Origin: a virus | DNA length: 39,118 nucleotides | Direction: 5' to 3' (one strand) | Virus record (IMG/VR): IMGVR_UViG_3300035070_000751 | Span: 1 to 39,118 of that record | Shown: positions 1 to 39,118 of the stretch, piece after piece | How the letters are laid out: each line of letters starts with the position of its first letter | Numbering within the stretch: the stretch's first letter is position 1 | Notes under the pieces: generated by a model | Database searches by the model: none | Told to the model about the DNA's origin: nothing | What the model saw: the letters and a program-made list of their open reading frames with translations, nothing else | Translations under genes and position numbers: made by a program

Positions 1-3
1 ATA

Positions 4-237
4 ATGGAAATAGACGCAATGTTATTTTGGAATGTAATCTTAACAATGGTCGTTGTACCTGCAGGGTGGGCGTTCAACAAGATGTTCCAAGAAGTAAAGC
101 GTCTACAGATATTATTAAACAAGACACGTGAAGAGTATGCACGTAAAGATGATGTTAAAGATGATATGCATGACCTTATGGATGCAATCAAAAGATTAGA
201 AGATAAACTAGATAAGATATTAATAGGAGCTAAATAG
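4..237 (+). CDS. Small membrane-anchored coiled-coil protein, unknown function
   Basis: 77 residues. An N-terminal hydrophobic segment (about residues 7-24) looks like a membrane anchor. It is followed by a charged Lys/Glu/Asp-rich helix (residues 28-72) with coiled-coil spacing. The start is the first ATG of the window, so no ribosome binding site can be judged. Its stop TAG shares a base with the GTG of the next gene, so the two are translationally coupled. It lies in the structural module. A TM-plus-coiled-coil architecture fits a small lysis or virion accessory protein, but no family was recognised. Confidence 0.7.
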   Translation: MEIDAMLFWNVILTMVVVPAGWAFNKMFQEVKRLQILLNKTREEYARKDDVKDDMHDLMDAIKRLEDKLDKILIGAK

Positions 238-2570
238 TGGCAACATTACAACAATTACCACCTGAAGGTCAAAAGGCTATTGCTAACTCTTTAGGTTTTA
301 CAGGAGATGTAAAAGATTTTCCTAAATACTTAATGCAAAATCAAGATGTTGCAGATAGATATACTCAGTTAGAAGATGCATTTCAAAAGCAACAAATGTT
401 TGCTCAACAGAGAAGAATGGGTATGGCAGAAGGTGGTATGCCTATGGGTAGGTTTCAACAACTACAACAGACAGAGGGTGTTGGTGGTTATATAGCACCA
501 CCTAGAATGTCTTTTCAAGCAGGTGGCACTACAGGCACGACAACTACAACTGTGCCTACTACAACTATTCCTAACCCTGATGCACAAACAGAATTACCAC
601 CCGGATTTGGTGACATAACGATTCCTACTCCAATGCCACCTATTATTCAACCACCTTTTCCACCAACACCAGAACCACCTGCACCTGAAGAGCCAACTAC
701 AACTAAAAGTTTTGAGACACTTCCTACTAAGGAGCAACCTGCACCTGTATTTGCTAAAAAGACAGTACCTGTTATAGACCAAAACCCAACACTAGATGAT
801 GGCACTGCTAATCCTAATTATGGACAACCTGTTATAGACCAAAATGAATTTTTAGAGGATGGTACTACTCCTAATCCTAATTATGGTCAACCGATTACAC
901 AGGAAGTAGACCCAAACATAGGTGATATAACTGCTCAACAGGCTTTAGACCCTAGATTACCTGCAGGTACAGCAGTAGAGGCTGTTGGTATAACACCGAC
1001 TGCAGAGCAAGATATAGCCACAGGAACTGGTGGTGTTACTGGAACAGTAGCTCTACCTACAGTACAAGCGACCACTACAACTGCAGACCAACAAACTAAA
1101 ACTGCAGCAAACGTAATGACTGCTAGTGAAGTAACTCCTAATGTAAAAGAAGCATTAAAGAATGTTGAAGGTGCTCAAGGACAACTATCAGAAGACAGTA
1201 AAGTTGTAGCTGCTCAACAAGATGAAACATCTGTAAGCGAATTACAAGCTGCTCAAGGTGTATCTAATGTAATGGAAAACCCTATGCAAAGGGAGATACA
1301 AGAAGGTGAACTAATCTCAGGTTCTGCTAATGCAGTAAAGGCTGCTCAGTTTGCAGAACAGGTAGATGCTGCGACTGCAACTCCTAGTGAGAAGGCTACT
1401 GTAAAAGGACAGTTAGCAGACCTAACAGAAAACTTTGATGCCACTAACCCACCTGCGTGGGCAGCAGGAGCAATTAGAGGTGTCCAAGCCATGATGCAAC
1501 AAAGAGGTGTAGGTGCTTCTAGTATGGCAGGACAGGCACTTGTTCAAGCTGCAATGGAATCTGCATTACCTATAGCACAGGTAGATGCTTCTACCTTTGC
1601 CAAGTTTGAAGCTCAGAATTTATCTAACAGACAACAAAGAGCTATGTTAGCTGCAGAGCAAAGAGCTAAGTTTATAGGTCAAGAGTTTGACCAAGACTTT
1701 CAGGCAAAGGTTTTGAATGCTTCAAAGATAGCAGACGTAGCTAATAGAAATTTTACTGCAGAACAACAGATAGCATTAGAAAACTCTCGTGCTGCTCAGA
1801 CTATGAATCTGCAGAACTTATCTAATAAACAAGCATTGGTAATGGCAGAAGCATCTGCACTTGCTAATATGGATGCTGCTAATTTAAGTAATAGACAACA
1901 GGCTGCAGTTCAAAATGCAAATTCATTCTTGCAAATGGACATGGCTAATTTATCTAACACACAACAAGCAGATATGTTCGTAGCACAACAACAAGTACAA
2001 TCTTTATTTACAGACCAAGCTGCCAAGAATGCTGCTGCTCAGTTCAATGCAACCTCTCAGAATCAGACTGACCAATTCTTTGCTAACTTAGCAAATACTA
2101 CTAATCAATTTAATGCTACACAGATGAATGCACAGGCACAGTTTAATGCAGGACAGGCTAATACAATAGAAAGATTTAATGCAGAGATTAATAATCAACG
2201 TGACCAATTCAATGCACAGAATCAATTAGTTATTGCACAGTCAAACGCTAATTGGAGAAGACAGATAGCCACTGCAGATACTGCAGCTATCAATAGAACT
2301 AATGAATTAAATGCTCAGAATCTATTAGGAATATCTAATACTGCTTATAATAACTTATGGCAATATTATGGTGACACTATGGAATGGGCATGGACTTCTG
2401 CAGAGAATGAAAGAAGTCGTGTTATTGAGCTTGCAAAAGCTCAACTACAGGCAGATAGTGCTACAAATATACAAAACCTAAAAAATGATTATAACTCATC
2501 TGCTGCTTTTGGTAGCTTGATTGGTAAATTTGTTACAGGTAGCTTATTTGGTGGTGGAGGATTATTTTAA
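237..2570 (+). CDS. Large repetitive virion protein, Asn/Gln/Ala-rich
   Basis: 777 residues. The GTG start lies 7 bases after AGGAG and overlaps the previous stop. The order visible is: a short folded N-terminus; a Pro/Thr-rich disordered stretch (about 85-180) with runs of TTTT; a tandem duplication around 180-220 in which VIDQN, DGT and NPNYGQP recur; an Ala-rich middle; then from about 460 to 680 an Ala/Asn/Gln-rich helical region where NLSNxQQ and QFNA recur every 15-25 residues; and a Gly-rich end. This composition is common in marine podovirus internal-core or tail-associated proteins. A virion role is inferred from position and composition. There is no enzymatic motif. Confidence 0.75.
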   Translation: MATLQQLPPEGQKAIANSLGFTGDVKDFPKYLMQNQDVADRYTQLEDAFQKQQMFAQQRRMGMAEGGMPMGRFQQLQQTEGVGGYIAPPRMSFQAGGTTGTTTTTVPTTTIPNPDAQTELPPGFGDITIPTPMPPIIQPPFPPTPEPPAPEEPTTTKSFETLPTKEQPAPVFAKKTVPVIDQNPTLDDGTANPNYGQPVIDQNEFLEDGTTPNPNYGQPITQEVDPNIGDITAQQALDPRLPAGTAVEAVGITPTAEQDIATGTGGVTGTVALPTVQATTTTADQQTKTAANVMTASEVTPNVKEALKNVEGAQGQLSEDSKVVAAQQDETSVSELQAAQGVSNVMENPMQREIQEGELISGSANAVKAAQFAEQVDAATATPSEKATVKGQLADLTENFDATNPPAWAAGAIRGVQAMMQQRGVGASSMAGQALVQAAMESALPIAQVDASTFAKFEAQNLSNRQQRAMLAAEQRAKFIGQEFDQDFQAKVLNASKIADVANRNFTAEQQIALENSRAAQTMNLQNLSNKQALVMAEASALANMDAANLSNRQQAAVQNANSFLQMDMANLSNTQQADMFVAQQQVQSLFTDQAAKNAAAQFNATSQNQTDQFFANLANTTNQFNATQMNAQAQFNAGQANTIERFNAEINNQRDQFNAQNQLVIAQSNANWRRQIATADTAAINRTNELNAQNLLGISNTAYNNLWQYYGDTMEWAWTSAENERSRVIELAKAQLQADSATNIQNLKNDYNSSAAFGSLIGKFVTGSLFGGGGLF

Positions 2571-2764
2571 TGGAAACAAACCCAAGCATAAAATTATACA
2601 AAAAACTAAGAGAGATGGAAGTAAAACCTATAGAACAACCAAAAGGGGGTTTACTTTCTAAAACCATGTCATCTACTAAGGCTAGAAAATATAAGCCTAA
2701 CACAGATGTAGGTATGCGTGTTGCAAGATACATACAAGATATTAAGGAATATAAAGATGCGTGA
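2570..2764 (+). CDS. Hypothetical basic protein
   Basis: 64 residues, Lys-rich, no membrane segment. Its ATG overlaps the TAA of the upstream 777-residue gene (TAATG), which argues for coupled translation. It overlaps the next gene by 8 bases. No family was recognised. It belongs to the rightward structural operon by position and is presumably a minor virion or assembly component. Confidence 0.6.
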   Translation: METNPSIKLYKKLREMEVKPIEQPKGGLLSKTMSSTKARKYKPNTDVGMRVARYIQDIKEYKDA

Positions 2765-3251
2765 TGTAGACCAAGTATCATTAAGTAGACCTATTCCGGG
2801 TCAGTCTCTCACACATGAAGTAAGAGCTAGACCTTGGCAGAACCCACCACAGTTTAATACTGTAGAGGAATCTATGGATTGGTACTTAGAAAGATTCAAC
2901 AATCCTGACTTAGTTCAAGAATTGTTAGCTATAATAGAATCAGGTGTACCTATATCTACAATAGCTAACTCTATGCAACTTGGTGCAGTGCTACAAGGTG
3001 TGCATTCTATAGATGTAGGAGTGTTAATAGTTCCTATAATCATGGAGATTTTAAGAACACTAGCAGAAAAAACAGATACTAAATATGTTATTGGTGACGA
3101 GCCTGAAGAAACAGATAGACCATCAGACGCAGTATTAGATTCTGCTTTGAATAAAATTAAAAGTGTTGAAGTTCAAGATATGCCTGAAGAAGAACAGGTT
3201 GAGGAAGATGTTGAAGAAGAGCCTATGGGTCTTATGGCGAGGAGAGCATAA
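2757..3251 (+). CDS. Conserved phage structural-module protein, unknown function
   Basis: 164 residues from the ATG at 2757. I prefer this to a GTG 39 bases upstream because it has AAGG 9 bases before it and only a short overlap with the previous gene. The sequence shows an N-terminal polar part, a hydrophobic helix around residues 80-95 (rich in V, L, I) and a very acidic Glu-rich C-terminus (about 135-158). The hydrophobic stretch and acidic tail suggest a chaperone-like or virion accessory role, but this is inference. No known domain was recognised. Confidence 0.65.
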   Translation: MRDVDQVSLSRPIPGQSLTHEVRARPWQNPPQFNTVEESMDWYLERFNNPDLVQELLAIIESGVPISTIANSMQLGAVLQGVHSIDVGVLIVPIIMEILRTLAEKTDTKYVIGDEPEETDRPSDAVLDSALNKIKSVEVQDMPEEEQVEEDVEEEPMGLMARRA

Positions 3252-4753
3252 TGGGATTTAATTTTGGTGCATTTTTAGGTGGTGCTGCTAGTCAGATAGT
3301 AGAGGATATTGACGAGCAAGAAAAAGAAATAAAGCTACGTACTAGAACTATACTTGATAGACAAGTTGCAGAAGCTGTGGAAAATAGAAAAAAGTTTCAG
3401 AATGATAAAGAGAAAGTAGAGAAACAAATTAATTCTATTGCACAGTTGTTTGATGCAGATGACCCATTTAGATTTAATAAAGCTAGAGCCATAGTTGCAG
3501 GTGGAGATGACCACTATAACACTATGTATAAAGAATTATCTACACACAAAAAACTTGGTGGCAGTATGAAAGAAGCCTATGATTATACTCACGCAAATGA
3601 AGAGCAAGGTTTTGAAACTGTACAAGATGCAGCAAAAGGGTTGGCTAAGTTAAGAAGTATATCTACTCCTGAGATTTCTACAGGTGTAACAACTAAGGGT
3701 ATGCAGTTGTTTGGTATAGACCCTAAAAGGTCTTATGAACAGGCTAAGTTACAGTATGTACAGGCAGGTTTATTACCTTCAGATGATGCAAGTAAAGAAG
3801 ATATACAAAAAGAATTTGGCAAGGGTTCTATTAGATATGACAGACTAATGAAAGCTCCTAAAGATTTAGAATCACAACTAGGAGTTATAGCCACACAAAT
3901 AAGTGAGTTAGATAAGACTGCACCTGATTATAAAGATAAGTTAGATGCTCTTAATGAAAAGAAAGATACTGTCATATCAATCTTAGCAAAAGTAAATGAG
4001 CAATCTGCAACAGTTCAAGCAGCGAATATAGCTGCAGGTTCTAAAGACGATAGCACAGACAAAGACCTAACCTTCTCTAAAATTAATACAGGCTTTAATA
4101 GTATAGTCTCTAATTTAAAAACAGAATTAGGTTATAGCACATCAGGTGGTGTACTAAAAGTAACAGGACCTGATGGTCTTCTAACAGATAAAGAAGCATC
4201 TGATTACTTTAATAGTAAAGTTAGAGAAGCTAAGAAAAATTATGTTAAAGGTTTACTAGACAGTGAAGGCAATATTAAATCAGAAGGTTCTTCTAATTGG
4301 ATAGCGACTAACAATGCACAAGATTTAGTTGAAGAGATACTAGTGGAAAAGTTTGGTAAGAAAGAAGAAAAAACAATTACAGACGAACCAAAGAAAATCA
4401 CTAAAAAAGAGAAAGTAAAGAAGTTAATTTCTGATAACCCTGAAGTAAATGAAACTGTAGCTAGAAACTTATTAGATTTATCAGGTAAAATTAACAATGC
4501 TATGCAACTCTCTGATATGTTGATGCAAACCTATCCAAAGAAAGCCGATGAAAGTCAAGATGCTTATGAAGAGAGAATGGATAATTTAGCTAAAATAGTT
4601 TGGAGTAAGTACACTCAAGAAAAAGAGGCTGAAGATGCAGAGAAGAAAAGACTTGCAAAGCTAAGAAAAGAAAGATTTGGAGATACAACAAAAGAAGGAG
4701 ACCCTTTATCTGCATCACAAAAGAGAGCACGAGCTAGAAAAGGTAGTAGATAA
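3251..4753 (+). CDS. Coiled-coil virion protein, unknown function
   Basis: 500 residues. The ATG overlaps the previous stop (TAATG) and has GAGGAGA just upstream. It is predominantly alpha-helical and charged, with long Lys/Glu/Gln runs at residues 20-60, 200-250 and 430-500 suggesting coiled coils. The N-terminus is Gly/Ala-rich (residues 5-15). No catalytic motif was seen. Its position between two large repetitive proteins suggests an internal-core or ejection protein. It stops directly before the next ATG (TAA followed by ATG). Confidence 0.65.
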   Translation: MGFNFGAFLGGAASQIVEDIDEQEKEIKLRTRTILDRQVAEAVENRKKFQNDKEKVEKQINSIAQLFDADDPFRFNKARAIVAGGDDHYNTMYKELSTHKKLGGSMKEAYDYTHANEEQGFETVQDAAKGLAKLRSISTPEISTGVTTKGMQLFGIDPKRSYEQAKLQYVQAGLLPSDDASKEDIQKEFGKGSIRYDRLMKAPKDLESQLGVIATQISELDKTAPDYKDKLDALNEKKDTVISILAKVNEQSATVQAANIAAGSKDDSTDKDLTFSKINTGFNSIVSNLKTELGYSTSGGVLKVTGPDGLLTDKEASDYFNSKVREAKKNYVKGLLDSEGNIKSEGSSNWIATNNAQDLVEEILVEKFGKKEEKTITDEPKKITKKEKVKKLISDNPEVNETVARNLLDLSGKINNAMQLSDMLMQTYPKKADESQDAYEERMDNLAKIVWSKYTQEKEAEDAEKKRLAKLRKERFGDTTKEGDPLSASQKRARARKGSR

Positions 4754-7700
4754 ATGGCTTTAAAAAGCACTGTAGACTACTTCGCAGAGGATGAAGAAGA
4801 AAAGAAAGGTGTTGATAACGAAGTCATAGAAACACCTGATACTCCTGTTGTAGATTACTTTGCAGAAGATGAGGATAAACCTAAAGAAGAAGAAGATTTA
4901 CCTGTAGAGACAAAGCAGATAGATTACTTCTCAGAAGACGAAGACAAACCTAAAGCTGAAGATTCCTTCAAGCTAGACCCCACATACGCAGATGAAACAT
5001 ATGAAAAGAAAGTTAAAACTTTAGACGAGTTTGCTAAAGATGATAACTTTCTATCAACTTTACGTTCTTATGGTAAGAAAAGATTTGGTGAATCAGGTTT
5101 GCAAATGGAAGGTGAAAGTAACAAAGACTACGTAAAAAGATTTATCACACACTACAGACAAATAAATGCAAACACATTAGACTTAATGGGTCAGGTGGAT
5201 TGGATTCGTAGTTCATCGGAAGAAGATAAAGCAGAGTTTGGTGCATTGTATAGAGATATACAAAGGCTACCTAGCTTTTACGAAGAAGGTGGTACAGGAA
5301 CTGTTGATGGTTTATTAGATTATGCTAAAGCAGTTATAACTGACCCTATTAGTTTAATAGGTTTAGGTACTGCTAAGATTGCTACAACTGCAGCAACTCA
5401 ACTTGCTAAAAAAGCTATACTAGAAACAGGTAAAAGAGGAGCAATAGCTCAGTCAGGAAAGATAGGATTTCAAGCTGTTAAAACTCCGTTGTTAGTAGAA
5501 GCAGGAGTAGAAGGACTAAGAGGTGCGTATGATGAGTATGCTCTTGCCCAAGTAGAAAAAGAAGCTAAGATGCTTGATGAAGAAGGAGATTTCAAAGAAG
5601 ATGCTACAGTTAGTGACATACTTATAGCTGCAGGGATAAGCTCAACGATAGTTGGAACTATCGGTGGTATAGGATATAAAAGTTTAGGCAAGAGTGCTAT
5701 AAATGATGCTAGAAAAAAATTAATTAAAGAAGGTAGGAATGATAGATTGGCTGCCAAAGCATTTGGTGGTAATCCTAATCCTGATAAAAATGTAGGCAGA
5801 CAGTTGACAATGAATGCAGATGATATTTCTTTTGACCCTACAGATGGCAGAAGAGTGCTAGATAGTTTAGACCCTGATTTAAATTTATCTAACTTAGATT
5901 TACTAGATAAAAAAGCAAAAGTAGATGTAATAAAAAGAGTATCTAAGATAGCTACTGAAACTGTGGAAGACTTACTAAAAGATAACACAGGAAAGTATGA
6001 TGAGTTCCTTTTCAAATATCAAGAGGGAGATGGTAAAGCATCTGAAGCTATTGGTGAACTACTGAAAAGATTTAATACCAAAGAGTTTAAAGATATTGAC
6101 TTAGATGTATTAGATGGTGCTATTGCAAGAGCAGGATTAACACAGAAACAGTTCTCTGAAATTACATATACATCTTTTAGTGAAGCAGGTCAGTTGCTAC
6201 AAGCTGCTAGTCCGTTAGGTAAACTGTTTAAAGGTTATAAAGAATCTGACCCTGTTCTTAAAAAGTTATTTGACGAAAAGTTTGGTAACATGGGCGATAC
6301 TGAAACAAGTAAGTTGGTATCCTTCATGCAAAGACTTGATAGAGAACGTAGAGCATTGATGGTTACTCAGTTATCTACTACTGTTCGTAACGTGGCTACA
6401 GGTGTAACACGATTAGGTTTTGAAACTGCTTATAATTTAATGGAATCAAGTTTATACCACGCAGGTAGAGCAGTAAACTCTTTAGCTACAGGAAAAGCAG
6501 TTGAAGATATAACTGCAGGAAACTTCCAAAGAGGTTTAAGAGATATAGGTAGAGATGCATTTGGTCTAATCGCATTTACTCTAGATAACAATACTTCTAA
6601 AGAATTAGCAGACTCCTTATTAAAATACAATCCTCAATTACTGAGAACTTTAAATAGAACAACAGGAGAGGTAACAGGAACAGAGAGTCTATCTAGAATT
6701 ACTATGGCACTTAACCATCTTAACATCATGCAAGATGGTTTCTTTAGAAGAGGTGTATTCACTGCTTCAATAGATAAAAAATTAAGACGTATGGGTACTA
6801 ACTTAGCAGATGTACATAGACAAGGCACAGTGTTGCCTACTAAGTTAGTGGGTGATTCAGTAGAAGATGCCTTATCTTTTACATTCTCTCGTATGCCTAA
6901 ACAAAACTCTAAGAAATATGTAGGTGATGGTATTGCTTATAACTTTATTAAGTTTAATGAAGCGTTAGGACCTTTGCCCGGACTTATAGGTGTTCCTGCA
7001 GGTACAGGTGCTTTTCCTTTTGCAAGGTTCATGATGAACGCAATGCAGTTTCAGTTCCAATATAGTCCTGTAAGTTTTGTTGGTGCTACATTAAATAGTG
7101 TAGGTGGTCTAGGTAAGTATTTAAAAGGTGATTTTAAGGCAGGCGAAAGACAGTTTAATAAAGCTAGAGAGCAACTAGCTAAAGGTATGGTAGGTTATGC
7201 TGCCCTGCAATCTGCAATATACCACAGGTCTAATAACCAAGATGTTAAATGGTATGAATCTAAAACTGAAGATGGCAGAACTGCAGACATGAGACCTTTC
7301 TTTCCATTAGCTCCATACTTAATTGTGGCAGACTTTATTGTTAAATGGGATAACAACGAGCTAGATAAAATAGATACTAAAGATTTAGTAGAGGGTATAA
7401 CAGGCTCTCAATTTAGAACAGGTGCTAGTTCTTATATGATAGAATCATTCTATAAAAATCTTAGAAGTCCTACAGGACTTACAGATATAACAGGCGAGAA
7501 ATTAGCAGAGTACGTAGGTGGTTATGTCGGTGAACTTGTTGGTGGTGCTATAACTCCGGGTAGAATAGTAAGAGATGTGGTGGCTGCTTTTGATGAAGAG
7601 GAAGCAGTGATAAGAGACTTTAATCAAATTGATGGTTCAGGTGCTAAAGAAAGAGGACTAAGTGCTTTTGAAAATTCAATCATGCGTAACTTACCTTTTG

Positions 7701-8266
7701 TTAAAGAGTATTATCCTGAATTAGAGAGTGCCACTAGAGAAGGTAAAATATATAGACAGAGTCCTTTGGGAACTCAACTAACAGGTATTAGAAAAGAAAT
7801 GCAAAGAACTCCTGTAGAAAAAGAACTAGTTAAGTTTGGATTAGAAACTTTTAATGTAGTGCCTTCAACAGGAGATAAGTCTGCAGACGCTTTTGTTAAA
7901 AAGTATATGGGTAAGTATGTAGATAAAGAAGTTAGAAAGATAGTAGAGTCCGATAAATATAAAAAGCTATCAGACGTTAAGAAGAAAGCCATGTTGCAAA
8001 ACTATTTAAGAATATATAGAAATATATCTAAAGAACTAGGAAAAGCAGAGGCTCAAAGTAAATCTAAGTTAGAAGGAAAAGCATTTACTGCTTTTGATAG
8101 AGCACAATGGAGTAGGTTAGGTTCTGATAAAAGAAAGATGGCAGACGAATATTATATAGAAAAGTATGGAATGTCAGTAATGGAAATGCAAGAAGCAGAG
8201 CCTGACAGAAATCATTTTTTGATGGGTAAAATTATGGGTAATGCATTGTCCTCTAGTGCATTATAA
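4754..8266 (+). CDS. Very large internal virion (ejection-type) protein
   Basis: 1170 residues, the largest gene seen. The N-terminus carries three repeats of a short acidic motif, DYFAEDE or DYFSEDE, at about residues 8, 33 and 57, each followed by Lys/Glu-rich linkers. An Ala/Gly-rich amphipathic or membrane-like stretch follows at about 190-230, and a second at 285-310. The rest is helical and charged with no lysozyme or transglycosylase signature that I can recognise. Length, position at the end of the structural operon and membrane-like segments resemble the large internal-core proteins of podoviruses that enter the cell envelope on ejection. That role is inferred. It is the last rightward gene before the convergent leftward block. 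Confidence 0.7.
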   Translation: MALKSTVDYFAEDEEEKKGVDNEVIETPDTPVVDYFAEDEDKPKEEEDLPVETKQIDYFSEDEDKPKAEDSFKLDPTYADETYEKKVKTLDEFAKDDNFLSTLRSYGKKRFGESGLQMEGESNKDYVKRFITHYRQINANTLDLMGQVDWIRSSSEEDKAEFGALYRDIQRLPSFYEEGGTGTVDGLLDYAKAVITDPISLIGLGTAKIATTAATQLAKKAILETGKRGAIAQSGKIGFQAVKTPLLVEAGVEGLRGAYDEYALAQVEKEAKMLDEEGDFKEDATVSDILIAAGISSTIVGTIGGIGYKSLGKSAINDARKKLIKEGRNDRLAAKAFGGNPNPDKNVGRQLTMNADDISFDPTDGRRVLDSLDPDLNLSNLDLLDKKAKVDVIKRVSKIATETVEDLLKDNTGKYDEFLFKYQEGDGKASEAIGELLKRFNTKEFKDIDLDVLDGAIARAGLTQKQFSEITYTSFSEAGQLLQAASPLGKLFKGYKESDPVLKKLFDEKFGNMGDTETSKLVSFMQRLDRERRALMVTQLSTTVRNVATGVTRLGFETAYNLMESSLYHAGRAVNSLATGKAVEDITAGNFQRGLRDIGRDAFGLIAFTLDNNTSKELADSLLKYNPQLLRTLNRTTGEVTGTESLSRITMALNHLNIMQDGFFRRGVFTASIDKKLRRMGTNLADVHRQGTVLPTKLVGDSVEDALSFTFSRMPKQNSKKYVGDGIAYNFIKFNEALGPLPGLIGVPAGTGAFPFARFMMNAMQFQFQYSPVSFVGATLNSVGGLGKYLKGDFKAGERQFNKAREQLAKGMVGYAALQSAIYHRSNNQDVKWYESKTEDGRTADMRPFFPLAPYLIVADFIVKWDNNELDKIDTKDLVEGITGSQFRTGASSYMIESFYKNLRSPTGLTDITGEKLAEYVGGYVGELVGGAITPGRIVRDVVAAFDEEEAVIRDFNQIDGSGAKERGLSAFENSIMRNLPFVKEYYPELESATREGKIYRQSPLGTQLTGIRKEMQRTPVEKELVKFGLETFNVVPSTGDKSADAFVKKYMGKYVDKEVRKIVESDKYKKLSDVKKKAMLQNYLRIYRNISKELGKAEAQSKSKLEGKAFTAFDRAQWSRLGSDKRKMADEYYIEKYGMSVMEMQEAEPDRNHFLMGKIMGNALSSSAL

Positions 8267-8354
8267 TTACCACAACCCTAACAACCTACCATTACCTACA
8301 ATAATAAATAAACACGTAACTATATGCAGAGTGTACCAAAATATCTGTGCTAGT
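8267..8354. other. Convergent intergenic junction, no clear terminator
   Basis: An 88-base gap where rightward structural transcription meets the end of the leftward early block. It is AT-rich with short CA-rich stretches. I see no GC-rich stem followed by a T-run on either strand, so no intrinsic terminator can be called. Confidence 0.5.
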
Positions 8355-8648
8355 TTAAACAAATAAATGTCTCATGATTCCCATAGCTAACGCTGCACAG
8401 GCTACCCCATTTACCATAAGCAAAGCTCTATCATGCCATATATAAGCCATCCCTGCTAACAGTCCTGTGCCTACACAGGAAGCTACTAAATCATAGAAGG
8501 GCAACACACCTGCTGCCCTACATACAATCCCTGACATAATTAAAAGTGAACCTGACCATTTTAAATACCATGATAAGTCATGAACAGGTGTGACTTTGTT
8601 AACGAGTATCTCCTGACCCTTGTAGTTTTCCTCTTTGTTTTCTGTCAT
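8355..8648 (-). CDS. Small integral membrane protein (DUF6552-like)
   Basis: 97 residues. It has a polar N-terminus of about 28 residues, then three probable membrane helices (about 29-48, 52-70, 74-92). The spacing of LKWSGS, CRAAG, WHDRALL and VNG matches a small membrane family I know from phages and proteobacteria as DUF6552; that assignment is from memory. Function is unknown. It is the last gene of the leftward block and overlaps MazG by 50 bases, so it is probably translated from the same message. A holin role is not supported, since a better holin candidate is at 33400. Confidence 0.7.
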   Translation of the reverse strand: MTENKEENYKGQEILVNKVTPVHDLSWYLKWSGSLLIMSGIVCRAAGVLPFYDLVASCVGTGLLAGMAYIWHDRALLMVNGVACAALAMGIMRHLFV

Positions 8649-8958
8649 TAAGTTTCTCCAAATTATTTTCCATTATTTTACCAAGACTAACATCCACTTC
8701 AGATGCCAACATGGCACAATACCACAAGACATCCCCTATCTCTGACGCTACGTCTGATTGTGTTCCATCACGAATAAGTTTCTTTACTTTACCTGCAACT
8801 TCTCCTGCTTCACTGACAAGACCAAGAGATAAGTAAGGCATGGCATCTTTCTTAGGATAGATAGCAGTTTCCTTTGCTTTCTCTTGGTACTCATCTGCAG
8901 TAATCATACTAGTGTTTCTAGACTGCATGAACTTCTTGGCTTCTTCTTCTAGCTTCAT
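8599..8958 (-). CDS. mazG: MazG-like nucleoside triphosphate pyrophosphohydrolase
   Basis: 119 residues. All-alpha NTP pyrophosphohydrolase family. The metal-binding signature is visible as SEAGE (E50, E53) and EIGDVLWY (E73, D76), preceded by the typical DEYQ...TAIYP segment. The family hydrolyses (d)NTPs to monophosphates. In marine phages it is thought to clean the nucleotide pool or to act on alarmones; the latter is disputed. The start is uncertain: ATGs also occur at 8928 and 8907, and the last gives the N-terminus typical of phage homologues without overlapping the upstream gene. It works alongside ribonucleotide reductase further upstream in the same block. Confidence 0.88.
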   Translation of the reverse strand: MKLEEEAKKFMQSRNTSMITADEYQEKAKETAIYPKKDAMPYLSLGLVSEAGEVAGKVKKLIRDGTQSDVASEIGDVLWYCAMLASEVDVSLGKIMENNLEKLNDRKQRGKLQGSGDTR

Positions 8959-9187
8959 TACGTTTTACTTTCTCTAACTGTTTAAAGAAGGCAAAGTTGT
9001 ATCCTCTCTGCCATTCTCTATGTTGCATGGTATTAGAGTTATAAGGACTTACTGTCGCTATAACTTTATGACCTTTAACATTTCTTATATATTGATTGCC
9101 TTTGAAGGCATTGACCCCACGTTCAAACTGAATACGTAGGGGTGCATCATACTTACTTAGATTTGGATTTCGTTTCTTTTTTTTCAT
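8918..9187 (-). CDS. RMF-like basic protein (putative ribosome modulation factor relative)
   Basis: 89 residues from the ATG at 9187, chosen because GGAG and AGGAAG lie just upstream. Very basic. Two segments match the ribosome modulation factor pattern: FERGVNAF near residue 33 corresponds to the HQRGYQAG part of E. coli RMF, and SPYN followed by REWQRGYNFAFF corresponds to CPY followed by QWLGGWREAM. The spacing between them is about ten residues longer than in RMF. RMF dimerises 70S ribosomes into inactive 100S particles. A phage version could hibernate or redirect host ribosomes, but binding is not shown. It could equally be a DNA- or RNA-binding protein of another kind. It overlaps both neighbours. 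Confidence 0.6.
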   Translation of the reverse strand: MKKKKRNPNLSKYDAPLRIQFERGVNAFKGNQYIRNVKGHKVIATVSPYNSNTMQHREWQRGYNFAFFKQLEKVKRNEARRRSQEVHAV

Positions 9188-9398
9188 CTTCCTTTCTCCT
9201 TTCAAAATATTTAAATACAATAGTTAGTTTATCATCATACATAGCAATCTTTTCTAGCTCTTTATCTATAGACTCTTGTATGTCTGAATGTTCTCCAATA
9301 CCTACAGAGGTTCTTAAATAAACTTCTACGTTTGCTATGTGCTTATTAATGTTGCCTACATAGTAGGACTTTAACGCTGCTAATAACATCTCTCTCAT
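9153..9398 (-). CDS. Conserved marine-phage protein, unknown function
   Basis: 81 residues; ATG preceded by GGGGAG. The segment MREMLLAALKSYYVG...INKH followed by VGIGEHSDI and ELEKIA.YDDKL is one I recognise as recurring in cyanophages and pelagiphages without an assigned function. The protein is predicted helical, with a Lys/Glu-rich disordered tail in the last 15 residues. It overlaps the RMF-like gene by 35 bases, suggesting coupled expression. Confidence 0.7.
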   Translation of the reverse strand: MREMLLAALKSYYVGNINKHIANVEVYLRTSVGIGEHSDIQESIDKELEKIAMYDDKLTIVFKYFERRKEDEKKETKSKSK

Positions 9399-9399
9399 A

Positions 9400-9807
9400 T
9401 TACTCCCCTTTAAATGTTTTAATTACGTCTGACGAAAATAACTTATCTAATTTTAATAGATACATTCGTGACGCATTATGGTCTCCACCTGATACACTAC
9501 GCTTGTAGTCTAACTTATCTATAAGTTTCTTCAGATTGTCCACACTAAATACAAGTGTACAGAATACATCATCTCCTATACATAGGTTATGAAACCAATA
9601 GTCTGCTTCTGTAGCATTAATGCCACTAGGCTTACCATAGGATTCATATTCAATAGCTATGTTGCCTGTCTTTTGCCACTTGTCTCTTTCACTTTTTACT
9701 TCTATCTTTTTATTTTGTAGCATATTAGCTACGAGTTCTTCTCTGACCTGACCATATTCTAAATCAATGTCAAACTTTTTTCTGTCTTCTGTAGATGGTG
9801 ATAGCAT
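9400..9807 (-). CDS. Small PD-(D/E)XK-type nuclease
   Basis: 135 residues. The core of a restriction-endonuclease-like fold is visible: DLEYG with E17, then KIEVKSE giving the E-V-K catalytic pair (E36, K38), followed by KTGNIAIEYE and SGI.AT.ADYW. That arrangement is typical of short phage endonucleases that nick or degrade DNA. SD GGAG lies 7 bases before the ATG. A role in host DNA breakdown or recombination is inferred. It is one of three nucleases in this block. Confidence 0.7.
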   Translation of the reverse strand: MLSPSTEDRKKFDIDLEYGQVREELVANMLQNKKIEVKSERDKWQKTGNIAIEYESYGKPSGINATEADYWFHNLCIGDDVFCTLVFSVDNLKKLIDKLDYKRSVSGGDHNASRMYLLKLDKLFSSDVIKTFKGE

Positions 9808-9979
9808 ATGTAATCTCCTTTACTATTAGTGTTAAAATTAAAAGGGCAATGCAATAAAAATATTCTTCTATCATACTGCCCTTCAGTGCTTTACTACCCA
9901 CGATACCTGCAAACACTAAGGTAAACAGGTATGCAAGGATAGGAATTAAGACTATAGCACTAACTAGCCTCGATGTCAA
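9770..9979 (-). CDS. Small two-helix membrane protein, unknown function
   Basis: About 69 residues if started at the TTG at 9979. The frame is open upstream to an ATG at 10045, but that would overlap the reductase gene by 86 bases. Two hydrophobic segments (about 6-28 and 44-60 from the TTG) suggest an inner-membrane hairpin protein with a basic C-terminus (YRRQKKV). It overlaps the 3' end of the reductase gene and the 5' end of the nuclease. The start is the weakest part of this call. Confidence 0.5.
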   Translation of the reverse strand: MTSRLVSAIVLIPILAYLFTLVFAGIVGSKALKGSMIEEYFYCIALLILTLIVKEITYAITIYRRQKKV

Positions 9980-11888
9980 CGATTTCGCATACTCCTGCAG
10001 TACAGGCAAGTTCTTTACTTCCACTTGTCGTATCTTCCTTTTCAAATTCTTGGAGCTTACTCCAATCTATAGCCTTTGGCATATCTTCCATGAGTTTCTT
10101 ATATTCTTTCTCATCAATATCTTGATAAGGAGCTTGTTTGTAAGTATGCTCACTAAAAGGTAAGAAGGAAATGCCTGATACTTCATCAAAGTTTTCATAC
10201 ACCCATGCTCCTACTTCCATCCATTCATTCTCTTTAACAGAAACTGTCACAGATGGTTTGTGTTCGCACCAATGTCTTTGAAACGTTAGCCAATAATTTA
10301 ACTGCTCAACTGCAGTCATCTCAGTTCTAGTTATTGCACCTGTTGGTGCTTTCATAGGAAAGCTAAACACTGTGGTGCTATCAGGCTTCATAACATCAGG
10401 CTCATTAGGTATCAATGACTCTTTCATAAACTGTGTGATAGGGTCTTTATTATCCCCACGTACAGTTCTAATGTAGAAAGGATTATGTCTAGCATGAATA
10501 CCACTAGCACTGTCTACTAACTGTGAAACAGTTCCTGATGGTTTAATACAAGTTATTGCAGTTGATTGAGGTATGTCTAATACCTTAGATATTTGTAGAT
10601 TAGTTTCTACTGCAACTGCTCGTAACTGCTCAAGAGTATCCTCTAACTGTGGATTATTAGGAGATAGCAAAGGACAATCTAATATGCCTGTTAGAGATAC
10701 ACCTAATAATCTTTCTTCTTCAGTATTATCTTTCCAAACTTTACGTAAGTATTTAAACTCAGTAAGTGTAGATTGAAACGTGCCAAGTATAGTAGCTAAT
10801 CTAGTTTTATCTTTCAAAGAGTTTAAGTCATCTGTTTCACGTGCAACAACTTCAGTTAAGTTACAGAACTGATAGGGTCTAAGAATAATCTCGCTACAAG
10901 GATTACATCCAAATAGATAATCCTCTTTTCTTCTACCATTCTCTTTAACTTTATTTACTGCTGCTTTACGATTGAAGATACCACGTTCTCCTGACTTAGA
11001 TTCGTATAAGGCAGTCCACTCTCTCATGAATGTACCCATGTCAGGTTTACCTTTATAGGCAACAGAGTTATTAGCTAGTGCTCTCTGTCCTTCATTCTCC
11101 CACCATGAACCTGCTTTAGCGTGTCTCATTTGGTCATCACCAAGATTAGATAATGATATGAGAGCAGAGCGTCTAACACCACCTACGACTACAACTTCTC
11201 CTATCTTACACATGATATCATGACACTCAATAGGATAAAGTCTTCTACCTCTAGCACCTTTAAACTTCTCGATACAGAAGTCAAATAGTTCTTCTAGTGG
11301 AGCAGGACCTGATGCTCTACCACCAAACGTTTTTAGCCTTGCACCTGCAGGTCTTACCTGTGATGTATCCCACTTAGGTATTTGTCCTACGTACAACATA
11401 GCAATCATTTCACGTAATGCTCTTGCCCATCCGGGTCTACTATCTGCTACTGTAATCACAGTAGTGCTGTCTTCAAAGTGTTCATTAACTACAGGTAACT
11501 TATCTACATTCTCTCTTTCAACAGAGAACCCTACACCTGTACCACACATAAGTATATACATACACTCATCAAATGAACGTGGACTATCCACAGGTATATA
11601 GCTACAGTTGTATCCTGCAACGTGACATCTATCTAATGCTACACCTGCAGTCATTAATGCTCTCATACTAGGCATGATACCCAATGACATTATATTATCT
11701 GTAAGTTTTTCTCTAAGAGCTTTGGTTAGTACGTAACCATGTTTCTTATTTAAGTGGTTTGACATATAGTCAAAGTATCTGTCTACAGTCTCACTCCAAT
11801 TCTCTCTTCTTTGCTCATCGTCTTTCCATCTTGCATACCTAGAAAGAGCAATAAAATTCTGATAATCAGTTGGTAAATAGTTTTGCAT
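9960..11888 (-). CDS. nrdJ: Adenosylcobalamin-dependent (class II) ribonucleotide reductase
   Basis: 642 residues, the usual length of the monomeric ribonucleoside-triphosphate reductase subgroup. Visible motifs are C95 in YNCSY, the radical-site segment NPCSEI (C331, E333), C342 in the following FCNL, and a C-terminal redox pair C629/C634 in ACTAGVCE. There is no separate NrdB-type radical subunit nearby, consistent with class II, which generates its thiyl radical from coenzyme B12. It converts ribonucleotides to deoxyribonucleotides for phage replication. If active, the host must make or import cobalamin. It sits beside DUF3310 and upstream of MazG in a nucleotide-metabolism segment. Confidence 0.93.
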   Translation of the reverse strand: MQNYLPTDYQNFIALSRYARWKDDEQRRENWSETVDRYFDYMSNHLNKKHGYVLTKALREKLTDNIMSLGIMPSMRALMTAGVALDRCHVAGYNCSYIPVDSPRSFDECMYILMCGTGVGFSVERENVDKLPVVNEHFEDSTTVITVADSRPGWARALREMIAMLYVGQIPKWDTSQVRPAGARLKTFGGRASGPAPLEELFDFCIEKFKGARGRRLYPIECHDIMCKIGEVVVVGGVRRSALISLSNLGDDQMRHAKAGSWWENEGQRALANNSVAYKGKPDMGTFMREWTALYESKSGERGIFNRKAAVNKVKENGRRKEDYLFGCNPCSEIILRPYQFCNLTEVVARETDDLNSLKDKTRLATILGTFQSTLTEFKYLRKVWKDNTEEERLLGVSLTGILDCPLLSPNNPQLEDTLEQLRAVAVETNLQISKVLDIPQSTAITCIKPSGTVSQLVDSASGIHARHNPFYIRTVRGDNKDPITQFMKESLIPNEPDVMKPDSTTVFSFPMKAPTGAITRTEMTAVEQLNYWLTFQRHWCEHKPSVTVSVKENEWMEVGAWVYENFDEVSGISFLPFSEHTYKQAPYQDIDEKEYKKLMEDMPKAIDWSKLQEFEKEDTTSGSKELACTAGVCEIVDIEAS

Positions 11889-12053
11889 TCATGTCTCCTC
11901 TGTTACTACCTTTATGTTTTTAACTTTCACTCCTTCTATTTCGTGAAAAGTCTCATGGATATATTCTTCCATCTCATCATCTACCCTGCCATCTGCAGGA
12001 ATAGGATACTCTTCTGCATCTATGTGCAGAGTCATCATTATTTTAACTCTCAT
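11889..12053 (-). CDS. Short conserved phage protein, unknown function
   Basis: 54 residues; starts at the CAT on the + strand at 12051-12053 and stops immediately before the reductase ATG. The N-terminus MRVKIMMTLHIDAEEY, acidic middle and C-terminal VKVKNIKVV make a small alpha/beta protein like ones found in many phages near replication genes. Its 11-base overlap with DUF3310 and its clean stop just before the reductase start make it a credible coupled gene. No function assigned. Confidence 0.65.
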   Translation of the reverse strand: MRVKIMMTLHIDAEEYPIPADGRVDDEMEEYIHETFHEIEGVKVKNIKVVTEET

Positions 12054-12279
12054 CTTCTTTATCTAGCTCTTCAATCAACTCATTGAGATACCATTGTGCT
12101 TTCTTTAAATCCTCTACACCATTCTTGTATCTGTATCTCCACAAGTATTTCATAATGTTTCCTTGTAAATAATATTCATAACCATCATCTGTCATAGCTT
12201 TGATTGCATCAATAGTTTCTATTCCTGACTTATTATAATGTGGTGGATTATTTACCATATCTTCTTTTTGTTTTCTCAT
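12043..12279 (-). CDS. DUF3310 protein (T7 gp1.7-related)
   Basis: 78 residues from the ATG at 12279, chosen because GAGGTAGG lies 6 bases before it. The DUF3310 signature is clear: NNPPHY near the start, IETIDAI, then LQGNIMKYLWRYRYKNG and DLKKAQWYL. In T7 the related gp1.7 is a nucleotide kinase active on dTMP and dGMP. Many phages encode only this short domain, so kinase activity is possible but not shown. It fits the neighbouring reductase as part of dNTP supply. A longer form from a GTG at 12333 would lack an SD. Confidence 0.85.
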   Translation of the reverse strand: MRKQKEDMVNNPPHYNKSGIETIDAIKAMTDDGYEYYLQGNIMKYLWRYRYKNGVEDLKKAQWYLNELIEELDKEDES

Positions 12280-12332
12280 AATATTACCTACCTCTCTATA
12301 CCTTTTTCTTATTGATTCATTATACATTCCCA

Positions 12333-12683
12333 CTATGGTGTTTCCTTTTTAAAGTCCACATGAATTACATTACCACCATCGTCTTCTGCTGTCAACTTAT
12401 CTTTATACTTTGGGTAATCCAACATATCTTCTGTAGGTAGATACTTCTCTGCTAACTTTTCGGCTGCTTCTCTGAAGACTTTATTCTCTTCCATTAAAGG
12501 TATGGATGCACATACCTGTCTAGTAAAATATAACATACCCTCGAAGTCTTCATCATTCAAGGGGTTTCTTTCATCGAGCACACATTTAACAGACACCTCT
12601 CCTGTCCATCTTTTGTCTTTACTAATGTGAGGTCTAATCACTACAACAAAGTCGTGTGATTTTATCTTGTCATCTAATTTCAT
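12333..12683 (-). CDS. Hypothetical protein
   Basis: 116 residues; AGGAG 7 bases upstream of the ATG. It has a short beta-rich N-terminus (DFVVVIRPHI, VSVKCVL), a helical middle and an acidic-then-basic C-terminus. No recognised domain or catalytic motif. It lies directly downstream of endonuclease I and upstream of DUF3310, so it is part of the replication and recombination operon. Confidence 0.65.
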   Translation of the reverse strand: MKLDDKIKSHDFVVVIRPHISKDKRWTGEVSVKCVLDERNPLNDEDFEGMLYFTRQVCASIPLMEENKVFREAAEKLAEKYLPTEDMLDYPKYKDKLTAEDDGGNVIHVDFKKETP

Positions 12684-12686
12684 ATA

Positions 12687-13157
12687 CTATCTCCTTAATT
12701 TTTTATTAGGGAATGTAATAAACTTAGGATGTTTATTTTTCCCTGTTTCTTTTATCCATTCTTCAGGTATAATTCTATCATGAAATTTAAAATCATATTT
12801 CATACACCACTCTGCATATGTTGACTTAGCACCTTTACGTAATTTTCTTCTGCTATTCTCAAACACAAACCTAATGTCTAGGTTTGGATGTTGTTTCTTT
12901 ATTGCTAAATGTTTTCTCCTATCAATAGCTAGAAACCTACCTTTAGTTTCTATGATTATGCCATTGTTAAGCACAAAGTCAGGGGTATAGGTACGATAGC
13001 ATAAGTCTTCCCATTGTATCTTAATACATTCATAGCCAAACTTACACTTCAGTTCTTTTAAGTAGTCTGAGATTTTATGCTCAAGACCACTCCTATACCC
13101 ATGCTTTATTGCAATCCTGCGTACAGAATAGGGAGACACTAGAGTAGCCTTCTCCAT
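12687..13157 (-). CDS. T7-type endonuclease I (Holliday junction resolvase)
   Basis: 156 residues from the ATG at 13157; a GTG at 13175 is an alternative start. Close match to the T7 gp3 pattern: YRSGLE, YTPDF, IIIETKG, then AIKKQHP.LDIRFVFENSR..LRKG and IPEEWIKE. The four catalytic positions known in T7 (E20, D55, E65, K67) appear here as E26, D60, E70 and K72. The family forms a domain-swapped dimer that cuts branched DNA, debranches replication intermediates and helps degrade host DNA. It stands beside the PD-(D/E)XK exonuclease and polymerase. Confidence 0.92.
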   Translation of the reverse strand: MEKATLVSPYSVRRIAIKHGYRSGLEHKISDYLKELKCKFGYECIKIQWEDLCYRTYTPDFVLNNGIIIETKGRFLAIDRRKHLAIKKQHPNLDIRFVFENSRRKLRKGAKSTYAEWCMKYDFKFHDRIIPEEWIKETGKNKHPKFITFPNKKLRR

Positions 13158-13372
13158 CCTGAGAAAGGACTCCACTCGTACTCAGAACTATTATAGTTAT
13201 AGCCAAGTGCTTTCATCTCTTCTCTTACTGCTTCGTCTGCTAACTTCTTAGCTTCCATTGCTTCACGTAAACCTTTGGTTTTCATTTCACGAAGAGTCTT
13301 CTTAGCTTCTGCTAGTTCTTTCTCCATAGAGTCTATGTCCTTTTGCAGGTCTTCTATTTTTTTATCTGCCAT
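13139..13372 (-). CDS. Coiled-coil protein, unknown function
   Basis: 77 residues from the ATG at 13372, which overlaps the preceding stop (TAATG). Residues 2-60 form an almost uninterrupted Lys/Glu/Leu coiled coil. A short aromatic tail with Tyr and Trp (SEYEW, SGWRR) follows. It lies between the exonuclease and endonuclease I genes and overlaps the latter by 19 bases. It may be an adaptor for one of the nucleases, but that is a guess from position. Confidence 0.65.
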   Translation of the reverse strand: MADKKIEDLQKDIDSMEKELAEAKKTLREMKTKGLREAMEAKKLADEAVREEMKALGYNYNSSEYEWSPFSGWRRLL

Positions 13373-14118
13373 TATTTTACACTCCATATTTTATTTGCTT
13401 CTTCTTTCATACCTGACCATAACCAAGAGTCTAGGTTAGGATACATAAGAGAAGCCAACTCATGTTTATCATCACTGATAGACAAAAACTTTTGTATAGA
13501 AAGAGCTACCTTACGTAACTGTTTCTTATACAAAGTTAGATTCTTTAGTGTAAACTTCTTGTGTTCCTTTGGGGTAGCAAAGAATAAGTCTACACTACTA
13601 TTAGGGTATGCCATAGAATATAAAGCCATCTGTCTTTTCTGAGCTTCAGTAGGTCTTGTTGGCATCCTTGTGGATGTCTTTAAGTCTACTATCTTATCTT
13701 TAAAACGGAAGTCTATATATCCCATTATAGGCACAGGCATATCATCAATAGGAACTTCAACTTTCTCTTGATATGCTTCAAGGTTTTCGTAGTCAAAGTT
13801 CTCATCAATAACAGAGCCAAAGCCTTTGAGTAAGTTCTTTTCTTTTGCAGTCTTTATATCTCCCAAGTCAATACCTGACTCTGCACAGAGAGACATAAAC
13901 TTTACATCTAAAAGATTGTAATCAAAGACTCCTTTTTCATACTTGTCTGCAAGTACAAACTCTGTAGCAATACCCCTTACTGCACTAGCACCACTTGAAG
14001 ATTTAATCTTAAACAAGTATCTTGCCACCCACAATGATTGGTCATTGATATAAGTATTTATACTGCTAGGTGACAAGTAGTTTATGCCATGTGCTTTGAA
14101 GGGGTCGTTGCTTTTCAC
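13372..14118 (-). CDS. PD-(D/E)XK exonuclease (RecB/Cas4-like superfamily)
   Basis: 248 residues. The superfamily order is visible: LSPSSINTY near residue 15, GIATE (E53), then GYIDF (D136) and KIVDLKTS (D145, K147), followed by QM..YS, the Q-Y motif of RecB-family nucleases. The four-Cys iron-sulfur cluster of true Cas4 is absent. In related phages this gene follows the ssDNA-binding protein and acts as the recombination or processing exonuclease. Its ATG overlaps the stop of that gene, so the two are probably made together. Confidence 0.85.
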   Translation of the reverse strand: MKSNDPFKAHGINYLSPSSINTYINDQSLWVARYLFKIKSSSGASAVRGIATEFVLADKYEKGVFDYNLLDVKFMSLCAESGIDLGDIKTAKEKNLLKGFGSVIDENFDYENLEAYQEKVEVPIDDMPVPIMGYIDFRFKDKIVDLKTSTRMPTRPTEAQKRQMALYSMAYPNSSVDLFFATPKEHKKFTLKNLTLYKKQLRKVALSIQKFLSISDDKHELASLMYPNLDSWLWSGMKEEANKIWSVK

Positions 14119-15026
14119 TATGCGTTCTCAACTTCGATGAAGTTGTCCTCTGCATTTACTATGCTCTCTACTGCACTAGACATATCTTCATCTATAGATT
14201 TCTGAGAAGCCTGTTCAGACCACTCTGAAACTATGTACTGATTATAGTTTTCTATCCATGCTAGAAAATCAGCGAACATAGTTTGGTCTGTATCTGACAC
14301 ATCAAGTTTCTCTGAAAGATTCAAAGTGCTAGTAGGCAAATAGAACTGACTACCATTAGGTAATTTTCTTGCTTCAGTAGCTAGACTAATGGTATGTTGC
14401 ACAGGAAGTGCCTTCATCTTGGCTAACTTAGTAAAGTTAGAACCTATAGTTTTGAACGCATCTCTATTATCTATCTCCCATATAAAAGGAGTAGTCTCAA
14501 ACTTAGATGACTTACCATTAGCGTCTGTAACGTCATGTAAATCTACTAAGCCAAACACAACTCTGACACGTTTGACTTGCTTGATTAAGTCTTTAGTCTT
14601 ATCAGGCAATGCATCAAAGTCCTGTATCCACCCTGCAGGTTTACCACAGTTGAACCCACCTTGATTATCTTTCAAATCTTTATTAAGATTATCTGCCATA
14701 ACTGTCTTATGGTAGACACCCAAAGGTTCTCCTGCTTTTGCAGAGTTATTCTTTACAAACCTTTTATACATATATCTTTGCATGAAAGGTCTGATGGTAG
14801 CAGTCTTACCATATAGAACATCCTTCTCAGGAATATCTAATTTGTAAGTACCACCTTTCACAACAACCTCATCACCATTTATGATAGGTGTGTGTTGTAT
14901 TCTAAATCTAGGTAGTTGTTGAGCCTTCTTCTCATTAGTAGAGGAAGTCTCGTTGGCTATACCCATAGCCTTTGCCATAGATTCATAATTATTCGTGTCT
15001 ATGGTCACTAAGTTTGCTTCAGTCAT
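14118..15026 (-). CDS. Probable single-stranded DNA-binding protein
   Basis: 302 residues; AGGAG 7 bases before the ATG. No OB-fold motif can be proven by eye. The evidence is the position between DNA polymerase and the recombination exonuclease, a central basic and aromatic region (RPFMQRYMYKRF near residue 80; VRVVFGLVDL), and a C-terminus of about 30 residues rich in Asp/Glu. Such acidic tails are the partner-binding element of phage ssDNA-binding proteins. It could instead be another replication accessory factor. It sits at the expected position relative to other marine podovirus replication modules. Confidence 0.55.
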   Translation of the reverse strand: MTEANLVTIDTNNYESMAKAMGIANETSSTNEKKAQQLPRFRIQHTPIINGDEVVVKGGTYKLDIPEKDVLYGKTATIRPFMQRYMYKRFVKNNSAKAGEPLGVYHKTVMADNLNKDLKDNQGGFNCGKPAGWIQDFDALPDKTKDLIKQVKRVRVVFGLVDLHDVTDANGKSSKFETTPFIWEIDNRDAFKTIGSNFTKLAKMKALPVQHTISLATEARKLPNGSQFYLPTSTLNLSEKLDVSDTDQTMFADFLAWIENYNQYIVSEWSEQASQKSIDEDMSSAVESIVNAEDNFIEVENA

Positions 15027-15067
15027 ACATTTTCTCCTTTCTTATTTTAAAATGTCTCATAGTTATA

Positions 15068-17086
15068 TCAGTTAATATCCTTTGTGTCAAGCCAATTATC
15101 TCCTATTTTTGATTCTAATAATAATGGTACATTAAAGTCTATTCCGAACTCGTTGTTTATAATATTATTTATGTCTTGATTAATAGTTTTCAAGATGAAC
15201 ACAACTTTATTTATTTCATCAGGGTGTACATCAATAACTATTGAATCATGTACTGTGTTTACAATACAAGACTGTAATAATTCTAATCTGTTTTCTATAT
15301 GATACAGAATCAAAGGCACTATGTCTGCAGTTGCAAAGCTCTGCACAGGATAATTCTTTATCTGTGTAAAGTGTGACACAGAGCCATTCATTCTTCTCTC
15401 TACATCAGGAAAACTAAACTGTCTGCCTGATGGTGTTGTAATACTACGCTTCTCTAAAGCCTCTTTAGCCAATCTGGAATGCCAAAGTGCGATGCCTTTG
15501 TATTTTTTCGTGAAGTCTTGGTAGTATTTCGCTTCTGCTTTTGTTCTGCCAAACCCAGTCGCACCATATAACGGAGCAAAGGTATGTGCTTTAGCTTCTT
15601 GTCGAGTTGTACTCTGACCCGAAGCAGAAATAACTCTAGACGTATAAGCATGAACGTCAAAGCCTGTTTTAATCTCATTAATTGCTACCTCATCTTGTGA
15701 TAAGAAGGCTGCAGTTCTAAACTCTAACTGTGCAAAGTCTGCTTCTAGAATCTTGCCATTCTTCCAACGTGAAACAAACACTTTCTTTACAGGAAACGTG
15801 CCACCTCTAGGCATATTCTGCATATTAGGGTCTGCTCCACTAAACCTGCCTGTCGCAGTTCTGTGTTGTAACAATCTAACATGAAGCATACCATCAGACT
15901 TAACGTGTGCCTTGATACCTTCAACAAAAGAAGATAGATAACTATCTAAGGCAGACAATCTCTTTAGGTCTTGAAGAAACTGACTAGCTTCTGTCATGTT
16001 GTTACGTTGTGCTATGCTTTGCAATGTATCTAAGTTACCTTTGGATACACCAAAGCCATTAGCACTTATCCATTTAGCATTGGGTGCATTAAACTTTAAA
16101 CCTGCTACATTACGTCTATCATTATGAAAATGATAACCAAGACCATCACAACTAGGGTCTTTATTGGGAATAGAGTAAAGAGTTCCATCTTTTTTTACCT
16201 TTCTTATTTTGCCTGTACCATTACAGGTCTTGCACATTATTGCTTTTGTTTTGTATACAATATCAGAGTTCTCTCTGACATTATATTTAAAGTCTTCTAC
16301 ACTCATATGTGGAGTAAACTCATTACCCCACATGGCTTTGTCTTTAGGCTTTCTACTATAGATAACCCAAGACATTTGTTCAGGACTGTTAAGATTAATA
16401 GGAGTATCACCCATAAGTTCTCTTACTTGAATGGATAGTCTATCCTCTATTTCAATCTTCTCATTCTCAAATTCTTTTCTTACAGATTCCAAAACATCTT
16501 GGTCTACCTTGAAACCATTTCTATGCGTTCTAGCTAGAGTCATGGCTACTTTATTTGTAAGTACAACTGTGTCCATGAGAGATGAGTTAATCAACTGCTT
16601 GTACTGACTAGCACACAACTCTTGTGTTGCTTTCAAGTCTGCTTGTAAGTATTCTTTTAACTCTTCTTTTGGTATCTCATCTACACCCATACCTTTAGCA
16701 AAGTATTCTTTTAGAGTATCTTGCTTTAGCGTGGTCAACTCATGTCTGATTGCACAGGCTTCCAATGACAAAGAATATTTATCAGGATTACCTCTACTCA
16801 ACACGTACTCTGCTAACATGGTGTCAAAGATAACACCATTATATTTAAAGCCACACTCCCATAACCACATTAAATCGTATGTTATGTTGTGTCCTATTAA
16901 TACTGTAGCCTTGTCTAGTATATCTTGTACACCTACGAATCCACTATCCATATCATATATAGATTCATTTCCGTTGTCATCACGACAACCAACCATAACT
17001 AATTTATTAGTAGACTCGTATGGGTCTAGATATAATCTACCATCTCTTTTGGTTACTGTATTTTCTACATCTATTACTATCTTCAT
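15068..17086 (-). CDS. polA: Family A DNA polymerase with DnaJ-like Cys-motif insertion
   Basis: 672 residues. The 3'-5' exonuclease motifs are present: D6/E8, HNITYD (N67, D71) and YLQAD (D150). Polymerase motif A is LEADFAQLEFR (D450), motif B runs from R495 through K499 to YG at 507-508, and motif C is VHDS (H613, D614). Between the two domains, around residues 280-320, is an insertion with CKTCNGTG (C285, C288) and SCDGLG (C313), resembling one and a half DnaJ zinc-finger repeats. This is described for HMO-2011-type marine phages. The residue matching E. coli 762 is Phe503. The ATG overlaps the helicase stop (ATGA). Confidence 0.95.
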   Translation of the reverse strand: MKIVIDVENTVTKRDGRLYLDPYESTNKLVMVGCRDDNGNESIYDMDSGFVGVQDILDKATVLIGHNITYDLMWLWECGFKYNGVIFDTMLAEYVLSRGNPDKYSLSLEACAIRHELTTLKQDTLKEYFAKGMGVDEIPKEELKEYLQADLKATQELCASQYKQLINSSLMDTVVLTNKVAMTLARTHRNGFKVDQDVLESVRKEFENEKIEIEDRLSIQVRELMGDTPINLNSPEQMSWVIYSRKPKDKAMWGNEFTPHMSVEDFKYNVRENSDIVYKTKAIMCKTCNGTGKIRKVKKDGTLYSIPNKDPSCDGLGYHFHNDRRNVAGLKFNAPNAKWISANGFGVSKGNLDTLQSIAQRNNMTEASQFLQDLKRLSALDSYLSSFVEGIKAHVKSDGMLHVRLLQHRTATGRFSGADPNMQNMPRGGTFPVKKVFVSRWKNGKILEADFAQLEFRTAAFLSQDEVAINEIKTGFDVHAYTSRVISASGQSTTRQEAKAHTFAPLYGATGFGRTKAEAKYYQDFTKKYKGIALWHSRLAKEALEKRSITTPSGRQFSFPDVERRMNGSVSHFTQIKNYPVQSFATADIVPLILYHIENRLELLQSCIVNTVHDSIVIDVHPDEINKVVFILKTINQDINNIINNEFGIDFNVPLLLESKIGDNWLDTKDIN

Positions 17087-18306
17087 GCACTATACCTCGC
17101 TGTGTGTGGGTTAATATTACAATTAATCATGCCATGCCAACCTGTAATCTTGTTCTTCACAACATTCAAATGTCGCATATTAGATTGCTCATCTACACCC
17201 TCGACATTCGCAGGTTGACCTATGAGTATCATGAGGTCTGCTTCTGCTGCCTTACCTGTACGTGAGCCTTCCATCATAGCCTGATTAAGAACTTGTCTAC
17301 CCTCTGCTTCTGCAGAGAGTTGTGACATATAGAATATAACACAATCATATTGTTTTGCAATCTGTCTTGCATATATTGCATTAGCCTTGAGTGCTTCATC
17401 AGGTCTTGCATAACCTGACATACGTGCAAACTTATCTCCCATGTCTATTACTACGACATCAGGCTTGACACTCTTACACATACTCTCTACCCATGCCATG
17501 TCTTCTCCTGTCACATCTTTAATCTTTAGGTTAGGTGATACAATCTTGTATCTATCCCTAGCTTGTGATGGGTTATCCTTTATCTCATACTTATCCATGT
17601 TAGATGAAGCAGTAAGATATCTAAACCCAACTCTATCATAAGATTCCTCGTTACACAAGACAACACACTTAGCACCTTGTCTTGCGAAACCATTCTCTCC
17701 TACAAGCATAGAAGCATGAAAGGATGTCTTACCTGTATTAGGTCTAGCACCTATCTCTACAAGATAGCCACCATTGACACCCTCTACTTTCCTAGCTAAC
17801 TCAGGCAGATTAAATGTCCAACGTGTCTGTTGATTCTGCTTTGCTATCAAAGTATCAAATGATATATCATCCCATTCAATCTTCATCTCAGGTGTGAAGT
17901 CATCATTATACTTCTCTAGTAAATCACGCAATGGTTTCATACTTGTCTGTGTGCCATTCACGAAATCAAAACCTAAGTTAGCTACATCTTCTCCTATAAC
18001 TTGTTGGAACAGTTTAGATAACACATCTTGTGCTACGTCTGTTCCCATAGGTGTCTGTCTTTTAATATCATTAAACAGAGCAGAGTATCCCTGCTTCTGT
18101 GCAGTTGTCATAGCAGGATTGCTAGACAAGAACAGAGCCTGTAACTCATCAGGTGTTACATCTCTATTATATTTTCTCATAGCTTTATCTATCGTGTGCT
18201 TGATAGTTCTAGCATCTTTGCTAAACAATCTATCAGGACATCTTGCACCTCTATGGTCTTCATAGAAGTCTTTATTCATTAAGCTACGTAGTAGTGATAG
18301 TTCCAT
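17083..18306 (-). CDS. DnaB-like replicative helicase
   Basis: 407 residues; AGGAG before the ATG. RecA-type ATPase core with Walker A GARPNTGKTS (186-195), Walker B VVVID (284-288), a downstream sensor region FYMSQLSAEAEG and an arginine-rich MMEGSRTGKAAEADLM segment as in DnaB/T7 gp4 helicases. The N-terminal 140 residues are helical and lack a primase domain. Primase is a separate gene upstream, so the T7 gp4 functions are split here. It would unwind DNA at the fork ahead of the polymerase encoded next. It overlaps both flanking genes. Confidence 0.9.
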   Translation of the reverse strand: MELSLLRSLMNKDFYEDHRGARCPDRLFSKDARTIKHTIDKAMRKYNRDVTPDELQALFLSSNPAMTTAQKQGYSALFNDIKRQTPMGTDVAQDVLSKLFQQVIGEDVANLGFDFVNGTQTSMKPLRDLLEKYNDDFTPEMKIEWDDISFDTLIAKQNQQTRWTFNLPELARKVEGVNGGYLVEIGARPNTGKTSFHASMLVGENGFARQGAKCVVLCNEESYDRVGFRYLTASSNMDKYEIKDNPSQARDRYKIVSPNLKIKDVTGEDMAWVESMCKSVKPDVVVIDMGDKFARMSGYARPDEALKANAIYARQIAKQYDCVIFYMSQLSAEAEGRQVLNQAMMEGSRTGKAAEADLMILIGQPANVEGVDEQSNMRHLNVVKNKITGWHGMINCNINPHTARYSA

Positions 18307-19078
18307 GTTGGTTCTCCTTTGGGGTTAGTTTGTTTAAGTTTATAAAGTCCTCTTCTTTTCTATACTTCAAATCGTCTTTGAGTTTTAATACTCTGACATC
18401 ATCTACGTATCCTCGTAACTCTTTTGCAAAGGCAAGGGTCTTGGGCATTGCATCAGGGTCTAAGGCAATTATAGCAGTCGAGAACTGTGCTAGGTATCTC
18501 TTGTGTGAATTGCTTAATGATGTTCCCAACACAGCTACCCCTACATAAACACCATCGCCTACAACAGATGCACTCACACAATCCTCAACGACTACTCCCA
18601 CATTACCATAACCATAAGTAAAAGGCAAGTCACTTTTTCCATATCTTTTCCATTTAGGTAAACGGAAACCTAAAGACCTACCAACTGCATCAACAATTAG
18701 TCCATCTTTCTTGATAGGAAACACGACTCTACTCTCCTTTACGTCATAGTAAAGTGGTATTCTTTTATAATCCAACCCAAACTCTAATGCATATCTTACG
18801 ACTTCAATCCTGTCGTTGTGATATACTACATGTTCAGGCATATTAAATTCTTCTGACATCTTCTTAGTTTCAAATACAGAGTTCCTAATATCATCTACGG
18901 ATAGATTAACTTTCTTTGTACCTGATATTGGACAAGAAGATTTGTAACAGTTCCAAACTAGCCTACCCATGTTGTTGGTTACAGTAAATGTTTTATAACC
19001 ATTACAACTAGGACAGTTAATTCTTTTTGATTCTCCTACACTTATATGTAAATCATTTATTATATTATATATATTCAT
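18284..19078 (-). CDS. DNA primase (zinc-binding plus TOPRIM)
   Basis: 264 residues. The N-terminal zinc-binding motif has C22-x2-C25 and C44-x4-C49. The TOPRIM domain shows VVVEDC (E165) and IIALDPDA (D207, D209), the metal-binding acidic triad. No helicase domain is attached, and the protein ends about 25 residues into the next gene's overlap. It makes RNA primers for lagging-strand synthesis with the helicase encoded immediately downstream. The ATG at 19078 lacks a clear SD, but it lies 2 bases after the recombinase stop, so reinitiation is likely. Confidence 0.9.
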   Translation of the reverse strand: MNIYNIINDLHISVGESKRINCPSCNGYKTFTVTNNMGRLVWNCYKSSCPISGTKKVNLSVDDIRNSVFETKKMSEEFNMPEHVVYHNDRIEVVRYALEFGLDYKRIPLYYDVKESRVVFPIKKDGLIVDAVGRSLGFRLPKWKRYGKSDLPFTYGYGNVGVVVEDCVSASVVGDGVYVGVAVLGTSLSNSHKRYLAQFSTAIIALDPDAMPKTLAFAKELRGYVDDVRVLKLKDDLKYRKEEDFINLNKLTPKENQHGTITTT

Positions 19079-19079
19079 A

Positions 19080-19973
19080 TTATATACTCTTATTGTAATT
19101 ATTACGTAATGTCAAGGCATTTTCTGCACTAGCATACGTATTTTTCATGTAAGGCTTGACCGATTGTGGGTTTGCATGACCTGTAACGGACATAATCTGA
19201 CCCATAGGTACACCTGCTTCTACCATTTCAGTAGTTCCTGTCCTACGTAAGTCCGATATACGTAACTCATTCGGTAATCCTGACTCTTTTATTATTCTTC
19301 GTGCTACTTTTGACAGTCTTTGCATAGCATATGGACTGTAAACACCCTTCATTGGTGTTGGATAGGGTGCAACATAGGGTTGAAAGTCATAATCTTTTGC
19401 CTGTTCTTTAAGCATTTCTAATAAGTCAAGAGAAATAGGCAGGTGTACTACACTTCTTCTCTTTGACTGTTGCAAATTTAACACACCTTTGTCAAAATCT
19501 ATGCTAGAAAACTGTAACATTCTCATATCTCCTACCCTCTGACACCATTCGTATGCCATTTGTACTATCAATCCCAAGTTTCTATACTTGAAATCATTGT
19601 AACAGTAGTTAAGAAATATCCTAACTTGTTCTTTTGTCCAAGTTACATTCCTTATATGAGTAGTTTTTCTTTTGAAAGTAGAGAACGGATTGCTCTCTGC
19701 ATATCCCATCTCCATTCCAAACGAATACATCTTACGTGCAACTGCACATACTGAGTTAGCTAAGTAAGTTCCCCTACTCAACCATACCTCGTATCCTCTT
19801 CGTGCAGTCGCACCTGTCATGTCAGACAATAAAATACTTGACATCTTTTTTCCGTCAACTTCTGTGTCCAACAGAACGTTGCAACAGTATTGATAATCAT
19901 GTTTAGTTTTGTCTGCTAAGTTATTGTAATCGTTAGACAAAAGGTACTTTTCATTAAGCGATTTTAAGTTCAT
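19080..19973 (-). CDS. int: Tyrosine recombinase (phage integrase)
   Basis: 297 residues from the ATG at 19973 (GGAG 5 bases upstream). The N-terminal half is a helical SAM-like core-binding domain (about 10-100). The catalytic domain shows R146 (CQRVGDMR), K171, S240-D-L-R243, G265-H266 and Y275, nine residues after H266. The first His of the usual HxxR box is Ser here. The family cuts and joins DNA at att sites; some pelagiphages integrate into tRNA genes. No attP, excisionase or repressor was recognised nearby. It is unusual in lying inside the replication operon, directly upstream of primase. Confidence 0.88.
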   Translation of the reverse strand: MNLKSLNEKYLLSNDYNNLADKTKHDYQYCCNVLLDTEVDGKKMSSILLSDMTGATARRGYEVWLSRGTYLANSVCAVARKMYSFGMEMGYAESNPFSTFKRKTTHIRNVTWTKEQVRIFLNYCYNDFKYRNLGLIVQMAYEWCQRVGDMRMLQFSSIDFDKGVLNLQQSKRRSVVHLPISLDLLEMLKEQAKDYDFQPYVAPYPTPMKGVYSPYAMQRLSKVARRIIKESGLPNELRISDLRRTGTTEMVEAGVPMGQIMSVTGHANPQSVKPYMKNTYASAENALTLRNNYNKSI

Positions 19974-20463
19974 TATTCTCCATCCATTTTGGTTTCTCTG
20001 TATACTTGTACCTCGCAAATCTAGATTTGTCAACAATATAAAATTTTCTATATGCTTTTATGGGAAAGAACTCATCTGTCTTCAAGTCATCATGCCCACT
20101 AAAACATTGTGGGTGTCTAGTAAGTTTACCTTCAGGTATCTTAAATCTACCTTGAAATAAAGATAGCTGATGCTTACAAGCACCATGATATTTACCATAT
20201 CTATCATTATACTCATGTAGCATAGCACTATACAATTTGTATGCAAAGATATAGTTTTCTCTAGTTTCCATTGCCCATAGGGTGCAAGGATGCTTCTGAT
20301 GTACAGGTTTGTACAATCCTTCTCGTTCTGCATAGTCAGGTGCATGATGCCATAGTGCAGTACATAACATCTGTGCTTCTTCTAGAGGCATCTTGACTAC
20401 GTGTTGGTCACACAAAGATTGTGCAATACCTATTGGACTGTGTTCTATAATAAATCTATTCAT
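19954..20463 (-). CDS. Conserved His/Cys-rich phage protein, unknown function
   Basis: 169 residues from the ATG at 20463 (TAGGAG upstream); a longer reading to 20523 would have no SD. Distinctive conserved-looking segments are CDQHVVKMPLEEAQML, HPCTLWA, ENY and EYNDRYGKYHGA. I recognise this pattern from phage and mycobacterial proteins of unknown role. Similar proteins are sometimes labelled pyrimidine-dimer glycosylases, but the DenV active-site features are not visible here. It overlaps the recombinase start by 20 bases. Confidence 0.7.
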   Translation of the reverse strand: MNRFIIEHSPIGIAQSLCDQHVVKMPLEEAQMLCTALWHHAPDYAEREGLYKPVHQKHPCTLWAMETRENYIFAYKLYSAMLHEYNDRYGKYHGACKHQLSLFQGRFKIPEGKLTRHPQCFSGHDDLKTDEFFPIKAYRKFYIVDKSRFARYKYTEKPKWMENNELKIA

Positions 20464-20543
20464 AATCCTACTCCTATAAATCCTAGTATGAATGCCATAC
20501 AACACATACCTAATATAAACCAAATTAATTCTTCATTATTCAT
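20460..20543 (-). CDS. 27-residue single-pass membrane peptide
   Basis: Very short ORF: polar MNNEE start, then about 21 hydrophobic residues with two adjacent Cys. Its ATG overlaps the stop of the upstream mini-gene (ATGA), and its own stop overlaps the ATG of the next gene (ATGA), so coupling is tight at both ends. The length makes it uncertain, but the organisation is that of a real gene. Function unknown. Confidence 0.45.
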   Translation of the reverse strand: MNNEELIWFILGMCCMAFILGFIGVGL

Positions 20544-20644
20544 GCTAATAACTCCATACCTACTTGTATCATTGCATATGCATAAAGCACTAGGATAACA
20601 CTCACTAATACCTTATTCATAAAATCGTTTGAACCATCATTCAT
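20540..20644 (-). CDS. 34-residue membrane peptide
   Basis: Short ORF starting at 20644. A polar N-terminus (MNDGSNDFMNK) is followed by a membrane-length hydrophobic segment of about 20 residues. It overlaps the upstream gene by 8 bases and the downstream mini-gene by 4. Together with the 27-residue peptide it forms a pair of consecutive single-pass membrane peptides. Function unknown. Confidence 0.45.
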   Translation of the reverse strand: MNDGSNDFMNKVLVSVILVLYAYAMIQVGMELLA

Positions 20645-20789
20645 TTTCAATCTCCTCAAAATGTTTAACTAACATATCTAAACCTTTACAGACACCTCTA
20701 TGCTCTGCTTTCGTGTGGCTATCATTTACCCACTCGTCATCTGCTTTAATGTCTGCGACTGCTCTTTTTATTTGTTCTAATTTAACCAT
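20637..20789 (-). CDS. 50-residue soluble hypothetical protein
   Basis: Starts at 20789, overlapping the methyltransferase stop by 8 bases. Charged and helical, with IKRAVADIKADDEW and a Glu-rich C-terminus (VKHFEEIENE). There is a single Cys. It is part of the leftward operon between the methyltransferase and two tiny membrane peptides. No family recognised. Confidence 0.55.
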   Translation of the reverse strand: MVKLEQIKRAVADIKADDEWVNDSHTKAEHRGVCKGLDMLVKHFEEIENE

Positions 20790-21963
20790 AAACAAAATAT
20801 CCTTTCTCATAATTAATTGATTTTATTTTTTTAGGCAATAGCATCTCTCCTAATATATGTGCAATCACATCAACTGTCCACCCATTACCAATCATCTTGT
20901 ATCTTTGTGTCTTTGACACACCCTCTGTATAATTGTCAGGTAGAGTCTGTAATCTCTCACACTCCACAGGAGTTAGCTTTCTCCATGTCATACCTTCTAC
21001 CACAACATTATCTTTTTGTACAGTAGTTAAACAATTAGTCTTGTCATCACTACGTACTTCTACTTGTGGTTCTAAAGGTAAATCCATTTGATAATCTTTA
21101 CGTACACCATTGGCATCTAACCTACGATTGACAATCCTACCACCTTTAGGTGAATAGGTTGCAACCTTTGGTTCTCTGTTACCACCTTGCATAGTAAGTA
21201 ACGTAGGTGCTTTACCATCCATGTGATACACTTCCTTAGTTGCTCTGTAGTTGTAGTGTGCATACTCTTCTGCTTCTCCTACAGGCATAAGTCTATCAAC
21301 CAATGTCATGCCATTGTTACCTGCACCCTTGTACATAGTAGCAGTTGTACACAATGCCTTTTGATTAGGGTTCTTGTGATGTCTAGCATTACGTTCATTG
21401 ATAGGAACAGGTGGCTCGTCATGGTCAGTCTGTAATATATCCTTGAGTACCAAGCCTTTGTCTTCCAAAGGTGGAATCATTATCTGTTCATACTTGCCAT
21501 TGATGTATGTACCAAACCAATAGTTTCTCCATCTGTTTTGTGCAGAAACTTTGCTTGAGTTTAGTAACTGTGGTGGAAAACCCATGTGTTCTGTAATCAC
21601 ATCCTCAAACTGTTTCTTCATTCGTACATTCTCAAGCAATACATATCTAGGTTTTAGCTCATTCATAATTCGTACAAACTCAAAGAATAATTTGGAACGT
21701 GGGTCATCAAATGCCAACTGCTCTCCTGCAAAGGAGAACCCCTGACATGGACTACCACCCATAAGTAAATCTATCTGAGGTAAATCCTCAGTATCTATTT
21801 TAGTTACATCACCCAACTGTATTATGTCAGGATGATTCTTGTTTGCTATCTTAATAGCATAAGGGTCAATCTCTGCAGAAAAATATTTATCTACAGATAC
21901 ATTGGCTCTGTCCATAGCAAGTCTTCCTACTTCCATACCACCAAATAAATTTAATACATTCAT
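20782..21963 (-). CDS. Orphan DNA cytosine-5 methyltransferase
   Basis: 393 residues; AGGAG upstream of the ATG. Motif I appears as NLFGGMEVG (FGG instead of the usual FAGxGG), motif IV as SPCQGFSF with catalytic C73, motif VI as ENV (E111), motif VIII as QNRWRNYWFG (142-151), and the C-terminal motifs as RLQTLPDNYT and YKMIGNGWTVDV. S-adenosylmethionine is the methyl donor. No restriction endonuclease gene was seen beside it, so it probably protects phage DNA from host restriction or marks it for regulation. The target sequence cannot be read from the protein. Confidence 0.93.
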   Translation of the reverse strand: MNVLNLFGGMEVGRLAMDRANVSVDKYFSAEIDPYAIKIANKNHPDIIQLGDVTKIDTEDLPQIDLLMGGSPCQGFSFAGEQLAFDDPRSKLFFEFVRIMNELKPRYVLLENVRMKKQFEDVITEHMGFPPQLLNSSKVSAQNRWRNYWFGTYINGKYEQIMIPPLEDKGLVLKDILQTDHDEPPVPINERNARHHKNPNQKALCTTATMYKGAGNNGMTLVDRLMPVGEAEEYAHYNYRATKEVYHMDGKAPTLLTMQGGNREPKVATYSPKGGRIVNRRLDANGVRKDYQMDLPLEPQVEVRSDDKTNCLTTVQKDNVVVEGMTWRKLTPVECERLQTLPDNYTEGVSKTQRYKMIGNGWTVDVIAHILGEMLLPKKIKSINYEKGYFVYG

Positions 21964-22181
21964 TGTATTTTCTCCTTTCTAATTGGCATACAACCAACAT
22001 GAATTATTTCAGATTTTGTAAGTCTAGGTTGAATTATTTCAACTATACTTTCGTCAAGACTTTTCTTATTCTGAGTGTAAAATAAATTACACTCATTATA
22101 AGATGAGAAAGTTCTCTGCTCAGTTATACTGTTCAGAGTTCTATTCTCTGTCATGAACATGACGTAGAGAACCCAAATCAT
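21960..22181 (-). CDS. Small protein with hydrophobic N-terminus
   Basis: 73 residues. Its ATG overlaps the stop of the DUF932 gene (TAATG), and its stop overlaps the methyltransferase ATG. It opens with a short hydrophobic segment (MIWVLYVMFM), then a polar region with two Cys (NECNLF, VGCMP). The layout resembles two other small proteins in this window (29097 and 32369) that also begin with a hydrophobic stretch and carry an early Cys next to Leu. Export or membrane insertion is possible. No function assigned. Confidence 0.6.
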   Translation of the reverse strand: MIWVLYVMFMTENRTLNSITEQRTFSSYNECNLFYTQNKKSLDESIVEIIQPRLTKSEIIHVGCMPIRKEKIQ

Positions 22182-23029
22182 TAGGCTACTAACAAGTCTT
22201 GGAAAGGTTTAGAATCTACCCATTGAGCAACCTGTTGCTCTCTGTTCCACATAGACTGTGCTTGGGTATCATTACCTGTATTACGTAATGAGAAACCATT
22301 CCTCTCATCTGCATAAGATGAGTAGTTAGTAAATGCAGAGTACAAAGCATACATATTCTTACCTCTCTTGCTTATCTCTTGTTGTGCAAGAGAATACATC
22401 TTCTTAGAAAGTCTTTCAGACTTTACTATCTTATCAAGAAGTAATCTTACATTTGCCTTGATAGGTGTCTCTGCCCATACCTGTAACATTCTGCAATGCT
22501 CGTCAAAGTCTTGCCTTGCAGTTGTCAAGTCAGATATAAAGTTCTCCATGCTAAACCCACTTGTGTTTTTCTTTTTGAGTTGAGCATACTTACCTCTAAC
22601 TTGTTTGTTAGTACAAAAGAAATCAATACCCCCAAACAATGCTATGTTAGAACATGAGCCATCAATACCATGAAGTAAAATGATTCTCTCATTTACTTCT
22701 GTCTGATGCTTGTCAGATGTTATCTTGTATGACACGTTAGGTAATGTTATATCTAACATTGCCCATGCAGTATCTCTACAGATTCTCCACTTGACCTTTA
22801 CATCTTCTAACTCATGTGGTTCTCTATTGCTAACAATAGCTTCCTCACACCCATAGAAATATGTAGGGTGGTCAACACACTTGAATGTGTTGCTCACATG
22901 ACTACAAGCCTTGTCTGTCATGGTATTAATACCAAACTTGTATCCACTTAATCGACTAGGCTCGTACCTAATCCCATAATTTAGACTCTCGTCTATCTCA
23001 AATAATCTTGGTGTTACATCTAATGGCAT
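22181..23029 (-). CDS. DUF932-like protein
   Basis: 282 residues; GGAG before the ATG. The central part (HGIDGSCSNIALFGGIDFFCTN, about residues 118-140) fits the DUF932 pattern in which a S/G-x-DGS turn is followed by a Cys-Asn segment, then a basic stretch with Thr/Ser. DUF932 proteins occur in phages and plasmids and have no settled function; nucleic-acid or recombination roles have been suggested. Several segments carry intragenic hairpins, for example AATGTTA-TATC-TAACATT at 22742-22759. Confidence 0.65.
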   Translation of the reverse strand: MPLDVTPRLFEIDESLNYGIRYEPSRLSGYKFGINTMTDKACSHVSNTFKCVDHPTYFYGCEEAIVSNREPHELEDVKVKWRICRDTAWAMLDITLPNVSYKITSDKHQTEVNERIILLHGIDGSCSNIALFGGIDFFCTNKQVRGKYAQLKKKNTSGFSMENFISDLTTARQDFDEHCRMLQVWAETPIKANVRLLLDKIVKSERLSKKMYSLAQQEISKRGKNMYALYSAFTNYSSYADERNGFSLRNTGNDTQAQSMWNREQQVAQWVDSKPFQDLLVA

Positions 23030-23031
23030 AA

Positions 23032-23667
23032 TTATTCTCCTTTCTTTTTGTCAATATAAATTCTTAAATGTGTTGAGTCTTCAATGGATTGTCCAAATGA
23101 AGCCTTGCCTGTGCCATACAACTCAGGCTTGAGGTGTTGCCCTCGTACTCTCATGGTGTATGACTCGTCATTGAGATACATCTTCATACCTCGTGCTAAC
23201 TTCTTACCATACTCATCATTAGGTATCTCACTAAAGACATACCTATGTCCTTGAGTGTGGTGTTCTTCTGCATATGCTTTTCTCCACCTGTGTTCTTCCT
23301 TACGGAAAGTATCAATGATATTGTCTCTGCTTGTTATTTTACAAGCATACTCATTGAGTTGTTCATCTTTTTCTTCAATGATATCATTCAAAGTTTCTAC
23401 TTGGCTACGTAGTCCATCAATAATATGGTCTTTAGCTTTGATAGTATCTTCTTCGTTTAAAACGATATCATTAGCACCCATCATAACTTTTGTATTTTGT
23501 TTCACAAATGCTCTAACTAAATGTTGGAAGTCCATGTGTGAGATAGGTATCTCTTTACCCTCTGCTTCTGAATAGTATGTCTTGTTGTTCAAGTCATACA
23601 TATCACTTGCTAGTCTACCTGATTCATTAATCAGACCTAACATCTGTACTAGTCTATGTATCTTCAT
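23032..23667 (-). CDS. Coiled-coil protein, unknown function
   Basis: 211 residues; GAGGAG before the ATG. Residues about 70-130 form a charged coiled coil (repeated I/L with E, D, K). The last 70 residues are basic and Gly/Tyr-containing (RYVFSEIPNDEYG and RVRGQHLKP). No catalytic motif was recognised. It lies between two small unknown early genes. Confidence 0.65.
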   Translation of the reverse strand: MKIHRLVQMLGLINESGRLASDMYDLNNKTYYSEAEGKEIPISHMDFQHLVRAFVKQNTKVMMGANDIVLNEEDTIKAKDHIIDGLRSQVETLNDIIEEKDEQLNEYACKITSRDNIIDTFRKEEHRWRKAYAEEHHTQGHRYVFSEIPNDEYGKKLARGMKMYLNDESYTMRVRGQHLKPELYGTGKASFGQSIEDSTHLRIYIDKKKGE

Positions 23668-23668
23668 A

Positions 23669-23887
23669 TTAATACTCCTCTACAAATAAAAATTCAATTC
23701 GTGACTTTGGATATACTGCTCTTGCCATATCTATGGCATGGTCAATCGCATAGTTGTATCCACTCTTTTCTAAGGCTTGTGGGTGTACATTCACTTTACC
23801 TTTGTTGCCATCAATAGACAACCCCACCACCCAAAAGGGTGAGGGGTATGTGCTACGATTAGGCAAGGTGCTAATCTTATTAAACAT
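23669..23887 (-). CDS. Hypothetical protein
   Basis: 72 residues. Its ATG overlaps the upstream stop (TAATG). Mixed alpha/beta composition with a C-terminal SRIEFLFVEEY strand. The coding sequence contains a strong GC-rich inverted repeat (CACCC-AAAA-GGGTG near 23826-23839). No family recognised. Confidence 0.6.
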   Translation of the reverse strand: MFNKISTLPNRSTYPSPFWVVGLSIDGNKGKVNVHPQALEKSGYNYAIDHAIDMARAVYPKSRIEFLFVEEY

Positions 23888-24264
23888 TAGGCAACCTTAC
23901 CTTTCCTACCAACTTTAGCAGTAGCTAGGTTAGATATAGTATCTACCTTGAACTCGCCAAAGGTAATAGCCTTGTATGGCTTACCCTTTAACAAGGCTCT
24001 GCAGAAAGAGGTCAAATCCTGCATGACTAACATGAATGCAGATGAAGAAGTATTCTGTATGTAGAATCCCTCATTCTTTCTAGCACTTCTGCTAAGGTCA
24101 AGCACTAGGTCATAGACTCTTTCTTTAGAAAGATTCTTACCTGTAACTTCCTTGTATAATACAGACGCTACATCATATAGCTTCTGTCCTCGCTCAGTCA
24201 AGCATTGACCTGTACGACCTGTAGATTGTTTCCAATATGAAACATTGATAGTTTTCTTACTCAT
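23887..24264 (-). CDS. Hypothetical early protein
   Basis: 125 residues; AAGGAG lies before the ATG, within a weak AAAC...GTTT hairpin. Basic, with a helical middle (KNLSKERVYDLVLDLSRSARK) and a C-terminus ending GRKGKVA. It is preceded, 35 bases upstream, by a copy of the GTCCGA-TCGGAC box. No family recognised. Confidence 0.6.
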   Translation of the reverse strand: MSKKTINVSYWKQSTGRTGQCLTERGQKLYDVASVLYKEVTGKNLSKERVYDLVLDLSRSARKNEGFYIQNTSSSAFMLVMQDLTSFCRALLKGKPYKAITFGEFKVDTISNLATAKVGRKGKVA

Positions 24265-24298
24265 AATAAACTCCTTTCGTTTGTTGGTTAAGTAAGGT

Positions 24299-24313
24299 GT
24301 CCGACAATCGGAC
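24299..24313. repeat. GTCCGA-CAA-TCGGAC box, copy a
   Basis: Perfect 6-bp inverted repeat with a CAA spacer, between the 46-residue gene and the gene starting at 24264. It is identical in core to copies c, d and f. It could be an operator or an RNA hairpin in the leader of the downstream gene. Confidence 0.8.
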
Positions 24314-24323
24314 AGTTGTTTTG

Positions 24324-24464
24324 CTAGGCAAAAAACTTCTCTTGCCTTGCGTGTTTAACTTTTCTCTGCAACTTACGTTCACGCTTCCAATCGTCACGCT
24401 TCTGTTTCTTTGCAGTTTTCTTTACAGAAATTTTCTCAAACATTTTATCCTCATACTTTCGCAT
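24324..24464 (-). CDS. 46-residue very basic peptide
   Basis: Start at 24464, chosen because AAGGAG precedes it; a longer open frame upstream has no SD. Nearly half the residues are Lys or Arg (for example KKTAKKQKRDDWKRERK). It overlaps the ArfA-like gene by 14 bases. Such composition fits RNA or ribosome binding, possibly functioning with the ArfA-like peptide. No family recognised. Confidence 0.55.
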   Translation of the reverse strand: MRKYEDKMFEKISVKKTAKKQKRDDWKRERKLQRKVKHARQEKFFA

Positions 24465-24576
24465 TGCTTTTCTCCTTCTTTCTATTGTATGAACCTTTGC
24501 CCTTCTTGTTAGGCACAACTTGTTTCTTGATAAACATGAGTGCCTTTGCAATAGGGTTAATCTTTTTTATCTTCAT
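24451..24576 (-). CDS. ArfA-like ribosome-rescue peptide
   Basis: 41 residues, starting at 24576 with GGAG upstream and TAA-ATG adjacency to the previous gene. The peptide has NPIAKAL, then a basic helix, then VVPNKKGKGSYNRKK. In E. coli ArfA the corresponding conserved part is VEKNKKGKGSYMRK, the segment that enters the empty mRNA channel of a stalled ribosome and recruits RF2. The phage version is shorter than E. coli ArfA and ends soon after the motif, as does the mature truncated ArfA. Rescue activity is inferred from this motif only. Confidence 0.6.
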   Translation of the reverse strand: MKIKKINPIAKALMFIKKQVVPNKKGKGSYNRKKEKSNAKV

Positions 24577-24792
24577 TTAAATCTCCACCTTGTAGAACTT
24601 GCCATCGTTGTCATCTCTGACAACAACACTTGCGAAGTCATATAAGTTAGTTACATTACCCACACTTATGTTTAACTTTGTTAAAGAATAACCCATAAGT
24701 GCTAGGTCATTTATGAGTTGCTTGTAGGTACTGTTCTCTACGACCATATCCCACAACAACTGCTTGATTTTTACGTTAGTTAAAATTTTCAT
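24577..24792 (-). CDS. Hypothetical protein
   Basis: 71 residues from the ATG at 24792, chosen because GGAG is 6 bases upstream; an ATG at 24804 overlaps that SD. Mixed alpha/beta with a C-terminal VVVRDDNDGKFYKVEI strand pair. It is the first gene after the AT-rich hairpin at 24811-24852, which also contains a promoter-like TTGACT-N17-TATAAC. No family recognised. Confidence 0.6.
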   Translation of the reverse strand: MKILTNVKIKQLLWDMVVENSTYKQLINDLALMGYSLTKLNISVGNVTNLYDFASVVVRDDNDGKFYKVEI

Positions 24793-24810
24793 ATCGCACT
24801 CCATATATAT

Positions 24811-24852
24811 GTTATATAACTACTTTCATTGAAAGTCAAGTAGTTATATAAC
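24811..24852 (-). promoter_or_regulatory. AT-rich inverted repeat 1 (15-bp arms, 12-nt loop) with promoter-like hexamers
   Basis: Arms GTTATATAACTACTT (24811-24825) and AAGTAGTTATATAAC (24838-24852), loop TCATTGAAAGTC. On the leftward strand the loop edge gives TTGACT (24834-24839) and the far arm gives TATAAC (24811-24816), separated by 17 bases, a good sigma-70 spacing. It may thus be a promoter with a palindromic operator, an RNA hairpin in a read-through transcript, or both. Confidence 0.6.
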
Positions 24853-24864
24853 TTATTCTGTTGA

Positions 24865-25254
24865 TTAAATGTACACACGAGGTACTACTCCATTCTCGTG
24901 ATGTAAAGATTCTAAACGAATCCAACCTACCCAATCCCTTGGAATCTCATTCCACTCATCGTGGTCTTCGCCCTTGTGCATGAAGTAGTCATCTGTGTAA
25001 GGGTTATACTTAACCCTATCCCAATCTATTGGGTTAAAGTTATTGTCATTGTTTTCAACAATGTAACCTACTGCAAAGGCATGAACATTCTTCTTGCCTT
25101 CCTCACGTACTCGCTTCTGTCCACTCTCCCATATGGTATAGTATCCATTACGAAGTTTAAGATACTTCTTGTAGTCTATGACTAAACCACTCTTGCATGA
25201 CACAATACTCCATATGAGTTTGTGTAAGTTCCAATATACTCGTACTTTTTCCAT
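24865..25254 (-). CDS. Conserved phage protein, unknown function
   Basis: 129 residues. The N-terminus VRVYWNLHKLIWSI and the middle GQKRVREEGKKNVHAFAVG match a small family I know from many phages of Gram-negative bacteria (NLHK...WS...R.RV..EGRKNVHA). No function is established. The Shine-Dalgarno sequence sits in the apex of a perfect hairpin immediately before the ATG. Its coding sequence holds several perfect hairpins, e.g. GGGTTA-TACT-TAACCC at 25011-25026. Confidence 0.72.
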   Translation of the reverse strand: MEKVRVYWNLHKLIWSIVSCKSGLVIDYKKYLKLRNGYYTIWESGQKRVREEGKKNVHAFAVGYIVENNDNNFNPIDWDRVKYNPYTDDYFMHKGEDHDEWNEIPRDWVGWIRLESLHHENGVVPRVYI

Positions 25255-25255
25255 G

Positions 25256-25272
25256 TTAAACTCCTAGTTTAA
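25256..25272 (-). promoter_or_regulatory. SD-in-loop hairpin before 129-residue gene
   Basis: On the message the sequence is TTAAACT-AGG-AGTTTAA, a 7-bp stem with a 3-nt loop, ending one base before the ATG. The AGGAG ribosome binding site spans loop and stem. Melting of the AU-rich stem would be needed for initiation. Confidence 0.65.
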
Positions 25273-25982
25273 TGTTGAACGATTGCTATGCTCTTTGCCT
25301 TAACTTCAGACCCACCACAGAGCATACATGATGAGCATTGTACTCGCCTACCCATTTCTTTTGAAGCAGGACAAAGTATCTCTTGACCCTTGACAACTTC
25401 GTTGACATCTTGAATGACACGAAAAGTTCTGTGTCCAAAATCCCAATGCTTCTTGGCAGTAGCCAAGTTGTCTGCACTAACCATGTATATGGTTGGGTCG
25501 AAACTTGAGTTAGGATTGTCATACTGATGACAGTATGCAGTATGCTTTCTAGCATCTTGTATCAAGCTATCCCAAATATATTTGGGTACTGCACCACCAT
25601 CACCATAAGTTCCAATCCTTACATCTTTATCTTTGCCAAGCAAAGACAATGCATTATGCCCTTGCATGGTAGGATATGCACCATTGACCCATTGCTTCCA
25701 AACGTTAAGCACTCCTTGAAATAACTTGACGTAGCAAGTTCTTTTGATAGCTTGTTTACGATTAGGGTCATCTGTGGGTATTCCTCTGTGAATACAGTTA
25801 CCACAGTTAGCTTCATCTAAGCCATACTTAGATGCGTCTCTTGGGTCATGAGGTGTGATGATGTATGTCTGCATCATAGCACCAGTTTTTGAATTGCTTG
25901 ACTTACTAGTCAAGGCAATGGCAATGATACGTTCCCCATTAAGTAGGGAAGCACCATCGTAAATCACATATCCATTTGGCAT
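25269..25982 (-). CDS. Conserved Cys-rich phage protein (DUF7227-like)
   Basis: 237 residues. Conserved features are KTG.MMQTYII, then CGNCIHRG (C60, C63) with CYV (C83), a GTYGDGGAVP loop, and a C-terminal Cys cluster CSSCMLCGG. The two Cys groups suggest metal binding. I recognise the arrangement (CG-C-HR, R-G-YGD, W, final C-C-C) as a conserved protein of unknown function in many phages, DUF7227 as far as I recall. SD AGGAG is in the loop of a perfect hairpin, and a GTCCGA box lies just upstream. A nucleic-acid role is plausible. Confidence 0.65.
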   Translation of the reverse strand: MPNGYVIYDGASLLNGERIIAIALTSKSSNSKTGAMMQTYIITPHDPRDASKYGLDEANCGNCIHRGIPTDDPNRKQAIKRTCYVKLFQGVLNVWKQWVNGAYPTMQGHNALSLLGKDKDVRIGTYGDGGAVPKYIWDSLIQDARKHTAYCHQYDNPNSSFDPTIYMVSADNLATAKKHWDFGHRTFRVIQDVNEVVKGQEILCPASKEMGRRVQCSSCMLCGGSEVKAKSIAIVQH

Positions 25983-25983
25983 A

Positions 25984-25998
25984 TTAACTCCTAGTTAA
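25984..25998 (-). promoter_or_regulatory. SD-in-loop hairpin before the Cys-rich gene
   Basis: On the message TTAACT-AGG-AGTTAA, a 6-bp stem with a 3-nt loop containing the SD core, one base from the ATG. It has the same architecture as 25256-25272 but a different stem. Confidence 0.65.
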
Positions 25999-26002
25999 AA
26001 GT

Positions 26003-26017
26003 GTCCGACAGTCGGAC
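26003..26017. repeat. GTCCGA-CAG-TCGGAC box, copy b
   Basis: Same box as copy a with spacer CAG. It lies between AT-rich repeat 2 and the SD hairpin of the Cys-rich gene. If the TATAAC at 26019-26024 on the leftward strand is a -10 element, the box covers the start of transcription. Confidence 0.8.
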
Positions 26018-26025
26018 TGTTATAT

Positions 26026-26063
26026 ATTATTTATATATTCATATATATTCATATATAAATAAT
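26026..26063. repeat. AT-rich inverted repeat 2 (13-bp arms, 12-nt loop)
   Basis: Arms ATTATTTATATAT (26026-26038) and ATATATAAATAAT (26051-26063), loop TCATATATATTC. It occupies the whole gap after the 45-residue gene, followed leftward by TATAAC and box b. Confidence 0.75.
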
Positions 26064-26067
26064 TATA

Positions 26068-26205
26068 CTATTCAGGAAGCAATGCTTCTGCTTGTGCTTC
26101 CTTGTGTACTATTTCTTCTTCAACATAAGCCATAGCTTCGCTATAAGTCATGTTTTCTTTTTCCATGAGTTCGCTTACTCGTAACTCTACGTATGAATCC
26201 CACAT
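26068..26205 (-). CDS. 45-residue acidic helical protein
   Basis: Starts at 26205, overlapping the upstream stop (TAATG). Mostly Glu/Ala/Met helix (ELMEKENMTYSEAMAYVEEE). It ends 4 bases before AT-rich repeat 2. The TAATG junction and operon position support it. No family recognised. Confidence 0.55.
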   Translation of the reverse strand: MWDSYVELRVSELMEKENMTYSEAMAYVEEEIVHKEAQAEALLPE

Positions 26206-26420
26206 TAGTCATTCCTTTTCATGTAAATCATTACTAGTCCAGTAACTAGTAATAGTAATCCCATAGCACCAAGAGATGCTATAATTAATATTCCCAAAGG
26301 GAATGGTTGATTGGCTTCTGCACTCATGTAGTAATCATTAGGATTACTCATGCTAAACCATGCCATTAATACGATTGGTATTCCCATAAGGAATACAAAA
26401 ACACCATCAAATTTACTCAT
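26205..26420 (-). CDS. Two-helix membrane protein
   Basis: 71 residues from the ATG at 26420, which overlaps the preceding stop (TAATG). Two membrane segments at about 6-22 and 41-64, joined by a polar loop (NPNDYYMSAEANQP). The C-terminus is basic (YMKRND). Its coding sequence contains seven or more perfect hairpins, including ATTACTAG...CTAGTAAT at 26230-26253 and GTATTCC-CATAA-GGAATAC at 26378-26396. Function unknown. Confidence 0.65.
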   Translation of the reverse strand: MSKFDGVFVFLMGIPIVLMAWFSMSNPNDYYMSAEANQPFPLGILIIASLGAMGLLLLVTGLVMIYMKRND

Positions 26421-26731
26421 TATTTTGCCCTCGCTAATTGTTGTGTGCTTCTCCAAGGTAAATTATCCATATAAGATAATTTATTATTCAGTCTATTCAA
26501 CTGAGTTGCTAGTCTGATATATTTAATATACCACTTTCTTGTGTGGTCACATAAACCCTTATCTACTTTGTAGAAGTTATGCTTACCCACATCTATAGTA
26601 CGTAACGATAAATCGTCATTACCAGTTTCCATATCTTCGATATAGGAATTTAATGCATCTGTAACCATATCTAACTCATCTTGAGTTACAGTCAACTTTA
26701 TATTTTTAATCACAATATTTGATTTAGCCAT
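26420..26731 (-). CDS. Hypothetical early protein
   Basis: 103 residues from the ATG at 26731. A longer frame would run through a GTCCGA box and the SD hairpin and is rejected. A beta-rich N-terminus (NIVIKNIKLTVTQDEL) and helical C-terminal half are visible. The SD GGAG is in the loop of a perfect hairpin. No family recognised. Confidence 0.6.
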   Translation of the reverse strand: MAKSNIVIKNIKLTVTQDELDMVTDALNSYIEDMETGNDDLSLRTIDVGKHNFYKVDKGLCDHTRKWYIKYIRLATQLNRLNNKLSYMDNLPWRSTQQLARAK

Positions 26732-26733
26732 TA

Positions 26734-26748
26734 TAAAACTCCGTTTTA
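26734..26748 (-). promoter_or_regulatory. SD-in-loop hairpin before 103-residue gene
   Basis: On the message TAAAAC-GGA-GTTTTA, 6-bp stem, 3-nt loop. The GGAG starts in the loop, 7 bases before the ATG. Confidence 0.65.
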
Positions 26749-26752
26749 AAGT

Positions 26753-26767
26753 GTCCGACAATCGGAC
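26753..26767. repeat. GTCCGA-CAA-TCGGAC box, copy c
   Basis: Perfect copy in the gap between the 63-residue gene and the SD hairpin at 26734. The order box, SD hairpin, gene is the same as at copy b. Confidence 0.8.
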
Positions 26768-26781
26768 TGTTAAGGAAGTGC

Positions 26782-26973
26782 CTATTTAAAGGCACTATCC
26801 CACTCTGCAGGTGTAATACCTGTCATGATGAACTCACGTTCATCTGCCGATAAGTTCGGCATAGCGTTCTGAATAAGAACACCACTTTCCCAAGAGCTTA
26901 ATTGCTCTTGAGTTACCTCTATTTCCATAGAGTTAGTGTTACCACTAAGAGAAGAAGTTCTTGTAATTAACAT
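26782..26973 (-). CDS. Conserved small phage protein, unknown function
   Basis: 63 residues. The C-terminal half, LIQNAMPNLSADEREFIMTGITPAEWDSAF, belongs to a very widespread small phage family I recognise (W..G.LIQ.A.P.L...EREF..TGI.P.EWD..F). It has no assigned function. Every 15-25 bases of its coding sequence is part of a perfect hairpin, including one over the start codon (ATTAAC-ATA-GTTAAT, 26966-26980) and one over the stop (AGTGCCT-ATTTAA-AGGCACT, 26777-26796). Confidence 0.75.
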   Translation of the reverse strand: MLITRTSSLSGNTNSMEIEVTQEQLSSWESGVLIQNAMPNLSADEREFIMTGITPAEWDSAFK

Positions 26974-26987
26974 AGTTAATCCTTTCT

Positions 26988-27002
26988 GTCCGACAATCGG
27001 AC
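26988..27002. repeat. GTCCGA-CAA-TCGGAC box, copy d
   Basis: Perfect copy just upstream of the start-codon hairpin of the 63-residue gene. TATAAC (leftward strand, 27007-27012) precedes it, as at copy b. Confidence 0.8.
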
Positions 27003-27012
27003 TGTTGTTATA

Positions 27013-27054
27013 ATAATAATTAAATATTCACAAATATTCATATTTAATTATTAT
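27013..27054. repeat. AT-rich inverted repeat 3 (15-bp arms, 12-nt loop)
   Basis: Arms ATAATAATTAAATAT (27013-27027) and ATATTTAATTATTAT (27040-27054), loop TCACAAATATTC. It includes the stop codon of the gene ending at 27044. The loop is identical to that of repeat 4, but the stem is different. Confidence 0.78.
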
Positions 27055-27256
27055 ATAAATCCTCAAACTCTTGAAGAATCTCTAGATTCTCAGTTACAGT
27101 TTCAGACTTACGTCTGAGCCTTTCGATAGCAAAGATACCACAATCATAAATGATTGGTTCATCTTTTCTTTGCTCATTTTCATGAGCAACCCAAGAAGAC
27201 CTAAGTCTTCTATGAGGGTTGATTCTTTTGGCAAAGTTTATAACTTTGTTCTTCAT
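27044..27256 (-). CDS. Hypothetical basic early protein
   Basis: 70 residues; its ATG overlaps the upstream stop (ATGA). A basic N-terminus (KRINPHRRLRSSW) is followed by an acidic helical C-terminus (ENLEILQEFEDLYNN). The coding sequence is a near-continuous run of perfect hairpins, e.g. TTGCTCAT-TTTC-ATGAGCAA (27170-27189) and AGAAGAC-CTAA-GTCTTCT (27194-27211). No family recognised. Confidence 0.6.
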   Translation of the reverse strand: MKNKVINFAKRINPHRRLRSSWVAHENEQRKDEPIIYDCGIFAIERLRRKSETVTENLEILQEFEDLYNN

Positions 27257-27489
27257 GATGACATAACCTTTCTATAATATTTTTCTGAAATATTATGAAA
27301 CATAATACCTTTGGTTACCTTTTTACCAATTCTATAGCCTTTAATAAAGGCTTTAAAATTAACTTGTTTAGGTATATACTCAAAGAGTATATAAAGTTTG
27401 TAATCAATTCTTAATTGATTAATCATCTCTTCTTCTGAAGAGAATGGTTGAGAACGATACAAAGTATCTTGACAAATATAATAATGCAT
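27253..27489 (-). CDS. Hypothetical early protein
   Basis: 78 residues from the ATG at 27489, chosen for its SD; an upstream TTG has none. Tyr/Ile/Lys-rich, with no membrane segment. The coding sequence contains 9-bp hairpins at 27274-27296, 27373-27393 and 27401-27421. No family recognised. Confidence 0.6.
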   Translation of the reverse strand: MHYYICQDTLYRSQPFSSEEEMINQLRIDYKLYILFEYIPKQVNFKAFIKGYRIGKKVTKGIMFHNISEKYYRKVMSS

Positions 27490-27491
27490 AA

Positions 27492-27506
27492 TTAATCTCC
27501 GATTAA
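27492..27506 (-). promoter_or_regulatory. SD-in-loop hairpin before 78-residue gene
   Basis: On the message TTAATC-GGA-GATTAA, 6-bp stem, 3-nt loop, SD core in the loop and ATG 7 bases after GGAG. It is the fourth example of this design, with a fourth stem sequence. Confidence 0.65.
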
Positions 27507-27522
27507 AAAGTGAAGGTAGCAA

Positions 27523-28137
27523 TTAAGCTACCTTCTTTGAAGGAACTTTAAGTTCCTTGTACTGAGAGTTAATCTCTCTTGCAAAGTCCTTGATAGAGAT
27601 GTTATGCATCTCTAACTGAACTAGCACTTCAAGTGCTAAGTCAGAAGCAGTCATCTGCTTCTTCTCTTGAGCCTTTGGCTCATTAGTGTCCGACTTCGGA
27701 CTGTCTTGAACCTTTGGTTCATCTTGAGACTTTGTCTCATCAGAAGCCTTTGGCTTATCTGACTTTGGCTTGGTAGCCTTGTAAAAGGCTTTTAGAAGAG
27801 CAGACAAAGATGTATATCTTTGTTTAGTAGATTGTAACCATGTTACAATTTTCTCATGATTCTCAAAGAGAATCTTAGCATCTGACCTTCTCTGTTTGCT
27901 TATGGTATTTATACCATACTTCTTAGCAAGTTCCTTGCTAATCAATTTAACATTCTCAAGTTTGAGAATATTAACGATTAACTGACCAATCTGATAGTCT
28001 AAACTATCAGTATTGAAAACAACCTTAGTTGTTTTAGCTTTCAGAGACTTTGTCTCATTAGCATCTAGCTTAGCTAGATTAGAACCTATGAACTGTAGTT
28101 CATTCTGAGATGGAAAGTTTTTAGTTTGTTTAGCCAT
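27523..28137 (-). CDS. First leftward early protein, hairpin-saturated gene, unknown function
   Basis: 204 residues; AGGAG before the ATG. Residues about 1-120 are alpha/beta and basic. Residues 124-158 are a low-complexity linker with 6-residue repeats (DETKSQ, DEPKVQ, NEPKAQ). The C-terminal 45 residues are helical (TASDLALEVLVQLEMHNISIKDF). No known domain was recognised. It is the promoter-proximal gene of the leftward block, a place often used by phages for host-takeover or regulatory proteins. Almost every 20-30 bases of the gene form a perfect hairpin, and one GTCCGA box is embedded in frame. The stop codon lies in the loop of GAAGGTAGC...GCTACCTTC (27512-27535). Confidence 0.7.
   Translation of the reverse strand: MAKQTKNFPSQNELQFIGSNLAKLDANETKSLKAKTTKVVFNTDSLDYQIGQLIVNILKLENVKLISKELAKKYGINTISKQRRSDAKILFENHEKIVTWLQSTKQRYTSLSALLKAFYKATKPKSDKPKASDETKSQDEPKVQDSPKSDTNEPKAQEKKQMTASDLALEVLVQLEMHNISIKDFAREINSQYKELKVPSKKVA
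27668..27756. repeat. Tandem 18-20-nt coding repeat, each unit a hairpin
   Basis: Five units in frame in the 204-residue gene: TGAGCC-TTT-GGCTCA (27668-27682), GTCCG-ACTT-CGGAC (27688-27701), TGAACC-TTT-GGTTCA (27707-27721), TGAGAC-TTT-GTCTCA (27725-27739) and AAGCC-TTT-GGCTT (27744-27756). Spacing is 18-20 bases. The TTT loop is constant, while the stems differ with matching changes on both arms. Confidence 0.85.
27688..27701. repeat. GTCCGA-CT-TCGGAC box, copy e, inside coding sequence
   Basis: A copy of the box with a 2-base spacer, read in frame as part of the linker of the 204-residue protein. Flanks (AGT before, TGT after) also match the intergenic copies, so it is not a bare palindrome coincidence. 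Confidence 0.7.
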
Positions 28138-28159
28138 GTTGGTTTCTCCTATGTTATAT

Positions 28160-28205
28160 ATAATTAAAAAATACTTTCACAAATATTCAAGTATTTTTTA
28201 ATTAT
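28160..28205. repeat. AT-rich inverted repeat 4 (17-bp arms, 12-nt loop)
   Basis: Arms ATAATTAAAAAATACTT (28160-28176) and AAGTATTTTTTAATTAT (28189-28205), loop TCACAAATATTC. It lies in the leader of the first leftward gene, at the expected start of transcription from the promoter at 28201-28229. Confidence 0.8.
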
Positions 28206-28229
28206 TATAACCTTAGTGTTTTCTGTCAA
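28201..28229 (-). promoter_or_regulatory. Leftward early promoter candidate
   Basis: On the leftward strand TTGACA (28224-28229) is followed after 17 bases by AATAAT (28201-28206), or after 14 bases by TATAAT (28204-28209). The consensus -35 and the position ahead of the first leftward gene support it; the -10 choice is uncertain. Confidence 0.55.
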
Positions 28230-28261
28230 GCCTTTTTTTATATACTAAAGTATATAAGTTT

Positions 28262-28276
28262 GTCCGACAATCGGAC
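28262..28276. repeat. GTCCGA-CAA-TCGGAC box, copy f
   Basis: The copy farthest right, about 33 bases upstream of the -35 of the leftward promoter and thus possibly an upstream regulatory site rather than a leader hairpin. Confidence 0.8.
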
Positions 28277-28282
28277 TGACCA

Positions 28283-28303
28283 TACTACCCTATGGGGGTA
28301 GTA
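28283..28303. repeat. Strong hairpin TACTACCC-TATGG-GGGTAGTA
   Basis: An 8-bp perfect stem with 5-nt loop, followed on the + strand by GTTTTG. It could terminate or attenuate rightward read-through weakly, but the T-run is short. Confidence 0.45.
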
Positions 28304-28447
28304 GTTTTGTACTCCTCCTCTTCAACACCTTGTCTTGTTGCAAAAATGCAACACTTTTTATGCTAAAGCATAGGCAACTGATAGTAAATGAGTTGTCAAG
28401 CAATGCTAAAGCATTGAATTTGCTATATTTTCTAAAGAAAATCAAGG

Positions 28448-28553
28448 CATATGCACACATATTCGCACATTTGCACGCAAATACACCCACATATACGCCC
28501 AAACGCCCACATATAGGCAGGGGTGGGCAAGCGTCAGGTGGGGGTATGGGGTA
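28448..28553. other. C-run to G-run strand switch; possible origin or G-quadruplex
   Basis: The left half has CA-rich, roughly 10-12-base periodic units (GCACA, CGCACAT, GCACGCA) and CCCACATATA twice, 20 bases apart (28486 and 28506). The right half has four G-runs within 32 bases (28520-28523, 28525-28527, 28540-28544, 28548-28551). This is striking in such an AT-rich genome and lies between divergent promoters. Confidence 0.5.
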
Positions 28554-28685
28554 CGTATGCATGAATAAATACACAGATAGGTATTTTCAACTGTTAACTA
28601 CATTAGTAACTGATAGAAATAAGCGTTACTAGTATAGGGTTATAGGTGTGGTGGAGGTAGTTATACAACTAATTGTAAATATGTG

Positions 28686-28714
28686 TTGCATAATTACCAC
28701 AAGTATGATATAAT
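28686..28714 (+). promoter_or_regulatory. Rightward promoter 1
   Basis: TTGCAT (28686-28691), 17-base spacer, TATAAT (28709-28714). A perfect -10 and spacing with a 4/6 match at -35. An operator-like half (ACATAAGTGT) starts 3 bases after the -10. Confidence 0.6.
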
Positions 28715-28717
28715 CGT

Positions 28718-28841
28718 ACATAAGTGTAATTATTTGCACTTGACAAAGATGTGGAGCCGGGGTATAACTACATATATATGAAACACTTAAGTGTATATAT
28801 ACATAACTATAAAAAAACACTTATATGTAACACTTAAATGT
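28718..28841 (+). promoter_or_regulatory. Operator-like repeats ACACTTAAxTGT (four copies)
   Basis: ACATAAGTGT (28718-28727, inverted and 2 bases shorter), ACACTTAAGTGT (28783-28794, a perfect 12-bp palindrome), ACACTTATATGT (28817-28828) and ACACTTAAATGT (28830-28841). They bracket rightward promoter 2, as repressor sites would. Confidence 0.6.
28740..28768 (+). promoter_or_regulatory. Rightward promoter 2
   Basis: TTGACA (28740-28745), 17-base spacer, TATAAC (28763-28768). Near-perfect sigma-70 promoter about 120 bases before the first rightward gene, flanked on both sides by operator-like repeats. Confidence 0.72.
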
Positions 28842-28891
28842 AGTAATACTAGAATCCCCTCCGTAAATAAAAATCACATTCGTGCTTGACA

Positions 28892-29104
28892 ATGAAGAAA
28901 AAATCTGTACAACTATATATACCAGAGAATATGCTCGATGCATTTTACGATGCTATCCGTAATAATAAATTAAGTAGCTTACATATCCCTCATAGTTCCG
29001 TATTTTATGTACGTGCAGCGATTGAAGCAAAGACAGGTGTAAGATATACCTTGAAGCACGTAGAGAATGCAATGAAACATGAAGGAATGTTAACAGATGT
29101 TTGA
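28892..29104 (+). CDS. Small basic protein, possible transcriptional regulator
   Basis: 70 residues from the ATG at 28892. A TTG 6 bases upstream is less likely. The N-terminus KKSVQLYIPENMLDAFYDAI has the beta-strand then helix look of a ribbon-helix-helix protein; the rest (VFYVRAAIEAKTGV and LKHVENAMKHEGML) is helical. Similar proteins occur in pelagiphages without assigned function. As the first gene after operator-bearing promoters it may autoregulate them, but this is inference. Confidence 0.6.
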   Translation: MKKKSVQLYIPENMLDAFYDAIRNNKLSSLHIPHSSVFYVRAAIEAKTGVRYTLKHVENAMKHEGMLTDV

Positions 29105-29339
29105 TTTATTTATATTGGCTTGTTTAATGCATCAGCCAAGTCAGTGTGTAACACTACAAGATTTATATAGTCCACACGCAACTCATGATAAGTGTTTAGC
29201 AAGAGCATATGAAATAGCAAAAGGAATGCCTATTCATATGCCTATGTATTATCCTAAGAGTTATAAATGCTTAGACATGAAACTAGAAGGTGAGAAGTTA
29301 AAAACAACATGGCAACCAAAAATAAAAAAGGTGGACTAA
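29097..29339 (+). CDS. Small Cys-containing, probably exported protein
   Basis: 80 residues. A hydrophobic N-terminus (MFDLFILACLM) resembles a short signal or anchor. Four Cys in total (C9, C17, C33, C58) suggest disulfides outside the cytoplasm. It overlaps the previous gene by 8 bases and the next by 31. No family recognised. It shares a layout with the proteins at 21960 and 32369. Confidence 0.6.
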   Translation: MFDLFILACLMHQPSQCVTLQDLYSPHATHDKCLARAYEIAKGMPIHMPMYYPKSYKCLDMKLEGEKLKTTWQPKIKKVD

Positions 29340-29602
29340 AGGGATTCACTCAGAGAAGTGGAGATATGCGACCCACAAAAAGTGGTGCAGGAATGACTGC
29401 AAAGGGAGTCGCTAAATATAGAAGGCAAAATCCGGGTAGTAAACTAAAGACTGCAGTAACAGAAAAGAAACCATCTAAAGCTAGAGCAGCACGAAGAAAA
29501 TCCTTTTGTGCAAGAAGTGCAGGTCAGATGAAAAAATTCCCTAAAGCAGCAAAGAACCCTAATAGCCGATTAAGACAAGCTAGGAGAAGATGGAAATGTT
29601 AA
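29309..29602 (+). CDS. DUF6321-like basic protein
   Basis: 97 residues, strongly basic. The conserved order GLTAKG-like (GMTAKGVAKYRRQNPGSKL), AARRKSFCARSAGQMKK and a C-terminal RRWKC is a family I recognise from cyanophages, pelagiphages and T4-like marine phages as DUF6321. Two Cys occur in conserved positions. Function is unknown; DNA or RNA binding is plausible from charge. It overlaps both neighbours. Confidence 0.8.
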   Translation: MATKNKKGGLKGFTQRSGDMRPTKSGAGMTAKGVAKYRRQNPGSKLKTAVTEKKPSKARAARRKSFCARSAGQMKKFPKAAKNPNSRLRQARRRWKC

Positions 29603-30669
29603 AAAAAGTACTTAGAACACAGATACAAAAAATAATGAAAGGTGCAGGAACAAAAGTTCCTAAACTAGGAAATATAACTAGTGAAATAAAAAAAGCTGAA
29701 AAAAAAGGTGATAAGGCTACAGTAAAAAAATTAAAAAGTGCTAAGACTAAAATTATAAATCAAAAGAAAAAATTAGCTGATAAAGATAAAGCTAAAAAAG
29801 ATTTAGCATCAAAGAACAAAAAGACTAGAAGTCAAAAAAGTTTAGCTACTGAAAAAGGTGTAAAGTTTGGTAAAAAGAAAACTATGGTCATGGCTAAAGA
29901 TAGACCTTTTGGAAAAGACCTAGACTATCAAACAGGTGCAAGAGGAGAAGCCGAAGTAAAGGGCAGACCGGGTGGAAGAGCAGCAGTGGCAGAAACTGCT
30001 AGAGCAGGTAAGATTAATATCGGTGATGATGCAGTAGGCTTTGATAACTTCATAGAGTTACAGAAGTCAAAAGGTATTTTTAAAAGAGAAAAAGCAATGA
30101 GAGCTTTAGAAAAGATTATTGAGAATGGAACTGCCACTCAAAAAGCTGAAGCTAAAGCTATGTTAAAGAAAATGAAGTCTGCAGCACTCAAGTCTGATAT
30201 AGAAGCTACTAGAAGAATGAGTGGTGGACAAAGAGGTAAAGCAAAGCCTGACGATTTTAAAGATGCTCAAACCATGTTAGAAAAAACAGGAGAGATGGGA
30301 GCAGCATTTGAGAGACTAACAAAGAACGAACAGGATAGATTAATACAGTCTGCTAAAAAGAAACAAATGTTAAAAAAGCAAAAAGAAATGCCAAGTGATG
30401 AAGCTAGAACAAAGAAAAAATTAGCTCAAAGAATAATGGCTACAGACCCTAGAAGAGGTAAAGCTCAAGGTGGTATGGGATTAAAAGCTCCTACTGCTAA
30501 CCAAAAGGGATTAAAGAAGCTACCAACTCAAGTACGTAATAAGATGGGTTATATGTATGGTGGTGGTATGGCTAAGAAACCTAAGATGGGTAGCATGGAC
30601 TACAGAAAAGGTGGATTACTTCTCATAGCAGTTGATATGATGAAAAAGAAAAAGAAAAAGGATAAATAA
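29590..30669 (+). CDS. Long Lys-rich protein, putative DNA-associated virion protein
   Basis: 359 residues; the start may be ATG 29590 or 29596. The first 110 residues are Lys/Ala/Asp-rich and helical, then a middle of mixed charge. The C-terminus has MYGGGMAKKP, MDYRKGG and a Lys-run. High basicity suggests DNA condensation, packaging or ejection with the genome. The GGM and RKGG motifs recur in neighbours at 30671 and 33801. No family assigned with confidence. Confidence 0.6.
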   Translation: MEMLKKVLRTQIQKIMKGAGTKVPKLGNITSEIKKAEKKGDKATVKKLKSAKTKIINQKKKLADKDKAKKDLASKNKKTRSQKSLATEKGVKFGKKKTMVMAKDRPFGKDLDYQTGARGEAEVKGRPGGRAAVAETARAGKINIGDDAVGFDNFIELQKSKGIFKREKAMRALEKIIENGTATQKAEAKAMLKKMKSAALKSDIEATRRMSGGQRGKAKPDDFKDAQTMLEKTGEMGAAFERLTKNEQDRLIQSAKKKQMLKKQKEMPSDEARTKKKLAQRIMATDPRRGKAQGGMGLKAPTANQKGLKKLPTQVRNKMGYMYGGGMAKKPKMGSMDYRKGGLLLIAVDMMKKKKKKDK

Positions 30670-30670
30670 C

Positions 30671-31165
30671 ATGATAAGTAAACTTATAACAAAACTAGCT
30701 AGAGAAACTGCAAAAAAAGCTACCGAGGCACATAAAGCTAAAATAAAAAGTATAAAAGCAGGTAAGGGAACTGCCAATGAAAAGTTTGAAAAAATGGACA
30801 AAGCTAATGATATACTTTTAAAAAAATTAAAACAGGCTAAAATAAAAGATGCTAAAGATGCTAAAAAAGCTGAAGCATTTAAAAAGGCACAAAGAACGAT
30901 GAAGAAGAAATCTGCAGTTAAAGTATCTCCGGGTGGTAAGGGCAAAGATGCACCTGCTAATCCTATAGGACAAATGGGTTTAAGAAAAAGAAAGGCTAAA
31001 GGAGGAATGGCAATGAAAAAGAAAACAAAATACATGGCAAAAGGTGGCATGAAAAAGACTAAGTACATGGCAAAAGGTGGCATGAAGAAAACAAAGTATA
31101 TGGCTAAAGGTGGAATGAAAAAGACTAAAGGCTATGCTAGAGGTGGGGCAGCTAGACGTAAGTAA
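30671..31165 (+). CDS. Lys-rich protein with MKKTKYMAKGG tandem repeats
   Basis: 164 residues. A Lys/Ala-rich helical first 80 residues is followed by a linker and then four tandem copies of an 11-12-residue unit at the C-terminus, ending YARGGAARRK. The repeats are disordered and positively charged. Such GGM-repeat tails are common in marine phage proteins of unknown role. It is probably DNA- or RNA-binding or a virion component. Confidence 0.65.
   Translation: MISKLITKLARETAKKATEAHKAKIKSIKAGKGTANEKFEKMDKANDILLKKLKQAKIKDAKDAKKAEAFKKAQRTMKKKSAVKVSPGGKGKDAPANPIGQMGLRKRKAKGGMAMKKKTKYMAKGGMKKTKYMAKGGMKKTKYMAKGGMKKTKGYARGGAARRK
31013..31147 (+). repeat. Tandem 33-36-base coding repeat (4 copies)
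   Basis: Units begin at 31013 (36 bases), 31049, 31082 and 31115 (33 bases each), encoding MKKTKYMAKGG with drift in copy 4. Third-position changes between copies show they have been kept under protein-level selection rather than newly duplicated. Confidence 0.85.
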
Positions 31166-31845
31166 TGTCCTATCTCATTAGTAACATCCCACACTTTAAG
31201 TGTTGGGTGCGAAGAGAGTTCACTTGTAATCACCAACAATATCATGGTGAGTTCCTTCATGCGATAGCATTCGCAGTTAATACCATACCTGATAGGTCAT
31301 TGAGCTTTCAGGTTGTGTTTACAGGTTGTACCGAAGATGACAATGTTCATGGTGGTGCAATGTGGGCAAGAATGCCAATACAAGCATTAGTTGCAGACAT
31401 ACCTGTAGACGAATGGGCAAAACCAATGGAAGACCATTTATGTCAACCTTGGGATTGTGAATCTAGAAACCATAGTGTCATTGTTATGGATAGAGTCAGT
31501 TCTTCCCCGTGGCTTTGTAAAATAGACAATGCATTTTATACTGCTAGGTATATGTTTACAGTAGACTATACAGATAGCGATATAGCAGATGACCCTGCAC
31601 AACATAAACAATCACACGTAATGTATTTGTTAGATGCAGGAGAATGGACAGGCAACATTGTTGCATTACCGAATAATAGAGTCAGAGCAACAAGTCCTGC
31701 ACTTTGGGTAACAGGAGAAGGTGCTCCAGACTTTACACCTTCACAATGGACTCATTCAGCAGAGTCACATGAATCCTACCTAGACCCCCATACAACATTT
31801 AATAATTTATACGAGGATAGTAGTGGCAGTAAAAAGAAAAAGTAA
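31165..31845 (+). CDS. Conserved marine-phage protein, unknown function
   Basis: 226 residues. The ATG overlaps the previous stop (TAATG). Trp/His/Cys-rich. Segments such as HGEFLHAIAFAV, VFTGCTEDDNVHGGAMWARMP and LCQPWDCESRNHSV are familiar from cyanophage and pelagiphage genomes, where the protein lies in the same small-gene cluster. It has a Lys-run C-terminus. No catalytic motif known; the conserved Cys and His could bind metal. Confidence 0.7.
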   Translation: MSYLISNIPHFKCWVRREFTCNHQQYHGEFLHAIAFAVNTIPDRSLSFQVVFTGCTEDDNVHGGAMWARMPIQALVADIPVDEWAKPMEDHLCQPWDCESRNHSVIVMDRVSSSPWLCKIDNAFYTARYMFTVDYTDSDIADDPAQHKQSHVMYLLDAGEWTGNIVALPNNRVRATSPALWVTGEGAPDFTPSQWTHSAESHESYLDPHTTFNNLYEDSSGSKKKK

Positions 31846-32014
31846 AAGCACAGTAAATAAAGCAGGTAACTATACTAAACCTGCTTTACGCAAAAGAATA
31901 TTTAATAGAATAAAAGCAGGTGGCAAAGGTGGTGCTCCGGGTCAATGGTCTGCACGTAAAGCTCAGATGATGGCTAAAGCGTATAAAGCAGCAGGTGGTG
32001 GCTATCGTAACTAA
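31823..32014 (+). CDS. DUF5872-like small basic protein
   Basis: 63 residues, GTG start with GAGGA upstream. The pattern GNYTKPALRKRIFNRIKAG followed by KGGAPGQWSARKAQMMAK and GGGYR matches a small family of phages and marine bacteria that I recall as DUF5872. Function unknown; strongly basic. It overlaps both neighbours (22 and 20 bases). Confidence 0.72.
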   Translation: MAVKRKSKSTVNKAGNYTKPALRKRIFNRIKAGGKGGAPGQWSARKAQMMAKAYKAAGGGYRN

Positions 32015-32312
32015 AAAGAAAAGAGACCCTAAAGTTGGTACTGGCAAAAAACCAAAAGGTTCTGGCAGACGTTTATATACGGATGAGAACCCTAAAGACA
32101 CAGTTAGTATCAAATTTGCGACACCGACAGACGCAAGAAACACAGTTACAAAAGTTAAAAAAGTTAATAAGCCATATGCGAGAAAGATACAGATACTTAC
32201 AGTCGGTGAACAAAGAGCTAAAGTAATGGGCAAGACACAAGTTGTAAGTATATTTAAGAAAGCAAAAGAAAGTTTAAAGAAAGCACATGACAGAAAAAAG
32301 AAAAAGGTGTAA
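31995..32312 (+). CDS. Basic protein, relative of DUF5872-type phage proteins
   Basis: 105 residues; GTG at 31995 or 31998. The segment DPKVGTGKKPKGSGRRLY followed by TDENPKDTVSIKFATP is a pattern I know from marine phages, often next to the preceding gene. The C-terminal 30 residues are Lys-rich. Function unknown. A role in nucleic acid binding is inferred from charge. Confidence 0.68.
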   Translation: MVAIVTKKKRDPKVGTGKKPKGSGRRLYTDENPKDTVSIKFATPTDARNTVTKVKKVNKPYARKIQILTVGEQRAKVMGKTQVVSIFKKAKESLKKAHDRKKKKV

Positions 32313-32433
32313 GACTTGCGAGTGCTACGAGTGCGATTGCGAAGAATGTTCATGTGACTGTCATCACAATGATAGAGTTCTTACTGATATTCATGATAGA
32401 CAAAGAGATAGTCAATCAGACACAGAGATTTAA
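32287..32433 (+). CDS. 48-residue Cys-rich, metallothionein-like peptide
   Basis: Starts at 32287, overlapping the previous gene by 26 bases. Residues 8-27 contain eight Cys and end in His-His, with pattern C-x2-C-x-C-x2-C-x-C-x2-C-x-C-x-C-H-H. The rest is charged. This regular Cys spacing resembles metallothioneins and would bind several metal ions (Zn, Cu or Cd). No hydrophobic core or signal is present, so a cytoplasmic metal-binding role is inferred. It is too short for standard gene calls, but Cys density this high is not expected by chance in an AT-rich reading frame. Confidence 0.6.
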   Translation: MTEKRKRCKTCECYECDCEECSCDCHHNDRVLTDIHDRQRDSQSDTEI

Positions 32434-32545
32434 AAGCATTGACAGATGCTTATATTTTGCAGAAAAACTGCATAACCAACCAACTATACCCACAGAAGAT
32501 GGAAGGAAAAGAATAACTGCATATTGTAAACCTGTAAGGAAGTAG
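32369..32545 (+). CDS. Small protein with hydrophobic N-terminus and two Cys
   Basis: 58 residues from the ATG at 32369; a GTG at 32354 is possible. A hydrophobic start (MIEFLLIFMI) is followed by a polar region with FKSIDRCLYFAEKL and a C-terminal YCKPVRK. It overlaps the Cys-rich gene by 65 bases, which weakens one or the other. Export is possible. No family recognised. Confidence 0.5.
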   Translation: MIEFLLIFMIDKEIVNQTQRFKSIDRCLYFAEKLHNQPTIPTEDGRKRITAYCKPVRK

Positions 32546-32546
32546 A

Positions 32547-32990
32547 ATGTTAGCAGAATTAGCAGCGGCAAATGCTGCCTTCGGTGTAATTAAAAGTTTC
32601 GTTTCAAACGGAAAAGAACTAGCTAGTTGTGGCAAACAGATTGCCGACTTTGTTTTTGCTAAAGAAAAAATAGAAAAAGAAGTCAGTAAACAAAAAGCTA
32701 AAGGAATTGCAGGTGGAGATTTAGAAGAGTTCATGGCTCTAGAAGAGCTAAGACAAAAAGAAGAAGAACTCAAACAAATAATGATATATGTAGGTAGACC
32801 CGGATTATGGGCAGATTGGCAGAAGTTTCAAGCTCAAGCAAGAAAAGCTAGAAGAGAACAAGAAAGACTAGACCAAAAGCGAAGAGAAGAAATAATGACA
32901 GTGATACAATGGGTCGTTGGAGTTTCATTAGCCTTTACAGGATTAGTAGCTGTAATATACTTAGCAGCAAAATGGGCAGGTAAAATATGA
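32547..32990 (+). CDS. Conserved marine-phage protein with C-terminal membrane helix
   Basis: 147 residues; GGAAG before the ATG. The N-terminus MLAELAAANAAFGVIKSFVSNGKEL, the LEEFMALEELRQKEEELKQ helix and the GRPGLWADWQKFQ motif mark a family found throughout marine T4-like and podo-type phages. A coiled coil (about 95-115) leads to a membrane segment (about 117-142). Function unknown. It stands a few genes upstream of holin and lysozyme, so a lysis-related role (for example spanin-like) is possible but unproven. Confidence 0.75.
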   Translation: MLAELAAANAAFGVIKSFVSNGKELASCGKQIADFVFAKEKIEKEVSKQKAKGIAGGDLEEFMALEELRQKEEELKQIMIYVGRPGLWADWQKFQAQARKARREQERLDQKRREEIMTVIQWVVGVSLAFTGLVAVIYLAAKWAGKI

Positions 32991-33082
32991 TACAATGGAT
33001 ATTAAATATATTTAAGAAAAGTCAAGGTGACTTATCTCAACATAGACTTCATACAACTAAGTATGAAGACTTATGTATGTAA
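32987..33082 (+). CDS. 31-residue peptide, uncertain
   Basis: Starts within the stop of the previous gene (ATGA overlap), ends 9 bases before the next start. It fills an otherwise empty gap. Amphipathic N-terminus (MIQWILNIFKK), polar rest. Coupling supports it; the size makes it doubtful. Confidence 0.4.
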   Translation: MIQWILNIFKKSQGDLSQHRLHTTKYEDLCM

Positions 33083-33091
33083 GGATATAGC

Positions 33092-33352
33092 ATGGCACTT
33101 AAAAAATCTCAGAGGTCTTTAGTTGCGTGGACAAAACAAAAATGGAGAACCAAGTCAGGTAAACCTAGTACACAAGGGTCGAAGGCTACTGGCGAACGTT
33201 ATTTACCTGAGAAAGCGATTAAGGCTCTTTCTTCCAGTGAATACGCAGCCTCTACTGCTGCTAAACGAAAAGCGAAGAGAGCAGGTAGACAGGTATCTAA
33301 ACAACCCAAAAAGATTGCAAGAAAAACATCGAGCTTTCGTAAATTCAGTTAA
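33092..33352 (+). CDS. Highly conserved small basic marine-phage protein
   Basis: 86 residues. MALKKSQRSLVAWTKQKW, GKPSTQGSKATGERYLPEKAI and KRAGRQVSKQPKKIA form a family I recognise as very conserved in cyanophages and pelagiphages, function unknown. It is almost all Lys/Arg/Ser/Ala and is probably nucleic-acid-binding. It lies in the cluster of basic proteins ahead of the holin. Confidence 0.75.
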   Translation: MALKKSQRSLVAWTKQKWRTKSGKPSTQGSKATGERYLPEKAIKALSSSEYAASTAAKRKAKRAGRQVSKQPKKIARKTSSFRKFS

Positions 33353-33399
33353 AGCAAAAGAAGTAGAAAGAGCAAGAAGATTACAGGAAAAAATAGACA

Positions 33400-33792
33400 A
33401 TGATACAAGCACTAATAGGACCAATAGCAAATCTCGCAGGAACATGGTTTCAAAACAAACTAGAAAAAACAAAAGCTGATGGCAAAGCTAAAATAGCAGA
33501 AGCTAAAGCAAGAGCCACTGTTGCAGAAAAAGTTGCAGCAGGGGAAGTGGAATGGGAAGGTAAAATGGCAGATGCCACTAACGATTCGTGGAAAGACGAA
33601 TTTGCTTTAGTTGTGTTACTTGCACCTGCAATATTAGTCTTTATTCCCGGAATGAGAGAGTATGTACAGAAAGGCTTTGAAGTATTGGCAACATTACCTG
33701 ATTGGTATCAATACTTATTGTACATAGCAATATCTGCATCTTTTGGTATTAAGGGTGTAGGTCAAGCAGCAAAAATGCTAAAGAAAAAATAG
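33400..33792 (+). CDS. Putative holin (GTA 3TM holin-like)
   Basis: 130 residues. An amphipathic Ala/Lys/Glu helix (about 15-60) is followed by SWKDEFALVVLLAPAILVFIPG, GF.VLATLPDWYQYLLYIAISASFGIKG and a basic tail. The WKDEF...PG...GF..L..LP.WY...FG.KG pattern matches the family described as holin of 3 TMs of gene transfer agents. It would permeabilise the inner membrane so that the lysozyme at 34531, which lacks a signal peptide, can reach the wall. Only two clear TM segments are visible by eye. Confidence 0.65.
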   Translation: MIQALIGPIANLAGTWFQNKLEKTKADGKAKIAEAKARATVAEKVAAGEVEWEGKMADATNDSWKDEFALVVLLAPAILVFIPGMREYVQKGFEVLATLPDWYQYLLYIAISASFGIKGVGQAAKMLKKK

Positions 33793-33800
33793 AGGACAAC

Positions 33801-34412
33801 ATGGCAACTAAAAAACCTACAACAAAAGCACATAGAGGATTTATACATATTCCTAAAAGAGGAGGAGGAAGACCTCAAATACCAAGAAACCCTTTTAGAC
33901 CAAGAAGACCTAGAAGACCAATAGGTGACCCTTTTAATCCTTTTAGACCTAGAAGACCAAGAATACCTAGATTTCCTTTTGGCAGAGGAAGATTAGGACC
34001 TGCTGATGAGCCATTAGATAGAAGAGGTAGACCTATACCTTCTCCAATTCAGGGTGGAAGAAGAAGACCAAGAACAGACCCAAGGGGTGTTCCAATAGGA
34101 ATTAGACCTACTGTACCTGATAGATTGCCCTTAATGCCTACTGGAAAATCAGCTTTAGACCCTAGAAATAGAGCATTAATGGAAAGACAATTAAGAGAAC
34201 TTGCAAACAGAAGACGTAGAACAACAGGTACACCTACACCTCAACGAAGAAGAAGAAGAAAAACTCCTCAGATTACAGCAGGACTAGGTTCTTTAGGTAG
34301 TTCTATTTTTAACAGAGCAGCAAGAGCACAAAGAAGAGCTAAAGGTGGCATGGTTTTTAAATCTAAAGATTATGTAAACCCATCAAATATAACGGATAAC
34401 AAAAAGAAGTGA
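33801..34412 (+). CDS. Arg/Pro-rich protamine-like protein
   Basis: 203 residues; GAGGA before the ATG. Dominated by Arg, Pro and Gly: NPFRPRRPRRP, NPFRPRRPRIP, GRRRPRTDPRG, QRRRRRKTP. Entirely disordered by composition, with an AKGGMVFKSKDYV C-terminal motif. Charge and Pro spacing resemble protamines or RNA-binding RGG/PRR tails. It could neutralise DNA in the capsid or coat RNA. Unrecognised family. It is the last gene before a strong promoter. Confidence 0.6.
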   Translation: MATKKPTTKAHRGFIHIPKRGGGRPQIPRNPFRPRRPRRPIGDPFNPFRPRRPRIPRFPFGRGRLGPADEPLDRRGRPIPSPIQGGRRRPRTDPRGVPIGIRPTVPDRLPLMPTGKSALDPRNRALMERQLRELANRRRRTTGTPTPQRRRRRKTPQITAGLGSLGSSIFNRAARAQRRAKGGMVFKSKDYVNPSNITDNKKK

Positions 34413-34423
34413 GTATTAAAACC

Positions 34424-34452
34424 TTGACATTTTTGAAGATATCTGCTATAAT
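34424..34452 (+). promoter_or_regulatory. Perfect-consensus promoter for lysis/packaging genes
   Basis: TTGACA (34424-34429), 17-base spacer, TATAAT (34447-34452). All twelve consensus bases and optimal spacing. The expected start (about 34459) falls in a hairpin AAATAG-AAAA-CTATTT (34458-34473), which would cap the 5' end of the message. The leader is about 72 bases to the lysozyme ATG. Confidence 0.85.
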
Positions 34453-34530
34453 TAGTAAAATAGAAAACTATTTCTATCGTAAACACGTTGAGTCTCTACA
34501 CGCAGAACAACGCAGACAAGGAATTAGATA

Positions 34531-34986
34531 ATGGATATAGACAAGCTAAGAGAAGAAATTACTTTTGACGAGGGTGTGAAGTATGAAACATACCATTGCA
34601 GTGAAGGTCATTTGACCGGGGGAATCGGACATCTGATTACTGAGTGGGATGAAGATTATTATGATAAACCTATTGGAACTTCTATACCTGAAGAAAAAGT
34701 AAATGAGTGGTTTGCAAGTGATATAGAAGTATCTATTAATGATTGCAAAGATTTGTTTAATAATTTTGATGACTTGCCTGAAGATGTACAAAGAGTGTTA
34801 GCTAATATGTCTTTTCAATTAGGCAGACCAAGATTAAGCAAATTTAGAAAAATGATTGCTGCAGTAGAGTTGCAAGACTATGCTGAAATGGCAAATCAGA
34901 TGGAAGACAGTAGATGGTTTAAGCAAACTCAAAACAGAGCACAACGTTTGATTGATAGAGTTGTGCGACATGGTATACCTTCATGA
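34531..34986 (+). CDS. Endolysin, T4-type lysozyme (GH24)
   Basis: 151 residues; AAGGA before the ATG. The GH24 catalytic layout E-8aa-(D/C)-5aa-T is seen as E14, C23 and T29, followed by GGIGHL. Cys replaces the second acidic residue; this variant is known in active members, including the engineered T4 D20C. The C-terminus contains NMSFQLGRPRLSKF and a DSRWFKQ motif typical of the family. No signal or anchor is present, so release needs a holin. It overlaps the terminase small subunit (ATGA). Confidence 0.9.
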   Translation: MDIDKLREEITFDEGVKYETYHCSEGHLTGGIGHLITEWDEDYYDKPIGTSIPEEKVNEWFASDIEVSINDCKDLFNNFDDLPEDVQRVLANMSFQLGRPRLSKFRKMIAAVELQDYAEMANQMEDSRWFKQTQNRAQRLIDRVVRHGIPS

Positions 34987-35351
34987 CTACAAAGAAAAGA
35001 GAACTAACGGAAAGACAGAAAAAGTTTCTAGAAGTTTTGTTTGACAAAGCTAATGGAGACCCTGTTCAAGCAAAACTACTTGCAGGATACTCAGAGCATT
35101 CTGCTACTTCTGCTATTGTTGCATCTATGAAAGATGAGATAATGGAAGAGACACAACTGTATATGAGTCGTAATGCACCTAAAGCAGCAGTTGCTATGGT
35201 GAGTGGAATGGATGACCCTACACAGTTAGGTATTAGAGATAAACTTGCAGCGTCAAAAGAATTACTTGACAGAGTAGGTCTAATTAAAACTGAGAAAGTA
35301 CAAGTAGAAGCATCAGGTGGTGTGATGATACTGCCACCAAAGAAGAAGTAA
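34983..35351 (+). CDS. terS: Probable terminase small subunit
   Basis: 122 residues. The N-terminus LTERQKKFLEVLFDK followed by QAKLLAGYSEHSATSA has the helix-turn-helix pattern of terminase small subunits (L..RQ..F.......A..AGYS). A helical middle and a basic LPPKKK end follow. It would recognise the packaging site and bring the large subunit to the DNA. Position two genes upstream of TerL supports the call. Its ATG overlaps the lysozyme stop. Confidence 0.72.
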   Translation: MTTKKRELTERQKKFLEVLFDKANGDPVQAKLLAGYSEHSATSAIVASMKDEIMEETQLYMSRNAPKAAVAMVSGMDDPTQLGIRDKLAASKELLDRVGLIKTEKVQVEASGGVMILPPKKK

Positions 35352-35752
35352 TGGATAGAAGTTTAGGTAAGTGGAAGTTACCACAACCAACAGATTTAAA
35401 AGACGAAGAACAAAAAGAGTGGATACAAATACCACGTATAGCAAGAATAATACCTTTTGGATATAAGGTAAACGAAACAGATAAAGAATTACTTGACCCT
35501 ATACCCTATGAGTTGGAAGCATTAGAACTAGCAAGAAAGTATATAAAACAATATTCTTTGAGACAAGTTGCTAATTGGTTGACTACCAAAACAGGTAGAG
35601 ATATTTCACACATAGGATTAAGGAAAAGATTACTACATGAACGACAACGTAAGAACAAGGCTAGAACTCTTAAACGATGGTCCGAATATGCCGAGAAGGC
35701 AATCCAAAAAGCGAAAGACATCGAAGAAAGTAGAGTCGGAGCAAAAGCCTAA
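35351..35752 (+). CDS. Conserved phage protein with HTH, packaging-associated
   Basis: 133 residues; the ATG overlaps the previous stop. IPRIARIIPFGYKV and LLDPIPYELEAL.LARKYIKQYSLRQVANWLTTKTGRDISHIGLRKRL are conserved in marine phages beside terminase genes, and the second segment looks like a resolvase-type helix-turn-helix. The last 35 residues form a basic helix. It may help in DNA recognition during packaging. It overlaps terminase large by 65 or 116 bases, depending on that gene's start. Confidence 0.68.
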   Translation: MDRSLGKWKLPQPTDLKDEEQKEWIQIPRIARIIPFGYKVNETDKELLDPIPYELEALELARKYIKQYSLRQVANWLTTKTGRDISHIGLRKRLLHERQRKNKARTLKRWSEYAEKAIQKAKDIEESRVGAKA

Positions 35753-37184
35753 GATAGTAGACGATATAGAAGCTATACCTGTTGAAGAACAGAATGTAGT
35801 ATTTAAACCAAACGAAGGACCTCAAACAGAGTTTCTTGCTTCTCCTGAAAGAGAAGTATTGTATGGTGGTAGTGCAGGTGGTGGTAAGTCATATGCAATG
35901 TTAGCAGACCCACTACGTTATATGAATCATCCACAGTTTAGTGGATTGCTACTTAGACATACAACAGAAGAGTTAAGAGAACTTGTTTGGAAGTCAAGAG
36001 AATTATATCCTTTAATATACAAAGGAATAAAGTGGTCAGAAAGAAAGATGCAATGGGTAGCTCCATCAGGTGCAAGACTGTGGATGTCATACCTAGACAG
36101 AGACGATGATGTACTACGATATCAAGGTTTAGCTTTTAGTTGGATAGGCTTTGACGAATTAACGCAATGGGCAACACCATTTGCTTGGAACTACATGAGG
36201 TCACGATTACGTTCTACTGCTACAGATTTACCTGTGTATATGAGAGCAACAACGAATCCGGGAGGTCCGGGTCATCAGTGGGTTAAGAAAATGTTTATTG
36301 ACCCAGCACCTTATGGAAGAGCATTTGATGCCACAAATATTGAAACAGGAAAAGTTCTCAAGTATCCTGATGGACACAGTAAAGCAGGTCAAGCATTATT
36401 TAAAAGAAGATTCATACCTGCTAGATTATCTGATAATCCATACTTATCAAGTCAGGGAGATTACGAAGCGATGCTTCTTTCCTTACCTGAACACCAACAA
36501 AGACAGTTGCTTGAAGGTGATTGGGATATTAAAGAAGGTGCTGCTTTTACTGAGTTTGATAGGGATATTCACGTTATTGAACCTTTTGACATTCCAAGAA
36601 ATTGGGTTAAGTTTAGGTCTTGTGATTATGGTTATGGCTCTTATAGTGCTGTGTTGTGGTTTGCTATTAGTCCAGATGAGCAACTTATTGTATATAGAGA
36701 GTTGTACGTTTCTAAAGTCCTTGCCACAGATTTGGCAGATATGATATTAGAACTAGAAGAAGATGATGGTAATATAAAGTATGGTGTATTAGATAGCTCT
36801 TTGTGGCATAGACGAGGAGATACAGGTCCTAGTCTAGCAGAACAGATGATACAAAGAGGATGTAGATTTAGACCATCAGATAGAAGTAAAGGAAGTAGGG
36901 TATCAGGTAAAAATGAAATACATAGAAGATTACAAGTTGACGAGTTTACTGAAGAACCAAGAATGGTATTTTTTAACACTTGCACAGAAACAATCTCACA
37001 GTTACCTGCTATACCTTTAGATAAAAAGAACCCTGAAGATGTGGACACAAGAGCAGAAGACCACTTGTATGATGCATTAAGATATGGTATAATGTCAAGA
37101 CCAAGATTTAGTATATTTGACTATGAACCTATGGGTAGACCTAAAACAGGTATGCCTGTAGCAGACTCAACCTTTGGATATTAA
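35688..37184 (+). CDS. terL: Terminase large subunit
   Basis: 498 residues from the ATG at 35688; a GTG/ATG at 35637 would add 17 residues. The ATPase has Walker A LYGGSAGGGKS and Walker B SWIGFDE. The nuclease domain has SCDYGYG, VLDSSLW and DHLYDALRYG, giving the three acidic residues of the RNase H-like fold. It powers DNA translocation into the procapsid and cuts the concatemer. A 50-residue Lys/Glu-rich N-terminal extension precedes the core and overlaps the upstream gene. Portal follows 2 bases after the stop. Confidence 0.95.
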   Translation: MPRRQSKKRKTSKKVESEQKPKIVDDIEAIPVEEQNVVFKPNEGPQTEFLASPEREVLYGGSAGGGKSYAMLADPLRYMNHPQFSGLLLRHTTEELRELVWKSRELYPLIYKGIKWSERKMQWVAPSGARLWMSYLDRDDDVLRYQGLAFSWIGFDELTQWATPFAWNYMRSRLRSTATDLPVYMRATTNPGGPGHQWVKKMFIDPAPYGRAFDATNIETGKVLKYPDGHSKAGQALFKRRFIPARLSDNPYLSSQGDYEAMLLSLPEHQQRQLLEGDWDIKEGAAFTEFDRDIHVIEPFDIPRNWVKFRSCDYGYGSYSAVLWFAISPDEQLIVYRELYVSKVLATDLADMILELEEDDGNIKYGVLDSSLWHRRGDTGPSLAEQMIQRGCRFRPSDRSKGSRVSGKNEIHRRLQVDEFTEEPRMVFFNTCTETISQLPAIPLDKKNPEDVDTRAEDHLYDALRYGIMSRPRFSIFDYEPMGRPKTGMPVADSTFGY

Positions 37185-37185
37185 T

Positions 37186-39118
37186 ATGGCAGAAGATGAA
37201 ATAAATATTGAAGACGAAGCAATTGCATTAGAAGACGTAGAAGATTCAGTAAATGCAGACATGGGGGTCTCAAGTATTGTAGACCACGTTGTTAGTAGTT
37301 TTAAAAAATCTGAAGACTATAGATATGAAGATGAGCAAAGATGGATTAGAGCTTACAGAAACTATAGAGGATTATACGGACCTGATGTTCAATTTACTGA
37401 AGCAGAAAAGTCTAGAGTATTTATAAAAATAACAAAAACTAAAACGTTGGCTGCGTATGGGCAAATAGTAGATGTTTTATTTGCAGGAAATAAATTTCCT
37501 ATAAGTATAGAGCCAACAGAATTACCTGAAGGAGTTGCAAAGGATGTTAATTTCGACCCTAAAAAACCTCAAGAATTACGTAATAGAGAAGACGAAGGAG
37601 ATGTACAGTCTCCTTATGGTTTCCCTGAAGATGGTAATGAATTACCTAAAGGAGCTACTGCAGAAAGTTTACAAGAAAGGCTTGGTCCTCTCAAAGAAGT
37701 TTTGCAGAATGTTGAAGGCTTGGAAGAAGGCAGTGGCAAAACTCCTACAGCGATAACGTTTAGTCCTGCTTTAGTCGCAGCAAAGGCTATGGAAAAACAA
37801 ATTGTAGACCAACTACAAGAATCAAATGCAAACAAACATTTAAGAAGCACTGCTTTTGAAATGGCTTTATTTGGCACAGGGGTTATGAAAGGACCTTTTG
37901 CTATAGATAAAGAGTATCCTAATTGGAGTGATGAAGGTGAATATAATCCTATATTTAAAACTATACCCCAAGTTAATCATGTATCTGTGTGGGATTTTTA
38001 TCCTGACCCTGATTCTACTAATATAGACCAAGCACAATATGTTGTTCAAAGACATAAAATGTCTAGAACAGAATTACGTGCATTAAAACGTAGACCTTAC
38101 TTCAGAGATAAAGTTATAGAAGAGGCTATATCAGATGGTGAAAACTATGTTAAAAAATACTGGGAAGATGATTTAACAGATTATAACCAAGAAAACTATA
38201 TAGATAGATTTGAAGTTCTAGAGTATTGGGGTATGATGGATGTAGAAATGCTTCTAGAACAAGACGTAGAAATACCAAAAGAATTAGAAGACTTTGAAGA
38301 GTTACAAGCAAATATTTGGGTATGTAATGGTAAACTGCTTAGAGCAGTATTAAATCCATTTAAACCTGCTAAGATACCTTTTATGGCAGCACCTTATGAA
38401 TTAAATCCATATTCATTCTTTGGTGTTGGTTTAGCAGAGAACATGGATGATACACAAACACTTATGAATGGTTTTATGAGAATGGCAGTAGATAATGCAG
38501 TATTGTCAGGAAACCTATTAATAGAAGTAGATGAAACTAATTTAGTTCCGGGTCAAGATTTGTCTGTATATCCGGGAAAGATATTTAGAAGACAAGGTGG
38601 AGCACCGGGTCAAGCTATATTTGGTACAAAGTTTCCAAACGTATCGAATGAGAATATGCAACTGTTTGACAAAGCAAGACAGTTGGCAGATGAGAGTACA
38701 GGTATGCCATCATTTGCTCATGGTCAAACAGGTGTATCAGGTGTAGGCAGAACTGCTGCAGGTATATCCATGCTTATGGGTGCAGCATCAGGAAGTATTA
38801 AAACTGTAATTAAAAATGTAGATGATTATTTACTTAAACCATTAGGTGAAGGATTGTTTAGATTTAATATGCAATTTAATTTTAATCCTGAAATAAAAGG
38901 TGACTTAGAAGTTATAGCTCGTGGTACAGAAAGTCTCATGGCTAACGAAGTTAGGTCACAAAGATTAATGCAATTCTTACAAGTTGCATCTAATCCTGCT
39001 CTTGCACCTTTTGCTAAATTTAATTACATAGTTCGTGAGATTGCAAAGTCTATGGATTTAGACCCTACAAAGGTTACTAACAATATGGATGAAGCAATGC
39101 TACAAGCAGAGATGCTAA
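37186..39118 (+). CDS. Portal protein, open at the right edge
   Basis: At least 644 codons; no stop before the window ends, where only one base of the next codon is left. The acidic N-terminus is followed by RWIRAYRNYRGLYG, ITKTKTLAAYGQIVDVLF, then DFYPDP and a C-terminal region with DESTGMPSFAHGQTG and GRTAAGISMLMGAASG, as in podovirus-type marine portals (head-tail connector). The dodecameric ring forms the channel used by terminase. Position directly after TerL supports this. Joining the window ends would replace the C-terminus with about 30 implausible residues, so the true end lies outside. Confidence 0.9.
   Translation, partial: MAEDEINIEDEAIALEDVEDSVNADMGVSSIVDHVVSSFKKSEDYRYEDEQRWIRAYRNYRGLYGPDVQFTEAEKSRVFIKITKTKTLAAYGQIVDVLFAGNKFPISIEPTELPEGVAKDVNFDPKKPQELRNREDEGDVQSPYGFPEDGNELPKGATAESLQERLGPLKEVLQNVEGLEEGSGKTPTAITFSPALVAAKAMEKQIVDQLQESNANKHLRSTAFEMALFGTGVMKGPFAIDKEYPNWSDEGEYNPIFKTIPQVNHVSVWDFYPDPDSTNIDQAQYVVQRHKMSRTELRALKRRPYFRDKVIEEAISDGENYVKKYWEDDLTDYNQENYIDRFEVLEYWGMMDVEMLLEQDVEIPKELEDFEELQANIWVCNGKLLRAVLNPFKPAKIPFMAAPYELNPYSFFGVGLAENMDDTQTLMNGFMRMAVDNAVLSGNLLIEVDETNLVPGQDLSVYPGKIFRRQGGAPGQAIFGTKFPNVSNENMQLFDKARQLADESTGMPSFAHGQTGVSGVGRTAAGISMLMGAASGSIKTVIKNVDDYLLKPLGEGLFRFNMQFNFNPEIKGDLEVIARGTESLMANEVRSQRLMQFLQVASNPALAPFAKFNYIVREIAKSMDLDPTKVTNNMDEAMLQAEML

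Follow-up and report, generated by a model that had tools for sequence, protein, structure and literature searches.

Small hairpins fill the leftward early operon

The window, by which we mean the whole stretch of 39,118 nucleotides that was analysed (IMG/VR record IMGVR_UViG_3300035070_000751), is related to the marine phage HMO-2011 and belongs to the HMO-2011-type group, defined by a related DNA polymerase and replication module. Identity to HMO-2011 is about 61% for the DNA polymerase, 67% for the helicase, and 74% for RNR; the DNA polymerase is also about 61% identical to that of CRP-345. The leftward early operon of the window is tiled from its start by small hairpins (Table 1), counted here wherever a perfect stem reaches 6 bp and its loop spans 3–8 nt. 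The best promoter prediction lies about 215 nt downstream of where the hairpins begin, which speaks against an RNA-level reading; the hairpins at 28,238–28,442 possibly belong to a longer leader from another start site.

Table 1. Features of the hairpin-rich early region and its surroundings
Feature	Position	Strand	Remarks
Core hairpin array	26074..28442	(-)	55 perfect stems, 6-9 bp, mostly 3-6 nt loops; 5' part of leftward early operon
Continuing array	22000..26073	(-)	falling density, about 5-13 per kb
Weak continuation	8300..22000	(-)	across replication genes; about 2.5-fold excess, loops of 4-5
Hairpins upstream of predicted promoter	28238..28442	(-)	
Predicted sigma-70 promoter of early operon	28201..28229	(-)	TTGACA, 17 nt, AATAAT; consensus match only
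gp1	27523..28137	(-)	first early gene, 204 aa, 18 internal hairpins
Conserved early gene (phrog_2554)	25269..25982	(-)	10 hairpins
Shine-Dalgarno hairpin	27492..27506	(-)	TTAATC-GGA-GATTAA; precedes start codon
Shine-Dalgarno hairpin	26734..26748	(-)	TAAAAC-GGA-GTTTTA; precedes start codon
Shine-Dalgarno hairpin	25984..25998	(-)	TTAACT-AGG-AGTTAA; precedes start codon of gene 25269-25982
Shine-Dalgarno hairpin	25256..25272	(-)	TTAAACT-AGG-AGTTTAA; precedes start codon of gene 24865-25254
Long AT stem 1	28162..28203	(-)	15 bp, loop GAATATTTGTGA; just downstream of promoter, upstream of gp1; read directly
Long AT stem 2	27013..27054	(-)	loop also GAATATTTGTGA; upstream of gene 26782-26973
Long AT stem 3	26024..26061	(-)	upstream of gene 25269-25982
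Intergenic element, copy 1	28262..28276	(-)	GTCCGATTGTCGGAC
Intergenic element, copy 2	26988..27002	(-)	GTCCGATTGTCGGAC
Intergenic element, copy 3	26753..26767	(-)	GTCCGATTGTCGGAC
Intergenic element, copy 4	26003..26017	(-)	GTCCGACTGTCGGAC
Intergenic element, copy 5	24299..24313	(-)	GTCCGATTGTCGGAC
Element variant within gp1 reading frame	27690..27703	(-)	GTCCGAAGTCGGAC; encodes SPKSD

The right edge of the array is exact at 28,442, where the preliminary description had placed a sharp end. Hairpins are confined to the early side of the divergent promoter; the late side lacks the pattern at equal distance, and the rightward arm is at background hairpin density. Density does fall leftward, as had been described, but as a gradient and not as a fade at about 24 kb. 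Likewise, the view that the rest of the window is ordinary holds for the rightward arm but not for the excess at 8.3–22 kb, where the sense strand carries 31 G-U imperfections (9.9 expected) and 12 A-C imperfections (8.4 expected).

The excess survives codon-preserving controls

The preliminary description reported about 32 perfect inverted repeats in 27,000–28,110 and about 15 more in 26,220–27,000; we count 32 and 16 perfect stems of at least 6 bp, respectively. Its random expectation of two or three per kb is close to the local Markov-1 expectation of about 2 per kb obtained from shuffles. Specifically, 27–28 kb contains 29 hairpins (2.2 expected) and 26–27 kb contains 19 (2.0 expected). 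It placed nearly all of them in coding frames; 43 of the 55 core hairpins lie wholly inside coding sequence, which makes up 78% of 26,074–28,442. The untranslated leaders are also filled with hairpins.

The excess persists in shuffles that preserve both codons and dinucleotides, a check that had been proposed at the outset. The 18 hairpins of gp1 compare with 2.1 ± 1.4 in synonymous shuffles (maximum 7, n = 200) and with 5.1 ± 1.8 in codon- and dinucleotide-preserving shuffles (maximum 10). The conserved early gene exceeds its synonymous shuffles (10 versus 1.6 ± 1.1), indicating that its hairpins are made by codon choice. Control phages, scanned in 756 bins of one kb, have at most 9 hairpins per bin, with none reaching 12, compared with the window peak of 29. 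Chance and AT-richness are thus ruled out by Markov, codon, and dinucleotide shuffles together with the control bins, and an assembly artefact by the same pattern in independent metagenomes and cultured isolates. The density in the first-expressed genes is up to ten times chance. When RNA folding is computed at 15 °C on 150-nt tiles and pairing spans are capped at 30 nt, the first 3 kb score z = −15. Small loops dominate, and there is no enrichment of loops above 6 nt. If RNA stability alone mattered, these would be tolerated too, a point against an RNA-level reading.

Stem sequences differ among hairpins, which rules out a single spreading or dispersed palindromic repeat. The earlier statement to this effect stands for the array as a whole, but not for a multicopy minority that comprises the GTCCGA element (5 copies), the long AT stem (3 copies), the DEPK-linker hairpins, and the Shine-Dalgarno hairpins.

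Multicopy elements, Shine-Dalgarno triloops, and gp1

The GTCCGA element has the form GTCCGA-NNN-TCGGAC, and such intergenic elements evolve in concert as pairs (GTCCGA/TCGGAC, GTTCGA/TCGAAC, TTCCGA/TCGGAA). In L138, the GTCCGAAGTCGGAC variant lies in another frame, where it encodes SDVGQS. Sites resembling intrinsic terminators, with a GC stem before a U run, on both strands of 23.8–29.2 kb number 11 versus 2.2 expected; they are plausibly a by-product of the hairpin excess and are too few to account for it. A search with the covariance models of Rfam 15 gave no match above the gathering score and one sub-threshold match, and a tRNA search found nothing.

In most positive phages the Shine-Dalgarno sequence is presented in a triloop at 2–7 early gene starts. 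A GGA or AGG in the loop is found at up to 7 starts per phage on the sense strand, compared with 0–2 on the antisense strand and 0.0–0.3 in shuffles.

The product of gp1 contains a helical N-terminal domain, a disordered Lys/Pro/Glu linker, and a C-terminal helical pair. Neither Pfam, above cut-off, nor the folds of the PDB yielded a match to it. Homologues are found in hairpin-positive phages only; gp1 is missing from all six related hairpin-negative phages examined. Among viral proteins S4S2E1 alone matches strongly (28% identity); it is presumably the HMO-2011 homologue. The early module in the HMO-2011-related lineage always carries a novel first gene.

Pairing is kept while stems turn over

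The excess is also present in relatives. Neither outcome named beforehand as refuting the observation, a similar count in codon-preserving shuffles or relatives free of the excess, was thus seen. Stem covariation, likewise proposed as a check, is far beyond expectation. Between relatives pairing is kept while stem sequences turn over. At 80% identity or higher there are 106 compensatory pairs versus 164 single broken pairs, which we estimate to be roughly 20-fold above what independent substitution would give. A single pair is changed in 23 of the 25 stems that show compensation, and transitions and transversions are split evenly among the compensatory pairs, as in the background. Changes clustered in one arm show no excess; one-sided fractions equal or fall below those of controls, for instance 0.30 versus 0.40 for three changes.

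On the sense strand, G-U (147 versus 58 expected) and A-G (138 versus 71) oppositions are more frequent in near-perfect stems than A-C (90 versus 53) and C-U (76 versus 48) oppositions, but single changes to G-U (50) are only slightly commoner than those to A-C (37). Sense folding is stronger than antisense folding in several downstream genes, as judged by synonymous shuffles. Sense and antisense folding differ only weakly in the densest part, where the stems are perfect Watson-Crick and both strands therefore have nearly equal folding energy. No depletion of nuclease motifs is seen in unpaired parts. Hiding of Rho-type pyrimidine-C or other motifs is ruled out, as the k-mer bias of stems vanishes once late genes serve as the reference for unpaired parts.

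The trait belongs to the early module of certain phages

The gradient from the early 5' end is found in 13 phage sequences; because of relatedness among sequences the counts are not independent. It occurs in IMG/VR relatives of the window, the isolates HMO-2011, CRP-1, and CRP-345, in which it is weaker, and two unrelated uncultured phages (G005/G007 and G006). The array is absent from CRP-2, CRP-603, CRP-207, CRP-212, HTVC033P, CRP-118, CRP-403, T7, and lambda. T7, lambda, and the seven negative CRP/HTVC phages rule out a general property of early genes. A host property is ruled out because CRP-1, with the array, and CRP-2, without it, share host FZCC0023; the trait therefore belongs to the early module of the phage.

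Discussion

The early-region hairpins probably reflect RNA-level selection in general. Compensatory changes, sense-strand triloops, sense-strand imperfections, and the early-operon gradient make a structured-mRNA programme the best supported of the three options raised in the preliminary description, the others being a binding array and template switching. The weak strand difference in the core, the slight edge of G-U over A-C among single changes, and the undepleted nuclease motifs count against it. The leftward early operon would then encode a messenger under selection for dense folding. Through codon choice, and through amino-acid choice where proteins tolerate it, a perfect hairpin of 6–9 bp with a 3–5 nt loop would arise nearly every 35–40 nt, and ribosome-binding sites would be displayed in triloops of the immediate-early transcript. 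The hairpins would shield the first transcripts from single-strand-specific cleavage, with host RNase E-type decay or an RNase-based defence as candidate source, until phage proteins take over. Such a shield would account for the peak of density in the first-transcribed genes and the near-background level in late genes, and we propose, with some reserve, that it may be the main benefit. RNase E and RegB play the major parts in the turnover of T4 early mRNA, and structured RNA is protected from RegB (PMC3014915). More tentative still is the full picture of a dsDNA phage lineage with operon-wide small-hairpin mRNA running through thousands of coding bases, ribosome sites in triloops, and a cis-acting shield of immediate-early transcripts, possibly with gp1 as a new hairpin-binding protein.

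A mutational origin, in which template switching or quasi-palindrome correction during replication copies arm onto arm with no selected function, is unlikely. The strand symmetry of core stems, the background-like split of compensatory pairs, and the dominance of small loops agree with it; RNA hairpins are known to arise and persist through template switching (PMC8794818), and quasi-palindrome mutations increase in highly transcribed yeast DNA (PMC3820800). However, the lack of one-arm clusters and the prevalence of single-pair compensation argue against it, as does restriction to the early side of the divergent promoter, and it does not predict sense-strand Shine-Dalgarno triloops or sense-biased imperfections. 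No template-switching signature tested supports it, but single-pair palindrome correction remains a live rival as the hairpin source.

Equally unlikely, though also a live rival, is a phage protein, with gp1 as prime candidate, that recognises short hairpins with small loops and thereby coats early mRNA or processes it, be it for antitermination, protection, or regulation. Such a protein would bind GTCCGA elements with high affinity and coding hairpins with lower affinity. The position of gp1 as first early gene, its occurrence in hairpin-positive phages only, and the concerted evolution of GTCCGA-type hairpins within each genome, with one copy inside gp1 in differing frames, fit such a system. 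However, co-occurrence may only reflect linkage within the early module, gp1 lacks a recognisable family or fold, and no gp1 can be recognised in the two unrelated positives, whose first genes nevertheless encode other Lys-rich proteins. The multicopy GTCCGA element may form a binding array, but coding hairpins have no common sequence.

It is improbable that the hairpins block Rho loading on nascent RNA and so prevent premature termination of a long operon until antitermination is in place. Small, fast-folding hairpins tiling the operon from its start would suit this role, and known antiterminators (nut, put) also use RNA hairpins; however, pyrimidine-C is not depleted in unpaired parts (TC 1.19x and CC 1.13x the late-gene frequency), and density falls along the operon although Rho protection should be needed throughout. 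Translation control, with hairpins delaying ribosomes or setting their order along early genes and triloops tuning initiation, fits the Shine-Dalgarno hairpins at several early starts per phage but is similarly improbable, given hairpin-filled untranslated leaders and the fact that AU-rich stems of 6–9 bp are weak ribosome barriers.

Known systems resemble the array in part. The SAS/ESAS repeats of Cluster K mycobacteriophages are short, Shine-Dalgarno-bearing repeats just before starts, about half with upstream inverted repeats; their consensus is phage-specific, a fixed 13-bp asymmetric sequence at ribosome-binding sites (5'-GGGATAGGAGCCC), and their function is unknown (PMC3203893). Both place a Shine-Dalgarno core directly before start codons, here at up to 7 sites per phage, but the window has no GGGATAGGAGCCC repeat, and its stems vary (TTAATC, TTAAAC, TAAAAC, TTAAACT, and others) around GGA/AGG. 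TM4 has no comparable array at 30–52 kb, with at most 8 hairpins per kb versus 3.1 expected overall. The hairpin promoters of phage N4 likewise have small stems and 3-nt loops in the early region, and the first early kb of N4 contains 7 hairpins versus 1.2 expected; the coding hairpins of the window, unlike these, share no motif, sit within genes, and reach 29 per kb. Mitochondrial genes of Nematomorpha also carry many perfect inverted repeats inside conserved, functional coding genes, but with arms of up to 284 bp, compared with 6–9 bp stems and tiny loops tiling one operon (PMC6649704). RNA hairpins made by template switching share perfect stems kept by compensatory changes and enriched small loops (PMC8794818), whereas their signatures, compensation at several pairs and clusters of changes within an arm, show no enrichment here. 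The paper on the HMO-2011-type group makes no mention of hairpins, palindromes, promoters, or secondary structure (PMC9038755).

These observations suggest that a virus can fold, and perhaps shield, its first messages in a manner not described before. The phage group that carries the array is abundant and marine, with isolates in culture, and because CRP-1 and CRP-2 infect the same strain, the benefit of local mRNA structure in a phage's first minutes is directly testable. If the cause is mutational, no other case of short-palindrome formation that we found would be as concentrated. If the hairpins are selected, a second message, dense local RNA structure, would be overlaid on most first-expressed coding sequence of a phage.

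Hairpins are concentrated in the early operon

The window is a virus record of 39,118 bases. Its leftward arm encodes ribonucleotide reductase, family A DNA polymerase, DnaB-like helicase, and DNA methyltransferase, and the terminase lies on the rightward arm. Puniceispirillum phage HMO-2011 and Roseobacter phages CRP-345 and CRP-1 have DNA polymerases that share ~61% identity with the one encoded here. The leftward operon begins within a divergent region near 28.2-28.5 kb.

Hairpins were counted as perfect stems (≥6 bp; loops of 3-8 nt) that do not overlap one another. Consistent with the counts of the preliminary description, 32 stems lie in 27,000-28,110 and 16 in 26,220-27,000; as it had also stated, they fall largely inside coding sequence (43 of 55 core hairpins wholly within coding frames). 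Moving leftward from 28 kb to 23 kb, successive kilobases contain 29, 19, 13, 10, and 5 hairpins, compared with 1-2 expected. Farther along the leftward arm the density is roughly 4 per kb (1.6 expected), and the rightward arm shows no excess over background. Loops of 1-6 nt are enriched in the window, peaking at 3-4 nt; neither loopless perfect palindromes nor loops of at least 7 nt are enriched.

The codon-preserving shuffles proposed earlier fall far below the observed counts. Specifically, gp1, the first early gene, contains 18 hairpins and the phrog_2554 gene 10, compared with 2.1 ± 1.4 and 1.6 ± 1.1 when codons and protein are held fixed. Thus, many hairpins are made by codon choice alone.

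Features of the early region of the window
Feature	Position	Description
Core array	26074-28442	55 perfect stems
gp1	27523-28137 (-)	204 aa
gp1 linker	27650-27745	Lys/Pro/Glu-rich (DETKSQDEPKVQD..NEPKAQ); encoded by repeated hairpins (TGAGAC-AAA-GTCTCA and the like), some of them exchanged between relatives as though through gene conversion
phrog_2554 gene	25269-25982	conserved early protein shared by phages that infect many hosts (Mycobacterium, Klebsiella, Roseobacter); carries a conserved CPASKEMG as well as paired cysteines
GTCCGA-NTG-TCGGAC	24299-28276	15-nt hairpin; 5 copies between early genes, none expected
Long AT stems (n=3)		before gp1 and two later genes; two share loop GAATATTTGTGA
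Predicted sigma-70 promoter	28229-28201	leftward operon; good consensus match
C-rich tract	28448-28530	between divergent promoters; loosely repeated CACATAT/GCACGC-like units; candidate origin or operator

The array recurs with an early module

The excess is also present in relatives of the window, where the preliminary description had proposed to look for it; counts across these relatives are not independent. The comparison phages L005, L006, and L007 (86-90% protein identity) show the same gradient, starting at about 25-28 hairpins per kb. In more distant relatives, densities reach 16-18 per kb in G001 and G002 (helicase 76-78% identical), 16 in G008 (L010), 14 in CRP-1, 11-12 in HMO-2011, and 8 in CRP-345, each declining along the early genes. 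The gradient extends to two unrelated phages, G005/G007 and G006, whose overlap with the window is limited to one or two early gene families and whose replication or packaging genes are of other kinds. The early regions of G007 (L170) and G006 (L179) open with Lys-rich low-complexity proteins of 240 and 158 aa, not recognisably related to gp1. Phage N4 (L190) has a mild version in the first two kb of its early region (1-2000; 7 then 5 hairpins per kb; 1.2 expected).

In control phages, 756 one-kb bins average 2.3 hairpins and never exceed 9, with a 99th percentile of 7. The array is absent from CRP-2, CRP-603, CRP-207, CRP-212, HTVC033P, CRP-118, CRP-403, T7, and lambda, and from G003, whose helicase is as similar (68%) as that of HMO-2011. 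Because CRP-1, with the array, and CRP-2, without it, were both isolated on strain FZCC0023, host does not decide the trait.

Homologues of gp1 occur in L005, L006, L007, L066, L067, L079, G001, G002, G008, HMO-2011, CRP-1, and CRP-345. Each of these phages is hairpin-positive, and the six related hairpin-negative phages all lack gp1. The array travels with an early module, and linkage alone could explain its co-occurrence with gp1. A Pfam search with gp1 gave nothing above cut-off. In its AlphaFold model (mean pLDDT 75.6), a disordered linker separates a helical N-terminal domain from a C-terminal helical pair; a fold search found no match in the PDB and a single strong match among viral proteins, presumed to be the homologue in HMO-2011.

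Pairing is maintained between relatives

Among hairpins mapped between relatives at ≥80% identity, there are 106 compensatory pairs and 164 single changes. The ratio of 0.65, compared with ~0.03 expected by our estimate at ~14% divergence, is a ~20-fold excess. Examples are TTATATAC/GTATATAA to TTAGATAC/GTATCTAA, AGTGCCT/AGGCACT to AGTGCTT/AAGCACT, and TGAACC/GGTTCA to TGAGAC/GTCTCA. Other stems are replaced completely at unchanged density, so pairing, rather than stem sequence, seems to be conserved.

Template switching, as an origin of the hairpins, was examined through its known marks. Clustered changes in one arm show no excess, and the difference is a single pair in 23 of 25 compensated stems, although palindrome correction of single pairs would look the same as selection.

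The GTCCGA hairpin has counterparts in L010 (GTTCGA..TCGAAC), L006 (TTCCGA..TCGGAA), and HMO-2011 (AGTCCG..CGGACT). Because each carries its own paired version, both arms have changed together across the copies in each genome, which suggests a co-evolving binding partner. A variant within gp1 is read in different frames (SDVGQS in G002, SPKSD in the window).

Evidence for an RNA-level basis

In most positive phages, 2-7 sense-strand sites place a GGA or AGG Shine-Dalgarno in a hairpin loop ahead of a start codon, compared with 0-2 on the opposite strand and 0.0-0.3 in shuffles. Their stems vary (TTAATC/GATTAA, TTAAACT/AGTTTAA, CAATC/GATTG, AAGAGT/ACTCTT). G007 has one such hairpin; none was found in G006 or CRP-345. 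Sense-strand stems with one imperfection favour G-U (2.5x expectation) and A-G (1.9x) over A-C (1.7x) and C-U (1.6x). In several downstream genes, sense-strand folding beats synonymous shuffles, antisense folding less so. Together with confinement of the array to the early operon, these observations point to the RNA level. Against it count the near-equal folding of both strands in the core array and stem changes to G-U that are only slightly commoner than those to A-C. The first hairpins lie ~215 nt upstream of the predicted early promoter, which implies a further start site or a part of the pattern at the DNA level.

Possible role of the array

We favour selection for local structure in immediate-early mRNA. 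The likeliest benefit would be resistance to single-strand cleavage at a stage when the nucleases and defences of the host remain active; the steps from RNA structure to protection are those we infer. Early messages of phages are known to be targeted: RNase E and RegB play major parts in early mRNA turnover in T4, where RNA structure gives protection against RegB (PMC3014915). Hiding of Rho sites was tested and is unsupported.

The open-licence literature searched gave no account of such a hairpin pattern, and we regard the pattern of the array as categorically new. Should the array turn out to stabilise mRNA, it would represent a known principle taken to an extreme.
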